Shown here piece after piece: positions 1 through 64,000 of a stretch of DNA of 64,000 nucleotides (positions within the stretch are counted from its first letter, which is position 1; each line of letters begins with the position of its first letter). Location: NCBI RefSeq assembly GCF_000818195.1, contig NZ_JTHL01000001.1, positions 5,541,380 to 5,605,379 on the forward strand. Direction: 5' to 3'. The position numbers and the translations under genes were made by a program. Below the pieces are notes generated by a model, which worked only from the letters and a program-made list of their open reading frames with translations, did not search any database and was not told where the DNA came from. Origin of the DNA: Streptomyces sp. 150FB. GTDB taxonomy: Bacteria; Actinomycetota; Actinomycetes; Streptomycetales; Streptomycetaceae.

Positions 1-3000
1 AAGATCACCGTGCTCGCCAGCCGCAGCCCGGTCACACCGTTCAGCCGGTTCCGCAGCTCCACCGCCATCATCGAATCGAAGCCCAGCTCACGGAACGAAG
101 CCTCGACCTCGACGTCCTGGGGCTCGGCCGCGCCGAGCACGATGCCGACGTGGAGACGGACCAGGTCCAGCGCCGCGCCCTGGCTCGCGCTCTCGGTGAG
201 CGCGGCCCACTGCTCGCGCAGCGGGATCTCCCGCGTACCGGGGTCGTTCTCGACAGTCTCCGCGGGGTCGGCCGCGCGTGCGGCGGAGACCACCGGCTCG
301 GTCCTGGCCTCCGGCGCGTCCAGCCAGAACCGGCGGCGCTGGAAGGCGTACGTGGGCAGCGCGACCCGCCTGGCGCCGGAGCCCGCGAAGGCCGCCGACC
401 AGTCGGCGTCGACGCCGTGCACCGAGGCCTCGGCCAGTGCGGTGAGCATGCGGTCGAGCCCGCCCTCGCCGCGTCGCAGGGAGCCGACCACGAGCGCCGT
501 GCCGTCGGAGTCCTCGACGGTCTCCTGGATGCCGGCCGCGAGGATGGGATGCGGGCTGACCTCGATGAACGTTGCGTGGCCCGCCTGCGCGAGCGCCCGT
601 ACGGCCGGCTCGAACCCGACCGTACGCCGGGAGTTGCGGTACCAGTACTCGGCGTCGAGTTCCGTGGTGTCGAGCCACCGGCCCTCGACCGTGGAGTAGA
701 ACGGCACTCGCGCGGAGGTGGGCGTCACGGTGCCCAGCCGGTCGAGCAGCGGCTCGCGGATCCGCTCCACGTGCGCCGAGTGCCCGGCGCAGTCGATGGG
801 CAGCAGGCGTACGCGGATGTTCTCGCTCTCGCACCGGGCGATCAACTCGTGAAGCGCCGGTACGTCACCGGAGACGGTGACGGCACGCGGGCCGTTGACG
901 GCAGCGATCGACAGCCGGTCAGCCCACGGCGCGAGCAGCCGCTCCACCTCGGTGGCGGGCAGGGCGACGGAGGCCATCCCGCCGGTCCCGGCGAGCAGGG
1001 CGAACGCCTGGCTGCGCAGCGCGACCACGCGCGCCGCCTCCTCCAGCGACAGCGCGCCGGCCACGTGCGCGGCGGCGATCTCGCCCTGCGAGTGGCCCAC
1101 AACGGCGCCCGGTTCGACGCCGTACGACCGCCACAGTCCCGCGAGCGAGACCATCACCGCGAACAGAACCGGGTGCACCACGTCGAGCCGGTCGAGGGAC
1201 AGCTCGGGGGAGCTCTCGCTGCCGCCGCGCAGCACATGCGTGAGCGACCAGGGCACATGCGGTGCGAGTGCCTGCTCGCAGCGGCGGATGTGCTCGGCGA
1301 ACAGCGGTGAGGTGTCCATGAGTTCGACGGCCATGCCGACCCACTGCGACCCCTGGCCGGGGAAGACGAAGACCGGGCGGCCCGCCGTGCGGGAGGCCAC
1401 GCCCTCGATGAGTCCGACGGCGGGGCGCCCCGCCGCCAGGGCCGTCAGACGGGTACGGAAGTCCTCGGCCGTGTTGCCCAGCAGGACGGCGCGGTGCGGG
1501 AAGGCGGTACGGGTGGTGGCCAGCGAGTGGCCGACGTCGACGGGGGACACCTCGTCGTCCGGCCGGGCGAGCAGTGCCTCGGCCTGGCCGCGCAGGGCGC
1601 CCTCGGTCCTGGCCGAGATCACCCACGGCACGGGACCGGACAGAGCGGGCTCCGGACGGTCCGCTTCGGCGGCGGCGTCGGCGGCGGCGCGCCAGTCCTC
1701 CAGTACGACATGGCAGTTGGTGCCGCCGACGCCGAAGGAGCTGACGCCGGCGACCAGCGGGCGGTCGTCGCGTGGCCAGGGGCCGTTCTCCGTACGTACC
1801 TTCAGCCGCAGCTCCGCCAGCGGGATCGCCGGGTTGGGCGTGGCGAAGTGCAGGCTCGGGGGGAGTTCGCGCTGCTTGATCGCGAGCGCGGTCTTGATGA
1901 GACCGGCGATGCCGGCCGCGCCCTCCAGGTGGCCGATGTTGGTCTTGACCGACCCGACCAGCAGCGGATCCTCGTCCGTACGGGCCGTGCCGAGCACCTC
2001 GCCGAGCGCGGCGGCCTCGATCGGGTCGCCGACCCGCGTGCCGGTGCCGTGCAGTTCGACGTACTGCACGTCCTCGGGGCGCACGCCGGCGTTCTCGTAG
2101 GCGTGGCGCAGGAGTTCGGCCTGGGCTTCGCGGCTGGGGGTGGTGAGGCTGTCGCCGCCGCCGTCGTTGTTGATCGCACTGCCGCGGATCACGCAGTGGA
2201 TCCGGTCGCCGTCGGCCACCGCGTCGGACAGGCGCTTGAGCAGGACGAGGCCGCCGCCCTCGCCGCGCACGATGCCGTTGGCCCGGCTGTCGAAGGTGAA
2301 GCACCGGCCGTCCGGCGACAGGGCGCCGAACTCCGCGACGCTGGCGGCGCTTTCGGGTACGAGGTCCAGGTTGACGCCACCCGCGATGGCGAGGCTGGAC
2401 TCACCGCCGCGCAGGCTCGCGCAGGCCAGGTGGACGGCGGTGAGCGAGGACGACTGACCGCTGTCCACGGTCAGGCTCGGGCCGCGCAGACCCAGCACGT
2501 ACGACAGGCGGTTGGCGATGATGCCGCGCTGGAGGCCGGTCATGGTGTGCTGGGTGATGCCGGCGATGCCCCGGCGGTGCGCCAGCGTCGCGTAGTCGTC
2601 CCAGATCGCGCCGACGAAGATGCCCACAGCCGTGCCGCGCAGGGTGTCCGGCAGGATGCCGGCGTCCTCCAGCGCCTCCCAGCCGAGTTCCAGGGCCAGC
2701 CGCTGCTGCGGGTCCATGGCGACGGCCTCCCGCGGGGAGATGCCGAAGAAGGCGGGGTCGAACTGGTCGGCCCCGTCCAGGAAGCCGCCCCACCGGGCCC
2801 CGGCCCGGCCGGGTCCGTACGTCTCCTGGCCCTCCTGGCCCTCCCCGCCCTCCTGGCCTTCCTGGCTCTCCTGGTCCGCCTGGTCCGCCTGGCCGGTGTA
2901 CTCCCGCGCGTCCCAGCGGTCCGCGGGTACTTCTTTGACGGCGTCGACACCGTCGCGCAGCAGCCGGGCGAACGCGTCGGGGGCGGCCGCGAGGGGCAGC

Positions 3001-3083
3001 CGGCAGGCCATGCCTATGACAGCGACGGCGTCGGCGGGGATCTCGGACGTGGGCCGGACGTGGGCCTGGGAGGAATTTCGCAT
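1..3083 (-). CDS. Modular type I polyketide synthase, loading module KSQ-AT-ACP (5' part; runs off the left edge)
   Basis: The first 1,027 codons of a giant synthase are visible. The N-terminus has the ketosynthase start VIGMACRLP. The active-site motif reads [14 protein letters not shown], so Gln210 replaces the nucleophilic Cys; the two KS histidines ([17 protein letters not shown]) are kept. In this family a KSQ domain decarboxylates the extender on the ACP to make the starter unit. An acyltransferase follows ([14 protein letters not shown] with Ser665). Its specificity motif reads CAGH rather than HAFH (malonyl) or YASH (methylmalonyl), so the substrate is uncertain. An ACP ends the visible part ([11 protein letters not shown], Ser1004). 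The KS carries an unusual Gln/Glu/Gly-rich insert around residues 63-85. The gene lies 61 bp downstream of the acyl-CoA oxidase-like gene and is probably co-transcribed with it. Confidence 0.93.
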
Positions 3084-3144
3084 AGTGCCGCAAACCTTCC
3101 GAGCAGGGCAGGTTCAAGAGAGGTGGAGCGGGTGCCTGTCCCGG

Positions 3145-4989
3145 TTACACGGGGTCGGCGAACTCGGCCTTGGTGAAGGCGGTCGCGTAGTCGGCGTGCG
3201 CGATCGGCGCGCCGACCAGGTCGTACGGCACGTCCAACGCGTCCGCCAGCTCCAGGGCGTGCGGGGCCAGGTCCGCGCAGACCTCGTTGAGGAGGGTCGG
3301 CAGGGCGCTGGCCTCGTCGGCGGTGAGCAGGCCCTCGGCGAGGTACCAGCCGCTGTGCGCGGAGATCTCGCCCAGCAGATGCAGGGAGCACACGTCGCGG
3401 GCGAGGCGCCGCGCTTTGGCGTCGGGCAGCGCGCCGGTCTCGGCGATGACGAGGTCCACCAGCAGACGCAGGGCGTGGGCCTCGGCCATCTGCTCGGCCA
3501 GCTCGAAGCGGTCGTTCCAGACGTCGAACTCGCCGAGTCCCTCGGCCCTGGCCGCGCCGAGTTCGGCCACCAGCCGTTCGTGCAGCCGCCGTTCCCTGGC
3601 GCCGGTCAGCGCCTGCCACAGGGCCGGGTCCCGCAGGTCACGCGGGTCCTGCTCCTGCGTGGCGGACGGTTCGTCGGCGGCCGGCGCGTCGGCGGGCGGC
3701 GTGTAGTCCAGGCCGAGGGCCAGGGTCCAGGCCGCGTTGAGGTAGAGGACCTGGGTGCTCAGCCCGGCCGCGTTGAAGGCGTGGGCCAGCCCCTGATAGT
3801 CCAGGAAGCGGTTCTGCGGACTGAAGCCGAGGACGCCCGACGCGGCGCGAGAGGCCGAGGTGACGCGCTCGGCGAGCTGGTCGATCACGGCCTTCAGGGT
3901 GAAGAGCGTACGGATCTCGCCGGCGCCGCGCCCGACCGGCTCGGGGCCGGAGACCGACTTCGCCGCCATCGCGGCCAGGTAGGCGGCGGACAGGGCACCG
4001 AACAGCGTGCGCTGCTGGTTGCGGTAGCGGATCACCGGCATGGGGTCGGCGAATCCCGCGAACGTGCCGTTGGTGTACCGCGTATGGGCGTGCCGGACGG
4101 CGACGGCGGCGCTGGCCCGGGTGACGGCGGCCAGACCGACGGCGGCCACCTCCCACACGTACCGGATCAGCCGGGAGGCCTGCCGGGAGCGCATCGCGGG
4201 GTTGCTCAGGGCGTCGGTGAATGCGCCGTCCGCGTCGATGGAGGCGGAGTCCCGCAGCCAGTAGCGGTGCGGAAGGCGCACGCCCTGGAAGGAGACCGTC
4301 GCCCAGTCGAGGGGGAGGATCGCCGCCGAGTCCTGCGGTTCGATCACCACGCCCGGGTACGGGCCCGCGGCGTCCCTGAGCGGTACGACGAAGCAGAACA
4401 GCCCGCGGTCCTGCTCGGCGACGACGAGCTTGGCGGTGACGATGCCGACCCGGGCCACGCCCGGACACCCCACGCTCGGCGGGTACTTGACGGCTTCCGG
4501 TCCGGGCGTGGTCAGCACGAACTCGCGGGTGGCCGGGTCGTAGACCGCTTCGGTGCGTACGGCGGCGTTGCTGTTGCCGTGGCCCAGTTCGGTCATCAGC
4601 AGGGCGCCCACCACGTCCGTGGACGCGAGCTGCGCGAGGACGTCGCCGAGGTCGTCCCGGTCGGCGCCGAACTCCAGTATCGAGCCGACGGTGGTGCAGT
4701 GGTGCAGGAAGAAGGCGTAGAAGAGGGACGGATCGGCGAGGGCGACCCATTCCAGCAGCGGGAAGAGCAGGCCCCGCTGCTGAAGGAGGGGTGTGCCGGT
4801 CTCCACGTGGTCGTTGATGTGCCGGAGCCGCTGGTAGGTGAGCGCGTAGCGGTCCTGGTCGGCCAGGCCGGACGGCCTGGCGAAGAGGTCCGGCGAGAAG
4901 ATCCCCTCCAAGTGCGGCAGCGTCTCCCGGTAGGAGTCGCCGTGCACCAGCGAGGACAGGGCGTCGCGAAGTGAGTCGCCTGATTCCAT
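3145..4989 (-). CDS. Acyl-CoA oxidase/dehydrogenase-like flavoenzyme
   Basis: A 614-residue protein with the all-alpha/beta-barrel/all-alpha plan of acyl-CoA oxidases: an N-terminal helical part, a central strand-rich part with GALLMTELGHGNSNAA (the FAD/substrate-contact region of the family) and a long helical C-terminal half. The family makes alpha,beta-unsaturated acyl thioesters using FAD. The start at 4989 is chosen because it begins MESGDSLRD after a purine-rich ACGGGGAA; an in-frame start at 5055 would add 22 residues of non-family character. It precedes the PKS gene by 61 bp on the same strand, so it may prepare or oxidise an acyl precursor or intermediate for the polyketide. The exact substrate cannot be read from the sequence. 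Confidence 0.8.
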   Translation of the reverse strand: MESGDSLRDALSSLVHGDSYRETLPHLEGIFSPDLFARPSGLADQDRYALTYQRLRHINDHVETGTPLLQQRGLLFPLLEWVALADPSLFYAFFLHHCTTVGSILEFGADRDDLGDVLAQLASTDVVGALLMTELGHGNSNAAVRTEAVYDPATREFVLTTPGPEAVKYPPSVGCPGVARVGIVTAKLVVAEQDRGLFCFVVPLRDAAGPYPGVVIEPQDSAAILPLDWATVSFQGVRLPHRYWLRDSASIDADGAFTDALSNPAMRSRQASRLIRYVWEVAAVGLAAVTRASAAVAVRHAHTRYTNGTFAGFADPMPVIRYRNQQRTLFGALSAAYLAAMAAKSVSGPEPVGRGAGEIRTLFTLKAVIDQLAERVTSASRAASGVLGFSPQNRFLDYQGLAHAFNAAGLSTQVLYLNAAWTLALGLDYTPPADAPAADEPSATQEQDPRDLRDPALWQALTGARERRLHERLVAELGAARAEGLGEFDVWNDRFELAEQMAEAHALRLLVDLVIAETGALPDAKARRLARDVCSLHLLGEISAHSGWYLAEGLLTADEASALPTLLNEVCADLAPHALELADALDVPYDLVGAPIAHADYATAFTKAEFADPV

Positions 4990-5233
4990 GGTGTTGTTCC
5001 CCGTTGCGTATTCGTTGTCGCGTATGCGTGGTCGGTGGCTGAGAGGGCCGCGCACGCGGGTGAATACGCAGTCGCGCGCACGGCGGATCGGGATCAGGGC
5101 ATGGATGGCGCCCGCGGTGGTCGAATGCGGGCGTCCCAGCGGGCTGCCCGGGCGGCTGTGACCGGGCGGCGAGGCTGGCGGTGTGAGAGGTGGTGGGAGA
5201 GGTGGGACGGAGATGGAACGGGTTCCGCCCCGC

Positions 5234-5265
5234 GAAGTGATCAGTCGTGGAAGTGATCAGTCGTG
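5234..5265. repeat. Perfect tandem 2 x 16 bp repeat containing TGATCA
   Basis: The unit GAAGTGATCAGTCGTG occurs twice head to tail (5234-5249, 5250-5265). Each unit contains the palindrome TGATCA. The pair lies upstream of the acyl-CoA oxidase/PKS transcription unit and overlaps the 3' end of the decayed lipoamide dehydrogenase gene. It may be a small local duplication or a pair of binding sites; nothing in the sequence decides. Confidence 0.6.
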
Positions 5266-5784
5266 CGCGTGCAGGGGCTTCCCTGTGAGCGCCGGATGGG
5301 CTTGGCCCATGCTCTTGGTCCGAGTGGGACATGCGTGGATCGGCTGAGCCGTCTCGTCCGGCGACGCGTCGCCTTCCGCGAAGCCGGCGGCTTCACCTTC
5401 CGCGAAGCCGGCGGCTTCACCGCCAAGACCGGCCGAAAGCGGTCGACGTCCCATGCCCAGCTCGATGTTGACGCCTCGTCGGCGAATGGCTCGTTCGAGC
5501 TGCCGTGAGGAGTCCTCGTCCTCCATGGGCACCAGGTGCGGCAGTGCCTCGACGATGGTCACCGCGCCCGTGTGCGGCGGGGCCTCGGTCGGAATACAGC
5601 CCTGGTGCGGGCAGGTGTCCCGTAGCTCCGTCTTCTCGGCCGGCGCCACAGAAAGGCCCTGACCGGCGGCGCGGAGAGCGGCCGCGTACCCGCCCGATCC
5701 GCCCCCGCGGATCAATAAGTCGTACGAATTCCCCGTATGGTTGAACACGCCCCTCGTCCCCCTAACGTGCCGCTCCGTTACCAC
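5257..5784 (-). pseudogene. Decayed dihydrolipoamide dehydrogenase with internal deletion
   Basis: The 175-codon frame begins like a lipoamide dehydrogenase ([20 protein letters not shown]), with a damaged redox-Cys region TCPHQGCIPTEA; both Cys remain and the usual PTKA lysine is Glu. It then jumps directly to part of the NAD-binding domain (VTIVEALPHLVPMEDEDSS) and loses all homology soon after. At least 100 residues are missing from the middle and about 250 from the C-terminus, including the dimer-interface His-Glu pair. The tail contains a tandem 24-bp repeat (5374-5397, 5398-5421) giving GEAAGFAE twice. A true Lpd is 460-470 residues, so this cannot be active. It is divergent from the intact lpd gene at 5998. 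Confidence 0.8.
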
Positions 5785-5997
5785 CCGCGACCTTTTGAGT
5801 CACGATGCGTTCAGATTCCGTCACAGCGAAACAATGTCTATCACGCTAGCGGAGGGGTCGGTTCACGAACGGGCGTGTCCAATATCACACTGGGTCAGCC
5901 GGTGGAGGCCGGAAGCCCAATCTGGCCAACTATGGGCGGTCAAAGCCCGGTTCGGCGGCTTGCGCGGGGCCCCCGGTCGGACGAAGATCGAGGCTTT

Positions 5998-7398
5998 GTG
6001 AGCCAACATTTTGATGTCCTCGTTCTGGGAGCGGGCCCCGGCGGCTACACCGCGGCGATCCGCAGCACGCAACTCGGTCTCTCCGCCGCGGTGGTCGAGG
6101 AGCGGTATTGGGGAGGCATCTGCCTCAACGTCGGCTGCATCCCCTCAAAGGCCTTGTTGCGCAACGCCGAGATGGTGCAGTTCGTCACGAACGAAGCCAA
6201 GGCGTACGGGATCTCGGTGGGCGATGAGGTCTCCGCGGACTACGGGCCCGCCTACCAGCGCAGCCGCAAGGTCGCCGACGGCCGGGTCAGGGGCGTTCAC
6301 TACCTGATGAAGAAGAACGCCATCACCCAGTTCGACGGGCGCGGCGCCTTCACCGGCGACCACAGCCTGGAGGTGACGTACCCGGACGGCCGCACCGAGA
6401 CGCTGACCTTCGGTCACTGCATCATCGCGACCGGCGCGACTCCCCGGCTGCTCCCCGGCACCGCCCTGTCGGAGCGCGTGGTCACCTACGAGAGCCAGAT
6501 CCTCAGCGAGACGCTGCCGGGCAGCATCGTCATCGCCGGCGCGGGCGCGATCGGCGTGGAGTTCGCCTACGTACTGCGCAGCTACGGCGTCGAGGTGACC
6601 ATCGTGGAATTCCTCGACCGCATGGTCCCGCTGGAGGACGAGGAGATCTCCAAGGAACTGCTCAAGCACTACCGCAAGCTCGGCATCGAGGTCCTCACCG
6701 GCACCGCGGTCGAAAGCATCGACGACTCCGGCCCGCGTGTCCACGTGACCGTCAACAAGGGCGGCGAGCGCCGGACGCTGGAGACGGACAAGGTCCTCCA
6801 GGCCATCGGCTTCGCCCCGAACGTCCAGGCTTACGGCCTGGAGAACACCGGAGTCGCCCTCACCGAGCGCGGCGCCATCGACGTCGACGGACGGTGCCGC
6901 ACCAATGTGCCGCACATCTTCGCGATCGGGGACGTCACGGCCAAGCTGATGCTGGCGCATGCCGCGGAGGCCATGGGCATCGTGGCCGCGGAAACCATCG
7001 CCGACGTGGAAACCATGGAGTTGAACTACACCATGATCCCGCGGGCCACCTTCTGCCAGCCGCAGGTGGCCAGCTTCGGCTGGACGGAGGCCCAGGCGCG
7101 CGACAAGGGATTCGACGTCAAGGTGGTCAAGTTCCCCTTCGCCGCCAACGGCAAGGCGCAGGGCCTGGGACATCCGGCCGGCTTCGTCAAGATCATCAGC
7201 GACGGCACCCACGGCGAACTGCTCGGCGCACACCTCATCGGCCCCGAGGTCACCGAACTCCTCCCGGAACTGACGCTGGCCCAGCAGTGGGACCTGACCG
7301 TCCACGAGATCGCCCGTAACGTCCACGCACACCCCACACTCGGCGAGGCGGTCAAGGAGGCCATCCACGGCTTGGCCGGCCACATGATCAACATGTAG
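5998..7398 (+). CDS. lpd: Dihydrolipoyl dehydrogenase (E3)
   Basis: A 466-residue flavoprotein disulfide reductase. It has the FAD-binding motif [11 protein letters not shown], the redox pair [14 protein letters not shown], the NAD-binding motif [12 protein letters not shown], the second FAD motif FAIGDVTAK, and the C-terminal [13 protein letters not shown] with the catalytic His and Glu. It reoxidises dihydrolipoyl groups of 2-oxoacid dehydrogenase complexes with NAD+. GTG 5998 is chosen: it has an upstream CGAGG and gives the usual family length, while the frame is open further upstream without homology. It is divergent from the decayed lpd copy and sits apart from any E1/E2 genes, next to a PKS locus; a role in supplying acyl precursors is only a guess. 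Confidence 0.95.
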
Positions 7399-7437
7399 CC
7401 GAACGAGGACGAGCCGTACGCTCATCCGCGCGTCCAC

Positions 7438-7486
7438 CCCAGAACCCGGAACCCAGAACCCGGAACCCAGAACCCAGAACCCGGAA
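7438..7486. repeat. Seven tandem 7-bp units CCC(A/G)GAA
   Basis: Seven consecutive heptamers alternate between CCCAGAA and CCCGGAA directly downstream of lpd, about 40 bp after its stop codon. The array lies just left of the first att copy. It is a simple-sequence tract with no visible hairpin and may be a slippage product. Confidence 0.7.
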
Positions 7487-7516
7487 CGGCGCACAGCCGG
7501 GGGCCAAGTCCCCGGT

Positions 7517-7688
7517 TGTGCCCTTCAATGTGCCCGGGCGGCGTCCCGGGCATTCGGGCACAACTCATGAACGGCCTTTACGAAAACCAGGCCGCGACCG
7601 CGAAAACCCCCTGTCAGGGCCACACCAAACAGTACGGCTGATGCCCGCCTCGTGCAGTCGGTGACTGAAGTCCTGCCATTCGTGCGGC
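7517..7688. repeat. att-like copy A (oldest) with TGTGCC arm repeat
   Basis: Positions 7604-7688 are an 85-bp diverged copy of the sequence found at 14042-14127 and 38701-38786; I count about seven differences from the latter, including one deleted base. The sequence corresponds to the 3' end of the conserved gene at 38711-39148; on the minus strand it can still be read as a GHQPYCLVWP-like tail. About 70 bp to the left is TGTGCC-N6-TGTGCC (7517-7534), the same motif as in the 3' end of the resident integrase gene. The copy therefore marks an old element boundary, with integrase-type arm sequence on its left. Confidence 0.75.
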
Positions 7689-7850
7689 GATTGAAGGCGG
7701 TGGGCTGCTGACCTGGGGCTGACCTGGGGCTTCGTGGCGGGAATGTATGCCGAACGGAGCGTTCTCCTGGTTCATGACACCCCTGGATGCGAGACTCTGG
7801 TTACGCAGAATTGGCATGAACGCGCCGACGCATGACGGGGGTTGGGGATT

Positions 7851-10800
7851 GTGGCTGTCACGGTGCCGGATTGGGCTGACACTCTGCTGGATTTGATCGG
7901 GGTGTCGTGGCCGAACGTGGATGAGGACGCCTATCGGGACATGGCGGATTCGTTGCGGGAGTTCGCTGATGACATGGAGGACGACGGTCATCTGGCGAAC
8001 GGGCATGTGCAGCGGCTTCTTTCGTCGGGTCAGGGTGAGGCGCTGGATGCGCTGGAGCGGCACTGGGGGAAGGTGAAGGACAAGCACATCAAGGACATCG
8101 CGTCGGCGGCGCGGACCATCGCGGGGGCGTTGGACATCGCCGCGGGTGTGATTGAGGGGATGAAGGGTGCCGCGCTGGTTCAGCTCGGTTATCTGGCGAC
8201 GGAGGCGGGGATTTCGCTGTCGCTGATTCCGGTGACCGGTGGGCTGTCGATGCTGTTCGGTGCGGGGGCGATGCGGGCGACTCAGGAGGTCGTCAAGCGG
8301 CTGATCAAGGAGGCCGCCGAGGAGGCGGTGGGGTATGTCGTCTCGGCGATGACGGAGCCGGCGGTGTCGGCGCTGGAGAATCTCGCGGCTGATCTGGTGG
8401 TGCAGGTGGCGGCCGATGCCGCGGGGTTGCAGGACGGGGTGGACCTCGGGCAGGCGAAGAAGGCGGGCACGGACGGTTTCAAGGAGGGGGTGCAGGGGTC
8501 GAAGGACTCCCTGCGTCTGGCCTCGGCGGGCGGCGGCGGTGGGGGTGGTGCCGGTGGCGGAGCCGGGCCCGGTAAGAACGTGCATATCGAGCATGCGGAG
8601 CATGACCGGGCTTCGACCCGGATCAATGGTGTGAGTGTCAATATCCGTGGCAGGACGACCGGGAAGCTGACGAAGGCCAAGTCGCATCACAACCGTACGC
8701 GGGGGCGGGACAGTATCGCGGGTGCGATTGATCCGGTTGCCGACAAGGCGGTGGCGGCTCTGGAGAAGGCCGTGAAGGCCATGGGGGATCACGTCGGTGA
8801 GACCCTGCCCAAGGCGGTCAAGAGGATCTCGACGGAGCACAAGAAGACGGATGACGACATCCGTGACGGCCTGGACAAGATACGCACGCCCGACAAGGGC
8901 AAGCAGGAGCGCGGTGACGGTCCGCGCGGCAAGGAGCGCGACACGCGCACGCAGCCGGACTCCGTCTCGAACGTCAAGGACGACGCCCGGCGCAACAGCG
9001 TCTCCCTGGAGAAGACGGTCTGCAAGAACGATCCCGTGGACGTCGCCACCGGCGAGATGCTGCTGTCGCAGACCGACCTCTCCCTGCCCGGCGTGCTCCC
9101 ACTCGTCCTGCGCCGCACCCACGCCTCCGAGTACCGCTACGGCCGCTGGTTCGGGCGCAGTTGGGCATCGACCCTCGACGAGCGCATCGAGCTCGAGCCG
9201 GTCGGGGCCGGCGCGATCTGGCTGCGCGACGACGGTTCTCTCCTGGTCTACCCGCGGCTGCCTGTACCCGGCGGCGAGCCGGTTCTCCCTGTCGAGGGCG
9301 ACCGGCTGCCGCTCGTCCACGGCGGGCAGGACGGGGACAGGACCACGTACCGCGTTGTCGACCCGCACAGCGGGCTCGCCCGCGAGTTCACCGGCAGCCC
9401 GTACCGCACCTCGCCGGCCTTCTGGCTCAGCGAGTTGAGCGACCGCAACGACAACAGTGTCAGCTTCGCCCGCCGCCCCGACGGCGCGCCGATCGCGGTG
9501 CGACACACCGGCGGCTACACGGTCCAGCTCACCGCGGACGTCTCCCGTGTCACCTCGCTCGCCCTGCGCGCCCCCGAAGGCCCGGTCACCCACCTCACCT
9601 ACGGCTACGACGCGCTCGGCAACTTGACCGACCTGGGCAACGCGGCCGGTCTCCCGATGCGCTTCACGTACGACGCGGACGCCCGCATCACCTCCTGGAC
9701 CGACCGCAACCTGTCGACTTTCCAGTACGTGTACGACGTCGAAGGGCGCGTCATACGCACCGTCGGCCCCGACGGCTTCCTGTCGTCCACCTTCGCGTAC
9801 GGAGTCCACCCCGGGACCGGGCAGCGCGTCACCCGCTACACCGACTCCACCGGTGCCACCAGCGTCCTCCAGCTCAACGACCACCTCCAAGTCGTCGCGG
9901 AGACAGACCCGTTGGGCAACACGACCGTCCACACCTGGGACGCCCACGACCGCCCCCTCACCCGGACCGATCCGCTCGGCAACACCACTGAGCTGACATG
10001 GGAGGGGACGGGCAACCTCGCCGCCGTCCGCTTCCCGGACGGCACATCGGCCTCGGCCCGCTACGACGAACTCAACCTGCCGGTCGAGGTAACGGACGTG
10101 GCCGGTGCCGTATGGCGGCAGACCTTCGACGAGCTGGGCAACTGCACCAGCACGACATCCCCCGACGGTGCCGTCACGCGCTTCACCCACGACCGGACGG
10201 GAGCGGTGGCGAGCATCACGGACGCGCTGGGCTCCGTCGTCCATGTCCGCGCCGACCGGGCCGGACTGCCCGTAGAGATAACCGACGCCCGCTCCTCGAT
10301 CACCCGGGTCGAGCGGGACCACCAGGGCCGTCCCACGCGCATCCACGACGCCACCGGCGGCACCGAGCATTTCGAGTGGGACGTCGACGACCAACTGCTC
10401 ACGCGTACGGCGACCGACGGCAGTCGCGAGTCATGGAGCTGGGACGGCGAAGGCAATTGCCTCGCACACACCGACACGCAGGGCGGTGTGACGACCACCG
10501 AGTACGGCCCCTTCGACAAGCCGATCGCGCGCACCACCGCCGACGGGGCCCGCTACGAGATGCGCTACGACACCGAACTTCGCCTTCTCCACGTGACCAA
10601 CCCCCTCGACCAGGTCTGGAACTACACCTACGGCCCGGACGGACGGCTCCGCGCCGAGACCGACTTCGACGGCAGAGCGACCAGTTACACCTACGACAGC
10701 GCCGGACGCCTGACCGCGCGCGAAGCGTCGTCCGGCCGGAGCTTCAGCTATGCCTGGGACCCGATGGACCGTCTGATCGCCCAGCGGAACGGCGACATGG

Positions 10801-12599
10801 TGACCAGGTACAGCTACAGCCCCGGCGGGCATCTCGTCGGCGCCGCCTCCCCGACCTCCACCATCGGCATCGAACGCGACGCGGTGGGCAGGCCGGTGAC
10901 GGAGACGGTCGACGGACGCACCACCCGCTACACCTACGACCTCCTCGGCCGCCGTACCTCCCGTACGACTCCTACCGGCGCGACGACTCGTCTCACCTAC
11001 GGCGAGGTGGGCGATCTGGTGTCCCTGGTCACGGACGGGCATGCCATCTCCTTCGCCCACGACGTCCTCGGACGCGAACTGTCCAGATCCTGGGGCACCG
11101 CAGGCGCACCCGTACTCCTCGCCACCGAATGGGACACGCGCGGACGCCCGTCCGCCCGCTCCCTGAGCGTCGGCGGTACGGCCGTGCGGTCGCAGGAGTA
11201 CGGATACCGGGCCGACGACTACCCCACCTCGATATCCGATGTGAGTCCAGGAACCCGCCGCGAGAAGCACATCTCGCTGGACCCGGTCGGCAGGCCCCTG
11301 GCGGTGTCGGCGAGCGGCTGGTCGGAGAGTTACACGTACGACCTGGCGGGCAACCAGAGTTCGGCCGACTGGCCCCCAACGAGCGGCCGCGCCGACGCCC
11401 GCGGTGACCGCACGTACGACGGCGGACAGCTTGTGTCGGCGGGGTCCGTCCAGTACGAGTACGACCCCGCCGGCCGGGTCGTGTTACGTCGCCGTACGAG
11501 GCTCTCGCGGAAACCGGACATCTGGCGCTACGCCTACGACGCCGAGGACCGCCTCGTCTCCTGCACCACCCCCGACGGCGCCCAGTGGCGCTACACCTAC
11601 GACCCGCTGGGGCGGCGCACGGCCAAGTTCCGGATGGCGCCGGACGGCCGGACCGCCGTCGAGACCGTCCACTTCACGTGGGACGGCAACCGATTGGCCG
11701 AGCAGCACGACTCCGCCACCGGCACCGTCCTCACCTGGGAGTACGAGGGACACCGCCCGGTCTCCCAGTACGAACGCAAGGCGCTGGACGCCGAGGTGGT
11801 CGACGCGCGGTTCTTCGCCATCGTCAGCGACCTCGTCGGCACCCCCACCGAACTCGTCTCCGACACCGGCGACATGGCCTGGCGCGCCCGCTCCACCTGC
11901 TGGGGAACCACGGCCTGGAACACGGGAGCCACCGCCTACACGCCCCTGCGGTTCCCGGGTCAGTACGCGGACCCCGAAACCGGACTGCACTACAACCTCT
12001 TCCGCCACTACGACCCCGAAACCGCCCGCTATACGGCCCCCGACCCGCTGGGTCTCGCTCCGGCGCCCAACCCGTCGACGTACGTGATCAACCCATGGGT
12101 CTGGGCCGACCCACTCGGCCTGGCGCCCAAGGCCTGCAAGATGGACGCCTACGACTGGGAGGGCAGCATCCGCTACGGCCGGCTCGACCACCTGGGCCGG
12201 CCGACCGGAGTCCACGCGCAGCTCCGCCCCGAGATACTGGCGGCGAGAGAAGGCACAGCGGCGGGCAAGCTCCGGCCCCCGGGCTGGCACGGAAACGGTG
12301 ACCTCTTCAACGAAGCCCGTGGCCACCTGCTCGCCGACAGGCTGGGCGGCAAAGGTGCCGGGCGCCTCGCTTACCACAACCTTGTGACACAGACTCAGAA
12401 TCCGACCAACTCGCCCGACCAGCGGGACCAGGTCGAGCAGAAGATCTTTGACGCGGTGGACGCCGGTGAAATTGTGCAGTACAACATCAAACCGATCTAC
12501 GAGGGTTCGAACCCGATCCCCATCAGACTGGAATTCTCAGCCTTCGGGAATCACGGTTTCACCTTCACCCACAGTCTGGACAATCCAGCGGCGGCGTGA
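7851..12599 (+). CDS. RHS/YD-repeat polymorphic toxin with C-terminal DNA/RNA nuclease domain
   Basis: A 1,582-residue protein. The N-terminal part (VPDWADTLLDLIGVSWP, then helical segments) resembles actinobacterial secreted-toxin N-termini. A Gly-rich linker lies near residue 240, a DUF6531-type start (DPVDVATGEMLLSQTDL) near 390, and many YD repeats run from about 530 to 1370. The RHS core ends in RFPGQYADPETGLHYN and YTAPDPLGLAP. The last 130 residues carry RGHLLADRLGG and NLVTQTQNPTNS, matching the non-specific endonuclease (Endonuclea_NS_2) pattern, so the tip should cut nucleic acid in competing cells. GTG 7851 fits GGGGGTTGGGG upstream; TTG 7842 is an alternative. The putative immunity gene follows. 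The first third uses more G/T-ending codons than the rest, suggesting a mosaic gene. Confidence 0.9.
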   Translation: MAVTVPDWADTLLDLIGVSWPNVDEDAYRDMADSLREFADDMEDDGHLANGHVQRLLSSGQGEALDALERHWGKVKDKHIKDIASAARTIAGALDIAAGVIEGMKGAALVQLGYLATEAGISLSLIPVTGGLSMLFGAGAMRATQEVVKRLIKEAAEEAVGYVVSAMTEPAVSALENLAADLVVQVAADAAGLQDGVDLGQAKKAGTDGFKEGVQGSKDSLRLASAGGGGGGGAGGGAGPGKNVHIEHAEHDRASTRINGVSVNIRGRTTGKLTKAKSHHNRTRGRDSIAGAIDPVADKAVAALEKAVKAMGDHVGETLPKAVKRISTEHKKTDDDIRDGLDKIRTPDKGKQERGDGPRGKERDTRTQPDSVSNVKDDARRNSVSLEKTVCKNDPVDVATGEMLLSQTDLSLPGVLPLVLRRTHASEYRYGRWFGRSWASTLDERIELEPVGAGAIWLRDDGSLLVYPRLPVPGGEPVLPVEGDRLPLVHGGQDGDRTTYRVVDPHSGLAREFTGSPYRTSPAFWLSELSDRNDNSVSFARRPDGAPIAVRHTGGYTVQLTADVSRVTSLALRAPEGPVTHLTYGYDALGNLTDLGNAAGLPMRFTYDADARITSWTDRNLSTFQYVYDVEGRVIRTVGPDGFLSSTFAYGVHPGTGQRVTRYTDSTGATSVLQLNDHLQVVAETDPLGNTTVHTWDAHDRPLTRTDPLGNTTELTWEGTGNLAAVRFPDGTSASARYDELNLPVEVTDVAGAVWRQTFDELGNCTSTTSPDGAVTRFTHDRTGAVASITDALGSVVHVRADRAGLPVEITDARSSITRVERDHQGRPTRIHDATGGTEHFEWDVDDQLLTRTATDGSRESWSWDGEGNCLAHTDTQGGVTTTEYGPFDKPIARTTADGARYEMRYDTELRLLHVTNPLDQVWNYTYGPDGRLRAETDFDGRATSYTYDSAGRLTAREASSGRSFSYAWDPMDRLIAQRNGDMVTRYSYSPGGHLVGAASPTSTIGIERDAVGRPVTETVDGRTTRYTYDLLGRRTSRTTPTGATTRLTYGEVGDLVSLVTDGHAISFAHDVLGRELSRSWGTAGAPVLLATEWDTRGRPSARSLSVGGTAVRSQEYGYRADDYPTSISDVSPGTRREKHISLDPVGRPLAVSASGWSESYTYDLAGNQSSADWPPTSGRADARGDRTYDGGQLVSAGSVQYEYDPAGRVVLRRRTRLSRKPDIWRYAYDAEDRLVSCTTPDGAQWRYTYDPLGRRTAKFRMAPDGRTAVETVHFTWDGNRLAEQHDSATGTVLTWEYEGHRPVSQYERKALDAEVVDARFFAIVSDLVGTPTELVSDTGDMAWRARSTCWGTTAWNTGATAYTPLRFPGQYADPETGLHYNLFRHYDPETARYTAPDPLGLAPAPNPSTYVINPWVWADPLGLAPKACKMDAYDWEGSIRYGRLDHLGRPTGVHAQLRPEILAAREGTAAGKLRPPGWHGNGDLFNEARGHLLADRLGGKGAGRLAYHNLVTQTQNPTNSPDQRDQVEQKIFDAVDAGEIVQYNIKPIYEGSNPIPIRLEFSAFGNHGFTFTHSLDNPAAA

Positions 12600-12720
12600 G
12601 AACCGCCGTGCGGCAACCATGCCGAACAGCGACCGGGGGGTCGAGCCGGCCGCCGCGCAACTCTTCGCACGTGATGTTCCGGCGCGGACGATGGACCTCG
12701 CATCCCGGCGGCCGACATGA
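12597..12720 (+). pseudogene. Fossil of a second immunity gene copy
   Basis: Positions 12597-12646 are an imperfect duplicate of 12718-12766, the leader and ribosome-binding region of the immunity gene. Directly after the first copy, 12647-12720 can be read as PAAAQLFARDVPARTMDLAS, which mirrors AAAQLFAGDIP and then PERTMD of the immunity protein, with the parts before and between deleted. The simplest reading is a tandem immunity gene that lost its start and most of its body, leaving about 75 bp between the toxin and the surviving copy. Confidence 0.6.
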
Positions 12721-12766
12721 GAACCGCGGTGTAGCATCCGCGCCGAACAGCCATTGGAGGTCGAGC

Positions 12767-13783
12767 ATGACCCGCACCACGCCCGAGCGGCCGGTCGATG
12801 TCGAGGCACTCTTCCCCGAACTCGGCCTATACCGTCGTACCGGCACGCGCCTGCATCCCCGGCAGGGCAGTCCGAAGGCTCAGGAGTCCTCTGTGGCAGG
12901 GCCGTTCCTGTGGCCGGAGACCGAGGCGTGGCCGGTCTGCACGGCCGTACACGAGAAGGGGCGCGGGCACAGGCTGTCCGACGTACGGCTGCGCCGCCGG
13001 ATTCTCGACGAGGCATGGCGGCGTGATCCCCGCAGCGGCCCGACCGACGAGGAACGCGAAACGCTCGCCGGCCTCGAGCCAGGCCTCCACGCCCCGGAAC
13101 TGCGGGACACCGACCCCATCCCGCTGCTGGCTGCGGCGCAGCTCTTCGCCGGGGACATTCCGGACCTGACCGGACCGGAAGGCTGCGACCTGCTCCAGGT
13201 CTTCTGGTGCCCCTTCGAGGTCCACGGCCCGGAACGGACGATGGATGTGGTCCTGAAATGGCGCCGTTCGCAGGACGTGCGGAACGTCCTCACGCGCTTT
13301 CCCGAGCCGGTTGTCGTGGGCCGGAGGGAATGCGTTCCCGACCCCTGTGTGCTCGACCCGGAACAAGTGGTCGAGCACGAGTACGTCGGGCTGCTGAGCG
13401 GCGAGTTGCAGGAGAGGATCGATGCCTGGGAGGAAGGCCTCCTGGACGCGGCGGAGGACGCCGAAGATGATGAGAGCGAAATCACCTATCAGGGCGACCT
13501 GTCGATTCCACCGGGCTGGAAGGTCGGCGGTTTCGCATCTTGGCACCTCACCGATCCGGCCCGGATCGATTGCTCCTGCGGCACCCCGATGCGCCCCCTG
13601 CTGACCGTGAGCAGCGGTGAGTGGGACGGCAGTTCGAAGAGCTGGGTCCCGCTGGAGGACCGGGACAGGATGCGCGCGAGGAGGGTGAACGATCCGACAG
13701 GCGTATACGTAGGCCGGGGCCTGCTGCGCATCTTCACCTGCCCAACAGACCCGACACACCCCCACCGCCTCAGCTTCCAGTGA
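12767..13783 (+). CDS. YwqG/DUF1963-like protein, putative immunity partner of the RHS toxin
   Basis: A 338-residue cytosolic protein with AAQLFAGDIPDLTGPEGCDLLQ, WCPFEVHG and a C-terminal segment with CSCGTPMRPLLTVSSGEWDG and a later FTCPTDPTHPH; the Cys pairs could bind a metal. This layout matches proteins annotated as YwqG/DUF1963 that often sit beside polymorphic toxins. ATG 12767 follows TTGGAGG with 6-bp spacing. Its position directly after the toxin, and the fossil duplicate of the same gene between them, support a protective role against the nuclease tip. Immunity is an inference; no motif proves it. Confidence 0.65.
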   Translation: MTRTTPERPVDVEALFPELGLYRRTGTRLHPRQGSPKAQESSVAGPFLWPETEAWPVCTAVHEKGRGHRLSDVRLRRRILDEAWRRDPRSGPTDEERETLAGLEPGLHAPELRDTDPIPLLAAAQLFAGDIPDLTGPEGCDLLQVFWCPFEVHGPERTMDVVLKWRRSQDVRNVLTRFPEPVVVGRRECVPDPCVLDPEQVVEHEYVGLLSGELQERIDAWEEGLLDAAEDAEDDESEITYQGDLSIPPGWKVGGFASWHLTDPARIDCSCGTPMRPLLTVSSGEWDGSSKSWVPLEDRDRMRARRVNDPTGVYVGRGLLRIFTCPTDPTHPHRLSFQ

Positions 13784-13956
13784 CCCTCTCGCTTCCGGAC
13801 GACCTGGTGCCGAGGGATGTGCGATTGGGACGTGTCGGAAAACCAGCCGGCCAGTAGAAGGCCGACAGACGGTAACCGGCGACCGGCGCCTTCGACCTCG
13901 TAGGAGGACGGCCAGCCCGCCGGCGAGGACGCATCAGCGTCCCCCACCGAAACCCC

Positions 13957-14127
13957 TGTGCCCTCAATGTGCCCCGGCGGCCCGACGGCCGGGTACCGCA
14001 CCGAAAAGGGCGAGGCCCGAAGACCTCGCCGGCCACCGGAGAAACCCCAGGTCAGGGCCACACCAAGCAGTACGGCTGGTGCCCCGCCTCGTGCAGTCTG
14101 TGGCTGAAGTCCTGCCATTCGTGCAGC
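13957..14127. repeat. att-like copy B with TGTGCC arm repeat
   Basis: Positions 14042-14127 match 38701-38786 over 86 bp with a single mismatch. To the left, TGTGCC-N5-TGTGCC (13957-13973) sits 68 bp from the repeat, as at the resident integrase end. The remaining 13784-13956 shows no gene. To the right of the repeat, the sequence through GGACCTGGGG is shared with the right side of copy A, which marks the left end common to both elements. This is the left junction of the large element and the right junction of the small one. Confidence 0.8.
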
Positions 14128-14206
14128 GATTGAAAGAGGCAGGGCCCGGACCTGGGGTTTCTCGACGATATGGAGGCTGACCAGGGAAAACTTGTCTCCC
14201 CAGTTC

Positions 14207-15223
14207 TCACCGATCTACGTCGTTTCCCATGCTCATGTGCCCTGGATGTGCCCTCGGCTCCACATGAGTGTGTAGCTCTCTCGTTTCGGGGAGGCGCGTT
14301 CGTGTACGCACAACTCCCCCGTACTCAGGAAGGTCATCTTCAAGCACTGCCGTTCGCCGCTGCGACTTTCGAAAGACTGAGCTGTTGTATCGGAGATCCC
14401 TGAATGATTCCCGTATCCGGCCCACGACGGGGCGCGGTGCGAATGTTCCCCCCTCTTTGATGGCCTCTCGGCGGCGTGTCCATAACCTGAACGCCCAGCG
14501 GACCAGGCCGGAGACGAGGAGGCAACCTACAGCCACATAGATCCATGTCGAGGCTGACGGAGCCTGCGGCAGGGGGTCTTGCGGGCTGTCTGCTGGGGGT
14601 TGCACCCTCTTGAGGAGACGACTCCCCGCCAGGGAGAGCGCCACGAAACCCACCACCAGCAGCGTAGCCAGACAAATCTGGAGCGCTGCCACTGCGCGCA
14701 CGACATGGGTGGCGACCGTTCCCGGCCTTTTTTTCATGGCCTCGGCCGTCTCGGCGTGTGTGTACCCCAACGCCTTGGTTGCCCATACGGCGGTCCGCTG
14801 CTGTGTGGGCAAGTCCGACAAGGCTCTGTACACAGTCACACGATTGGCGACCAGGTCGCTGAAGTCCGCTACGCGCACGTCTGCCGACTGCGCCTCGCAG
14901 GCAGGCACGGCGGCCAGGATTGTGCGCCGTCGGTTTTGACGGCTTGCGGTCCGTACGTCGCTGCGTATAACAGCATAGAGATAAGCACGAAGATCGCGGA
15001 TCTGTTCAGGGGCGCGCAGAACCTTGGCAAATGCGGTGTGGACCACGTCCTCAGCGGACAGCGTGGACTCCGGCAGTTGCTCCTCGGCTAGGAGTCGGCG
15101 TGCAAGCCCCTGCATCTCACCAATATGCTCCCTGTACAGAGATCCCAGGGCTTCAATCGCCAGGGTCTCGGGTCTTTCAGGCACGACTCTGCCTCCGCTT
15201 GCCGAACTGCTGCCCACTGCCAT
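14207..15223 (-). CDS. Membrane-anchored ECF-type sigma factor
   Basis: A 338-residue protein. Residues 28-90 look like sigma region 2 (SLYREHIGEMQGLARRLL, AEDVVHTAFAKVLR). Residues 133-178 look like region 4 (LSDLPTQQRTAVWATKALG, then HAETAEAMKKRPGTVATHV), which binds the -35 element. The C-terminus then adds two hydrophobic helices (about 181-204 and 226-245) and a basic/charged tail, so the protein should sit in the membrane with the sigma domains inside the cell. ATG 15223 is chosen because AAGGAG lies 6 bp upstream; ATG 15229 is too close. The start overlaps the end of the small membrane protein gene by 47 bp. TM-fused sigma factors are unusual; release by proteolysis is one possible activation route. 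The 3' end overlaps a TGTGCC repeat pair (14236-14252). Confidence 0.75.
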   Translation of the reverse strand: MAVGSSSASGGRVVPERPETLAIEALGSLYREHIGEMQGLARRLLAEEQLPESTLSAEDVVHTAFAKVLRAPEQIRDLRAYLYAVIRSDVRTASRQNRRRTILAAVPACEAQSADVRVADFSDLVANRVTVYRALSDLPTQQRTAVWATKALGYTHAETAEAMKKRPGTVATHVVRAVAALQICLATLLVVGFVALSLAGSRLLKRVQPPADSPQDPLPQAPSASTWIYVAVGCLLVSGLVRWAFRLWTRRREAIKEGGTFAPRPVVGRIRESFRDLRYNSSVFRKSQRRTAVLEDDLPEYGGVVRTRTRLPETRELHTHVEPRAHPGHMSMGNDVDR

Positions 15224-15365
15224 CGTCATCTCCTTGCCCGCGCTGGGCCCGAATCAGAGCCGCTCTCGCCTGCACCCGATTGCGGTAGGACACGCTGTCC
15301 ACCCACGCCTTCAGACTTGGAGCCAGAATGACGACGATGGACAGCACCGCGCTCGCAATCTCCAC
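15177..15365 (-). CDS. Small single-pass membrane protein, overlapping the sigma factor gene
   Basis: A 62-residue product beginning MEIASAVLSIVVILAPSL, one hydrophobic segment followed by a basic, Arg/Gln-rich tail (RNRVQARAALIRAQRG). GTG 15365 follows GAGGAGG with 6-bp spacing, a strong site. Its last 47 bp overlap the sigma factor start in another frame, so the two are translationally coupled. It may be a partner or anti-sigma-like anchor, but has no recognisable domain. Confidence 0.6.
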   Translation of the reverse strand: MEIASAVLSIVVILAPSLKAWVDSVSYRNRVQARAALIRAQRGQGDDDGSGQQFGKRRQSRA

Positions 15366-15829
15366 AGAACACCTCCTCGTAGTTGGCGGCCTTCCGCCCC
15401 GTGGTCCAGGGCTGAGGCTGTACACATCTGAAGAGGCATGGGAGGCCTGATCTCATGACAAGGGCGAAGAATCTTTTCTACTTGATCACGGCTGGGGTCC
15501 CGACACGCGGAGCTGGGGGTGGGTCCAGGCCTGGTGCACAAGAGACGAGATAGCCCCCTTCTGGATCAAGGATTTACCCTGCTCCAGGGCGGTCTTGCAG
15601 CGACGGCATCACCCAAGACTTCTAGTCCTCGGGCGAGACGTGGCCGGAGCGTCGGTAGGGCAGTTCGTCGGGGCGGAGGCAAACGCGGGCGTTTCGCCAG
15701 GCGGCGTCGAAGGTGAGATTGCCATTGCTGCATCGGGCTAGCTTCCAGGCTGTCCAGCTGGTGCGAGGCGCCAGCAGCCAGCGCAGCACAGTGGTCGTCA
15801 CCGAGCTCTGAGTGCGGTAGACCGCGTGG
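15366..15829. other. Intergenic region with a short orphan C-terminal-like reading frame
   Basis: No complete gene is seen. On the minus strand, a frame ending at 15622 reads LTFDAAWRNARVCLRPDELP and looks like the C-terminal end of a real protein, but it has no start and lies just after the stop of the 15830-16600 gene in another frame. It may be a frameshifted tail of that gene or a remnant of a lost one. The 15366-15440 part should hold the promoter of the sigma operon. Confidence 0.35.
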
Positions 15830-16600
15830 TCACGTGGACTCCCTTGGGTTCTGGGGACACTGGCCGTTGAGCAAGGTCGTGGCGCGTGCAGCGTGCAAGG
15901 GTCGTTGAGCCTGGCTCATGCCGCCGGCGAGGAGGGTGACGAGCATCCTCTTCTGCTCAGGAGCGTCGAACGTGCTGAGGAAGTCGCGCACCACTTCGAT
16001 GAGGGCGTATTCGACAGGTTCTTGCCGGCCTGGGTGGTGCTCGCTGAACGCCTTTGAGATGAGATCCACGGAATCTTTGTCGGGTAGCTTGTCCCAATTG
16101 CCAGTGGCTTCCAGCCAATGCGCGAGTACAGCGGCTGGTTCGGCTAGGCCGGTAATGAGGGCCTGCTGACGCTGGGCGCGCAGAGTTTCCTTGACAGCTT
16201 GGTCGCGCTGAGCCCCGAGGAGTGTGTTCACGGCAGCTTGATCGGCCAAGGACAGCGTGAGAGTGAGTAACTGGCTCTGGTAACCGATGGGCGGTTCGGT
16301 CGGTAGATCTCGGGGGGTGCGCACGTGGCGGGCACAGAGGTCGCGTGCTGAAGCGAGGTCAGTCGGGTCACAGCTCCGTGCAACGTCCTTAGCGACGTCG
16401 CGGAGGGTGGCGCGGACAGAGTCGATGATGTCGTCGGCGGTAATTGGGTGAGGGAACGGGGACGTGACCGCAGCCTTGATGGTGCCGGTGAAGGCGATGC
16501 CGTGCACGTTGCTTGGAAGGCGAACCTCGAACGAGGAGAGGCCGCGCCGTAGGGCCCTTCGGTCGCGGCGGCGCGACACCCAGTGGCGTGGCACGGTCAC
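15830..16600 (-). CDS. Uncharacterised protein, third gene of the ATPase cassette
   Basis: A 256-residue protein of unknown family. It begins with a basic segment (HWVSRRRDRRALRRGLSSFE), followed by an alpha/beta part (VHGIAFTGTIKAAVTSPFPH) and a long, mostly helical, Gln/Ala-rich C-terminal half. The basic start followed by TGTIKAAV recalls membrane-proximal band-7/SPFH-like beginnings, but this is weak. Its ATG overlaps the stop of the ATPase gene (ATGA at 16597-16600), so it is translationally coupled to it. It forms the last gene of a three-gene minus-strand operon with 16597-18681 and 18684-19139. Confidence 0.6.
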   Translation of the reverse strand: MTVPRHWVSRRRDRRALRRGLSSFEVRLPSNVHGIAFTGTIKAAVTSPFPHPITADDIIDSVRATLRDVAKDVARSCDPTDLASARDLCARHVRTPRDLPTEPPIGYQSQLLTLTLSLADQAAVNTLLGAQRDQAVKETLRAQRQQALITGLAEPAAVLAHWLEATGNWDKLPDKDSVDLISKAFSEHHPGRQEPVEYALIEVVRDFLSTFDAPEQKRMLVTLLAGGMSQAQRPLHAARATTLLNGQCPQNPREST

Positions 16601-18681
16601 CTCGGTACGTGAGTGGGGGTGTGGGACAGCGGAGAGGGCAGCCGCAGTCGCATGCGGAGGTCGATGACCGACTGGTCGTACCCAATGCCAGGCTCCCCGT
16701 AGACGAGGGCGGCGATAGGGGTTGTCAGCAGGTGCTGCTCGATTACGTCGTTGAGGAGGTCGACCATCAGCTCCTGAGGGACCTGTTGGTCTGCCCAGGC
16801 CCGAGCCCAGCCGATCAACAGGTCACGGCTCTCGGCTGTGACGGCAGGATTGCTGAGGGCCGTGCGCCATCCCGCGATCAGCTTCTGCCTGACCTCAGCG
16901 TCCCGTTCTGCAGCGGCCATCATTACTTTAAGGACGTATGGATTGTCGCGAGGGTCGAGTAAGGCCAGGAAGGCACGGCTCGCCGCGAGTCCACGTCCTT
17001 CATCAGGCCACTTGACGACCGACTTCCAGACACGGGCCAGGAGACCGGGACGTGCCGCGATGTCCCGGATGGCGTCTTCAGCCGCCTCCACAGCCGCATC
17101 CCGCGTAGGTCGGCCCAGCACCCAACGGAGGCGGATCAGAGCTTGGTAGGTGTAGTGCTCGGCGAAGTCGCTCCGACAGACGAAGGTGACGACCGTTGTC
17201 ACGGCGGTTGAGGCTTCCTGCGCCCAGTCCAACAGGAGGCCGCGCACTTGGGTGCCGAGGGTGTCAGCGTGTGCGGCGGTGGTCAGCACTCGGCCGATCA
17301 ACTGCTGGTGTTCGGAGCTGGCCTCGCCGTTATCGATCCAGTAGTAGATCTTCTTGATGACCCGAATATCGTTTTCCGCGATAGCGAGCTGGACCAGTAG
17401 ATCGCTAATCCTCTCTAGACGTGCTGCACCTGGATGTTTAGGCCCTGTGACTGAGTCGATCCAATTCAGCAACGGCTCGTGGATGTCGGCACGTTGGCGC
17501 CAGAGATGGTTCAGCACCGCTTGGGCGTATCCAGGTTTCTCGTCGATGTCGATGTATCGCCCCTGAACCCGGACCTTGACCCGGTTGTACCGTGCGGTCA
17601 GATCGGGGCCAGTCAGGATGTCTCGCATTGTCCGCTGCCCTTTCTCGCCCAACAGGGTTCTCGACGCATCCTGCACGGTTAGCGCGTCGTCCCCGCTGAG
17701 GAAGAGCGCGGCAATGAGCAGCGCACGGTCGTCAGCGTCGTCCTTGGTGTTTTCGAAGATTTCCTCGACCAGCTTCTCCCACTTCTGGAAGGCCGCCTGC
17801 GCCTGGGCGATGCCGTCGACGGACGCTTCAGCGCGGGCGAGCAGGCCGGCCAAGCGGACGGCCTCCGCCGGACTCATGGCATCTTTCACCAGATGGGAGG
17901 CGGCCCCGTCCAGTTCGGAGCTATCCCGCGCGTCTGGGTTTAGCCATCGCGCCCGATCCGGCATGTCGTACATCCACTGCAGGTGCGCTGCCGCGACTCT
18001 CTGGGGCGATGGGCGGCGAGTGGCTCGTACCAACACGTCCGCCAGCGCGCCGGATGCGTCTGCAGGCCAGCCGTGTGTGTCCGTGACCAGAACGAGAAAA
18101 GAGCCCTTCGTCCGCAGTCGCTCCGCGTGACGAACCAGCGAGGTCGCCACGTTGGCGGGGTTCTGCCAGGTACCGATCTCCGCGGTGATGTCCAGCAGAT
18201 AACCGTGACCGGGTGCCGCCGGAAGCAGGGAGACATCCGGCACCTTCATGTCATCCCAGTCGGGCTGGATCTGCTGCAGCTTCGGTTCCTGCGCACCAAG
18301 AGGCACACCCGTGAGCGATCGGGACGCTTCCCATAAAGCCTTGAGCGCAGCGGCCCGCTTCCCGAAGCCTTGCGGACCAGCGATCACGGCGAGTGCGGGC
18401 CCCTCGCCGACAAGCAGGCTGGCAGCCTCCTCCGCCGTGGTTACCTCTTGGGCCGCCGCATCGCTGTGTACCCAGGCCCGCCGCACCGCCCTCAGTTCGG
18501 CGTCTGGGATGTCTTCAACGGGAAGAGGCGGTTTCCCGCCCGTGATCACGTCACCTGCGGCCACCACGATGGAAGAGTTTTCGTTGTCCTTCACCAAGAT
18601 ACTGACGCGATCGGTCGCCACAGCTGGCAGGTCGGGAGGAAATGAGGAGATGGGCGGAACGGAGTTTTTCGTGTTATCCAT
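16597..18681 (-). CDS. Large P-loop (STAND-like?) ATPase of an unknown three-gene cassette
   Basis: A 694-residue protein. After a flexible start it has a Gly-rich segment ENSSIVVAAGDVITGG (residues 34-49), then a Walker A-like motif AGPQGFGKRAA (101-111), and Walker B-like hydrophobic strands GYLLDITAEIG and SFLVLVTDTHGW. From about residue 270 the rest is alpha-helical and looks like a sensor or scaffold region, without clear TPR or WD motifs. This order resembles STAND-type signalling ATPases used in bacterial conflict systems, but I do not recognise the family. It lies 2 bp after the 151-residue gene and overlaps the 256-residue gene by 4 bp, so all three are one operon inside a mobile element. 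Confidence 0.6.
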   Translation of the reverse strand: MDNTKNSVPPISSFPPDLPAVATDRVSILVKDNENSSIVVAAGDVITGGKPPLPVEDIPDAELRAVRRAWVHSDAAAQEVTTAEEAASLLVGEGPALAVIAGPQGFGKRAAALKALWEASRSLTGVPLGAQEPKLQQIQPDWDDMKVPDVSLLPAAPGHGYLLDITAEIGTWQNPANVATSLVRHAERLRTKGSFLVLVTDTHGWPADASGALADVLVRATRRPSPQRVAAAHLQWMYDMPDRARWLNPDARDSSELDGAASHLVKDAMSPAEAVRLAGLLARAEASVDGIAQAQAAFQKWEKLVEEIFENTKDDADDRALLIAALFLSGDDALTVQDASRTLLGEKGQRTMRDILTGPDLTARYNRVKVRVQGRYIDIDEKPGYAQAVLNHLWRQRADIHEPLLNWIDSVTGPKHPGAARLERISDLLVQLAIAENDIRVIKKIYYWIDNGEASSEHQQLIGRVLTTAAHADTLGTQVRGLLLDWAQEASTAVTTVVTFVCRSDFAEHYTYQALIRLRWVLGRPTRDAAVEAAEDAIRDIAARPGLLARVWKSVVKWPDEGRGLAASRAFLALLDPRDNPYVLKVMMAAAERDAEVRQKLIAGWRTALSNPAVTAESRDLLIGWARAWADQQVPQELMVDLLNDVIEQHLLTTPIAALVYGEPGIGYDQSVIDLRMRLRLPSPLSHTPTHVPR

Positions 18682-18683
18682 GC

Positions 18684-19139
18684 TCAGCCCCTGTGCCCCG
18701 GGCGCTCCGGCGCCTGATATGTGAAACTGCCGCCGGCGGTGCTGATGGAACCGCCTGAGAGGATCACCTGGCTGTTGCTGTTGTTTTCGGCCACCAGCGT
18801 TGCTGAGGTCGCTTCTTCCTGGCTGCCTGCACGCTTTATCAGTTTCTGAAGATTTTCTGTCGCCTCGGGGTGCTTCTGCAGAAAGGCGGCAAGTTGGATG
18901 AGCAACTCCTGCCGCAATTGTTGCTCCATGTCAGCACGCTCAGTCGCCGAGCTGTTTACGAGCCTCTGCCTCGCAGCGTCCAGCAGACCCAGCTCAACGT
19001 CTGCGGTCTCATCACCGCCGCACCGGAATAGCTGCGCCATGGCACCGCGCAGTGATTCCCACGCGCTCTTGACCATCTCGGCTACCAGCACTGTGGCCCC
19101 ACTGCCAGCTACCTGCATGACGTCGAGCGCGCCGCTCAT
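18684..19139 (-). CDS. Small helical protein, first gene of the ATPase cassette
   Basis: A 151-residue protein. Most of it is helical (RQRLVNSSATERADMEQQ and similar). It ends in a Gly/Ser-rich strand segment, NNSNSQVILSGGSISTAGGS, which resembles ENSSIVVAAGDVITGG near the N-terminus of the next protein. ATG 19139 follows GGGAGG at good spacing; an in-frame start at 19172 lacks one. The shared segment in two adjacent proteins suggests they pair through it. No catalytic motif is visible. Confidence 0.6.
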   Translation of the reverse strand: MSGALDVMQVAGSGATVLVAEMVKSAWESLRGAMAQLFRCGGDETADVELGLLDAARQRLVNSSATERADMEQQLRQELLIQLAAFLQKHPEATENLQKLIKRAGSQEEATSATLVAENNSNSQVILSGGSISTAGGSFTYQAPERPGHRG

Positions 19140-19566
19140 CAATGCCTCCCTCGTGGCTGTAATCGTGATCACTCAGGGTGCAGGGTGAACTTGTTAAGCA
19201 ACAACCGGAATTACTAACTTCAACCTAAAATGACCGAAGATGATTGATCTGTGTAAATATACTGCGGATGTAAGGTGCTTTTCTTCTTGGTGCTGCCTGT
19301 CCGGAAACCGCAGATCTTGGCGCGAGTTGGATCGAGCTTCGACTCGGAAAACCGGCGAGTGCAGCAAGTGCATCGTCGACGCAGCCGTTGGCCTTGTCGG
19401 CAACGCCGACGACGTGGCCGGTGATGGACAAGCCGCTCCCGCGAAAGTCTCATGCGAGGTGGAGTCCGACGCTTAGTTAGGGCGCCCTAATCCGCCTCCT
19501 GTAGCCCACCACACAGCAGCGTAAACAGATGGAAGTGCTCGGCTGGGCAACCTACGATCGTTGGCC
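19140..19566. other. Divergent intergenic region with an A/T-richer core
   Basis: The 427-bp region separates the ATPase cassette from the possible nuclease gene. Positions 19195-19275 are clearly richer in A and T than the surroundings, a likely promoter region for one or both transcripts. No open frame in it looks like a gene, and no clear -10/-35 pair stands out. Confidence 0.4.
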
Positions 19567-20727
19567 ATGGTCGTATATAAGAACCGGAGTCGGACGGATG
19601 CGTCTCCGAAGCGAGCGGCGGAGACAGACGCCGAGTTTTTCGAGCGGATCGCCGGTCCGTTCTGGGACCAGGTTCGGGACGTAATCAACGAGTGGTGGTC
19701 GCATCTCCCGCACCACGCTCAGCCCGTCGCGCTCAGTCGGCTGCTGGATCGCAACTCCGACACGAATGTCTCCTCCGCGCTGTGGGAGCTGTATCTGCAC
19801 GAAATGCTGCTCGGCTCCGGTTGCACCGTGGAGATCGAGCGTCGAATAGGTACCCGTGGCAAGAACCCTGACTTCCTAGTCGCATGCGACGGCCAACAGT
19901 TCGTTGTCGAGGCAATCTGGACGGCCCAGCGCTTGGGTGACGCCGTGACCAACCCGCTCCCGCCTCAGCTGACTGATGCCATCGATGGCGTGCCGAGCCC
20001 AAACTTCTTCGTGTCGTGCAAGCTTGATAGGGCCGGTACGGCAACGCCGCCGCAGAAGCGGCTGAAGGCTGAGCTGACTCGGTGGCTCGCGAGCCTGGAC
20101 CCCGACCAAGTCACCGCCGAGTACGAGCGCGCTGTGCCACTGCCAAGGCATACCTGGCAGGAGGCCGGCTGGCACATCACGTTCGAGGCGCTCCCCCGTA
20201 GCCCCGGCAAGCGAGGCGATCCAACGAGCAGGACAATCGGCATCTACCCCGCGATAAGTTGGATCGAAAACGGGTCAGATCGGGTGCTCGATGCGGTTAA
20301 GAGGAAGGGTGGGAAGTACGGAGATCTAGCGCTACCGTTCATCGTGGCGGTTGGTCATGCGGCCTTGTTCCCCGAAGATGAGGACACCGAGACTGCGCTC
20401 TACGGGACCTCGGTGGAGCATGCTCACGCCACCACACCGACTTTCGGCCGACGGCCCGACGGCTACTGGACTGCCACCTACGACCACGCCCACGACCGGG
20501 TCAGCGGCGTACTCATTGTCGACAACCCAGCACCCTGGACCTGGACGAAGAACATCCCTGTCCTCTGGCAAAGCCCCGACTCCAGCTCGCTCCCAGCCCC
20601 CGTCCTTCCTACCTGGGCAACAGCACAACTGGTCGACGTCCAAGTCGAATACCAGCCGGCGGCTTGCCCTGCCCACACCGCCCTCGGTCTGCCGGAGCAC
20701 TGGCCGGTCGGCGAAGCCTTCCCCTGA
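19567..20727 (+). CDS. Unknown protein with a PD-(D/E)XK nuclease-like core
   Basis: A 386-residue protein without a family name that I can give. Near residues 78-120 it has LWELYLHEMLL, an EIERRIGTRGKNPDFLVA stretch and FVVEAI. This E...PDF...VEA spacing fits the PD-(D/E)XK nuclease fold, although the usual Lys is not obvious. The C-terminal half contains strands and Pro-rich segments. It is a single gene on the plus strand, divergent from the ATPase cassette, in element cargo. ATG 19567 is preferred to TTG 19561; neither has a strong ribosome-binding site. It could be a solitary restriction-type defence protein. Confidence 0.45.
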   Translation: MVVYKNRSRTDASPKRAAETDAEFFERIAGPFWDQVRDVINEWWSHLPHHAQPVALSRLLDRNSDTNVSSALWELYLHEMLLGSGCTVEIERRIGTRGKNPDFLVACDGQQFVVEAIWTAQRLGDAVTNPLPPQLTDAIDGVPSPNFFVSCKLDRAGTATPPQKRLKAELTRWLASLDPDQVTAEYERAVPLPRHTWQEAGWHITFEALPRSPGKRGDPTSRTIGIYPAISWIENGSDRVLDAVKRKGGKYGDLALPFIVAVGHAALFPEDEDTETALYGTSVEHAHATTPTFGRRPDGYWTATYDHAHDRVSGVLIVDNPAPWTWTKNIPVLWQSPDSSSLPAPVLPTWATAQLVDVQVEYQPAACPAHTALGLPEHWPVGEAFP

Positions 20728-20887
20728 CCTCGCCAGAGCAGCTCAGGCTGCTTGCAGCGGCGCCACCAGCCTGGCCTTCTTGGCCTTGCAGCAGAGCGTA
20801 CGCATGGCGACTGCCAGTCGGGGGGCGTTGTACGCAGAGTTCCTGCGATCGCCAGAGCGCCTCGTTTCTTGTTGGTGATCAAGATGC

Positions 20888-21970
20888 CTAGTAATGCGTA
20901 GGGGACGTGCTACGGGGTGAGGATCCCTTTCGAGCAACTGTTTCCCAGGCGGCAGCCACCTTGCCCGTACCGAGGCGACCAGTCTTGGCCCTCGCCGCAG
21001 CGGCAAGCGCTTCGCGGCGCGACGGGTTCTTGAGGAGTTCGACGGTGGCGTTTGCGAAGGCGGCCTGGGTGTCGGGGTGGTCGATGTCTCCGCCGATGAG
21101 TAGGCCCGTTTGGTCGTGGTGGACTCGTTCGGTGAGAGCGTCGATCGGGCTGGTGATGACTGGGGTGCCGGCTGCTGCGGATTCGGCGGCGCTCAGACAG
21201 AACATTTCGGGGAAGCGGCAGGGGTACAGGGTGAGGGCGGCCTGCTGTTGGATTTCGATCAGTTCGCTGCGGGGGCGGGTGCCGAGGAGGCGGACGCCAG
21301 CGGGTAGGGCGTTGCCGCCGAGGAGTTGGGTCCAGCGGTCGTCGGATTCGGAGTTGGTGAAGCCCCAGAGTTGCCAGCCGCTGGTGATCCAGAGTTCGGC
21401 ATCGGGGACGGCGGCGTGGACGCGGGGCCACAGGGCGAGGGCTGCGTCGAGGCCGCGGTTGGGCATGCTGGCGTACAGGCAGATGGGGGCGCGGTTTTCG
21501 ATGGGGCGGGTGTAGCGGTCGGTCTCCACCGGGAGTGGGATGAACCGGGTGGGGATGGTCGGATCGTGGGCGTCGATGCGGTTCTGCATGGCCTGGGACG
21601 CGATGACGACCGTGCCGCCCTGGTTGCCGAAGCGGTTGGTGAAGGCGGCGGGGCCTCGGGGGCGGTCGTCGAGCATCCAGAAGAGGTGGCGGCCGGCCTT
21701 TGAATCGGCGGGCCAGAGTGCTTCGTCAAAGCGGACGGCGACCGCGACGTCCGGTGTCGGCGCGGTGTCGAGTTCCCAGGCCATGCGCCAGGTCACGCCG
21801 TCGTAGACGCCGGGCCGGTAGCAGCAGTTGAAGACTTCGACGTGGTGGCCATGGGCGGCCAGGGCCCGGGTGAGGAGCACGAGGGACGCCTCGCAGCCGC
21901 CGAGGCCCGGGGACTCCAGGTCGGGCGGGTGGAAGCTGGTGCGCTTGGGGTAGTGGAAGTGCCATCGCAC
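20888..21970 (-). CDS. Glycosyltransferase, family 4-like
   Basis: A 360-residue enzyme with the GT-B plan: an N-terminal part with GLGGCEASLVLLTRALAAHG (the acceptor side of GT4 enzymes) and a C-terminal part with LYPCRFPEMFCLSAAESAAA and GTPVITSPIDAL, the E-x7-E-type nucleotide-sugar site. It should transfer a sugar from a nucleotide donor; donor and acceptor are unknown. GTG 21970 follows GAGGAG. It is the last gene of the minus-strand cluster that starts with the NADAR-RibA fusion, 31 bp after the Nudix gene. Confidence 0.8.
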   Translation of the reverse strand: MRWHFHYPKRTSFHPPDLESPGLGGCEASLVLLTRALAAHGHHVEVFNCCYRPGVYDGVTWRMAWELDTAPTPDVAVAVRFDEALWPADSKAGRHLFWMLDDRPRGPAAFTNRFGNQGGTVVIASQAMQNRIDAHDPTIPTRFIPLPVETDRYTRPIENRAPICLYASMPNRGLDAALALWPRVHAAVPDAELWITSGWQLWGFTNSESDDRWTQLLGGNALPAGVRLLGTRPRSELIEIQQQAALTLYPCRFPEMFCLSAAESAAAGTPVITSPIDALTERVHHDQTGLLIGGDIDHPDTQAAFANATVELLKNPSRREALAAAARAKTGRLGTGKVAAAWETVARKGSSPRSTSPTHY

Positions 21971-22001
21971 GGGCGTCTCCTCGTGAGTGGTGAGTGTGTG
22001 G

Positions 22002-22487
22002 TCAGTTGTGCCAGGTGTCCTCGTGGACGGAGGCGGGGTCCAGGCCGAGGGTGCGGGCGGCGTGGACGGCGCTCGCGGCTTGGAGGAGGCCGTCGATGCC
22101 CCAGTCGAGCAGGGCGGGGGCCCTGTGGAGCGGGGTGAGCAGGCGGCCGTAGGTGCGTCCTGTGTCGGGGTCCTTGTGGCGGGGGTGGAAGCGGGTGATG
22201 CGGGCGGCGTAGCGGAGTTGGGCGTATGGCTGTTGTCCGTCCTCGGTGACTTCCTGGTATCCGAGGTAGTGGGGGTCGGCGATGGTGATCTGGCTTTCTT
22301 CGTCGCATTCGCGGCTCAGGGTGGACAGGGCGTCTTCGCCGGTTTCGGGGCGTCCGCCGGGCAGGCCGTAGTGGCCGCCGTCTTCGCGGAGTAGGACGCG
22401 GCCGGTGCTGTCGAAGCAGAAGCCGTAGACCTGGCGGACGGTGATGCCGGTGGGGAGGGGCTCGGTGATCCAGCGGAAGGTGGTCAT
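22002..22487 (-). CDS. Nudix hydrolase
   Basis: A 161-residue protein with a near-complete Nudix box, GGRPETGEDALSTLSRECDE, followed by ESQI; the final Gly of the consensus is Ser. Nudix enzymes hydrolyse nucleoside diphosphates linked to another group. ATG 22487 follows GGAG. In a cluster with glycosyltransferases and nucleotide kinases it may act on a nucleotide sugar. A different possibility is an element-exclusion role, since the Pif factor of the Streptomyces element pSAM2 is a Nudix protein; the sequence does not decide. Confidence 0.85.
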   Translation of the reverse strand: MTTFRWITEPLPTGITVRQVYGFCFDSTGRVLLREDGGHYGLPGGRPETGEDALSTLSRECDEESQITIADPHYLGYQEVTEDGQQPYAQLRYAARITRFHPRHKDPDTGRTYGRLLTPLHRAPALLDWGIDGLLQAASAVHAARTLGLDPASVHEDTWHN

Positions 22488-22555
22488 GGTGACTCCGTGG
22501 TGCGGTGATGCGGATGGCTTGCCCAGAGGCGGGCCGAGGGGGTGAAGTCCTCGTC

Positions 22556-23191
22556 ATGCCCTTGGTGTTCTGCAAGCCTGACGCACTGAGCGGACCGCAC
22601 CGCACGATGGCGCGCGAGCGTGCCGTGGCTCTGCTGACCGCATTGGCGGGGATGTGCTCCGGTACGGGGACGTCGCTCGTTCCCGGTCTTTGGCGGCCCC
22701 CGGCCGAGCGAGCCGCTGTGCAGGTATCCGAGCGGGCTCGCACCGAAGCCGCGTTTCAGGGGACGGCCCGGGAAGGCGGTACGGCGTCCGCGCGCCTCCT
22801 GGGTGTGGTGGAGACGTTGCCGTTCGGTGTGGTGGAGACGCGCGAGCTGCTGGAGCTTTCGTTGGCCGGGCTCGGCTTCGGTATTCGGTCGGCGCATCGG
22901 CTGGTGCTGGGAAAAGCGGGAGTTGACGCGGTGTACGCGGGTGCCACGACGACCACCGAGTACGAACTGGTTCGCGCTCGGCTGTTGGAGTATCTGGCCG
23001 CGGACGAGGTCGAGGTCTGGGACCTGGATGGCGGGCAGGCTGGGTGCGTACTTCAGTGGTGGAAGACGTACGTCCGTCACCTGCTGCTGGACCGGCGGCC
23101 GGGTGAGTACCTGCTGCGGAACCTGGTGCACGTCTGTGAGGGGCCTGACGCCGGGTACCTGTTGGGGAGGGTGCACGGGACCGGTCATTGA
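22556..23191 (+). CDS. Nucleoside diphosphate kinase-like protein (weak)
   Basis: A 211-residue plus-strand product that starts MPLVFCKPDALSG, close to the KPDA start of nucleoside diphosphate kinases. It lacks a recognisable active-site His region (NxxHGSD), so it is at best a diverged, possibly non-catalytic relative. ATG 22556 is a compromise: the purine-rich GAGGGG is 14 bp upstream, longer than usual. It is divergent from the Nudix gene and its 3' end overlaps the 3' end of the kinase-like gene at 23185 by 7 bp. Confidence 0.4.
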   Translation: MPLVFCKPDALSGPHRTMARERAVALLTALAGMCSGTGTSLVPGLWRPPAERAAVQVSERARTEAAFQGTAREGGTASARLLGVVETLPFGVVETRELLELSLAGLGFGIRSAHRLVLGKAGVDAVYAGATTTTEYELVRARLLEYLAADEVEVWDLDGGQAGCVLQWWKTYVRHLLLDRRPGEYLLRNLVHVCEGPDAGYLLGRVHGTGH

Positions 23192-23829
23192 CCGCGTTCC
23201 CAGCAGGTGGTGGCGTGCAGGGCGATGCGGGTGGCGAGTTCGGCGGTGTCGGTGGTGGTGCTGTCCAGGCGCAGTACGTGGGGGACGTGGGCGGTCATCA
23301 GGCGGTCGAGGGCGTTGTGCCAGCGGGCGAAAGCGTCTCGATCCGGGCCGAAGAAGCGGCGGGCGGCGTCCTTGGCCGTACGGCCCGCCTCGGCGTCGGC
23401 GCGGTGGCGTTTGAGGCGGACCGGGAAGTCGGTGTGGAGCAGGGTCGCGCCGGCGAACCGGACGTGGGCCGAGGAAGTGGCTGAGTAGAGGCGGGCCATG
23501 CGGTGGTCGTCCTCCAACTCGGCGCGGGCCCAGGCCCGGAAGTGGGTGCTCACCTTGATTACGGGAGTACCGAGCGGGCGTCGGGCCATGCGGTCGATGA
23601 CGGGTTCGGTGACGTAGAGACCCCGGCGCAGCAGATCCCTGGCGCTACCTCTGGGCACGGGCCCGGTGAGGTTGGCGAGGCGGGCGTCGAGGCGTCCGAG
23701 TGCGCCGCCGATGAGGGGGCCGATGACGGTCTGCGGCTGAAAGCCCTGTTGCCGCAGGAGGTCTTCAACGAGTCGGGTGATCGTCTTCTTGCCGGAACAG
23801 TCCAGCCCCTCCACTGCGTACGGTCGCAT
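23185..23829 (-). CDS. Thymidylate kinase-like P-loop nucleotide kinase
   Basis: A 214-residue protein beginning MRPYAVEGLDCSGKKTITRL, the thymidylate-kinase P-loop (normally EGxDGSGKST) with Cys and a second Lys inside the loop. A later DRMARRP segment and a helical C-terminus fit a deoxynucleotide-kinase fold. The substrate need not be dTMP; a housekeeping enzyme should exist elsewhere. ATG 23829 follows GAAGGAG. Its start overlaps the end of the preceding gene by 65 bp, so translation is coupled. Confidence 0.7.
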   Translation of the reverse strand: MRPYAVEGLDCSGKKTITRLVEDLLRQQGFQPQTVIGPLIGGALGRLDARLANLTGPVPRGSARDLLRRGLYVTEPVIDRMARRPLGTPVIKVSTHFRAWARAELEDDHRMARLYSATSSAHVRFAGATLLHTDFPVRLKRHRADAEAGRTAKDAARRFFGPDRDAFARWHNALDRLMTAHVPHVLRLDSTTTDTAELATRIALHATTCWERGQ

Positions 23830-24901
23830 CGAGATCTCCTTCGAGGGACAGAGGGATGGGGCGGCGGCGCCGTAGCGATTCGGTGACGAGGGCTTCGGCG
23901 GCCTGGTGGGCGTCGGATGTGCAGGCGGCCAGTTCGATCAGGTGGAGGGGGTAGCGGCCGGTGCTGTGGGGCATGTCGGCGTAGTGCCAGGAGTCTTCGT
24001 CGTCCGGGCAGCACGGGATGGTGACGGCGTCAGGAGCATGGAGCAGGCCGGCGACGGCGGTGTGGTGGCCGTAGGTGTTGCCGAAGTGGCGCACGGGGGT
24101 GCCGGTGAGTTGCAGGACGGTCTCGGCAAGGGCGGTGAGGCGGGCGCCGGGGAGGAGTTGGCCGCTGTCGAGCAGCTCGATCAGTTGCTCCTCCGAGAGG
24201 GGGGCGGCCTTGGTGCCCTGGCCCGCTGCGAGGGGTGTGGTGTCGAGGCGGCCGGATCGGGCGTGGAGGCGGACGCGGAGCGGGATGCCCTGGGGGCTGG
24301 TCGCGACCGCCAGCAGGGGCCACATGGTGGTGCGGTCGAACGCTGCCCAGCGCTGGAGCACAGCGACCATGCCGCCGGGGGTACGGGCGAGGCCCACGGC
24401 GAGGAGATGCCGTGCCGGAGAGCGGGTGAGACTGATCAGGTTCAATTCCGGCAGGCTCGGGAGCAGTTCCCTGTGCAGGGCGTCGGCGGCCTGCCACAGG
24501 GCCTCGCCCGTGGTGAGAGCCGAGCCAGCAGCGGTGCAGCGCCCGGTGAAGTCGTCCCGTAGGCGCTCCAGGACCGTGCGTTCGCGTGCCGTGGTCTCGG
24601 GGTGGGCGTGCGCCGCGTCGTAGATGCGGGTGATCAGGCGTACCGACGGGTGGTCGGAGGCGGGAAGCCACCAGGGCGCGAAGGCGAACACCGTTTCCGG
24701 GGTGGCAATTTCGACCACGCGCAGTCCCTCCGGGGCGACGCGGGGCAGGCGGATGGTGATCCCGCCTCGACGCCGGGGGAACTCGTTCAGCAGCCCGTCG
24801 TGGTGGCCGAGCAGGCGCCGGTGCCGGTGGTGGTGCACGGGCATCCGGGCTGAGGGGTTGACGGTGGGGTGCCAGGCGTCGGTGACGTCGAAGGGGATCA
24901 G
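23765..24901 (-). CDS. Uncharacterised protein of the NADAR-RibA cluster (probable CTG start)
   Basis: A 378-residue protein with no family that I recognise. It has a central helical part (RERTVLERLRDDFTG) and a C-terminal part with FGNTYGHHTAVAGLL and IPCCPDDEDSWHYADM, a Cys/His/Asp-rich stretch that could hold a metal. CTG 24901 is proposed because GAGGAGG lies 8 bp upstream and it overlaps the TGA of the preceding glycosyltransferase gene; the first ATG, 24844, would remove 19 residues. The 3' end overlaps the kinase gene by 65 bp. Co-expression with the kinase and glycosyltransferases is likely. Confidence 0.55.
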   Translation of the reverse strand: MIPFDVTDAWHPTVNPSARMPVHHHRHRRLLGHHDGLLNEFPRRRGGITIRLPRVAPEGLRVVEIATPETVFAFAPWWLPASDHPSVRLITRIYDAAHAHPETTARERTVLERLRDDFTGRCTAAGSALTTGEALWQAADALHRELLPSLPELNLISLTRSPARHLLAVGLARTPGGMVAVLQRWAAFDRTTMWPLLAVATSPQGIPLRVRLHARSGRLDTTPLAAGQGTKAAPLSEEQLIELLDSGQLLPGARLTALAETVLQLTGTPVRHFGNTYGHHTAVAGLLHAPDAVTIPCCPDDEDSWHYADMPHSTGRYPLHLIELAACTSDAHQAAEALVTESLRRRRPIPLSLEGDLDATVRSGGAGLFRQEDDHPTR

Positions 24902-26262
24902 CGCGCTGCCCTCCTCTGCTGCCGGGGCAGTCGCCAGGGGTGGGCGGCGGGCTCGTCCAGGCGGCGGGCGTAGTGGGCGAGGTTCGTCGCCAGTTCGGCG
25001 TCCCTGCGCTCGGGGCTCCCGGAGCGGGGCGGGTGTGCGCGATGGAAGACCCCGGTGGACAGTACGGGGATCACGTAGGAGCCGCGGGCGATGAGCTTGG
25101 CCGCGAAACACATGTCCTCCGGACCCCAGCCGGCGAACTCCGGCGGGAAGCCCAGCGGGCGGGCAGCGGCGGCGGACAGCGCCAGGTTGTTGCCCTTCAC
25201 CATGAACGGCAGATCGACCGGACCGAGGTGCCGGCCGTGGCCGAAGTTACGGAACCCACGGGTCTGGGCGAGCGGACGGACGGTGACCGGCGCCGTGACC
25301 GGGGCCAGGCCGACGCGCCCCCGCGCGTACTGCGCGATGCTCCGGGAGTCCTGGCCTACGTCGGGAGCGCGGTCGGGGAGGGGGAGATCGGCGGGGACGT
25401 GTTCGCGCAGGGAGACGGTGATCAGGTTGGGCGCGATCAGGTGCCGGGCGACGTGCTGCTGGAGGTAGTTCGGGGAGAGGTGGGTATCGGCGTCGCAGAA
25501 GACCAGCAGCTCGTAACGGGAGTGCGTCATCCCAAGGTTGCGGGCTCCACCGCTGTAGAGCTGGGTCGCGCTGCGGACGAGCCGGATCTGGGGTGGGAGC
25601 CCGGTGGGCAGCCTCAGGGGAGGGTCGTCGGCGTCGTCGACGACGATCGCCTCCCACGGGGTGTCCGGAGTGAGCCGGGAGGCGGCCTCGGCGAGTGAGG
25701 AGAGTACGTCGGGCAGAACCTCGTGCACCCCGCGAGCCGGGAGGATCACGCTGATGCCTTCGCGACAGGGCAGCGATCGGGCACGGAAGGTGTCCATGGG
25801 GCGCAGGCCGAGGGCTTGAGCGGCGTAGTCGAGTGGGCGGTAGTCGTTGCTGCGTGCGGCAAGTGCCTCGGCGGTCGTCGGTCCGTCGGGGCCGAGTGGC
25901 CGGATGTCGGGCCGGCCGAGCCAGCCGGTCACCGACCACGGGTCGGGCACCTCGGCTTCGTGCAGTACGCCAAGAATCCGGGTCCGGCCCCGCTCGACGA
26001 TCAGCAGTCGGACGGGACCGGCCAGGGCGGGCGTACGGGCGAGGATGGCCAGGAGCTGCTGGGTGGGAGCGTGGCGCCATGTCCGGCCGTGGCGAACCCA
26101 GCTCGGACGGCCCGGGGCGGCGAGACGTACCAGCCTTGTGCTGAAGGGGAGTTCGGCCACCAGCTCCAGCGGCGTGTAGCCGGACTGCGCCCACGGCCCG
26201 GCCAACGCCCCGGGCTGCAACCCCTCCGCCGCAGACACCCGTACGGGACGAGGACCGATCAT
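24898..26262 (-). CDS. Glycosyltransferase family 2 with N-terminal extension
   Basis: A 454-residue protein. Residues 1-165 form an extension of unknown function. From about 170 the GT-A fold follows: [40 protein letters not shown] and the DxD-type CDADTH that binds the metal-nucleotide-sugar, ending with [13 protein letters not shown]. It should transfer a sugar from a nucleotide donor. ATG 26262 overlaps the TGA of the NADAR-RibA gene (26259-26262), so it is directly coupled to that gene. Confidence 0.85.
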
Positions 26263-27422
26263 GATGTGCGCTCCGCGAGGAGGGGCAGGGCCAGGCCGGG
26301 CAGTTCGTGGCCCATGCGGTCCCGCTTGGTCCGCAGGTACTCGAAGCTGTGGACGGTCGGCGCGACGAGCAGCGGCACCTGCTCGACCACCTGGACACCC
26401 AACTCCCGTAGCGCAGAGGTCTTGTCGGGGTTGTTGGACAGCAGCCGTACGGAACGGACACCGAGGTCCGCGAGGATCTGTGCGGCGACCCGGTAGTCGC
26501 GGGCGTCGGCCGGCAGACCGAGGGCGAGGTTGGCATCCACGGTGTCGAACCCCGCGTCCTGGAGCGCGTACGCCCGCAGCTTCGCCAACAGCCCGATGCC
26601 TCGGCCCTCGTGTCCCCGTAGGTAGAGGACCACTCCGGCGCCCTCGGCGGCGACCGCCGCCAGCGCGGCGTCCAGTTGCGGGCCGCAGTCGCAGCGCAGC
26701 GAGCCGAGGGCCTCCCCGGTTACGCACTCCGAGTGCACACGGACCAGGACCCTTTCACCGCCGCGTACCTGGCCCAGGGTGAGGGCGAGCTGCTCGCCGC
26801 CCTGGAGCAGGTTCCGATATCCCCGGGCGGTGAACACTCCGTGGATAGTGGGGATACAGGCCTGCGACACGCAGTTGAGCCCGCCGAGGAGACCGGCACC
26901 CACGCTGGCCATGGCCGACGATTCCTCGTCGAGCTGTGCCGTTGCCTGGCGGCGACGGGCCTGCTCTCGTATGGCCATGAGGATCAGCCCCATGGTGTTC
27001 TGTCCGTGGCCGTCGCAGACGCCCCAGAACCGGTCGCCCCAGTCGTTGCCCTCGACCAACTCGGCACTGCCGGTGGCGAGCAGCCGCTCCCGAAGGTCGG
27101 GGGCCCGGAACTTCTCCTCCACCAGGGCGCGCATCACCACGACCTTGGCCTCCTCCCAGTCGGGACGGTTTGCGTGCCGACGGCCCAGGGCCTTGGCTTC
27201 GTCAGGGTCGGGCGTCGCCGCGATGCGGGCGCGCACCTGTTCGTCGGTGGTCTTGGCCGCCTGATAGGCGTGCTCGACCGTGGGGTACGGGCGGTTGCCG
27301 AGGCGGACCTGCGCGGGCGAGTAGTTCGACAGGAACTCCCAGGGGCCGGCGAACCGGTCGATCACAGAGAACACGGGTGGCGGTGCGGGCGTCGGAGGGG
27401 CGGTACGTACGAAGTCGGTCAC
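26259..27422 (-). CDS. NADAR (YbiA-like) - GTP cyclohydrolase II fusion
   Basis: A 387-residue two-domain enzyme. Residues about 20-165 form a NADAR/DUF1768 domain ([49 protein letters not shown]). Residues about 185-385 form GTP cyclohydrolase II, with the three zinc cysteines ([18 protein letters not shown]), the [10 protein letters not shown] loop and [17 protein letters not shown] opens GTP to a diaminopyrimidine phosphate, the first step of riboflavin synthesis; YbiA-type domains cleave the N-glycosidic bond of early riboflavin intermediates, and such fusions are known. GTG 27422 follows GAGGAG at 6 bp. No other rib gene is near. With glycosyltransferases and kinases downstream, it may start a specialised pathway rather than vitamin synthesis. 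Confidence 0.9.
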
Positions 27423-27501
27423 GGTGATCTCCTCGCGTGAAGTCGACGGTTCGAATGTCCCCACCGGGGGCGGGGAGTTCGAGACTCCCGCCCCGCGGTC
27501 G

Positions 27502-27580
27502 GCGTCTCCACGCCGCGCATACGCCGTTTAGCCGCCGTCCCGAACGGCGTTGAAACGGCGGGCAGGCGTCGTGGAGACGC
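27502..27580. promoter_or_regulatory. Two nested inverted repeats in a divergent promoter region
   Basis: An outer perfect 11-bp inverted repeat (GCGTCTCCACG at 27502-27512 with its complement at 27570-27580) encloses an inner perfect 8-bp one (ACGCCGTT at 27521-27528 with AACGGCGT at 27543-27550). They lie between the divergent NADAR-RibA and ATPase-domain regulator genes, where an operator would be expected. Confidence 0.5.
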
Positions 27581-27642
27581 GCCCCCGACAAGCGGAACCT
27601 GAGGGTCACGTCCCTGTCGTACGACCGGAAGAGCGGACCGTG

Positions 27643-28089
27643 ATGGCGAACACCCCATGCCCCCCGAGCCGGACCCCGTCCACCCACTGGGTGCCTCTGG
27701 CCGGTCAGGCTGAGCCGTTGGCTGTCGCCCGCGAACAGGTCCGCATCCTGCTCGCCGACGTCGCTTCCTGCGTGGACGACGCGGTACTGATCGCCTCTGA
27801 GCTGGTCGGCAACGCCGTGCGGCACACGGCCGGCGGCCCCGACTGCCTGGCGATCGAGATCGACGCGGACCAAGTTGTCGTCACGGTCCACGATGCGGGA
27901 GACGACCACGGCGATGTACGCGTACCCGCCCCCTCCGAACGCGACCCGTTGGCGGAGTCCGGGCGCGGACTGTGGCTGGTGGAGATGCTGACACGGCGCT
28001 GGTACGTGGAGAACACCGCGACCGGCAAGGCCGTGGTCGCGGTCCTGCCGCGGCGTGAGCCGGTGGTCAGCCGAGCGGCAGGCTCTTGA
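27643..28089 (+). CDS. HATPase-domain regulator (anti-sigma/serine-kinase type)
   Basis: A 148-residue protein with the GHKL ATPase fold typical of Streptomyces anti-sigma-like kinases: ASELVGNAVRHT (N box), VTVHDAGDD (G1 region) and ESGRGLWLVEMLTRRW (G2). Such proteins bind ATP and control a partner by binding or phosphorylation. ATG 27643 is chosen; GTG 27640 is directly next to it. It is divergent from the NADAR-RibA gene and its 3' end overlaps the convergent 2H phosphoesterase gene by 23 bp. Its target may be the sigma factor encoded on the same element, but nothing links them directly. Confidence 0.8.
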   Translation: MANTPCPPSRTPSTHWVPLAGQAEPLAVAREQVRILLADVASCVDDAVLIASELVGNAVRHTAGGPDCLAIEIDADQVVVTVHDAGDDHGDVRVPAPSERDPLAESGRGLWLVEMLTRRWYVENTATGKAVVAVLPRREPVVSRAAGS

Positions 28090-28783
28090 CCACGTCCCAC
28101 CTGTAGACCCGCCCCTCGCGGCGGAGCTCCACCAACTGCACTTCCTGGATCGGCAGTTCCACGGGAGAACATCCGCGCAGCGCCGTGACGGTCTCGATGA
28201 CCGGCGCCGCCGGGCGGGGCCTGTTGTTGTAGGCCACGCTGAGATGGGGACGGAACCCGGCAGTTGCCTTACGGGGTGGCAGGCCGGACGCGTCCATGGC
28301 GTCGGAGAGGGCCGCATGCAGAGCCACCACCGGGACCCAAGGGGCTACCGATAGGCGTACCGCGCCCCGAGATCCTGCCAGCGGGACGGCCTGAAGCCGG
28401 AAGGCGGGCGGAAGCAGGGGCGTCGCCGCGCCGATCAGGTCATCGAGGCTGTTGGGGGACAGCGTGATGGGGGAGCCGATGCGGGCCAGCGTGATGTGGA
28501 GTCCGTTGTCCGGCACTGGGTCCAGGCCCAGCGGCGCGAGGTCACGCTGGCATTGCCGGGCGAGTGCGGCCAGCTCTGGGTGGTCGGGGAAGGTGAGCAT
28601 CCAGTAGTACACGCGCGTCTGGGGTGTCCACCCAGGCCGGGCCCAATGGTCGACCATGGACTCGACGGCGTCGAAGGCCGCCTGGTCGTGTGCCACGAGC
28701 ATGGCCGGATCGTTCAGATCAGCCGGGGGCTGGACGGGGAACGAGGCGGGGTCGGCGCTGAGCGGCATGTGCGGCGGAGACAC
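28067..28783 (-). CDS. 2H phosphoesterase (2'-5' RNA ligase-like)
   Basis: A 238-residue protein with the two HxT/S motifs that define the 2H fold: LHITLARIG and, about 95 residues later, HLSVAYN. The family cleaves or joins 2',3'-cyclic or 2'-5' phosphodiester bonds in RNA and nucleotides. GTG 28783 is chosen because AAGGAG lies 8 bp upstream. It is 19 bp downstream of the TPR-type regulator gene on the same strand and likely co-transcribed with it. The substrate is unknown. Confidence 0.8.
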   Translation of the reverse strand: MSPPHMPLSADPASFPVQPPADLNDPAMLVAHDQAAFDAVESMVDHWARPGWTPQTRVYYWMLTFPDHPELAALARQCQRDLAPLGLDPVPDNGLHITLARIGSPITLSPNSLDDLIGAATPLLPPAFRLQAVPLAGSRGAVRLSVAPWVPVVALHAALSDAMDASGLPPRKATAGFRPHLSVAYNNRPRPAAPVIETVTALRGCSPVELPIQEVQLVELRREGRVYRWDVVKSLPLG

Positions 28784-28802
28784 CCGGCTAACTCCTTCGT
28801 GA

Positions 28803-30122
28803 TCACCCTGCCGTTGCGGGCGAGGTCCGACAGCCCCAGGCGCGGAGCTGTTCGCCATACTCGCGTACGGCAGGCCGGGACTGCCAAGGGGCCGCTCGTT
28901 CGTACAGGTCACGGGAGCGCTGCCGCACCGAGCTGATGGGCAGCGGGGCGGCGAAAGCGATCGCCTCCCGGCCGAGGGCCATGGCGTGCTCCACGTCCGG
29001 CGCTCGCTGCTGGAGCAGGGCGGTAGCCACGTCCAGTCGTACCAGCGAACGGCTCCAGGCGGAGTCGGACTTCTCGATCAGGTCGTCGAGGCGGTCGGCC
29101 TCGCGCAGCACGTGCACGGCATCCTTCAGCGCGACGCGCGCGGTCACCGCGTTGGCCAGGGTGCGGGCCCGCCCGTACGGGGCGAAGGAGATGCAGGAGG
29201 TCAGGCCGGGCGCCACGTCGTGCCGGTCGGACAGGTCCATGGCCTGTCCGATCACCTGCTCGGTCCGCTTACGGTCGCCGAGCTTGGCCAGCGCGCGGGC
29301 GCGGCCGTTCACCAGCAGCCGGATGGCCTGCGGGTGGTCCGGCGACCGGTCCACCGTGGCCGCGGCCTGTGCGTCGGCATCGTCATACCGGCCGGAGTAG
29401 TACAGCGCGAAGGACAGGGTGCCGCCGGCCCACAGTTCGGTGTCGAGATCGCCGATCGCCCGGCTCAACTCCAGCGCCTCCGCGCAGTACGCCTCGGCCA
29501 GCGGGAAGTTGCCAGTGTTCACGGCCATGTAGCCGAGCAGGCCGCCGGCCCGAGCGGTGATACGGAACAAATCCCTGCGCGCCGAGGGTGGCTGCTGACC
29601 AGCTAGCAGTGTGTGGCCCAGCTTCCGCAGACTCTTGGTCTGCCCCGACAGGCCGCGCGGCCCATCCAGTTCGTATCGGTCGGTGATCTCGTCGAGCTGA
29701 GAGGCGAGGAGCGCGAGCGTTGCCTCATCCGCATTGCCGCAGCTCAACTGGCGGGCGCGGGTGATGATGTCGACTGGATTCTCGTCGTCCGCGACCGTAC
29801 CGGCAGCGGGAACGAGCGAGATTTCAGCAGGGGCCTGAGCGGGGGTATCCCGCTCCGATGGGGCAAGCGCGAACAGTTCGCGGGCTGCTCTTCCCAGGAG
29901 CTGTTCCAGGATGCGGCAAGTGTCAGGGCGCGGCAGGTTCTTCAACTCCCCACTCATCCACCGGTCGAACTGCCGCGACGAGACCACCACCGAGGCCAGC
30001 CGGGGATCGTCGGCCTCCGTCGCCAGCCGCCGGGCCGCGCGGGAGAACTGCGCCTCGAATGCCTTGTACGTCGTGAGATGCCCGGCTTCGAGTAACTGCC
30101 GCAGAAGCGTGATCCGGGGCAT
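28803..30122 (-). CDS. Helix-turn-helix regulator with C-terminal TPR-like repeats
   Basis: A 439-residue protein. The N-terminal 90 residues look DNA-binding (VVSSRQFDRWMSGELKNLP followed by RPDTCRILEQLL). The rest is helical repeats with Ala/Leu-rich pairs (LAEAYCAEALELSRAIGD, GRYDDADAQAAATVD), typical of Streptomyces TPR regulators that bind a peptide or partner protein. ATG 30122 follows GGAGGA. It is divergent from the XRE gene at 30316, with a long inverted repeat between them that may serve both. Confidence 0.75.
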   Translation of the reverse strand: MPRITLLRQLLEAGHLTTYKAFEAQFSRAARRLATEADDPRLASVVVSSRQFDRWMSGELKNLPRPDTCRILEQLLGRAARELFALAPSERDTPAQAPAEISLVPAAGTVADDENPVDIITRARQLSCGNADEATLALLASQLDEITDRYELDGPRGLSGQTKSLRKLGHTLLAGQQPPSARRDLFRITARAGGLLGYMAVNTGNFPLAEAYCAEALELSRAIGDLDTELWAGGTLSFALYYSGRYDDADAQAAATVDRSPDHPQAIRLLVNGRARALAKLGDRKRTEQVIGQAMDLSDRHDVAPGLTSCISFAPYGRARTLANAVTARVALKDAVHVLREADRLDDLIEKSDSAWSRSLVRLDVATALLQQRAPDVEHAMALGREAIAFAAPLPISSVRQRSRDLYERAAPWQSRPAVREYGEQLRAWGCRTSPATAG

Positions 30123-30228
30123 GAGGGTCCTCCAGAAGCGTCGGCGGAACGTTGGGGCCCGTGGCGTCCGTCGGCGGACGGCGCGCACGCCAGGCCGAGC
30201 GGGCGTGCGCCTGACTGAGGCAAGCATG

Positions 30229-30289
30229 CCGAGACAACAGAGAACTAGGCAATATGCCTGGCGAAGTTGGCCCGATCGGGTTGTCTCGG
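30229..30289. promoter_or_regulatory. Inverted repeats between two divergent regulator genes
   Basis: A perfect 10-bp inverted repeat, CCGAGACAAC at 30229-30238 and GTTGTCTCGG at 30280-30289, surrounds a short palindrome AGGCAATATGCCT (30247-30259). The region contains the divergent starts of the TPR-type and XRE-type regulators and is a probable operator for one or both. Confidence 0.55.
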
Positions 30290-30315
30290 ATCATCCAGCC
30301 GGACAGACTGCCTCT

Positions 30316-31197
30316 ATGGCACTGAAGAGGACGCTGGTACCCCAGTCGGTCTACCGACGCCAGCTCGCCGCGCACCTACGCGAGTTGCGGGAGACCGCCG
30401 GCTTCACCCTCTCCGAGGTCGCGGAACAGATCGAGGTCAACCAGGGCTCCCTCAGCCGCATCGAGACCGGCGAACGCGGCACCACACCCGTACTCGTCCG
30501 CGCACTCCTGGACTGCTACACCGTCACTGACACCGCGCTGCGTGACGACATCCTCGATCTGGTCCGCGCCGACAAGGAACAGCAGAAGCCCTGGTGGCGG
30601 AAGTACTCCACGGTCCTCACCTCCACCCGCTATGACGGCTACCTGGCCCTGGAGGCAGACGCCACGGCGCTGTCCAGCTACCAGCCCATGCTCGTCCCCG
30701 GTCTGCTCCAGACCGAGGAATACGCGCGCGTCGTCATTGCCCAGATGCGCCCCGACCTCACTCCCGCCGAGGTCGAAGCCCTGGTCAAGGTCCGCCTGGA
30801 ACGCCAGGACAGCCGCCTGAGTGGTGAGCACCGGGTCGAGCTGTGCGCGGTCCTCGACGAAGCCGTCCTGCGTCGCACCGTCGGGTCGAACGCCGTGATG
30901 CGCGAGCAGTTCGCCCACCTCGTCAGGGCCGGGGGGCTGCCGAACGTCACTGTCCAGCTCCTACCGTTCTCCCTCGGCGCCCACCCCGGCCTGTACGGTC
31001 CGTTCGTCATCCTCACCTTCCCCCAGCCCACAGCCCCGCTGGTTTGGCTGGAGAATCCCAAGAACTCGGTGTACCTGGAGTCCGAGAGCGACGTCGGGAA
31101 CTACACGGAGATTTTCGACCAGCTCAGAGCCTGCGCCCTCAGCCCGGCCGAAACGCTCACCCGCATCACCCGCACTGCCGAGGAGCTTGAACCGTGA
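30316..31197 (+). CDS. XRE-family regulator with DUF5753 domain (WhiJ-like)
   Basis: A 293-residue protein. Residues 12-70 are an XRE helix-turn-helix (LRELRETAGFTLSEVAEQIE, GSLSRIETGERG). The C-terminal 200 residues match DUF5753 (MLVPGLLQTEEYARVVI, ELCAVLDEAVLRR, TVQLLPFSLGAHPGLYG). Streptomyces carry many such proteins, each paired with a small DUF397 protein, as here: its stop overlaps the GTG of the DUF397 gene. They act in developmental and antibiotic regulation. ATG 30316 gives the standard length. Confidence 0.92.
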   Translation: MALKRTLVPQSVYRRQLAAHLRELRETAGFTLSEVAEQIEVNQGSLSRIETGERGTTPVLVRALLDCYTVTDTALRDDILDLVRADKEQQKPWWRKYSTVLTSTRYDGYLALEADATALSSYQPMLVPGLLQTEEYARVVIAQMRPDLTPAEVEALVKVRLERQDSRLSGEHRVELCAVLDEAVLRRTVGSNAVMREQFAHLVRAGGLPNVTVQLLPFSLGAHPGLYGPFVILTFPQPTAPLVWLENPKNSVYLESESDVGNYTEIFDQLRACALSPAETLTRITRTAEELEP

Positions 31198-31406
31198 GCA
31201 CAGCACCACCCCGCCGCCCCCGCACCGACGACCTTGAAACAGCGTCCTGGCGAAAGAGTTCCTACAGCGGCGGCGCCAACGACTGCGTCGAGATGGCCGA
31301 CTTCGGCTCCTACGCAGCCATCCGCGACTCCAAGAACCCCAGCCTGCCTCCGTTGGTGCTCGCCCGCACTGCTGTGGACGAGCTGCTGAAGGCAGTGAGC
31401 CGATAG
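31194..31406 (+). CDS. DUF397 small protein (BldB-related partner)
   Basis: A 70-residue protein with the DUF397 pattern: TASWRKSSYSGGANDCVEMA, then IRDSKNPSLPPLVL. GTG 31194 overlaps the TGA of the XRE gene by 4 bp. Members of this family act as partners or antagonists of the adjacent DUF5753 regulators. Confidence 0.92.
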   Translation: MSTAPPRRPRTDDLETASWRKSSYSGGANDCVEMADFGSYAAIRDSKNPSLPPLVLARTAVDELLKAVSR

Positions 31407-31469
31407 CACGTCCGTCGGGATCTCCCACTTCGCTGAGAGTCGCGACGTCCCATCCCACGGCCACCCTGA

Positions 31470-33176
31470 TCATCGTCGGTGGGGGCGCACCACTTCGTAT
31501 TGAGGTGCAGCGGGTACGGCTGGAGCCGGAACAGGACTCGGCGTCGGCTTCGAGCGTCGGGTCGGGGTGGTGACGTATCCGAGGCGGTTAAGCCGCCAGA
31601 CCAGGACGTCGCTCGCCGACCCGGCGCTGCCGAATTCGCGCTCCCCGGCGGCCTTGACCAGGAGGGCAGCGGTGTCGAAGCCTGCCCGTTCGGCCTGGTC
31701 GATCACGGCCGTCAGCGCCTCCCAACCGGGCTCGGACTGGAGGCGGTCGACGAGGTCGGGGAGCGCGGCACGGACGGTGGTGGTGTGACGTTGCCGGTCC
31801 GCTGCCGGGACGCGTTCGGCGTAGGCGCGCAAAGAGGTCAGAGGGCCGGTCGCGGTGGCCTGGTAGGCGGTACGTAGATGGCGTGCGGCGAGCTGGGCGG
31901 CTTCGGCCTGCTGGGCATGGCCACGGGCGGCGTGCCAGCGGGCAGCGGCGATGACGGCAAGGATCATGACGTCGAGGATCAGCGCGGTGGCGGCGCCTTC
32001 CTGGCCGCGACCGAGGGCTCCACCGGAGTGGACGATCTGGCGGGCCGCCCGCCGTAGGGCGTGCATCTCCTCGTTCTTGGCGCGGGTGTGGGAGCGAGTG
32101 GCGCGCTCGAAATGCCTTGCTGCCGCACGTAGTTCGGCCCGGCCGGTGCTGGGTGAGGTCTGGGCGAGAGCGTCAATCACCTCGCCGACCCCGATCAGGT
32201 GGGCGGCTGCCGTACCGTCGTCCTCTGCTGTCAACGAGGTGAGCGCCACGTCGGCGGTCCGGGCGGCGGCGTAGCGGGCGCGGGCCGGCGCCGAGGTGCC
32301 GCTCAGGGGCAGGTCCGTGGGTTGCGCTTCTGCCTCCTTGGCGGTCACGAACCGTTTGCGGATGCGGGGCAGGGAGAGGTCCGGGGCGAGCGTGGAACCG
32401 GCGTACCAGATGGGCTCGCGGTCCTTGTTGTGGTCGCCGACGACGGCGACGTTGTAGCCGAGCACGTCGCCGGAGGGCGCGACGCGCTTCTTGATACGGA
32501 CGCCCTCTGCGGCGAGTCGGTCGAAGAACTCCGTCTCGTCGGCTGCGCCGGCCAGGGCACGGCGGACGTGCTCGCGCAGCAGTTCCTTCGAGGGGGCCTC
32601 CTGTCCGAGGCGCTTCGCCTTGTGGCGTTCCGCGCTGGTGGGGCGTTTCGCGGCGGTGCCGTCGCCCGGTGCGACCCTGCGCAGTCCGTAGTCGACTTCG
32701 ATGCGGCGGGCCTCGGCCTGGGCGCGGTGGGCTTCGTTGTGCAGTCGAGGCCGGCGACCGTCGTCGCGGACCAGGGTGGCGATGATGTGGATGTGGTCGT
32801 CGGTGTGGCGGACGGCCGCCCAGCGGCAGGCTTTTTCGTCGCCGTCCGGAGCGATGCCGGTGGCGGCGACCGTGCGGCGGGCGATGGCGGCCCAGTCCTC
32901 GTCGGAGAGGATCGGGTCCTCGGGACTGGCGCGTACGGACAGATGCCATACGTGCTTCTCGGGGCGCTTGCTTTCGGCAAGGGCGTTGACTGGCTGGTTG
33001 AGCAGGCGCTCAAGCTGCGCGTAGGTGGCGCCGGGGTCGCGGCCGGGGTCCGGAGTCAGCGGGTCGAAGGCGGCGACCAGGTGGGGGTCCACATGTTCTT
33101 CATGGGTGCCGGGGCCGTAGAGGTAGCGGATCAGGCCGACCGTCTTGCTGCCGCGCTTGTGGATGCTGGGGATCAT
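31470..33176 (-). CDS. Relaxase (MobA/VirD2-like mobilisation protein)
   Basis: A 568-residue protein with the relaxase three-His motif HTDDHIHI (His124, His128, His130) and an upstream HVWHLSV strand. It should nick the element's transfer origin and stay bound to the 5' end; a likely catalytic Tyr lies in the first 20 residues (Tyr18/Tyr20 in LIRYLYGPG). The long C-terminal part is helical with a hydrophobic stretch near residue 400. ATG 33176 overlaps the stop of mobC (ATGA at 33173-33176), so the two are made together. No coupling protein or TraB is encoded nearby. Confidence 0.88.
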   Translation of the reverse strand: MIPSIHKRGSKTVGLIRYLYGPGTHEEHVDPHLVAAFDPLTPDPGRDPGATYAQLERLLNQPVNALAESKRPEKHVWHLSVRASPEDPILSDEDWAAIARRTVAATGIAPDGDEKACRWAAVRHTDDHIHIIATLVRDDGRRPRLHNEAHRAQAEARRIEVDYGLRRVAPGDGTAAKRPTSAERHKAKRLGQEAPSKELLREHVRRALAGAADETEFFDRLAAEGVRIKKRVAPSGDVLGYNVAVVGDHNKDREPIWYAGSTLAPDLSLPRIRKRFVTAKEAEAQPTDLPLSGTSAPARARYAAARTADVALTSLTAEDDGTAAAHLIGVGEVIDALAQTSPSTGRAELRAAARHFERATRSHTRAKNEEMHALRRAARQIVHSGGALGRGQEGAATALILDVMILAVIAAARWHAARGHAQQAEAAQLAARHLRTAYQATATGPLTSLRAYAERVPAADRQRHTTTVRAALPDLVDRLQSEPGWEALTAVIDQAERAGFDTAALLVKAAGEREFGSAGSASDVLVWRLNRLGYVTTPTRRSKPTPSPVPAPAVPAAPQYEVVRPHRR

Positions 33177-33790
33177 GCCGGGGTGTCGTCCTCGCGGTGG
33201 GCGAGCAGGGCGTCGGCGGCGTCCTCCATGCGGCGGGCCGCGCCGAGGACTGCGTGAGATGTGGCGTCGAGGTGGGGCGCGGGGGCGCCGGAGTTGAGGG
33301 CCTTGGCGACTTGGTTGAACAGGCCGTGGATGCGGCCGAGGTGCCGGCGGGCCGCGAAGATCTCGCCGATGACCTCTCGTTCTGTGGCGATCTCTGCGGC
33401 GGTACGGGCCAGGTCGCGGGCAGCTTTGTCCACGGCGTACGCGAGGAAGGCGGCGTTGCTCATCCCGCACTGCTCGGCAGCCTTGGTGAAGCGCGCGAAC
33501 TCCGTGTCGTTCATACGGCAACTGGGCTGATGCAGACGCTTGAGCGGCTTCGGCTGACGCGGGCGCTGGCGCCTGTGAGAGAAGGCTTCGGCGGGTTGTT
33601 CCCCTCCATGCTGCGGTCCGCCCTCGGTCGCTGCCTGCCGGTCCGGTGCCCCCTGGCGCCGAGCCGCTCCCGCCACCCCTGGGGCGGGAAACCCGGGAGC
33701 ATTGCTCCCGGTACAACTTGCTCCGCTTTTTGCCGTGGTCGTGGGTATCTGCTGCTGGTGGGAAGGGATTTCGCGTTGCTGGTCGTGCAT
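33173..33790 (-). CDS. MobC-like relaxase accessory protein
   Basis: A 205-residue protein. The first 85 residues are Pro/Gln/Arg-rich and probably disordered. From about 90 a MobC domain follows (RMNDTEFARFTKAAEQCGMS, GLFNQVAKALNSG). MobC proteins open DNA around the nick site and help the relaxase. ATG 33790 is preferred because the basic stretch leading into the domain is usual in actinobacterial homologues, although a shorter start cannot be excluded. It overlaps the relaxase gene by 4 bp. Confidence 0.85.
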   Translation of the reverse strand: MHDQQREIPSHQQQIPTTTAKSGASCTGSNAPGFPAPGVAGAARRQGAPDRQAATEGGPQHGGEQPAEAFSHRRQRPRQPKPLKRLHQPSCRMNDTEFARFTKAAEQCGMSNAAFLAYAVDKAARDLARTAAEIATEREVIGEIFAARRHLGRIHGLFNQVAKALNSGAPAPHLDATSHAVLGAARRMEDAADALLAHREDDTPA

Positions 33791-33857
33791 CAGGCTGTTC
33801 TCCGGTAGGGGGCCATGGCGGGGTGACGATGCTGTGTCGGCTCGTTGACGGTCCGGG

Positions 33858-33893
33858 CACCCGTCCCCGCGCTGAGCTAGTCGGGAACGGGTG
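33858..33893. promoter_or_regulatory. Inverted repeat upstream of mobC, candidate oriT or terminator
   Basis: CACCCGTCCCCG (33858-33869) and CGGGAACGGGTG (33882-33893) pair with one mismatch across a 12-bp loop. It lies between the DUF2637 gene and mobC, the usual place for a transfer origin next to the relaxase operon. A related perfect repeat lies at 34867-34900. A terminator is the alternative. Confidence 0.45.
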
Positions 33894-33922
33894 GCACGAG
33901 TCGTGCTCGGGTCGGGTGGGCG

Positions 33923-34750
33923 TTACGAGGTAACTCGGCGGGCTTCGTCGCGGGCACCGTTGAGTTCGGCCTGCAGCATGCGGGTGGCGTCCGCTACGCG
34001 GTCCTTTCCGACGGTGTGGCCCTTGGCCCGGATCTCTGCTTCTACTGCGCGTCGCGAGATGCGGCCGTCGCGTCCTCGGGGAGCGTTGCGGCCAATGGTG
34101 AGGAGTTCGTCCATGGTCGCGCTCGGCTGCCGGCCCGTGGGTTTGGGCGGTGCCTCGTGTGGATCCGCCACTGTGGCGGATTGTTTCGCCACATCGCCGC
34201 TGGTATCCGTGGCGCCTTCGCTCGGGAGGTGCTCAGCGAGCGGTGGCTGCTCTGGCGTGGCGGTGTCGGTGTGGCTGGCCAACGGGTGGCGGCGGATGAC
34301 GAGGTAGAGGTGGACCGAGCCGGCGAGGGCGAGGGGGGCGATGGCGGAGAGGACTCCGACGGTGGCGTCGTCGAGGTGGAGGCTGGTGCTGCGGGTTTGC
34401 TGGTTGAGGCGGATGGCGTGCAGGGCGTTGGCCCAGATGCTGGTGGTGGTGGCGATGCCGACGAGCACCCATACGTAGAGGCGGGAGCCAAGTGGCCCTG
34501 TGCGGAGGATGAGCAGGGCGCCGACGCCGATGGCGATGAACCCGTCTATGACGAGGGGGAAGGTGTAGGTGAGCGGTCCGCGGATGTGTATGGCGACGGC
34601 CATCTGTCGCAGAGCGTCGTAGGAGAGGGCGAAGCCGATGGTGCCGAGCAGGGCGACGCCGAGGCGGATCGCGGCAGTGCCCGGTACGGCGGTGGCGGCG
34701 GTGGAGGAAGGCAAGCGGATGTACTCCAGGCGGGGTTGGGCAGCGGCCAC
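33923..34750 (-). CDS. DUF2637 membrane protein with C-terminal winged-helix-like part (Spd-like)
   Basis: A 275-residue protein. Four hydrophobic segments lie in the first 155 residues (LGVALLGTIGFALSYDALRQ, LVIDGFIAIGVGALLIL, VWVLVGIATTTSIWANAL, LSAIAPLALAGSVHLYLVI), the DUF2637 pattern of plasmid spread proteins. After a Pro-rich linker, the C-terminal 60 residues form a DNA-binding-like domain (GRISRRAVEAEIRAKGHTVG). GTG 34750 is the start. Such proteins are tied to spreading of conjugative elements through mycelium. Confidence 0.82.
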   Translation of the reverse strand: MAAAQPRLEYIRLPSSTAATAVPGTAAIRLGVALLGTIGFALSYDALRQMAVAIHIRGPLTYTFPLVIDGFIAIGVGALLILRTGPLGSRLYVWVLVGIATTTSIWANALHAIRLNQQTRSTSLHLDDATVGVLSAIAPLALAGSVHLYLVIRRHPLASHTDTATPEQPPLAEHLPSEGATDTSGDVAKQSATVADPHEAPPKPTGRQPSATMDELLTIGRNAPRGRDGRISRRAVEAEIRAKGHTVGKDRVADATRMLQAELNGARDEARRVTS

Positions 34751-34866
34751 GGGGCGGGCGTGGGTGGCTGCCGGGAGGCGCGGTGACTCGTACCACCCGT
34801 TGCATGCCTGCTCAGGGCAGGTACGGGTGGAGTGGTGATGTCGTGTTGACCCGTTGCGGGCCGGTT

Positions 34867-34900
34867 ACCCGTCCCCGCGCTGACCTGCGCGGGGACGGGT
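34867..34900. promoter_or_regulatory. Perfect 14-bp inverted repeat, related to the one at 33858
   Basis: ACCCGTCCCCGCGC (34867-34880) pairs perfectly with 34887-34900 around the 6-bp loop TGACCT. It lies between the DUF3631 gene and the DUF2637 gene on the same strand. The ACCCGTCCCCG half is shared with the repeat upstream of mobC. It may be an oriT element, a protein-binding site or a strong terminator. Confidence 0.5.
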
Positions 34901-34918
34901 GTGACGGGTTGAGTCGGG

Positions 34919-36244
34919 TCAGGCCCCGGTGTTTGCGGCGGGCCCGGTGGCGGCGGGGCGCTGGGCCGGGAGTGGCGAATTGGCGGTCGGTGCGGGGCAG
35001 TAGCGGGCCCAGGCGTCGAAGAACTGAGTGCGGGCGTACCCCTTGGCCTGGACGCCGTCGGGGAAGCGGTGATTGGCTGGCCGGATGCTGTAGTCCTCCA
35101 GCAGCAGGCCCAGGCGGCGCGGGTTCAGCCCGGTGGGGCCGTGCTCGGCCCAGGGCGATTCCGGGTCGCCGTTGAGTTCTTCGATCAGGCGGCTGGTGCG
35201 CAGAGTGGCGGGGTCGCCCTCGGCGCTGAAGACCCTTCGGATGTCGATCAGGATCCGGGTGCGGAGTCCTGTGTCCGCGTCCTTGCCGGACTCATGGGCG
35301 GTCATGGCGCGGCAGGCCGTGCGGGCGAGTGTGGGCCAGTCGCCTCCGGCGAGGTCGGCGACGATCACCAGAGGTTCCCAGGTGTCGGCGGCGCGGTCCT
35401 CGACCGGCATGTCCGGCTCCCTGCCTGTCGCTTCGGAGAGCTCCGGTTGCAGCCAGTCGGTGAGACGGTCGCGGATGGTGTGCAGAGCTGGGGTGTCGCG
35501 GACGGTGCGGAAGGATGCGACGGTCTCGCCCGGTGCCCTGCGGCGCATGCGGATGACCACGGACCGGTCCATGATCGTGTCCGGCAGGTCTCCGATGCCG
35601 GCGAGCGCGGCCATGGCGAAGGTGGGAAACGCCTGCGGTTTGTGCTCCGGTCCGCTGACTCGCAGGGTTGGGCGGTTGCGCTGGTGACCGGCGTTCAGCA
35701 GGCCACGCAGGTCTTCGTTGCGTTCCGCCGCCTTCGCGGTGCCGAACAGCGTGTCGGCCTCGTCGACGAGGAGCGTGGGTGGGTCCTCGTGAGTGATCGA
35801 GCGGAAGATCGCCGCAGGGCTGGCGTTGACCGTGATCAGCGGGGCGCGCACGGTCTCGGTCACCACGTCCAGCAGCCGCGACTTTCCGCACCGCTTGGCG
35901 GGGCCGACGACCGCGAGGCGGGGCGCGTGCTGCCACGCGGTCTGCAGGTGAGTGGCTGCCACCCAGAGCGTCACGGCCGTAACGGCTTCCTTGTTGGGCA
36001 GTACGACGTACCGCTTGATCTCTGCGGCCAGATCGGTGAGGACCTGCTCGCCCTCGGCGATGGGCTCGATGAGGCTGCTGTCCCGCTTGATCGGTCTGTC
36101 TTCTTGTACGAGCTTCGGGCTTACCTCGGTGCTCGCGGCAGGGGGATCCGAGAGGTGAGCACGTGGCCGGCCGGGTATCGCGGTGGGCGGCCATATGGGT
36201 TCGGGGGACGGGCTGGGGACAGGCAAGGGCATGGGTTCGCCCAT
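34919..36244 (-). CDS. DUF3631 P-loop ATPase, element replication/maintenance
   Basis: A 441-residue protein. After a Pro-rich start, a P-loop domain follows: RLAVVGPAKRCGKSRLLDVV (Walker A GPAKRCGKS), Walker B TLLVDEADTLFG, and MDRSVVIRMRRR, the arginine-finger region. The C-terminal 120 residues are the DUF3631 domain (RTSRLIEELNGDPESPW, RRLGLLLEDYSI). This family is found on actinobacterial plasmids, phages and integrative elements, where it is thought to act in replication. ATG 36244 follows GAGGAA. It precedes the membrane protein gene in the backbone. Confidence 0.85.
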   Translation of the reverse strand: MGEPMPLPVPSPSPEPIWPPTAIPGRPRAHLSDPPAASTEVSPKLVQEDRPIKRDSSLIEPIAEGEQVLTDLAAEIKRYVVLPNKEAVTAVTLWVAATHLQTAWQHAPRLAVVGPAKRCGKSRLLDVVTETVRAPLITVNASPAAIFRSITHEDPPTLLVDEADTLFGTAKAAERNEDLRGLLNAGHQRNRPTLRVSGPEHKPQAFPTFAMAALAGIGDLPDTIMDRSVVIRMRRRAPGETVASFRTVRDTPALHTIRDRLTDWLQPELSEATGREPDMPVEDRAADTWEPLVIVADLAGGDWPTLARTACRAMTAHESGKDADTGLRTRILIDIRRVFSAEGDPATLRTSRLIEELNGDPESPWAEHGPTGLNPRRLGLLLEDYSIRPANHRFPDGVQAKGYARTQFFDAWARYCPAPTANSPLPAQRPAATGPAANTGA

Positions 36245-36390
36245 AGATGTTCCTCACTGGTGGGGGCAGGACCAACCAGGCCCTGCCCCCACCGCTTCGA
36301 TTGCTCAGGCTTCGGCTGTGCGACGGGGAATCTTCGGCCTTCGGCGCCGACTTGCCACCGGCCGCGTCTGTCTCCTCGTGTCCGGCACGT

Positions 36391-36615
36391 TCAGCCGACG
36401 AGGTCGTACGCCGACTGCTTCTCCAGCCATGCGTCCACGTCCTGCCAGCGGTACCGGAGGTGGCGGCCGACCTTGTGCACGTTGGGGCCGATGCCCCGGT
36501 ACTTCCACTGGTACAGGGTCTTCACCGGGACATCGAGGTAGGCGGCGACCTCATGAGGTGCCGCCATGGACTCGCGCCCGGAAGCGACGGGGCGGTGGGT
36601 GGAGGGGTGAGGCAT
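36391..36615 (-). CDS. xis: Excisionase-like helix-turn-helix protein
   Basis: A 74-residue protein of the MerR-like excisionase family (HTH_17): EVAAYLDVPVKTLYQWKYRG, then VGRHLRYRWQDVDAWLEKQ. It should bend DNA at the attachment sites and steer the integrase to excision. ATG 36615 follows AGGAG. It is encoded 700 bp from the integrase in the opposite direction and directly upstream of the DUF3631 gene. A general regulator is the alternative. Confidence 0.85.
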   Translation of the reverse strand: MPHPSTHRPVASGRESMAAPHEVAAYLDVPVKTLYQWKYRGIGPNVHKVGRHLRYRWQDVDAWLEKQSAYDLVG

Positions 36616-37070
36616 AGGGCTCCTGTTGCGCTATTGGATGGCGGGCGTGGACAACACAGCCACACCCCGAATGCAGAAGTCCATGGGCATTCCGAAGACT
36701 TTGCACTCGCCTCGACTGCTGTCGATTCCCACAACTGTAGGTGCCGATCCCCGGTTGCCGAAATAATTGCTGCCGTTAGCTCTGAACTTCTTCGACGAAA
36801 CTTGATGGCGACCCTCTGCGGAGGGCGGGGCTGAGACGCCCCTATTGCTGTATCCACGGGTCGCCTGGACCGATCGATGCGGCGTTCTTGCAGGTCAGGC
36901 GTCCAAGATGAAGTGCCGTATGGTGCTGCCGGGTCCGTCATGAAGCTCGGCTGGGGGCTCCCCGACAAACGCGAGTGGCGGTCCCCGAGTTACTCAGAAA
37001 CGACAACATGTGGAGAGTTCTAAAGCTAACTATTGCCAAGCGGCCCCCGTCCGAGCTACAGCTATCCGTC
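36616..37070. other. Intergenic region between the divergent xis and HTH/integrase genes
   Basis: The 455-bp region holds no convincing gene. Parts around 36730-36810 and 36975-37075 are richer in A/T than the rest of the element and should contain the divergent promoters. I see no clear repeat array or hairpin. Confidence 0.4.
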
Positions 37071-37319
37071 ATGGCAACTCGAACTGTGGAAATTGGACCT
37101 GCCGGGACCCGGGCCTCTCGCGCCATAGGACACATATGCGCCCTGCGCGGTGCGTCTCAGCGGCAGTTCGCTGAGCGCTGTACAGCAATGAGCCGGCCGC
37201 TGACCGGCGTCGCGGTCAGCCGCATCGAACGCGCTCAGTGGCACCGCGAAACCGACGACCCCGTCGCGCGCCCCGCCGCCTGGACCCTCGACCGCGTCCA
37301 GGAGTCCCTTCTTGGCTGA
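37071..37319 (+). CDS. Small HTH protein preceding the integrase
   Basis: An 82-residue protein with XRE-like character: RASRAIGHICALRGASQRQF, FAERCTAM, then VAVSRIERAQWHRE. The DNA-recognition helix pair is present in a diverged form. Such a protein commonly sits directly before the integrase in Streptomyces elements and may control it. ATG 37071 is chosen; the frame is open upstream to 36975. Its TGA overlaps the TTG start of the integrase gene. Confidence 0.65.
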   Translation: MATRTVEIGPAGTRASRAIGHICALRGASQRQFAERCTAMSRPLTGVAVSRIERAQWHRETDDPVARPAAWTLDRVQESLLG

Positions 37320-38643
37320 CGTCTACGACCGCTGGCACAAGTCCCATCCGAAGGCTGGGGAGAGCGGCTGCTCCGAACACCGCAGCCGTACGAGGCCGAT
37401 GGTGCCGAGTGCGGATCATGGGATCGGCAAGCGCTGGCAAGTCCGGTACCGGGATCTCGACGGGCAGCAGCGCAAGGAGAACTTCGACACCAAGGCGGCG
37501 GCCGACAACCGGGCCGCCGAGGCCGACGTCGAGCTGCGGCGCGGCACGTACGTCGTCACGAGTGCGACCAAGGAGACGCTCGCCAGCTACGCGCAGAAGT
37601 GGCTGGACGCGAACTCCGCCGGTCCCACGACCGCTCTCCGCTACGAGGCAACGGTCCGCAACCACATCACCGCTCACCTGGGACGGCGCGAACTGCGCTC
37701 GCTCAACCAGCCCTCCACCATCCAGGGTTGGATACGCAAGCTTCAAGACGGGGACCTGGGAGCCTCGACGATCGAGGGGATCTTCGACATCCTCTCCAGC
37801 ATCCTCGGAGCGGCCGTGGACGACGGTCTGCTGCCGAAGAATCCCTGCAAGGCGAGCTCGGTCAAGCTGCCGGCGGTCACCAAGAAGAACGTGGTCCCGT
37901 GGTCACTGGACCGGGTCCGCTCTGTGATCGCCGGACTCCCGCACCGCTTTCGGGGCGGCGGCCAACTGGCCTTCGGCTGCGGGCTCCGGCAGGGGGAGGT
38001 CTTCGGATTCGCCGACACGGACATCGACTTCAAGACCGGCTGGGTCCATATCAACAGGCAGGTCCGGATAGTGGGCACGACAGCCGTGTTCGCCTTGCCG
38101 AAGGGGAACCGAATCCGGTCAGTACCGCTGTCGCCGCACATCGCCGTGGCCCTCAAGGCGCACATGAGGGAATTCCCACCGGTCGAAGTCACGCTGCCGT
38201 GGGCGAAGCCCGGCGGCGAACCGACGACGGTCCGCCTCCTTTTCGTGGATGAGAAGGAGCGGGCGTACAACCGCAGTGTCTTCAACCAGGGGGTATGGAA
38301 ACTCGCCCTGGCCGCCGCCGGCGTCATCCCTCCACGGGAGCGTGGCGCCAAGTACCTGCGAGCGGCGCCCGACGACGGCATGCACGCGCTGCGACACGCG
38401 TACGCGTCCGTCCTGCTGGACGCGGGAGAGAGCATCAAGGCGCTGTCGGTGTACCTGGGGCACTCCGACCCGGGATTCACCCTGAGGACGTACACACACC
38501 TGCTGCCGACGAGTGAGACCCGTACCCGCGACGCGATCGACGCGGCTTTCGCCGGCGGAAGCGGCGGCGCGGGAGCCGGCGGACAGGGCACAGCCGGGAC
38601 CGGATCCCCGGCCATGTGCCCTCAATGTGCCCTGGCGGCCTGA
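37312..38643 (+). CDS. int: Tyrosine site-specific integrase
   Basis: A 443-residue recombinase. An N-terminal arm-binding domain (WQVRYRDLDGQQRKENFDT) is followed by a SAM-like core-binding domain (TLASYAQKWLDANS) and the catalytic domain with Arg226 (GLRQGEVFG), His358-x-x-Arg361 (HALRHAYAS) and the nucleophile Tyr394 (LRTYTH). TTG 37312 follows AGGAG and overlaps the preceding stop. The gene ends 57 bp before the right attachment repeat, and its last codons contain the TGTGCC-N5-TGTGCC motif seen next to all three att copies. It inserts the element into the 3' end of the gene at 38711. Confidence 0.95.
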   Translation: MADVYDRWHKSHPKAGESGCSEHRSRTRPMVPSADHGIGKRWQVRYRDLDGQQRKENFDTKAAADNRAAEADVELRRGTYVVTSATKETLASYAQKWLDANSAGPTTALRYEATVRNHITAHLGRRELRSLNQPSTIQGWIRKLQDGDLGASTIEGIFDILSSILGAAVDDGLLPKNPCKASSVKLPAVTKKNVVPWSLDRVRSVIAGLPHRFRGGGQLAFGCGLRQGEVFGFADTDIDFKTGWVHINRQVRIVGTTAVFALPKGNRIRSVPLSPHIAVALKAHMREFPPVEVTLPWAKPGGEPTTVRLLFVDEKERAYNRSVFNQGVWKLALAAAGVIPPRERGAKYLRAAPDDGMHALRHAYASVLLDAGESIKALSVYLGHSDPGFTLRTYTHLLPTSETRTRDAIDAAFAGGSGGAGAGGQGTAGTGSPAMCPQCALAA

Positions 38644-38786
38644 CAGCCGTTCACGGACGGGTCTCGAACGGCAGGTGAAGCAAGCCGTCCGGGACCCATG
38701 AAACCCCAGGTCAGGGCCACACCAAGCAGTACGGCTGGTGCCCCGCCTCGTGCAGTCGGTGGCTGAAGTCCTGCCATTCGTGCAGC
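38615..38786. repeat. att copy C with TGTGCC arm repeat (right end of the element)
   Basis: TGTGCC-N5-TGTGCC lies at 38615-38631, inside the integrase gene's end. Positions 38701-38786 are the 86-bp repeat that matches 14042-14127 with one mismatch. It covers the stop codon and last 25 codons of the conserved gene at 38711-39148, so integration keeps that gene whole. Confidence 0.85.
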
Positions 38787-39148
38787 AGTTGGTAGACGTT
38801 GTACGCGTCGCGCGGGCCGCCCCTGTCCGGGACCGTCGACCAGATGAAGGCCGCCGCGCCCACCGACTCCTCGCCGATGCCGCGCAGCGGGTCGACCACC
38901 GTCATGGGGAGTTTGACCACCGCGTAGTCGGGGTGCAGGACGACCAGTTCCAGGGGTGGGACCTTGTGCAGCGGGAGGCCCTGTATGCCCGTGAGGACCA
39001 TCGCCGCTATGGTTTCCGGCTTGATCTTGGAGAACATGCCACCCATGCCGAGCTCATCGCCGCCCAGCTCCTCCGGGCGCATCGAAATGGGGACGCGTGC
39101 CGCCGTCGCCCCGTCGGGCGCGCCGAAGTATTTGTAGGTCACCCCCAT
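38711..39148 (-). CDS. Conserved actinobacterial protein, integration target gene
   Basis: A 145-residue cytosolic protein of unknown function that begins MGVTYKYFGAPDGATAARV and ends with HEAGHQPYCLVWP. It is rich in acidic and hydrophobic segments without a known catalytic motif. It is conserved next to hemL in Streptomyces. ATG 39148 is chosen because upstream codons in the frame look non-conserved. Its last 25 codons form the attachment core of the resident element; two further diverged copies of this 3' end lie at 14042 and 7604. Confidence 0.8.
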   Translation of the reverse strand: MGVTYKYFGAPDGATAARVPISMRPEELGGDELGMGGMFSKIKPETIAAMVLTGIQGLPLHKVPPLELVVLHPDYAVVKLPMTVVDPLRGIGEESVGAAAFIWSTVPDRGGPRDAYNVYQLLHEWQDFSHRLHEAGHQPYCLVWP

Positions 39149-39402
39149 CCGGCCACTGCCCCTGCTTCCGGGATTCTCCGGAGGTTGTTCCCGCGCCTCT
39201 CGCTCACCTCGACGGTGCTTTCCACGTCGGGCAGGCTCGGGACCGAGGTCGTCGGTCCCCTCGCCCAGTCCGCCACCGCGATGCATATCTCCACCCGACC
39301 ACTCGCAGCCCCGGCCGCGCAACCCGATCATCGTGACAGTGACCTCCCCATCGAGCGTGCTGTGAAACACCTGCCCGCAAGAACATCCGAGCCTCTGACA
39401 CC

Positions 39403-40730
<1,328 letters not shown>

Positions 40731-40734
<4 letters not shown>

Positions 40735-41414
40735 CCAACGCAAGCGAGATCACCGTCGTCCACCTCATGCGCCACGGTGAGGTGCACAACCCCGAGGGCC
40801 TGCTGTACGGGCGCCGCCCCGGCTTCCACCTCTCGGAACTCGGCCTGGAGATGGCCGACCGCGTCGCCGAGAAACTGGCGGACCGCGACATCACCCATGT
40901 CGTCGCCTCCCCGCTGGAGCGCGCCCAGGAGACCGCGACGCCCATCGCGAAGTCCCACGGTGTGACGCTCGACACCGATGTCCGGCTGATCGAGGCGATG
41001 AACGTCTTCGAGGGCAAGACCTTCGGAGTCGGGGACGGCGCGCTGCGCCAGCCCGCCAACTGGAAGTACCTGACGAACCCCTTCCGGCCCTCGTGGGGCG
41101 AGCCGTACGTCGATCAGGTGGTACGGATGATGGGCGCCCTCACCAAGGCCCGCGACGCCGCACGCGGGCACGAGGCGGTCTGCGTCAGCCATCAGCTCCC
41201 CATCTGGATCGTCCGGAGCTTCCTGGAACGCCGCAGGCTGTGGCACGACCCGCGCCGGCGGCAGTGCACGCTCGCCTCGCTGACCAGCGTCACCTATCAG
41301 GGGGACAGGATCGTGTCCGTGGGCTACTCGGAGCCGGCGCGCGACCTCGTACCCGTCCATCTCCTCACCGGGGCGAAGCCGGTCAAGGGCGGAACCAAGG
41401 CGTTCGGGGCGTAG
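40731..41414 (+). CDS. Histidine phosphatase family protein
   Basis: A 227-residue protein with the catalytic motif [10 protein letters not shown] and a second-half [14 protein letters not shown] and [10 protein letters not shown], the residues of the phosphoglycerate mutase-like/broad-specificity phosphatase fold. The substrate is unknown. It is coupled to hemL by a 4-bp overlap and lies upstream of the cytochrome c maturation block. A T-rich terminator follows 35 bp after its stop. Confidence 0.9.
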
Positions 41415-41448
41415 TCGACCTCGCCGGGCCCGCCCCGGGGGCCTTCTC

Positions 41449-41482
41449 AGCCGTGTTTCCCCAGGTGGGACGGCTTTTTTTG
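41449..41482 (+). terminator. Rho-independent-type terminator after the hemL operon
   Basis: AGCCGT (41449-41454) pairs with ACGGCT (41470-41475), with further pairing inside, followed by a run of T, which is rare at Streptomyces terminators. Confidence 0.75.
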
Positions 41483-41609
41483 GGCTGACCGAATAAAAGT
41501 ACGACAACCCGGGAACCTTCCGTGTTCGATTTTGCATCTCACGCCCTGCGACTCCGGATCTCTTCCGGGTCAGTGCACGCACGAGTCGAAAAGCGCGGAT
41601 GGGAATGGC

Positions 41610-42854
41610 ATGCAAGACATCAGTCGACGGAGTCTGCTCGGAGCCGGGGTCGGGGCCGTGGCCGCGATGGGAATCGCGGGCTGCGGGCCCCTCGGCAGCG
41701 GCGGGAACGGCTCCTCCTCGCGCGGCGCGGCGAGCGTCGGAGGCAAGGGGGGCGCGTCACCCTCGCCCAGCAACGTCCGGCTGATCGGCGACGGTTCGAC
41801 CTCCGACACCGGGAAGCAGCCGCACCAGCCGCCGAAGCCCGTACCGCTCCAACCGGGCGAGACCCCGCCGCAGTTCGTCGTCTTCTCCTGGGACGGGGCC
41901 GGTGAGGTCGGCAACGGACTGTTTCCGCGTTTCCTCAAACTCGCCAAGGAACACGACGCGGCGATGACCTTCTTCCTCTCCGGTCTCTATCTGCTGCCGG
42001 AATCGAAGAAAACGCTCTACAAGCCGCCCAACAACGCCATCGGCGCTTCCGACATCGGATATCTGACCGACGCTCACATCAAGGCGACCCTGGCGAATGT
42101 CCGGCAGGCATGGCTGGACGGCCATGAGATAGGCACGCATTTCAACGGCCATTTCTGCTCCGGCCACGGCACGGTGGAAAACTGGACATCGGACCAGTGG
42201 GCCAGCGAGATAGACCAGGCGGTCTCCTTCGTCACCGAGTGGCGTACGAACAGCGGCTGGACCGATCTCGATCCGCTGCCCTTCGATTACCGCAAGGAAT
42301 TGGTCGGCTCACGCACCCCGTGCCTGCTCGGCCAGAAGAACCTGATACCGACCGCCGCGAAACTGGGCTGGCGCTACGATGCCAGCTCGCCCGGCGGCCT
42401 CCAGCAGTGGCCGGACAAGCTCCAGGGCGTGTGGGACTTCCCGCTCCAGTCGATACCGTTCCCCGGTCACAGCTTCCAAGTTCTGTCGATGGACTACAAC
42501 ATGCTCGCCAACCAGTCGAAGAATTCGACCAACGGCATGACGTCGCGCTATCCGGAATGGCGCAAGCAGGCGGCCGCCGCGTATCTCGCCGGTTTCGAGC
42601 GGGCTCACACGACCAATCGCGCGCCGTTCTTCATAGGCAACCACTTCGAGGAGTGGAACGGCGGTCTTTACATGGACGCCGTCGAGGAAGCGCTGAAGCG
42701 GATAGCGGGCGAGAAGGACGTACGGCTGGTGTCTTTCCGTCAGTTCGCCGACTGGCTGGACGTCCAGGATCCCGCCGTACTCGCCAAGCTCCGTACGCTC
42801 CAGGTGGGTCAGGCTCCGGAGGGCGGCTGGAACACCTTCTTTAAGGCCGCCTGA
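41610..42854 (+). CDS. Exported lipoprotein, polysaccharide deacetylase-like
   Basis: A 414-residue protein. The start has a twin-arginine pair and lipobox (SRRSLLGAGVG, then MGIAGC), so it should be an exported lipoprotein. A low-complexity linker follows, then a domain beginning PQFVVFSWDGAGE with AMTFFLSG, HEIGTHFNGHFC and, later, PFFIGNHFEEWN, which match the NodB-type deacetylase layout (Asp and His metal ligands). It may remove acetyl groups from a cell-wall or surface glycan. ATG 41610 lies just before the signal sequence. Confidence 0.82.
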   Translation: MQDISRRSLLGAGVGAVAAMGIAGCGPLGSGGNGSSSRGAASVGGKGGASPSPSNVRLIGDGSTSDTGKQPHQPPKPVPLQPGETPPQFVVFSWDGAGEVGNGLFPRFLKLAKEHDAAMTFFLSGLYLLPESKKTLYKPPNNAIGASDIGYLTDAHIKATLANVRQAWLDGHEIGTHFNGHFCSGHGTVENWTSDQWASEIDQAVSFVTEWRTNSGWTDLDPLPFDYRKELVGSRTPCLLGQKNLIPTAAKLGWRYDASSPGGLQQWPDKLQGVWDFPLQSIPFPGHSFQVLSMDYNMLANQSKNSTNGMTSRYPEWRKQAAAAYLAGFERAHTTNRAPFFIGNHFEEWNGGLYMDAVEEALKRIAGEKDVRLVSFRQFADWLDVQDPAVLAKLRTLQVGQAPEGGWNTFFKAA

Positions 42855-42932
42855 CATCGGGCTTTTACGGGTCCTTACGGTCACGGAGGGGGGTGTGCAA
42901 GATCCCCGAAAGGCACATGCGAAACTTTTCAC

Positions 42933-43553
42933 ATGAACTTTGGCAGCGCCCTCCGACGCCGCTCCCGCCGCCCGCTGCGCGTCGTCCTGCCGGCCGTCGT
43001 CGTCGCGGCGGGGCTCGCGCTCACGGCGTGCGGCTCGGGCGGGAAGTCCAGCGGCGGGGGTAACACCCTTTTCGTGACCAGCACAGCGGGCATAGACACG
43101 GTCCCCAAGGCCGACCGCCGGCCGGTCAACGACATCTCGGGCAAGACGCTCGACGGCAAGAACCTGACGGTGGCCTCCCTCAAGGGGAAGGTCGTCGTGC
43201 TGAACGTCTGGGGATCGTGGTGCCCGCCCTGCCGCGAGGAGGCGCCGTACTTCGCCAAGGTCGCCAAGGACACCAGGGCGAAGGGCGTCGCGTTCGTCGG
43301 GATAAACACCCGGGACGCCAACAAGGACCTCGCGGTCGCGTTCGAGAAGAACTACGGCATCGACTACCCGAGCCTGTACGACCCGGCGGGCAACGTCATC
43401 CTCAACGGCTTCCCCAAGGGCAGCCTCAACCCGCAGGCCATCCCCTCCACGATCGTCCTCGACCGGAGCGGGAAGATCGCGGCCCGCTCGCTGATGGCGA
43501 TCGACGAAGCGAAGCTGCGCAAGATGATCACTCCCCTGATCGCGGAGAAGTGA
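42933..43553 (+). CDS. resA: ResA/TlpA-like thioredoxin lipoprotein
   Basis: A 206-residue lipoprotein. A basic start and hydrophobic stretch end in the lipobox LTAC. A thioredoxin fold follows with the active-site WCPPC (WGSWCPPCREEAPYF) and the cis-Pro loop NPQAIPSTIVLD. It reduces apocytochrome c cysteines outside the membrane so that haem can be attached. It is the first gene of the system II cytochrome c maturation set and is followed 4 bp later by ccdA. Confidence 0.93.
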   Translation: MNFGSALRRRSRRPLRVVLPAVVVAAGLALTACGSGGKSSGGGNTLFVTSTAGIDTVPKADRRPVNDISGKTLDGKNLTVASLKGKVVVLNVWGSWCPPCREEAPYFAKVAKDTRAKGVAFVGINTRDANKDLAVAFEKNYGIDYPSLYDPAGNVILNGFPKGSLNPQAIPSTIVLDRSGKIAARSLMAIDEAKLRKMITPLIAEK

Positions 43554-43557
43554 TCTT

Positions 43558-44322
43558 GTGCAGGCTCTCGCCCAGGCTTCCGGGATGTACGGGACGGTTC
43601 ACGACGGTGCGCTGCTGATCGCGCTGCCCGTCGCGCTGCTCGGCGGGCTCGTCTCGTTCTTCTCGCCGTGCGTCCTGCCCCTCGTACCCGGTTACCTCTC
43701 GTATGTGACCGGCGTGACCGGTACGGATCTGGCGGAGGCCAAACGCGGCAGGATGGCCGTCGGCGCGACGCTCTTCGTGCTCGGCTTCACCGTCGTCTTC
43801 GTCTCCGGCGGCGCGCTGTTCGGATTCTTCGGTCAGACACTCCAGGACTACCGGGGCGTCCTCTCCAAGGTGCTCGGCGGGCTGATGGTGCTGATGGGGG
43901 TGTTCTTCATGGGCATGATGCCCTGGCTCACCCAGCGCGAATTCCGCTTCCACAAACGCCCGGTGACCGGTCTGGCCGGAGCGCCGCTGCTCGGCGCGCT
44001 GTTCGGGATCGGCTGGACGCCGTGTCTCGGCCCGACCATCTCGGCAGTCCAGGGCCTGGCGTTCGAACAGGCCAGCGCGGGGCGCGGGGCGATACTGACC
44101 GTCGCGTACTGCCTCGGACTCGGTGTGCCGTTCGTGCTCGCCGCCGTGGCGTTCCGCAAGGCGCTCGGCGCTTTCGGCTGGGTCAAGCGCCACTACATGT
44201 GGGTGATGCGGATCGGCGGCGGGATGATGATCGTGACCGGTCTGCTGCTGCTGACAGGTGCGTGGGACAGCATCATCCAGCAGACGCAGTCCTGGTCCAA
44301 CGGCTTCTCGGTGGGGATCTAG
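43558..44322 (+). CDS. ccdA: CcdA, thiol-disulfide electron carrier
   Basis: A 254-residue membrane protein with six hydrophobic segments and the two conserved Cys regions of CcdA: FFSPCVLPLVPGYLSY and GIGWTPCLGPTISAV. It passes electrons from cytosolic thioredoxin to ResA. GTG 43558 is the start, 4 bp after resA; the stop is 4 bp before resB. Confidence 0.95.
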   Translation: MQALAQASGMYGTVHDGALLIALPVALLGGLVSFFSPCVLPLVPGYLSYVTGVTGTDLAEAKRGRMAVGATLFVLGFTVVFVSGGALFGFFGQTLQDYRGVLSKVLGGLMVLMGVFFMGMMPWLTQREFRFHKRPVTGLAGAPLLGALFGIGWTPCLGPTISAVQGLAFEQASAGRGAILTVAYCLGLGVPFVLAAVAFRKALGAFGWVKRHYMWVMRIGGGMMIVTGLLLLTGAWDSIIQQTQSWSNGFSVGI

Positions 44323-44326
44323 TTCC

Positions 44327-46174
44327 ATGAGCAAGACAGAGACCAACAGTACGGCGGGGGCCGACGGTACGACGGGAGCGGACAGTACGACGGGAGCGGA
44401 CGGTACGAGCCCACTCGGCGCGGACGAGGCGGCAACAGGCGAGGCCACCGGAGCCGAGGCTGCCGCGGCCGAGGCGCGCGCCGAAACGGCGGAAGCACAG
44501 GCCGAGGCGCGCGACACCCGCGAACTCGGCGACGCCACCTCCCAGCTCTCCACCGCGCCCCGCGAGGAGTCCGTCATCGGCGGGCCCACCCTCTCGGTCG
44601 TCGGCTGGGCGCGCTGGTTCTGGCGGCAGCTCACCTCCATGCGTATCGCGCTGATCCTGCTGTTCCTGCTCTCCCTCGCGGCCATCCCCGGCTCGCTGAT
44701 CCCGCAGACCAGCTCCGACGAGCTGAAGGTGCAGACCTTCCGGGACAAGCACACGGTGGTCTCGCCGTTCTACGACAAGCTCCAGCTCTTCCACGTCTAC
44801 AGCTCGGTGTGGTTCTCCGCGATCTACATCCTGCTGTTCATCTCCCTCATCGGCTGCATCATCCCGCGCACCTGGCAGTTCGTCGGCCAGCTCCGCGGCA
44901 GGCCGCCGGTCGCCCCCAAGCGGCTGACCCGGCTGCCCGCGTACACCACCTGGCGTACGAACACCGAGCCGGAGGCCGCCCGCGAGGCCGCCGTGGCGAT
45001 GCTCAGGAAGCGCCGCTTCCGCGTCCAGGCCACCGGCGACGCCGTGGCCGCCGAGAAGGGCTATCTGCGCGAGACCGGGAACCTCGTGTTCCACATCGCG
45101 CTGATCGTGATGCTGGTGTCCTTCGCCTGGGGGCAGCTCTTCAACTCCAACGGCGGCAAGCTGGTCGTCGAGGGCGACGGCTTCGCCAACACCCTCACGC
45201 AGTACGACGACTTCAAGTCGGGCTCGCTGTTCGACGTCAACAACCTCGCGCCGTTCAGCTTCCACCTGGACAGCTTCTCCGCGTCGTACGAGACGAGCGG
45301 CCCCGAGGTCGGCTCCGCCCGTGCCTTCACCGCCCATGTCACGTACACAGCGAAGCCCGGCGACAAGCCGCGCCGCACGGTCATCGAGCTGAACAAGCCG
45401 CTGGTCGTCGACGGCAGCAAGGTCTATCTGATCTCACACGGCTACGCGCCCTCCGTCACCATCAAGGACGGGCGCGGCAAGACCGTCTTCCACGGCGCGA
45501 CCCCGCTGCTGCCCATCGACAGCAACCTCTCCTCCACCGGCGCGATCAAGGTGATGGACGGCTACCGGGACAAGAACGGCAAGAAGGAGCAGCTCGGCAT
45601 CGCCGCCTTCTTCGTACCCACCTACGGCCAGAAGACCGGGCAGATGTTCTCGCAGTTCCCCGGGCTCGGCTTCCCCGTGCTCAACGTGGGGCCGTTCCAC
45701 GGAAGTCTGGGCGTCGACTCGGGGCTGCCGCAGAACGTGTACCAGCTCGACACCAGCAAGATGACCCAGTTCAAGGACTCCAAGGGAAAGCAGCTCAAGA
45801 AGACGCTGCTGCCGGGCGAGACCCTGAAACTTCCCGGCGGCGCCGGGTCGATCACGATGGACAAGGACATCAAGCAGTGGGCGAGCTTCCAGATCTCCCA
45901 CCAGCCCGGCTCGCTCTCCGCCCTGTTCGGGGCCTGCGCCGCCATCATCGGCCTGGCAGGCTCGCTCTTCATCCAGCGGCGCCGGATCTGGGTCCGGGCC
46001 ACGCGCGGTACCGACGGCATCACCGTCATCGAGATGGCCGGACTCGGCAGAAGCGAGTCGGCCAAGCTTCCGGAGGAACTCGGCGATCTGGCCGTCACCC
46101 TCAACTCAGAGGCGCCCACGGCGCCTGAACCCGATCCGCATCCTGCCGAGACCGTTGAAGGGGCTGAGAAGTGA
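44327..46174 (+). CDS. resB: ResB/Ccs1, cytochrome c maturation protein
   Basis: A 615-residue membrane protein of the system II haem-handling complex. After a low-complexity Thr/Gly/Ala/Asp-rich start (TGADGTTGADSTTGADGT), it has a hydrophobic segment (ALILLFLLSLAAIPGSLIPQ), a second near residue 170, a third with VFHIALIVMLVSFAWGQLF and a large external domain, ending with a last helix LFGACAAIIGLAGSLF. It binds CcsB and delivers haem to apocytochrome c. ATG 44327 follows ccdA by 4 bp. The stop overlaps the GTG of ccsB. Confidence 0.93.
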   Translation: MSKTETNSTAGADGTTGADSTTGADGTSPLGADEAATGEATGAEAAAAEARAETAEAQAEARDTRELGDATSQLSTAPREESVIGGPTLSVVGWARWFWRQLTSMRIALILLFLLSLAAIPGSLIPQTSSDELKVQTFRDKHTVVSPFYDKLQLFHVYSSVWFSAIYILLFISLIGCIIPRTWQFVGQLRGRPPVAPKRLTRLPAYTTWRTNTEPEAAREAAVAMLRKRRFRVQATGDAVAAEKGYLRETGNLVFHIALIVMLVSFAWGQLFNSNGGKLVVEGDGFANTLTQYDDFKSGSLFDVNNLAPFSFHLDSFSASYETSGPEVGSARAFTAHVTYTAKPGDKPRRTVIELNKPLVVDGSKVYLISHGYAPSVTIKDGRGKTVFHGATPLLPIDSNLSSTGAIKVMDGYRDKNGKKEQLGIAAFFVPTYGQKTGQMFSQFPGLGFPVLNVGPFHGSLGVDSGLPQNVYQLDTSKMTQFKDSKGKQLKKTLLPGETLKLPGGAGSITMDKDIKQWASFQISHQPGSLSALFGACAAIIGLAGSLFIQRRRIWVRATRGTDGITVIEMAGLGRSESAKLPEELGDLAVTLNSEAPTAPEPDPHPAETVEGAEK

Positions 46175-47262
46175 ATCTCGCCGCCGCTGCGACCAATGAG
46201 AGCCTGGCGCACACCAGCAATGTGCTGATCTATTCATCGATGGCCGTCTACATGCTGGCCTTTTTCGCCCATACGGCCGAGTGGCTGTTCGGCAGCAGAA
46301 GCAAGGTCGCCCGCACGGCGGCGGCACTGACCGGCGACGCCAAGGGAGTCTCCACGGCGAACCCGGTCAAGGTACGGGTCGCGAAGGGCGGCTCCACGGC
46401 CGTCCTGGACCGGCCGCAGATCATCACCCGCTCCGCCTCCGGCTCCCGGGACCTGCCCGACGGCCCCGGTGCGCACGGCGGCGACGAACAGGGCGACCTG
46501 TACGGCAGGGTGGCCGTCTCCCTCACCGTCCTCGCCTTCGCCATAGAGGCGTCCGGCGTCCTCGCCCGCGCGCTGTCGGTGAAGCGCGCGCCCTGGGCGA
46601 ACATGTACGAGTTCAGCATCACCTTCTCCGCCGTGGCCGTCGCGGTCTATCTCGTGATGCTCGTGCTGAAGAAGAACATCCGCTGGATCGGACTGCCGCT
46701 CGTCGCCACGGTCCTGCTCGCGCTCGGCCTCGCGGTCACCGTCCTGTACACGGCCAGTGACCAGCTCGTTCCCGCGCTGCACTCGTACTGGCTGTGGATC
46801 CATGTGTCCACAGCGATCCTCTGCGGCGCGGTGTTCTACGTCGGGGCCGTGGCGACGCTGCTCTATCTCTTCCGCGACCGGTACGAGTCCAAGCTGGCCG
46901 CCGGTCTGAAGCCGGGCGCCTTCGCCACCTCCGTCATGGAGCGGCTGCCCGCGTCGGCCACGCTCGACAAGTTCGCCTACCGCATCAACGCGGCCGTCTT
47001 CCCGCTCTGGACGTTCACGATCATCGCGGGCGCGATCTGGGCGGGCGACGCGTGGGGCAAGTACTGGGAGTGGGACCCGAAGGAGACCTGGTCCTTCATC
47101 ACCTGGGTCGCGTACGCCTGCTACCTGCACGCACGCGCCACCGCCGGCTGGAAGGGCCGCAAGGCCGCCTACCTGGCGCTGATCGCCTTCGGCTGCTGGC
47201 TCTTCAACTACTACGGCGTCAACATCTTCGTCACCGGCAAGCACTCGTACGCCGGCGTCTGA
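46171..47262 (+). CDS. ccsB: CcsB/CcsA, cytochrome c haem ligase subunit
   Basis: A 363-residue membrane protein with several helices and the WWD haem-binding motif WGKYWEWDPKETWSFITW, flanked by conserved His (WIHVSTAI, YLHARATAG). With ResB it carries haem outward and attaches it to the CXXCH motif. An extra segment of about 80 residues lies after the first helix. GTG 46171 overlaps resB by 4 bp. Confidence 0.95.
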   Translation: MNLAAAATNESLAHTSNVLIYSSMAVYMLAFFAHTAEWLFGSRSKVARTAAALTGDAKGVSTANPVKVRVAKGGSTAVLDRPQIITRSASGSRDLPDGPGAHGGDEQGDLYGRVAVSLTVLAFAIEASGVLARALSVKRAPWANMYEFSITFSAVAVAVYLVMLVLKKNIRWIGLPLVATVLLALGLAVTVLYTASDQLVPALHSYWLWIHVSTAILCGAVFYVGAVATLLYLFRDRYESKLAAGLKPGAFATSVMERLPASATLDKFAYRINAAVFPLWTFTIIAGAIWAGDAWGKYWEWDPKETWSFITWVAYACYLHARATAGWKGRKAAYLALIAFGCWLFNYYGVNIFVTGKHSYAGV

Positions 47263-47299
47263 GCCGTACGCGGCAGACCCAGCGGACGCAGCAGACACA

Positions 47300-47330
47300 A
47301 ACAGCACCGCCCGTCGAGGGCGGTGCTGTT
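47300..47330 (+). terminator. Terminator hairpin after ccsB
   Basis: AACAGCACCGCCC (47300-47312) and its perfect complement (47318-47330) enclose a 5-bp loop. It ends the resA-ccsB operon and lies before the convergent phospholipase gene. Confidence 0.85.
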
Positions 47331-47362
47331 GTGCGTCGCGGGTGCGGGTGCGTCACCTACGG

Positions 47363-47382
47363 CGTACGTACGTACGTACGTA
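47363..47382. repeat. Microsatellite (CGTA)5
   Basis: Five perfect CGTA units lie 13 bp beyond the stop codon of the phospholipase gene. Confidence 0.8.
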
Positions 47383-47395
47383 CGGCCCGAGCGCG

Positions 47396-48823
47396 TCAGC
47401 GGCGCGGCCGCCCGCCCTGCTCCTGCGTCGGCGGCTTCTGGCCGGTGGTCGGCAGCGTGGGCTTGGGAAGCGTCGCCACCTCCTCCTTGGCCTGCTCCAA
47501 CTGCTCGGCCGTGTCGTCCGGAAGCGCCGGCGGATTCGTGGCGGCCTGCTGGAAGCCGAAGGCGGAGGTCAGGTCGCCGAAGGTACGGCGGCGCCACTGG
47601 GTGATGTTCGGCTCCTCCACCCCGGTGAACCGCTCCAGGAACTGGAGCACCGACGTGTGGTCGAACGCCTCACCGGCCGCCCAGCCACCCACCGTCCAGG
47701 GTGAGATGACGATGCACGGCACCCGGAAGCCGCCGCCGATGGGCAGCCCCTGGACGAACTCGTCGACCGTCCCCGCCTTCGGCGTGGGCGGCGGCACATG
47801 GTCGAACAGTCCGTCGTTCTCGTCGTAGTTGAGGATGAAGGCGGTCTTGCGCCACACCTTCGGGTTGGACGCGATGGCCTCGATCTTGGAAGCGACGAAG
47901 TCCGCCCCCGCCGCGGGCAGATAGTCGGGGTGCTCCGACTGGGCCGCCGTCGGCAGGATCCAGGAGACGGCAGGCAGCCGGTCGTTACGGGCGTCGTCCT
48001 CGAAGGTGCCCTCGGGCTGCGCCACCATGGCGCGCTCGTACAGCGGGTCGCCGGGCTTGGCGTCCTGGAACTGCTGGAACTCCGACAGCATGTTCGTGCC
48101 GTAGTTGTCGGTCTGCTGGTACACCTTCCAGTCGACCCCCGCCGCCTGGAGCCGCTCGGCGTACGTTGTCCACCGGTACGGTTTCGGCGCCGAGTTGGAC
48201 ATGACGGGACCGCCCTTGGTGCCGGACGGGTCGATGCTCGCTGTCATCCAGTACAGCCGGTTCGGCCAGGTCGGGCCCATGACCGAGCAGAAGTAGTTGT
48301 CGCAGATGGTGAACGCCTCGGCCAGCGCGAACTGGAAGGGGATGTCCGCCCGGGTGTGGTAGCCCATGACGTACGGGCCGTTGGCCCCGTCGGCCGCGCG
48401 GTGCGCCGGCAGCCACTTGTCCATCTTCCCGTTGTTCCACGCCTGGTGCTGTACGGCCCACGCGTGGCTGGTGGAGGGGATCGCCTGGGCGCTGGTGCTG
48501 TGGGTGTCGAGGCGGAACGGCAGCATGTACCCCTCGGGGTTGACCGCGTCCGGCTGGTAGAAGACCGACTTGCCGGTGGAGAGTCGCAGGGCGTTGGGAT
48601 CGGCGAAGCCGCGTACGCCCTTCAGGGTGCCGAAGTAGTGGTCGAACGAACGGTTCTCCTGCATCAGCAGGACAACGTGCTCGATGTCGTCCAGCGAGCC
48701 CTGCCGGGGCGGCCCGGCGGCCACCGCCTTCTGCACGCTGGGCGGGAGCAGGCTGAGAGCCGCGGCGCCACCGAGGGCGCCGGCTGTCGAACCGAGGAGT
48801 CTGCGGCGGGTCATTTCGGGCAT
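47396..48823 (-). CDS. Secreted phosphoesterase, phospholipase C type
   Basis: A 475-residue exported enzyme. The start has a twin-arginine signal (TRRRLLGSTAGALGG). The phospholipase C/acid phosphatase domain begins with HVVLLMQENRSFDHYFGTL and has DNYFCSVMGPTWPNRLY, WILPTAAQSEHPDY and YDENDGLFDHVPPP, the metal-ligand motifs of the family. It should cleave phospholipids or other phosphate esters outside the cell and may be induced by phosphate starvation. ATG 48823 is chosen; ATG 48814 is also possible. Confidence 0.92.
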   Translation of the reverse strand: MPEMTRRRLLGSTAGALGGAAALSLLPPSVQKAVAAGPPRQGSLDDIEHVVLLMQENRSFDHYFGTLKGVRGFADPNALRLSTGKSVFYQPDAVNPEGYMLPFRLDTHSTSAQAIPSTSHAWAVQHQAWNNGKMDKWLPAHRAADGANGPYVMGYHTRADIPFQFALAEAFTICDNYFCSVMGPTWPNRLYWMTASIDPSGTKGGPVMSNSAPKPYRWTTYAERLQAAGVDWKVYQQTDNYGTNMLSEFQQFQDAKPGDPLYERAMVAQPEGTFEDDARNDRLPAVSWILPTAAQSEHPDYLPAAGADFVASKIEAIASNPKVWRKTAFILNYDENDGLFDHVPPPTPKAGTVDEFVQGLPIGGGFRVPCIVISPWTVGGWAAGEAFDHTSVLQFLERFTGVEEPNITQWRRRTFGDLTSAFGFQQAATNPPALPDDTAEQLEQAKEEVATLPKPTLPTTGQKPPTQEQGGRPRR

Positions 48824-48986
48824 GGGGGAACCCACTTCCGGTGAGTCGCATGGGGTGTGGCCGACCGCACACGACTCTCGCCGGGCGAAGGCGACGAGGA
48901 GCAGGCACATTGCGTGAACGCTGCATCAAGCGATCGCAAAGGCGTCAACCGGTGGCAAAGCCCCCCACCGGTCCGGGTGGTGACGG

Positions 48987-49466
48987 TCAGTCGTCCTCAG
49001 CGGCGCCGATGTCCTCGTACCACAGCTCGGGGCGGTCCTCGATGAAAGCCCCCATGAGCGCGGCGCATCCGGGGTCGTCGAGCAGCACGATCTCCACGCC
49101 GTGCTCGGCCAGCCAGTCGTGCCCGCCGTGGAAGGTCCGCGCCTCGCCGATCACCACCCGCGAGATCCCGAACTGCCTGACGAGACCCGAGCAGTACCAG
49201 CACGGCGAGAGCGTCGTCACCATGGTCGTGCCACGGTACGAGCGCTGCCGGCCGGCCGCGCGGAACGCCGCCGTCTCGGCGTGCAGCGACGGATCGCCGT
49301 CCTGGACGCGGCGGTTGTGGCCACGGCCGAGCAGCGTCCCGTCGGCGCCGTACAGCGCCGCTCCGATCGGGATGCCACCCTCGGCGAGCCCGGCGCGCGC
49401 CTCGGCGACCGCTGTCACCAGCCACTCCCGTGCCCGCGCCCGCTCCGGCTCGTCGTATCGACGCAT
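48987..49466 (-). CDS. Cytidine/guanine-type deaminase
   Basis: A 159-residue zinc deaminase with HAETAAFRAAG and TLSPCWYCSGLV (the zinc His and Cys residues and catalytic Glu). It should deaminate a nucleobase such as cytosine or guanine. It is 8 bp downstream of the PLD-N membrane protein gene on the same strand. Confidence 0.85.
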   Translation of the reverse strand: MRRYDEPERARAREWLVTAVAEARAGLAEGGIPIGAALYGADGTLLGRGHNRRVQDGDPSLHAETAAFRAAGRQRSYRGTTMVTTLSPCWYCSGLVRQFGISRVVIGEARTFHGGHDWLAEHGVEIVLLDDPGCAALMGAFIEDRPELWYEDIGAAEDD

Positions 49467-49474
49467 CGCGGCGG

Positions 49475-49933
49475 TCAGGGCTTCGGGGGCGTGTCGTCGG
49501 CGCCGCCGCTGTTGCCGCCACCGCCACCGCCACCGCCACCGCTGCCGCTGCCGTCCCGCTCGCGGCGCTCTATCTCCTCCTCGCGCCGTCGCAGGTCCGC
49601 CTCCCACTGCTCCAGATGTGATGCCGCTTCGGCGTCGTCCAGCGGCGCGGCGGCCGGGGCCCCGGCGGCGGCCCTGCCCCGGTCGTCCTTCAGGGAGTTG
49701 AGGAACTCGGGGTTGTCATCGGGGGCGACCCACCCGCCACCCGCTCCGGCCGGGGTCCGGTCCCTGCCCACGATCATCCAGGAGATGGAGCCGACCAGCG
49801 GGAAGAGCAGGACGAGAATCGCCCAGAGCGGCTTGGGGAGGTAACGGATCTCTTTCTCATCGGTGGTGACGCAGTCGATGAACGCGTAGATGCTCAGGCC
49901 CAGCGGTACCAGAATCATCAGCACCCGAAGCAT
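49475..49933 (-). CDS. Membrane protein with phospholipase D-nuclease N-terminal domain (PLDc_N)
   Basis: A 152-residue protein with two hydrophobic helices ([40 protein letters not shown]) that form the PLDc_N domain, followed by a charged helix ([15 protein letters not shown]) and a Gly-rich tail. No catalytic part is present. ATG 49933 is chosen for the direct start of the first helix. The Gly-rich tail is encoded by a GGC/GGT repeat. Confidence 0.8.
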
Positions 49934-50091
49934 GGCGGTCCCCCTGCACATGGAGAGCGCGGCCGGATCACGACCACGGTGAGGGTCCAGCCTAGCGACT
50001 GAGCGCTCCACGTCCTGAGTTATCCACAGAGGCCGCGGTTGTCGGCGGTGTGCCATCGAGCCGGACCGGCGGGGATGACACACTGGAGCGC

Positions 50092-51543
50092 ATGGCTTAC
50101 GACGATCTTCGCTCGCTGCTCAGGGCATTGGAGCGCGAGGGTGACCTCAAGCGCGTCAAGGCGGAGGTCGATCCGTATCTGGAGGTCGGGGAGATCGTCG
50201 ACCGGGTGAACAAGGCCGGCGGCCCCGCGCTGCTGTTCGAGAACGTCAAGGGGTCGGCGATGCCCCTGGCCATGAACGTGTACGGGACGGACCGCCGGCT
50301 GCTGAAGGCGCTCGGGCTGACGTCGTACGCGGACATCAGCGACAAGATCGGCGGACTGCTCAAGCCGGAGCTGCCGCACGGCTTCGTCGGCGTACGCGAG
50401 GCCTTCGGCAAGCTCGGCACGATGGTCCACGTACCGCCCAAGAAGGTGAAGGACGCCCCTGTCCAGGAGGTCGTCCTCACCGGCGACGACGTGGACCTGG
50501 ACCAGTTGCCCGCGCTCTTCACCTGGCCGGAGGACGGCGGGTCATTCTTCAACCTGGGTCTCACCCACACGAAGGACCCGGAGAGCGGCGTACGCAATCT
50601 CGGCCTCTACCGCCTCCAGCGCCACGACCGGCGCACCATCGGGATGCACTGGCAGATCCACAAGGACAGCCGCAACCACTACCAGGTGGCCGCCAGGCGT
50701 GGTGAACGGCTGCCGGTCGCCATCGCGTTCGGCTGTCCGCCCGCCGTGACGTACGCCTCCACGGCGCCGCTGCCCGGTGACATCGACGAGTACCTCTTCG
50801 CCGGCTTCGTCCAGGGCAAGCGGATCGAGATGGTCGACTGCAAAACCGTTCCGCTCCAGGTGCCGGCCAACGCCGAAGTGGTCATCGAGGGCTGGCTGGA
50901 GCCGGGCAAGACGCTGCCGGAGGGTCCTTTCGGGGACCACACCGGCTTCTACACCCCCCAGGAGCCGTTCCCCGCGCTCACCATCGACTGCGTGACCATG
51001 CGGCGCCGGCCGCTGCTCCAGTCGATCGTGGTCGGCAGGCCGCCGACGGAGGACGGGCCGCTGGGACGGGCGACCGAACGCTTCTTCCTGCCGCTGCTCA
51101 AGATCATCGTGCCGGACATCGTGGACTACCACCTGCCCGAGTCGGGCGGCTTCCACAACTGCGCGATCGTCTCGATCGACAAGAAGTACCCGAAGCACGC
51201 CCAGAAGGTGATGCACGCCGTCTGGGGCGCGCACATGATGTCGCTGACCAAGCTCATCGTGGTCGTCGACTCGGACTGTGATGTCCACGACCTGCACGAG
51301 GTGGCCTGGCGCGCGCTCGGCAACACCGACTACGCGCGCGACCTCACCGTGGTCGAGGGCCCGGTCGACCACCTCGACCACGCGTCCTACCAGCAGTTCT
51401 GGGGCGGGAAGGCGGGGATCGACGCGACCCGGAAGCTCCCCGAGGAGGGGTATACGCGGGACGGCGGCTGGCCGCATATGGTCGAGTCGGACCCGGAAAC
51501 CTCCGATCGGGTGACAAAGCGCTGGAAGGAGTACGGGCTGTGA
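50092..51543 (+). CDS. UbiD-family decarboxylase (futalosine menaquinone pathway)
   Basis: A 483-residue enzyme with the UbiD pattern: [18 protein letters not shown] at the start, [16 protein letters not shown], then [13 protein letters not shown] and [20 protein letters not shown], which include the prenyl-FMN and catalytic Glu/Arg region. It should decarboxylate a naphthoate intermediate with the UbiX-type flavin made by the 53371 gene. ATG 50092 follows GGAG. A 39-codon frame overlaps its stop and leads into mqnP. Confidence 0.9.
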
Positions 51544-51659
51544 ACGACGCGACGACCACGGAGACGGCCACCGAGGTGACCATCGAGGCCACTGAGGGGA
51601 CGGGCGGCGGCAGCGGCCGAACCGCTCTCCTCCTGGGCGAGGACGGTCCGGTCCTGTGA
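51540..51659 (+). CDS. 39-codon link peptide between the UbiD gene and mqnP
   Basis: GTG 51540 overlaps the UbiD stop, and the TGA at 51657-51659 overlaps the GTG of mqnP at 51656. The product [20 protein letters not shown] and a Gly/Leu-rich tail has no known domain. Overlap at both ends suggests translational relay, so it may be expressed only to pass ribosomes on. Confidence 0.45.
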   Translation: MNDATTTETATEVTIEATEGTGGGSGRTALLLGEDGPVL

Positions 51660-52576
51660 CCAGTGCCGCCGAAGGATTCGTCGGCCCGGGTCCCGCCCAG
51701 CCGAACAGCAAGGTGCGGGCCTTCCTGCGGCTCGTGATGATCGAGCACTCGGTCTTCGCGCTGCCCTTCGCCTACACCGCCGCGCTGACCGCCATGCTCC
51801 AGTTGGACAGCGACATCCACTGGGGCCGGCTGCTGCTGGTCACCATCGCCATGGTGGGTCTCCGTACGTTCGCGATGGCCTGCAACCGCATCATCGACCG
51901 CGAGATCGACGCCCGTAACCCGCGCACGGCGGGCCGCGAACTGGTGACGGGCGCGGTGTCCGTCCGCTCCGCCTGGGTCGGCGCCGGCATCGCCGTCGTC
52001 TTCTTCCTGGGCGCCGCGGCGCTGTTGAACCCGCTGTGTCTGGCCCTCGCGCCCGTCGCCGTCGTGCCGATGGTCGTCTACCCGTACGGGAAGCGGTTCA
52101 CGAACTTCCCGCACGCCATCCTCGGCATCGCCCAGGCCATCGGCCCGATCGGCGCCTGGCTCGCGGTCACCGGGCACTGGTCCTGGAACGCGGTCATCCT
52201 CGGCCTCGCCGTCGGGATCTGGATCGGCGGCTTCGACTTGATATTCGGCTGCCAGGACGTCCAGGCGGACCGGGTCCAGGGCGTGAAGTCCGTACCGGCC
52301 CGCTTCGGTATCCCGGCCGCGCTGTACGGGGCGCGCGCCTCCGCCGTCGTGACCACGGGCCTGCTGGTCTGGTACGCGCTGGCCACCGGCGCCGGGGCGT
52401 TCTTCTGGGTGGGGCTGGTGATCGTCGCCGGGGCCTTCATCTACGAGCACACGATCGTGAAGCCGCACGACCTGTCGCGTCTGAACAAGGCGTTCTTCCA
52501 GGTGAACGGCTTCATCGGCATCGCGCTGTTCGTGTGCGCGCTGCTGGACCTGCTGGTGCGCGGCCTCAGCGTATGA
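51656..52576 (+). CDS. mqnP: MqnP, UbiA-family prenyltransferase
   Basis: A 306-residue membrane protein with about eight helices and the two Asp-rich sites of the family: ACNRIIDREIDARNPRTAGR and DVQADRVQGVKSVPARFG. It attaches a polyprenyl chain in the futalosine menaquinone pathway. GTG 51656 overlaps the link peptide stop. Confidence 0.92.
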   Translation: MTSAAEGFVGPGPAQPNSKVRAFLRLVMIEHSVFALPFAYTAALTAMLQLDSDIHWGRLLLVTIAMVGLRTFAMACNRIIDREIDARNPRTAGRELVTGAVSVRSAWVGAGIAVVFFLGAAALLNPLCLALAPVAVVPMVVYPYGKRFTNFPHAILGIAQAIGPIGAWLAVTGHWSWNAVILGLAVGIWIGGFDLIFGCQDVQADRVQGVKSVPARFGIPAALYGARASAVVTTGLLVWYALATGAGAFFWVGLVIVAGAFIYEHTIVKPHDLSRLNKAFFQVNGFIGIALFVCALLDLLVRGLSV

Positions 52577-52600
52577 GCCGGCCTCGGCGGATGGGCCGGC

Positions 52601-53236
52601 TCAGCGTATGAGTCCGGCGGCCGGGCCGCCCACCACCGCCGGTCGCCGCTTGCGGAACAGGAAGGCGGCGGCCACGCCGCCGATGAGGCCGAAGAGGTGG
52701 CCCTGCCAACTGATGGACGGGTCACCCGGCAGCACGCCCCACAGCACCGAGCCGTAGACCGCAAGCACCACCAGGCCGACCACGATGTCGAGCCCGCTGC
52801 GGTTGACGAAGCCGCGCACCAGCAGATAGCCGAGCAGCCCGAAGATCACGCCCGAGGCTCCGACCGTGTTCGAGTGGTCGGGAGCGGTCAGCCAGACGCC
52901 GAGCCCGCCGATGATCATGATGGTGACGACCACCGCCGCGAACCGGCGCAGCCCGCTCAGCGCCGCGATGAACCCGAGGACCAGCAGCGGCACGGTGTTG
53001 GAGATCAGGTGCGCGAAGCCGTGGTGCAGGAAGGCCATCGGGATGACATCGCGCAGCTCGCCGAAGTTGCGCGGGCTCAGTCCGTACGTGTCGAGGGAGC
53101 CGCCCGTCGCGGAATCCACCACTTCGAGCACCCAGAGCAGCGCCACCCACAGGACCATCACCGCGCCGGCGCCTTTCACGCGGTCCGACCGGCTCGGTGA
53201 GGTGGTGGTGGGCGTACTGATTCCTGGATACGACAT
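52601..53236 (-). CDS. Rhomboid-family intramembrane serine protease
   Basis: A 211-residue membrane protein with six hydrophobic segments. The catalytic Ser is in GASGVIFGLLGY and the His in WQGHLFGLIGG; the HGFAHLISNTVPL helix is also conserved. It cuts membrane proteins within the bilayer. ATG 53236 follows GAGGGG. It is convergent with mqnP and divergent from the UbiX gene. Confidence 0.92.
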   Translation of the reverse strand: MSYPGISTPTTTSPSRSDRVKGAGAVMVLWVALLWVLEVVDSATGGSLDTYGLSPRNFGELRDVIPMAFLHHGFAHLISNTVPLLVLGFIAALSGLRRFAAVVVTIMIIGGLGVWLTAPDHSNTVGASGVIFGLLGYLLVRGFVNRSGLDIVVGLVVLAVYGSVLWGVLPGDPSISWQGHLFGLIGGVAAAFLFRKRRPAVVGGPAAGLIR

Positions 53237-53370
53237 CGGGGCCCCTCGCAGTCCATGGAGTCCGAAGGTCCGTGGCGTCCGGAGGAGCGCCACGACTGGT
53301 TTTCCGCTACGGGAACGTCCGGGGCACCGTCATCGGTTCCTGCCGTCGGCCGCCGGATAGGCTCGGATGT

Positions 53371-54114
53371 GTGAAGCCCGCACAGTACGCAGACCGACAC
53401 AGCCCGCGACACCCGGGCCACGAGCCGGCGAACGAGCCGGAGCGCGAGCCGGAGCGTGAGCAGCGGCGGCCCTGGGTCGTCGGGGTGTCGGGCGCTTCGG
53501 GGACCCCGTACGCGGCCGCCGTGCTGCGCGGTCTGCTGGACGCGGGCGAGAGCGTGGACCTGGTCATCAGCAGGGCGTCACGGCTGACGCTGCTCGACGA
53601 GACGGGTATCTCGTACCGGGACGCGCACTGGCGGGACGACCTCGGCACCTGGCTGGCCAGGGGGGCCGACGGCAAGCCGGACACCTTCGCGCCGGACCTG
53701 GCGGGCGTACGCCACTGGGCCGCCGGAGACCTGGCCGCCGGGCCGTCCTCCGGGTCGTACCCCGTCAAGGGGATGCTGATCGTGCCGGCGTCCACGGCCT
53801 GTGTGGCGGGCGTGGCGCTCGGTCTGTCGAAGGACCTGTTGCAGCGCGCGGCGAGCGTGACGCTCAAGGAGCGGCGGAAGCTGGTGGTCGCCGTGCGCGA
53901 GACGCCGCTGAGCGGCCAGACCCTCAGGCATCTGGTGGCGCTGGACGACGCGGGCGCCGTGGTGCTGCCCGCGTCTCCGGCGTTCTACGCGGGCGCGACG
54001 CACATCCAGGACCTGGTGGACTTCGTCGCGGGGCGGGCCCTCGACGCGGCGGGTGTGCCGCACAAGCTGTACCGCCGCTGGGAAGGGGAGCTGGGGGGCT
54101 CTCGTGGGGACTGA
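53371..54114 (+). CDS. UbiX-family flavin prenyltransferase
   Basis: A 247-residue protein. After a charged, Glu/Arg/Pro-rich start of about 35 residues (EPANEPEREPEREQRR), the flavodoxin-like UbiX domain follows: VVGVSGASGTPYAAAVLRGL, VPASTACVAGVALGLSKDL and RKLVVAVRETPLS. It makes the prenylated FMN cofactor needed by the UbiD-type decarboxylase upstream. GTG 53371 is chosen. Confidence 0.92.
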   Translation: MKPAQYADRHSPRHPGHEPANEPEREPEREQRRPWVVGVSGASGTPYAAAVLRGLLDAGESVDLVISRASRLTLLDETGISYRDAHWRDDLGTWLARGADGKPDTFAPDLAGVRHWAAGDLAAGPSSGSYPVKGMLIVPASTACVAGVALGLSKDLLQRAASVTLKERRKLVVAVRETPLSGQTLRHLVALDDAGAVVLPASPAFYAGATHIQDLVDFVAGRALDAAGVPHKLYRRWEGELGGSRGD

Positions 54115-54181
54115 GCGGAATGCGCGGGGGCGCCCGCCGCGTGCGGTGAGCGCGGTACGGGCGCCGGTGCGAATCCGCTGG

Positions 54182-54316
54182 TCAGCGCCGCTTGTCGCGG
54201 CGGGGCGCGCGGGACTTGGCGGTGCGCGGCGCGGCGGGGACCTTGTGCGAGCGCGAGCGGTCGGCCAACTCCTGCAACGAGCGCATATGGGCGTAAGCCA
54301 TTTCGATCGTGTACAC
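54182..54316 (-). CDS. Small basic conserved protein
   Basis: A 44-residue, highly basic product beginning MYTIEMAYAHMRSLQELADR and ending in an Arg/Lys-rich tail. GTG 54316 has AGGAG 11 bp upstream; ATG 54301 would give 39 residues. It is between the UbiX gene and the Lrp-type regulator and its function is unknown. Confidence 0.55.
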   Translation of the reverse strand: MYTIEMAYAHMRSLQELADRSRSHKVPAAPRTAKSRAPRRDKRR

Positions 54317-54456
54317 GGGGAAACCCACTCCTGAAGTTTGAGAGTTCGAAGGACCGTCGTTGATTCTTTGACCGATTCGCAGGGTGTCGGCCCTGCATGC
54401 CTTAGATTCTACACTCAATCTTGCGAGATCGCTGAACAATGGAAGGCTCAAGGCAT

Positions 54457-54909
54457 ATGGACGCCGTGGACAGGCAGCTCATCCAGGCCCTCAGGGAGAA
54501 CGGCAGGGCCTCCTACGCCGAGCTGGGCCGGCTCGTCGGGCTCTCCGGACCCAGCGTCACCGACCGCATCAACCGGCTCGAGGCGGCGGGTGTCATCACC
54601 GGCTACCGTGCCACGGTCGACGCGGCCTCGCTCGGTCTGGGCGTCACCGCGCTGATCGGGATCTCCCTCTCCGACGCCGCCGACCACGAGGACGTGGCCC
54701 GCCGGATGCGCGACCTCGGGGAGATCGAGGACTGCTGGTTCATCGCCGGCGACGACTCGTACATGCTCAAGGTGCGGGCGGACAACGTGGACGGCCTGGA
54801 GAAGACGATCGGCCGCCTCAGTAAGACGAAGGGCGTCTCCCGGACGCGCACCACCATCGTTCTCTCCACGAAGTGGGAGAACAGAGTCGGCGAACTTCCC
54901 GAGGAGTGA
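54457..54909 (+). CDS. Lrp/AsnC-family regulator
   Basis: A 150-residue protein. The helix-turn-helix starts MDAVDRQLIQALRENGRASY and continues with SGPSVTDRINRLEAAGVITG. A RAM-type ligand-binding domain follows (ALIGISLSDAADHEDVARRM, CWFIAGDDSYMLKV). It likely responds to an amino acid. ATG 54457 is chosen; ATG 54439 would add six residues. It is 98 bp upstream of mqnE. Confidence 0.92.
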   Translation: MDAVDRQLIQALRENGRASYAELGRLVGLSGPSVTDRINRLEAAGVITGYRATVDAASLGLGVTALIGISLSDAADHEDVARRMRDLGEIEDCWFIAGDDSYMLKVRADNVDGLEKTIGRLSKTKGVSRTRTTIVLSTKWENRVGELPEE

Positions 54910-55007
54910 AGGCCGGCAGTCCCGAGGGGCGAGGCCAGCGTCGGACTTGTCCGACCGAGGGCGTACGCTCGACAGGCCCGATTGGTAGACGTATGGGAGG
55001 CGGCGGG

Positions 55008-56186
55008 ATGACTGCATCTGTTCAAGATGTGGGCTTCAAGCGCGAGCTGGAGGACAAGGTCCGCGCCGGAGAGCGGCTGAGCCGCGAGGACGGCGTCGCT
55101 CTGTACGAGACGGACGACCTGGCCTGGCTGGGCGGCCTCGCCCACGAGGTGCGGACGCGGAAGAACGGCGATGTCGTCCACTTCAACGTCAATCGCCACC
55201 TCAACATGACGAACGTGTGCACCGCGTCCTGCGCGTACTGCTCGTTCCAGCGCAAGCCGGGCGAGAAGGACGCGTACACGATGCGCATCGAGGAGGCCGT
55301 CCGGCTCGCCAAGGCGATGCAGGGCGAGAACCTCACCGAGCTGCACATCGTCAACGGCCTGCACCCGACGCTGCCGTGGCGCTACTACCCGCGCTCGCTC
55401 AGCGCGCTCAAGGAAGCCCTCCCCGAGGTCTCCCTCAAGGCGTTCACCGCCACCGAGATCCACCACTTCGAGACCATCTCGGGGCTCAGCGCCTCCGAGA
55501 TCCTCGATGAGCTGATCGACGCGGGCCTCGAATCGCTGACCGGCGGTGGCGCCGAGATCTTCGACTGGGAGATCAGGCAGCACATCGTCGACCACAACAC
55601 CCACTGGGAAGACTGGTCGCGCATCCACCGCCTGGCGCACGAGAAGGGGCTCAAGACCCCGGCCACCATGCTGTACGGGCACATCGAGGAGCCCAGGCAC
55701 CGCGTCGACCACGTCCTGCGCCTGCGCGAACTCCAGGACGAGACCAACGGCTTCCAGGTCTTCATCCCGCTGCGCTACCAGCACGACTTCGTGGACATGA
55801 AGGACGGCAAGATCCGCAACGTCCTCCAGGCGCGCACGACGATGGCGACCGGCGCCGAGTCGCTGAAGACCTTCGCGGTCTCCCGGCTGCTCTTCGACAA
55901 CGTGCCGCACGTCAAGGTCTTCTGGGTGATGCACGGCGTGCAGACCTCGCAGCTCGCGCTCCAGCACGGCGCCGACGACATGGACGGCTCGGTCGTCGAG
56001 TACAAGATCACCCACGACGCCGACAACTACGGCACGCCCAGCAAGCTCGGCCGTGAGGATCTGCTCGACCTCATCCGCGACGCCGGGTTCCGCCCGGTCG
56101 AGCGCAACACCCGCTACGACATCATCCGCGAGTACCCGGGGCCGGACGCCGACCGCCGCGAGTCCCCGCAGCCCATGCGGGTCTGA
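55008..56186 (+). CDS. mqnE: Aminofutalosine synthase, radical SAM enzyme
   Basis: A 392-residue enzyme with the radical SAM cluster motif Cys71-x3-Cys75-x2-Cys78 (CTASCAYC), then ELHIVNGLHPTLPWRYYP, KAFTATEIHHFE and GAEIFDWEIRQHI, as in MqnE. It joins 3-[(1-carboxyvinyl)oxy]benzoate with SAM to make aminofutalosine, an early step of menaquinone synthesis. ATG 55008 follows GGGAGG. Confidence 0.95.
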   Translation: MTASVQDVGFKRELEDKVRAGERLSREDGVALYETDDLAWLGGLAHEVRTRKNGDVVHFNVNRHLNMTNVCTASCAYCSFQRKPGEKDAYTMRIEEAVRLAKAMQGENLTELHIVNGLHPTLPWRYYPRSLSALKEALPEVSLKAFTATEIHHFETISGLSASEILDELIDAGLESLTGGGAEIFDWEIRQHIVDHNTHWEDWSRIHRLAHEKGLKTPATMLYGHIEEPRHRVDHVLRLRELQDETNGFQVFIPLRYQHDFVDMKDGKIRNVLQARTTMATGAESLKTFAVSRLLFDNVPHVKVFWVMHGVQTSQLALQHGADDMDGSVVEYKITHDADNYGTPSKLGREDLLDLIRDAGFRPVERNTRYDIIREYPGPDADRRESPQPMRV

Positions 56187-56197
56187 GGGGCCGTGGC

Positions 56198-56728
56198 GTG
56201 GGACTCATATTCGAACTCGACCCCCGGGCCGACCGCTCCCTGAGCGACGCCGTCGTGGCGCTGTGGACCGAGGTCTCCAACGCCGACGGCGCTGTCGGCT
56301 TCGTACCGCCGGTGACCGCGGACGACGTCAGGCCCGAGTGGCTCAAGCACCTCAGCGCCATGAGCGAGGGCCGCGCCCGGCTGCTCGTGGGGTACGACGA
56401 GGAGGGCGCCGTCGCGGCGACGGCGTTCCTCACGTACAACACCCACCGCCTGATGCGGCACTGGATCTGGCTCTACACGGTGATGGTCCACCCGCGCCAC
56501 CAGGGCAAGGGGTACGGCCGCGACCTGATGACGGCCGCCGCCGACGCCGCACGCGGATTCGACGGCATCCAGGCCATACGGCTGACCTGCCGCGGCGGTA
56601 CGGGCGTGGAGAGGTTCTACGCCTCGTGCGGCTACAAGGAGGTCGGGCGGGTGCCCGACGCGATCAGGGTCGCCCCCGGTGACGACCGCGACGACATCAT
56701 CATGCTGCTCCCGCTGCAACAGGCGTGA
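56198..56728 (+). CDS. GNAT-family N-acetyltransferase
   Basis: A 176-residue protein with the acetyl-CoA-binding pattern LYTVMVHPRHQGKGYGRDLM and a following RLTCRGGTGVERFYASCGYK. The substrate is unknown. GTG 56198 is 11 bp after mqnE and likely co-transcribed with it. Confidence 0.88.
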   Translation: MGLIFELDPRADRSLSDAVVALWTEVSNADGAVGFVPPVTADDVRPEWLKHLSAMSEGRARLLVGYDEEGAVAATAFLTYNTHRLMRHWIWLYTVMVHPRHQGKGYGRDLMTAAADAARGFDGIQAIRLTCRGGTGVERFYASCGYKEVGRVPDAIRVAPGDDRDDIIMLLPLQQA

Positions 56729-56787
56729 GCGGCCGTCCGGGACCTGAAGACGTGAAGACAGGAAGAGCAGGAAGAGAGAGGCCCGTT

Positions 56788-57084
56788 GTGAACACTGCGA
56801 AGCCAGGCGCCACCGTCCGTTACACCCTGATGCGCTTCATCCTCTTCGTCGGCTGCTTCGTCGTGGTCCTCGCGCTGGTGGAGTTCGGGATCCTGCCGAG
56901 GGGGCTCGGCGACTCCAACCTGATCTGGGTGCTGCTCCTCGCGATCGTCATCTCGGCGCCGCTCAGTCTCGTGCTGCTGCGCAAGCAGCGCGACGAGATG
57001 TCTGTCGCGCTCGTTCCGAAGATCGACGGCGCCAAGGCCAAGCTGGAGGCCAACCGGTCCCAGGAGGACGGCGCGATCCAGTAA
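56788..57084 (+). CDS. DUF4229 membrane protein
   Basis: A 98-residue protein with two hydrophobic helices (LMRFILFVGCFVVVLALVEF, LIWVLLLAIVISAPLSLVLL) and a charged C-terminus, the DUF4229 pattern of actinobacteria. GTG 56788 follows a GAGAGAGG sequence. Its function is unknown. Confidence 0.85.
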   Translation: MNTAKPGATVRYTLMRFILFVGCFVVVLALVEFGILPRGLGDSNLIWVLLLAIVISAPLSLVLLRKQRDEMSVALVPKIDGAKAKLEANRSQEDGAIQ

Positions 57085-57122
57085 GCGCGACACATCGGCG
57101 CCTTTGCGTCGGCATCGGCATC

Positions 57123-57152
57123 CAGCGCCCCGGCTTCCGAGCCGGGGCGCTG
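57123..57152. terminator. Bidirectional terminator hairpin
   Basis: CAGCGCCCCGGCT (57123-57135) pairs perfectly with 57140-57152 around a 4-bp loop, between the convergent DUF4229 and phosphatase genes. Confidence 0.85.
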
Positions 57153-57158
57153 CCGTGC

Positions 57159-57779
57159 TCAGACGTGCAGTTCGGGCGGGAAACCCGTCCAGCGCAGTTC
57201 CCCGGGAAGGTGCCCGGTGTCGTTCTGGAGGAGCAGGGAAGCGGGGCGGCCGGGCGCGTAACGGATGACCGTCAGGGCGGCATTCGCGTGATTGAGCCCG
57301 ATCCAGCGCCACTTCGGAGCGTCCAGCGCGTCACGGACCAGCCAGGCGACGAGGAAGTTGTGCGTGACGACCAGCTCGTGGCGTGGTGCGTCGCCCTCGA
57401 CCGGTCCGGTGAACCGAGCCAGGGCCGCTCGGGCGAGCCCCGGCCCGGGGTCGCGCTCCTCCGGCGGGAACTGCGCCAGCCGCTCCAGCGTGGCGTCGGC
57501 GATCTCCGGTGGCAGCTCATCCCTGGCCGGAAGGTAGGGCAGGTAGTCGCCCGCCGGCTCCGCGCAGTTGAGGGGCACGCCGTCGAGCTGTTCGGCGACC
57601 AGCCGTGCCGTCTGCGCCGCTCGCGGGAGGGGGCCGTGGTGAATCGCCGAGAGGGCGGTGTGGCGAAGCCGCTCACCGAGCAACGCGGCCTGGCGGCGCC
57701 CGTTCGCCGAGAGCCCGCTCTCGTCGTCCGTCGCCTCACCGTGCCGGGCCAGATAGAGGTAGCGCGCGGCAGTTGTCAT
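57159..57779 (-). CDS. Histidine phosphatase family protein
   Basis: A 206-residue protein with YLARHGEATDDESGLSANGR (the catalytic RHG), PLPRAAQTARLVAEQL and VVTHNFLVAWLVRDAL (the second His). It is a broad-specificity phosphatase of unknown substrate. ATG 57779 follows GGAGG. Confidence 0.9.
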   Translation of the reverse strand: MTTAARYLYLARHGEATDDESGLSANGRRQAALLGERLRHTALSAIHHGPLPRAAQTARLVAEQLDGVPLNCAEPAGDYLPYLPARDELPPEIADATLERLAQFPPEERDPGPGLARAALARFTGPVEGDAPRHELVVTHNFLVAWLVRDALDAPKWRWIGLNHANAALTVIRYAPGRPASLLLQNDTGHLPGELRWTGFPPELHV

Positions 57780-57880
57780 GCGGGGCCTCCAAGATCGTAT
57801 GGCTGGCAGGACGCCCTTCAAGGGCGCCCGGTTCCCGGGTGTTGGGCGGGCTCAGGCCCTGACGCGGTGCCAAATAAAAC

Positions 57881-57897
57881 CTTTGAGGTTCTCAAAG
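57881..57897. promoter_or_regulatory. Palindrome CTTTGAG-N3-CTCAAAG upstream of the leader peptide
   Basis: A perfect 7-bp inverted repeat separated by three bases, 22 bp before the leader peptide start. It is in an A/T-rich promoter-like stretch and is a candidate operator. Confidence 0.55.
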
Positions 57898-57918
57898 TAC
57901 GAGTGTTAATGTGTCGAC

Positions 57919-58026
57919 ATGAAGACAGCAGTGCGCACTTGTCATGCTCCGAGCATCCTGCTCGTGGCGCGCCTGCACGTCGATCTCTGCCGCCGCACGT
58001 CCGCGGCCTGTCGCCGCTCGCTCTGA
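57919..58026 (+). CDS. Cysteine-containing leader peptide (attenuator)
   Basis: A 35-residue peptide whose core VARLHVDLCRRTSAAC matches the actinobacterial leader peptides found upstream of sulfur-metabolism genes (R/HVDLxR-type). It contains three Cys codons, two of them in or right after the conserved core. Translation stalling at Cys codons under cysteine shortage would control the gene behind. It is 168 bp upstream of the symporter gene. Confidence 0.75.
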   Translation: MKTAVRTCHAPSILLVARLHVDLCRRTSAACRRSL

Positions 58027-58194
58027 CCCGGCATCACGCGGCGACTCGCTCCTCCTGCTCCTCCTGACCAGGAACCCCCTTCCAGCGCACGGGCGCCGCA
58101 TCCTGTCGCCGTCATCCCCGGCCCACCATGCCCACGTCCCCATGCCCGCGCCCATCTCCGCGCGGGCGTCCGCGCCCCTGTCTGGAGTGTGTCC

Positions 58195-59523
58195 GTGTCC
58201 ACGACGAACCCCGCCCCTTCCGGCTTCCGCCTCTCGCGCGTCCCGTTCTGGGCCCAGATCGTCACCGGTCTGGTCCTCGGTGTGCTGCTCGGCTGGCTCG
58301 CCCGCAGCCAGAACATCCACTGGCTGTACTCGACGCTCGATCAGGTCGGAAGCATCTTCATCCAGCTTCTGAAGCTCGCCGTCGCACCGCTGGTCTTCTT
58401 CGCGATCCTGGTGTCGATCACCAACCTCCGTAAGGTCAACAACGCGGCGAGACTCGCCTCCCGCACGCTGCTCTGGTTCATGATCACGTCACTGATCGCC
58501 GTGGCCATCGGCCTCGCGATCGGCCTGATCACCAACCCGGGCGCCGGTACGGGACTCACCCCGAAGGACGGCAAGGCGCCCCAGGGGTCGGGCTCCTGGA
58601 TCGACTTCCTCACCGGCATCGTGCCGACCGACATCATCACGCCGTTCACCGAGCTGAACGTCCTTCAGATCGTCTTCATGGCGGCGGTCGCCGGTATCGC
58701 CGCCCTCAAGCTCGGTGAGAAGGCCAAGCCCATCCTCACCATCAGCGAGGCCGTGCTCGAACTGCTCCAGAAGGCGCTGTGGTGGGTCATCCGCCTCGCC
58801 CCGCTCGGCACCATCGGCCTCATCGGCTTCGCCATCGCCGACTACGGCTGGGACCTCATCGGCAAGTACGCGACGTTCACCGCCGATGTCTACGTGGGCT
58901 GCGCGCTGGTGCTGTTCGGCGTCTACCCGCTGCTGCTCGCGACGGTCGCGAAGGTCAACCCGATCCAGTTCTTCAAGGGCGCCTGGCCCGCGATCCAACT
59001 GGCCTTCGTCTCCCGCTCCTCCGTCGGCACGATGCCCGTCACCCAGAAGGTCACCGAGCGCCTCGGCGTCCCGAAGGAGTACGCGTCCTTCGCCGTACCG
59101 TTCGGCGCGACGACCAAGATGGACGGCTGCGCCGCCATCTACCCGGCGCTCGCCGCGATCTTCATCGCCCAGATCTTCGGCGTCGACCTGGGCGTCCAGG
59201 ACTATCTGCTGATCGCCTTCGTCTCCGTGGTCGGCTCGGCCGCCACCGCCGGACTCACCGGCGCCACGGTCATGCTGACGCTGACCCTGTCCACGCTGGG
59301 ACTGCCGCTGGAAGGGGTGGGCCTGCTGATGGCGATCGACCCGATCCTCGACATGATGCGCACCGCCACGAACGTGGCCGGCCAGATCGTGGCCCCGCTG
59401 ATCGTCTCCGCACGCGAGAACATACTCGACCGCGCGGCGTACGACTCCGCTTCCGCGTCGCCGGTGGACGACTACGACCGTGAGACGCCGGAGCGGCAGG
59501 TGAAGGTCCCGGTCGCCGCCTGA
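58195..59523 (+). CDS. Dicarboxylate/amino acid:cation symporter
   Basis: A 442-residue membrane protein of the DAACS family with the SRSSVGTMPVT hairpin, the GATTKMDGCAAIYPAL motif and DPILDMMRTATNVAGQ, the cation/substrate sites. About eight helices are present. Such transporters take up glutamate, dicarboxylates or cystine with Na+ or H+. The leader peptide upstream points to cystine, but this is an inference. GTG 58195 follows TGGAG at 7-bp spacing; GTG 58189 is too close. Confidence 0.92.
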   Translation: MSTTNPAPSGFRLSRVPFWAQIVTGLVLGVLLGWLARSQNIHWLYSTLDQVGSIFIQLLKLAVAPLVFFAILVSITNLRKVNNAARLASRTLLWFMITSLIAVAIGLAIGLITNPGAGTGLTPKDGKAPQGSGSWIDFLTGIVPTDIITPFTELNVLQIVFMAAVAGIAALKLGEKAKPILTISEAVLELLQKALWWVIRLAPLGTIGLIGFAIADYGWDLIGKYATFTADVYVGCALVLFGVYPLLLATVAKVNPIQFFKGAWPAIQLAFVSRSSVGTMPVTQKVTERLGVPKEYASFAVPFGATTKMDGCAAIYPALAAIFIAQIFGVDLGVQDYLLIAFVSVVGSAATAGLTGATVMLTLTLSTLGLPLEGVGLLMAIDPILDMMRTATNVAGQIVAPLIVSARENILDRAAYDSASASPVDDYDRETPERQVKVPVAA

Positions 59524-59548
59524 CGCACGAACAGACCGCCGCGACGTT

Positions 59549-59582
59549 GCCGGCCGATTCCGGATCAGCGGAATCGGCCGGC
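59549..59582 (+). terminator. Terminator hairpin after the symporter gene
   Basis: GCCGGCCGATTCCG (59549-59562) pairs perfectly with 59569-59582 around a 6-bp loop, 25 bp after the symporter stop codon. Confidence 0.85.
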
Positions 59583-59732
59583 GACTCGCATGTCGGGGTG
59601 TTCGCGACGGGGGAGGCGGCCCGTTCCGTGTGAAGAATCCAGCGGGATTCCGAGAACACGGAGCCGGGCGCGTGGGGTGTGGTTGTCGGTAGATGCTTCA
59701 ATCGCACGATCTGACCCCGAGAGGAGCCGCTC

Positions 59733-61730
59733 GTGCCCGCTGTCATGCCTGCCGACGGCGTGCCGCCCGTCACGCTCGTCGAGCCCACACGACTGCGTGT
59801 CGACGGGGTCGTCAGAGAGGTGGCCGTGCCGCCGCTCGTCGCACCCGTCCGGCACGGTTCGCTGGCGGACATCCCCTTCGACAACGCCGGCGCGGCGCCG
59901 TTCGAAGCCGTGATGAGCAGGAAGCGGCGGCCGGAACCCGGGCGGTCCACCAAGCAACCGAAGAGCGCGAAGGGCGCGAAGGCTCCGAAGGGTTCCAAGC
60001 ACGACTGGCAGGACGTCACAGCCGTCGAGTTCGCCGACGACGTCCGCGCCGTCGCCAAGGGCCTGATCGCCGAAGGCCTCCAGCCGGGCGACCGGGTCGC
60101 GATCATGGCCCGTACGAGCTACGAGTGGACGCTGTTCGACTTCGCCGCCTGGGCCGCGGGGCTGGTCACCGTACCCATCTACCCCACCGCCTCCGCCTTC
60201 CAGGCCCGCTGGATACTCCAGGACGCCGGTGTGGTCGGCTGTGTCGTGGAGGACGCCGCGCAGGCGCAGTTGATCAGCCAGGAACTGCCGCAGCTCCACG
60301 GTCTCGGCCACCTCTGGACCTTCGACACCGGCGCGGTCGACCACCTCCGCGCCGTCGGCGAGCACCTTCCGGACGAGGCGGTGAGCGACCGCCGCGCGCG
60401 CCTCACCCCCGACTCCGTCGCGACCCTCAGCTATACGTCGGGAACGACCGGCCGCCCCAAGGGCTGCGTCCTGACCCACGGCAACTTCTTCGCCGAGATC
60501 GACAACGCGGTCCAACTGCTGCACCCCGTCTTCCGGACGGTGAGCAAGGAGCCCGCATCCATCCTGCTGTTCCTCCCGCTCTCCCATGTCTTCGGCCGCA
60601 TGGTCGCGATCGGCTGCCTGCGCGCGCGGGTACGGCTCGGACACGCGCCGTCGATCAGTACCGACGACCTCATCGCCGACCTGGCGGGCTTCCGGCCGAC
60701 GTTTCTGCTGGCCATCCCCTACGTCCTGGAGAAGATCTACAACACCGGCCGCGCCACGGCCGAACGGATGGGCCGCGCCTCGTCGTTCGACCGCGCCGCG
60801 CGGATAGCCAGGCGCTACGGCCAGGCCGTCGAGGAGGCCGAGTGCGGCACGGGCCCCGGCCCGTCACCCGCGCTGCGGGCGGCCCGCGCGCTCTACGATC
60901 CGCTGGTCTACCGGCGTATCCGCACGGCCCTCGGCGGCCGGGTGAAGCAGATCATCTGCGGCGGATCCCCTCTCGGGCGCCGGCTCGCCTCCTTCTACAC
61001 GGGAGCGGGCATCGAGATCTTCGAGGGCTACGGCCTTACGGAGACCACGGCAGCGGCGACCGTCACCCCGCCCCTCAAACCCCGCATGGGCACGGTCGGC
61101 TGGCCGCTCCCGGGCACCGCCGTACGGATCGGCGACGACGGGGAGGTACTGCTCCGCGGCGGCCAGGTCTTCCGGGGGTACTGGGACAGGGACCGGGGCG
61201 AGGCCGTCCCCGCGCAGCCGCCGGAGGCCGAATCGGGCGCCGGCGGGGACTGGTTCGCGACCGGGGACCTGGGCTCGCTCGACGACGACGGCTATCTCAG
61301 CATCACCGGGCGCAAGAAGGACATCCTCATCACCTCGGCGGGCAAGAGCGTCGCGCCCGCACCGCTGGAGGACTGGCTGCGCGCGCATCCGCTGATCAGT
61401 CAGTGCATCGTGCTCGGCGACAACCGGCCCTACATCACCGCGCTGATCACCCTGGAGCGCGACGGGCTCGACCACTGGCGGCAGATGAAGAAGAAGCAGG
61501 AAGTGCCCCTCGCCGAACTGATCGAGGGAGACGAGTTGCGGGGCGCGCTGCAGCGGGCGATCGACGAGGCCAACAGGCTGGTGTCCCGCGCGGAGTCGAT
61601 CCGCCGCTTCCTCGTGCTGCCGACCGACTTCACCGAGGCGAACGGCCGGCTGACCCCGTCGCTGAAGCTGCGGCGCGCGGCGATCACGGCGGACTTCGCC
61701 ACGGAGATCGAGGAGTTGTACGCGCGATGA
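59733..61730 (+). CDS. Long-chain acyl-CoA synthetase (AMP-forming)
   Basis: A 665-residue adenylate-forming enzyme. It has the P-loop YTSGTTGRPKG, YGLTETTAAAT, WFATGDLGSLDDDG and GRKKDILITSAGKSVAP (the catalytic Lys region), in the order of FadD15-type enzymes. A Lys-rich insert (RSTKQPKSAKGAKAPKGSK) lies near residue 75. It activates a fatty acid to acyl-CoA through an acyl-AMP. GTG 59733 follows AGAGGAG. Its stop overlaps the next gene (ATGA). Confidence 0.94.
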   Translation: MPAVMPADGVPPVTLVEPTRLRVDGVVREVAVPPLVAPVRHGSLADIPFDNAGAAPFEAVMSRKRRPEPGRSTKQPKSAKGAKAPKGSKHDWQDVTAVEFADDVRAVAKGLIAEGLQPGDRVAIMARTSYEWTLFDFAAWAAGLVTVPIYPTASAFQARWILQDAGVVGCVVEDAAQAQLISQELPQLHGLGHLWTFDTGAVDHLRAVGEHLPDEAVSDRRARLTPDSVATLSYTSGTTGRPKGCVLTHGNFFAEIDNAVQLLHPVFRTVSKEPASILLFLPLSHVFGRMVAIGCLRARVRLGHAPSISTDDLIADLAGFRPTFLLAIPYVLEKIYNTGRATAERMGRASSFDRAARIARRYGQAVEEAECGTGPGPSPALRAARALYDPLVYRRIRTALGGRVKQIICGGSPLGRRLASFYTGAGIEIFEGYGLTETTAAATVTPPLKPRMGTVGWPLPGTAVRIGDDGEVLLRGGQVFRGYWDRDRGEAVPAQPPEAESGAGGDWFATGDLGSLDDDGYLSITGRKKDILITSAGKSVAPAPLEDWLRAHPLISQCIVLGDNRPYITALITLERDGLDHWRQMKKKQEVPLAELIEGDELRGALQRAIDEANRLVSRAESIRRFLVLPTDFTEANGRLTPSLKLRRAAITADFATEIEELYAR

Positions 61731-62455
61731 CCCGGGATACGGACGCGGGGCGCGGCGATCCGGTGCCCGATCTGGACCTGTCGCCGGAGCGGCGCGCGGC
61801 GGTGGTACGGGAGTTGTGCGACGCCCTGAGCGGCGCGTACCCCGGCGCACGGGTCGAGCCGCGCGGTTCGCTGGCCGCCGGCACCGCCGACCCGTACAGC
61901 GACATCGATCTGCTGTGGGACGTGCCGGACGAGCGGTTCGCCGGGTGCCTGGCAGAGGTGGGGGACGTGCTGGGGCGCGTACGGCCCGTCTCCGCCGTCC
62001 GGGTCGACCCCGACTACCGGCTCTGCGACCGCCGGAGGCTGCTCTTCGTCCACTTCGCCGACCTGCCGCTGTTCTGGCGGCTGGACCTCGACGTACGGGC
62101 GCGGTCGGTCGCCGGGGACGAGACGTACGGTTCGGACGCCGTCGCCGCCCCCGGCGACGACTGGTCGGCAGCCGCCAGCGCGCTGGCCAACGCCGTCGCG
62201 GCGATCAAGGCGGTACGGCGCGGCAGGGACGGGGACGCCAGGGGACTGCTCGAAAGGGGGTTCGCCCGGGTGGACGCCCTGGACGCCCTCGACGCACCGG
62301 ACGCTCCGGGCGCTCCGGGCGCCGGGGCTGCGGTCTCCGGCCACTGGCGTACGGACGTCACGCGCCTCGCTTCGGCGGCGGCGCGGGCCGAACCGGCACA
62401 GGCGGATCACGCGGCCCGGGTGACGGCGCTGGCGAGGGCGCTTCTCGGCCCGTGA
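61727..62455 (+). CDS. Nucleotidyltransferase-fold protein
   Basis: A 242-residue protein with the polymerase-beta-type motif RGSLAAGTADPYSDIDLLWD (Gly-Ser and Asp-x-Asp) and a later LDLDVRARS, the third metal Asp. It may transfer a nucleotide to a small molecule or protein, but the substrate is unknown. A low-complexity ALDAPDAPGAPGAG linker lies near residue 185. ATG 61727 overlaps the acyl-CoA synthetase gene by 4 bp. Confidence 0.8.
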   Translation: MTRDTDAGRGDPVPDLDLSPERRAAVVRELCDALSGAYPGARVEPRGSLAAGTADPYSDIDLLWDVPDERFAGCLAEVGDVLGRVRPVSAVRVDPDYRLCDRRRLLFVHFADLPLFWRLDLDVRARSVAGDETYGSDAVAAPGDDWSAAASALANAVAAIKAVRRGRDGDARGLLERGFARVDALDALDAPDAPGAPGAGAAVSGHWRTDVTRLASAAARAEPAQADHAARVTALARALLGP

Positions 62456-62486
62456 CCGCCAGGGCCGAAGGGGGCCGGGCACAGGC

Positions 62487-62530
62487 AGGAGCCCTGCTTT
62501 CCCCACCCGAGTGGGGGAAGCAGGGCTCCT
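62487..62530. terminator. Strong terminator hairpin, 20-bp stem
   Basis: A 20-bp stem (62487-62506 and 62511-62530) with one G-T-type mismatch and a 4-bp loop lies between the convergent nucleotidyltransferase and cold-shock genes. Confidence 0.88.
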
Positions 62531-62571
62531 TGGGTACAGCTCACATGATGCGCGATCTCCGACCCGGGCAA

Positions 62572-62775
62572 CTAGGCCGGGGTGACGTTCTCCGCCTGCG
62601 GGCCCTTCGGACCCTGAGTGACGTCGAAGTTCACGACCTGGTTCTCTTCGAGAGAACGAAAACCGGACGCGTTGATCGCGGAGTAGTGGACGAAGACATC
62701 CGGGCCGCCGCCGTCCTGGGCGATGAAGCCGAAGCCCTTTTCAGCGTTGAACCACTTGACGGTTCCGGTAGCCAT
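62572..62775 (-). CDS. cspA: Cold-shock protein
   Basis: A 67-residue protein, [20 protein letters not shown] followed by [12 protein letters not shown], with the RNP1 and RNP2 motifs of the cold-shock domain. It binds single-stranded RNA and DNA as a chaperone. ATG 62775 follows GGAGGG. The upstream region has a hairpin (62841-62868). Confidence 0.97.

Positions 62776-64000
<1,225 letters not shown>

Follow-up and report, generated by a model that had tools for sequence, protein, structure and literature searches.

Genes at the NADAR-GTP cyclohydrolase II locus

The window, a 64,000-nucleotide stretch of the Streptomyces sp. 150FB genome, contains a gene encoding a fused NADAR-GTP cyclohydrolase II (RibA) protein and, beyond it, five further minus-strand frames and one open reading frame (ORF) on the opposite strand:

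26259-27422, minus strand: NADAR-GTP cyclohydrolase II fusion; NADAR at residues ~28-154, GTP cyclohydrolase II at residues ~185-377
27422: predicted GTG start of the fusion, preceded by GCGAGGAG; the frame is open from 27464
24898-26262, minus strand: GT2 glycosyltransferase (PF00535, 3.5e-13); CDAD at 256, WGPED at 379; N-terminal ~165 residues without an assigned domain
23765-24901, minus strand: orphan protein of ~377-378 residues; probable CTG start at 24901; third-position G+C 0.85
23185-23829, minus strand: P-loop kinase-like protein (Pfam E 0.0079, residues 6-31 only)
22556-23191, plus strand: opposite-strand ORF; its KPD and NLVH motifs resemble those of nucleoside diphosphate kinase, a likeness that lacks statistical support; it may or may not belong to the system
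22002-22487, minus strand: Nudix hydrolase (PF00293, 1.6e-7, above cut-off); Nudix-box stretch GRPETGEDALSTLSRECDEE
20888-21970, minus strand: GT4 glycosyltransferase (PF13692 and PF00534 above cut-off); EX7E at residue 255

Both domains of the fused enzyme described in the initial annotation were confirmed above cut-off within a single open frame. The NADAR half scored 89.8 bits with PF08719 (Pfam cut-off 35.1) and 76.7 bits with TIGR02464 (NCBIfam cut-off 73.7), and the RibA half 220.7 bits with PF00925 (Pfam cut-off 23.3) and 233.4 bits with TIGR00505 (NCBIfam cut-off 205.85). Alignment with E. coli 2bz0 indicated that the cyclohydrolase half retains C233, C244 and C246, which we take to be the zinc Cys triad, and Y285, presumably the catalytic Tyr of GTP cyclohydrolase II. 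The NADAR half was matched by eye to residues given in the available text of PMC11543638 and retains E50, K57, E124, D130 and W133; E124 corresponds to the Glu conserved across the YbiA subfamily, and one more residue separates it from D130 than in that source.

Vibrio-type NADAR-RibA proteins (i.e. COG3236-RibA) combine the same two domains; the copies from Photobacterium and V. coralliilyticus also agree in domain order, and the Photobacterium fusion is 41% identical to that of the window. In a tree, the RibA half clustered with actinobacterial RibBA rows (95/91), apart from two Vibrionales NADAR-RibA fusions. The window NADAR was separated from the Vibrionales fusion NADARs (100/98) in a tree whose NADAR rows came mostly from viral collections. 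A Pseudoalteromonas plasmid encodes a fusion of the reverse order (i.e. RibA-NADAR) immediately downstream of a GT2 gene, with asparagine-synthase-like and arylamine N-acetyltransferase genes coming next. No second NADAR-RibA fusion was present among the matches listed from 391 other genomes of the genus, and the matches listed for the fusion query against genome contigs (80 loci) covered the RibA half alone or slightly more.

The fusion, GT2, orphan and kinase-like genes lie in tandem, as initially annotated. The fusion stop and GT2 ATG overlap by 4 bases (26262-26259, ATGA), the probable CTG at 24901 overlaps the GT2 stop and sits 7 bases downstream of GAGGAGGG, and the orphan and kinase-like frames overlap by 65 bases. 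The Nudix and GT4 genes reported downstream were also recovered, both above Pfam cut-offs, as is GT2. Coding status of the six minus-strand frames is supported by a third-position G+C of 0.84-0.89.

Two earlier descriptions required revision. The orphan had been called Cys/His-rich but is not rich in Cys, containing 4 Cys and 22 His in 377 residues. It had no match in Pfam or NCBIfam; a WD-40 identity was rejected as a product of scoring artefacts, no single stretch having passed alone. Residues 54-140 gave a weak match to myo-inositol-phosphate synthase (E 0.007). The label 'thymidylate-kinase-like' reduces to a P-loop, the protein scoring 16.3 bits with PF02223, for which the cut-off is 27. 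Comparisons of this protein with the genome's own thymidylate kinase and with a Streptosporangium dTMP kinase were equalled or bettered by 36 and 40 of 500 shuffles, respectively, and the protein lacks a DR[YFHT] (DRY-type) motif, which we take to be a mark of thymidylate kinase. The plus-strand ORF between the kinase-like and Nudix genes had been overlooked. It had no Pfam match, and 370 of 500 shuffles scored as well as its comparison with the genome's own nucleoside diphosphate kinase. Single-sequence AlphaFold2 models were unusable, with a mean pLDDT of 34.5 for the orphan and 38.4 for the opposite-strand ORF. No transporter, methyltransferase or deaminase was detected among the genes scanned.

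The cluster is cargo of an integrated element

The cluster is cargo of an integrated element of ~24.7 kb, at about 14.0-38.7 kb of the window, a setting that the initial annotation had missed. Its other features are:

13954-14137: left repeat, putative attachment site; 82% over 180 bases to 38612-38786
38612-38796: right repeat, putative attachment site; overlaps the conserved gene at 38711-39424 at its 3' end
37312-38643, plus strand: tyrosine integrase (PF00589, 1.6e-12; 79% to sister elements)
36391-36615, minus strand: excisionase-like HTH_17 protein (PF12728, 7.8e-11)
34919-36244, minus strand: RepAM-type (DUF3631) replication-initiator-like protein (PF12307, 3.5e-72)
33923-34750, minus strand: DUF2637 protein (PF10935, 6e-12)
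31470-33860, minus strand: relaxase, longest frame (PF03432, 2.2e-9; 46% to sister elements)
30376-31197, plus strand: XRE/DUF5753 regulator (PF19054, 8.9e-60)
28803-30227, minus strand: NsdA-family TPR-like regulator (NF053720, 156.9 bits; cut-off 75)
28067-28912, minus strand: 2'-5' RNA ligase/LigT phosphoesterase family (PF13563, 3.7e-14)
27550-28089, plus strand: HATPase_c_2 protein, longest frame, true start perhaps further in (PF13581, 1.1e-11)

The direct repeats, of ~180 bp, contain a core in which 97 bases (14041-14137) are 95% identical to 38700-38796. Elements at the same site in two other genomes of the genus have the backbone in common and lack the cluster; one of these (G003) carries TfuA, YcaO, flavoprotein, methyltransferase and phosphotransferase genes together with GT4, EPSP-synthase and dCTP-deaminase-like genes. 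No Rfam match was obtained across 12-36 kb. A tyrosine integrase, RepAM, flanking repeats, variable cargo and the occupation of one site by different elements are also described for AICEs in the available text of PMC3218068 and PMC9513070, the former equating DUF3631 with RepAM. AICEs have an FtsK/SpoIIIE transfer protein (PMC3218068), whereas none was found among the scanned ORFs of this element, and a full AICE identity was dropped. A relaxase is present instead, and the element therefore appears closer to a mobilisable element than to an AICE.

The chromosome's own ribD, ribE, pnuC-like, ribBA and ribH genes, as read from translations, are grouped elsewhere (G000:C1, ~1.28 Mb). The profile scan of element ORFs, which extended rightwards to 40.7 kb, detected no riboflavin gene besides the fusion, in agreement with the initial annotation. 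Its further view that the locus does not serve vitamin synthesis is supported by the separate chromosomal rib genes and by the location of the fusion on a mobile element.

Relatives and conservation of gene order

The initial annotation had held that a gene order unique to this strain would refute its proposal, and the order was found nowhere else in the samples searched. This weakens the notion of a conserved system without refuting a function, and rarity is expected because the cargo is mobile and swappable. No credible relative of the orphan was found in 294 other genomes of the genus; a match in G096 was discarded as it lay opposite an 879-residue ORF. The kinase-like protein had weak matches, confined to P-loop-end stretches, in two of these 294 genomes (G066 and G089), with no fusion, orphan, Nudix or GT4 gene within ~9 kb. 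A GT2-like stretch lies 3 kb from the G089 match. A joined-query search of the class matched two of 394 genomes, one being the window's own. It argues only weakly for absence, given that it scored just two candidates per genome and failed to recover the opposite-strand ORF of the window itself.

Plasmid searches with the orphan, kinase-like, GT2 and opposite-strand proteins found no relatives, and scans of viral contigs yielded none for the orphan, kinase-like, opposite-strand and GT4 proteins. The viral-contig scan produced four weak GT2 matches, two on contigs that also carry weak GT4 stretches, and three phage records carry GT4 relatives (25.6%, E 7e-23). A GT4 profile matched 139 of 197 class genomes at 1e-8, mainly through its C-terminal half; among the matches listed, two (G339 and G507; about 1e-12 to 1e-11) covered most of the profile, and no other cluster genes occurred in ~20 kb around either.

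The best GT2 relative (33-36%, among 149 other genomes) lies within ~4 kb of queC and queE, in surroundings that include a radical SAM protein, a phosphoribosyltransferase and a GT4 (roles read from translations). A GT4 relative 30-34% identical to that of the window, from the sole plasmid record at 1e-10, is located on a Streptosporangium plasmid, where it clusters with genes for dTMP kinase, Nudix and nucleoside 2-deoxyribosyltransferase proteins and with queC, queE and queD. NsdA-like regulators had been read from translations in this cluster and were set aside, the NsdA query having no significant match there.

Proposed function and alternatives

The most plausible reading, with a probability of a little under one half (about 0.47), is a small specialised-metabolite cluster on an integrative mobilisable element, in which GTP would be opened and deglycosylated to 2,5,6-triaminopyrimidin-4-one for entry into a glycosylated metabolite. 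The RibA half would convert GTP to 2,5-diamino-6-(5-phosphoribosylamino)pyrimidin-4-one, from which the NADAR half of the same protein would remove ribose 5-phosphate to release the reactive free base. Conjugation of this base, or of a nucleotide re-formed from it, would follow: GT2 and GT4 would attach sugars, the kinase-like protein would phosphorylate and Nudix would trim a diphosphate; these reactions, their order and the product are those suggested by gene content. Counted in favour were the active-site residues in both halves, the rib genes elsewhere, the tree placement of the RibA half, the reverse-order Pseudoalteromonas fusion beside a GT2, the queC/queE neighbours of the GT2 and GT4 relatives, the cargo of G003 and the 8-azaguanine precedent. 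Counted against were the unmatched gene order, the absence of conservation linking the genes, the opposite-strand ORF splitting off a perhaps unrelated Nudix-GT4 pair, the distance of the glycosyltransferase relatives, the occurrence of GT4 relatives in phage records and two viral contigs, the NADAR matches to candidate-defence models and the weak kinase label. The 'specialised nucleotide- or pyrimidine-derived glycoside pathway' of the initial annotation survives as the reading favoured by gene context, with a putative product and an order matched nowhere else in the samples searched.

Parallels with known clusters are partial, as far as the available texts of these sources describe them. The proposal for toxoflavin-type and pseudoiodinine clusters is likewise that a GTP cyclohydrolase II of their own begins a specialised pathway (PMC9911603). 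Genes for RibD, a methyltransferase, a WD-40 protein and a sulphatase-modifying factor belong to the pseudoiodinine cluster, whereas none was found among the scanned ORFs here; the word NADAR is absent from that paper. As a precedent from Streptomyces, the 8-azaguanine (ptn) cluster unites GTP-ring opening with a putative nucleosidase (PMC7109123), a theme shared with the window. It employs the GTP cyclohydrolase I-like PtnA and a nitric oxide synthase, neither found among the scanned ORFs, whereas the window combines cyclohydrolase II and NADAR in one protein and adds glycosyltransferases. Huimycin/7-deazapurine clusters pair a GTP-derived base with a glycosyltransferase (PMC7439116), akin to the present proposal, and the GT2 and GT4 relatives adjoining queC/queE provide a further link; in contrast, QueC/D/E and GTP cyclohydrolase I were not seen among the scanned ORFs.

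The locus may alternatively hold unrelated cargo modules, the NADAR-RibA/GT2/orphan/kinase-like operon being one and the others comprising Nudix-GT4 and the opposite-strand ORF. This is rather unlikely: it would fit the division of the operon from Nudix-GT4 by the opposite-strand ORF, the different cargo of sister elements and the failure to find a relative with both groups in the samples searched, but Nudix, GT4 and dTMP-kinase genes do occur together, within ~14 kb, on the Streptosporangium plasmid, albeit with a kinase that is not significantly similar. Directed overflow or damage control appears quite improbable; on this view the fusion would destroy excess reactive riboflavin intermediates, a role put forward for Vibrio and plant proteins, and its neighbours would be unrelated cargo. 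The domain pair and order shared with Photobacterium agree with such a role, and the V. cholerae RibA-COG3236 fusion is said in the available part of PMC5312566 to cleave early intermediates, presumably reducing reactivity. However, that fusion lies in a riboflavin operon adjoining ribD, ribE and ribH (PMC5312566), whereas the window fusion has an actinobacterial-type RibA half, overlaps GT2 and accompanies glycosyltransferases on a mobile element, with rib genes elsewhere; an additional GTP cyclohydrolase II would, moreover, increase overflow.

Phage defence or counter-defence, in which the NADAR half would remove ADP-ribose from guanine or signals, or the set would alter nucleotide pools, is unlikely. 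NADARs can undo guanine ADP-ribosylation, according to the portions available of PMC11543638 and PMC11125620. The 'modification/defence' option of the initial annotation gains from a match of the NADAR half to the PADLOC candidate-defence model PDC-M42C (3.2e-8; 15-155 of 158 positions), which perhaps reflects domain kinship only, and loses from the absence of an ADP-ribosyltransferase among the scanned element ORFs, the DarT-NADAR pairing not being found. PADLOC also gave partial matches of Nudix to PDC-S07 (3.8e-5) and of a nearby gene to PD-T7-5, the NADAR half scored higher with the phage family phrog_1017 (141.5 bits) than with Pfam NADAR, and GT4 relatives occur in phage records. With the NCBIfam anti-phage NADAR model this half scored 49.1 bits, far below the 240-bit cut-off. 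The complete GTP cyclohydrolase II partner suggests a riboflavin-type substrate, and the viral origin of most NADAR rows biases the tree towards placing this half near viral NADARs.

Under the preferred reading of a GTP-derived glycosylated metabolite, the joining of NADAR to RibA, hitherto explained as waste disposal, would acquire another meaning: if the purpose here is to make the free base, the same chemistry becomes a biosynthetic entry point. A broader and more doubtful extension is that the joined NADAR and GTP cyclohydrolase II domains form a portable unit for making the base, independently assembled in different phyla, which converts GTP to free triaminopyrimidinone and so feeds glycosylated metabolites of a new class borne on mobile elements. 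If true, fused NADAR-RibA proteins outside rib operons would offer a search handle for GTP-derived metabolites, and the mobile setting would explain the spread of such small clusters.

Gene content and boundaries

The cluster is carried by a host genome of 9.8 Mb and is led by a NADAR-GTP cyclohydrolase II (RibA) fusion. An opposite-strand ORF converges on the kinase-like gene, after which come the Nudix and GT4 genes.

Genes of the cluster (window positions)
27422-26259, minus strand: NADAR-GTP cyclohydrolase II fusion, 387 residues, both domains above curated cut-offs
24898-26262, minus strand: GT2
23765-24901, minus strand: orphan, ~378 residues
23185-23829, minus strand: kinase-like P-loop protein
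22556-23191, plus strand, opposite to the cluster: opposite-strand ORF
22002-22487, minus strand: Nudix
20888-21970, minus strand: GT4

The fusion stop and GT2 start share four bases. No ATG, GTG or TTG is found at the beginning of the orphan frame; we infer a start at CTG 24901, which overlaps the GT2 stop, stands 7 bases downstream of GAGGAGGG and precedes the earliest in-frame ATG by 19 codons. The orphan and kinase-like genes overlap by 65 bases. Upstream of the fusion, inverted repeats at 27502-27580 (37-base arms, 76% complementary) may mark a place for a control site.

GT2, Nudix and GT4 all scored above Pfam cut-offs and retain the customary family motifs. The orphan had no family match in Pfam and NCBIfam profile searches. 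Of the thymidylate-kinase-like label in the initial annotation, a P-loop-type match was recovered, with support confined to 26 residues. The opposite-strand ORF has motifs that recall nucleoside diphosphate kinase, but this resemblance did not withstand a shuffle test (370/500 shuffles scored as well).

Distribution and mobile context

Rarity was examined in overlapping genome samples, whose counts are not additive. The orphan matched 2/295 genus genomes at E 0.001, one being the window's own and the other a chance match, and the kinase-like protein matched three of 295 (its own and two weak stretches). With four candidates scored per genome, the fusion query matched 391/392 genus genomes at 1e-20; among the matches listed, the NADAR half was covered by the window's own match alone. 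At class level, a joined query matched 2/394 genomes (own plus one weak) and GT4 matched 1/226 at 1e-12, the window's own genome.

The entire cluster lies between direct repeats at 13954-14127 and 38612-38786 (82% over 180 bases, with a core of 97 bases 95% identical), together with genes for a tyrosine integrase, an excisionase-like protein, a DUF3631/RepAM protein, a DUF2637 protein, a relaxase and an XRE protein. A conserved gene adjoining a class-III aminotransferase gene contains the right repeat within its 3' end. A 1551-base flank query matched 41/41 genomes, including the window's own, several in the aminotransferase part only and one (G017) weakly (1.4e-4). The presence of a third repeat copy at 7491-7688 (78% over 202 bases) suggests stacked insertions. 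Between this copy and the left repeat at 13954 sits an RHS/YD-repeat protein (7842-12599) with a WXG100-like N-terminus and a DNA/RNA non-specific endonuclease C-terminus; it may have been brought in by a further element stacked at this site. Three neighbouring minus-strand genes at 15830-19172 lack Pfam matches, the middle one having a P-loop-like GPQGFGKR stretch by eye, and are a candidate cargo system.

A second repeat copy was observed 12-26 kb away in three of the 24 other genus genomes listed (G003, G007 and G016). The G003 and G007 elements have in common with that of the window the integrase (79%), excisionase-like protein (64-75%), Rep (60-61%), relaxase (46%) and a HATPase-like stretch (33-37%); no relative of any of the seven cluster proteins was found in them at E up to 0.1. 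In G016, a relaxase fragment was the sole match between the repeats.

Origin of the fusion

In a RibA tree of 23 rows, the window RibA half clustered with 18 actinobacterial rows (95/91), away from two Vibrionales fusions; the host's own chromosomal RibA grouped with named Streptomyces rows (99/99). In the NADAR tree (85 rows, 80 different; bootstrap not settled), the window NADAR was separated from the Vibrionales and Pseudoalteromonas fusions (100/98), without a supported position of its own. Non-fusion rows were chosen by similarity to the window, NADAR rows were mostly viral and Pseudoalteromonas rows lay on long branches. The domain order of the Pseudoalteromonas fusion (RibA first, NADAR second) by itself argues for a separate fusion event.

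Possible functions

The host chromosome carries its own ribD, ribE, ribBA and ribH (roles assigned from the translations, in which a stretch of ribBA appears as X). Riboflavin supply is therefore unlikely to be the need met by the fusion, in keeping with the initial view that the cluster does not serve vitamin synthesis. A specialised pathway, which would consume free triaminopyrimidinone, is favoured because of three comparisons. Regions with 7-deazaguanine genes hold the best-matching relative of GT2 and also the one plasmid-borne relative of GT4, the reverse fusion of a Pseudoalteromonas plasmid adjoins a GT2 gene and two more enzyme genes, and the G003 element carries cargo of which a part (TfuA to phosphotransferase) recalls thioamitide clusters.

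Gene sets compared with the cluster
L233 (Pseudoalteromonas donghaensis plasmid), 12684-19206: large GT2, RibA-NADAR (reverse order), asparagine-synthase-like, arylamine N-acetyltransferase; the set directly follows TraV/TraC-type transfer genes
L247 5517-12555 and L248 632-3719 (G003 element): TfuA, YcaO, flavoprotein, methyltransferase, phosphotransferase, GT4 (L247 14982-15962), EPSP-synthase-like and dCTP-deaminase-like genes

Other results point away from a specialised pathway: the NADAR half matches a phage NADAR family as well as a candidate-defence model, and three phage records of one length, perhaps a single phage, contain relatives of GT4. Among the papers listed in literature searches on NADAR and on related clusters, in which subscription journals were mostly absent, no description of NADAR as a biosynthetic step was found.

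Several other loci were noted. A window protein (19561-20727) without a Pfam match partly matches the phage-defence models PD-T7-5 (2.2e-9) and PD-T7-1 (2.5e-4). Two viral contigs (L143 and L144) have weak GT2 relatives (34%, ~120 residues) and GT4 relatives (25%) a few kb apart. A Streptosporangium sp. NBC_01495 plasmid (L146) has a large cluster with queC, queE, queD, dTMP kinase, nucleoside 2-deoxyribosyltransferase, GT4, Nudix and several phosphotransferase genes. A locus of G295 (L108) combines queC and queE with reverse-transcriptase-like, GT2, radical SAM, phosphoribosyltransferase, GT4, 5'-3' exonuclease-like and PIG-L-like genes (roles read from translations).

In published work, 7-deazaguanine pathways likewise begin from GTP (PMC7439116), GTP cyclohydrolase II is proposed for toxoflavin-type pathways (PMC9911603), and 8-azaguanine synthesis involves ring opening and a nucleosidase (PMC7109123). 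The cluster is real and rare, and is most likely a new variety among clusters for GTP-derived metabolites, carried by a mobilisable element.
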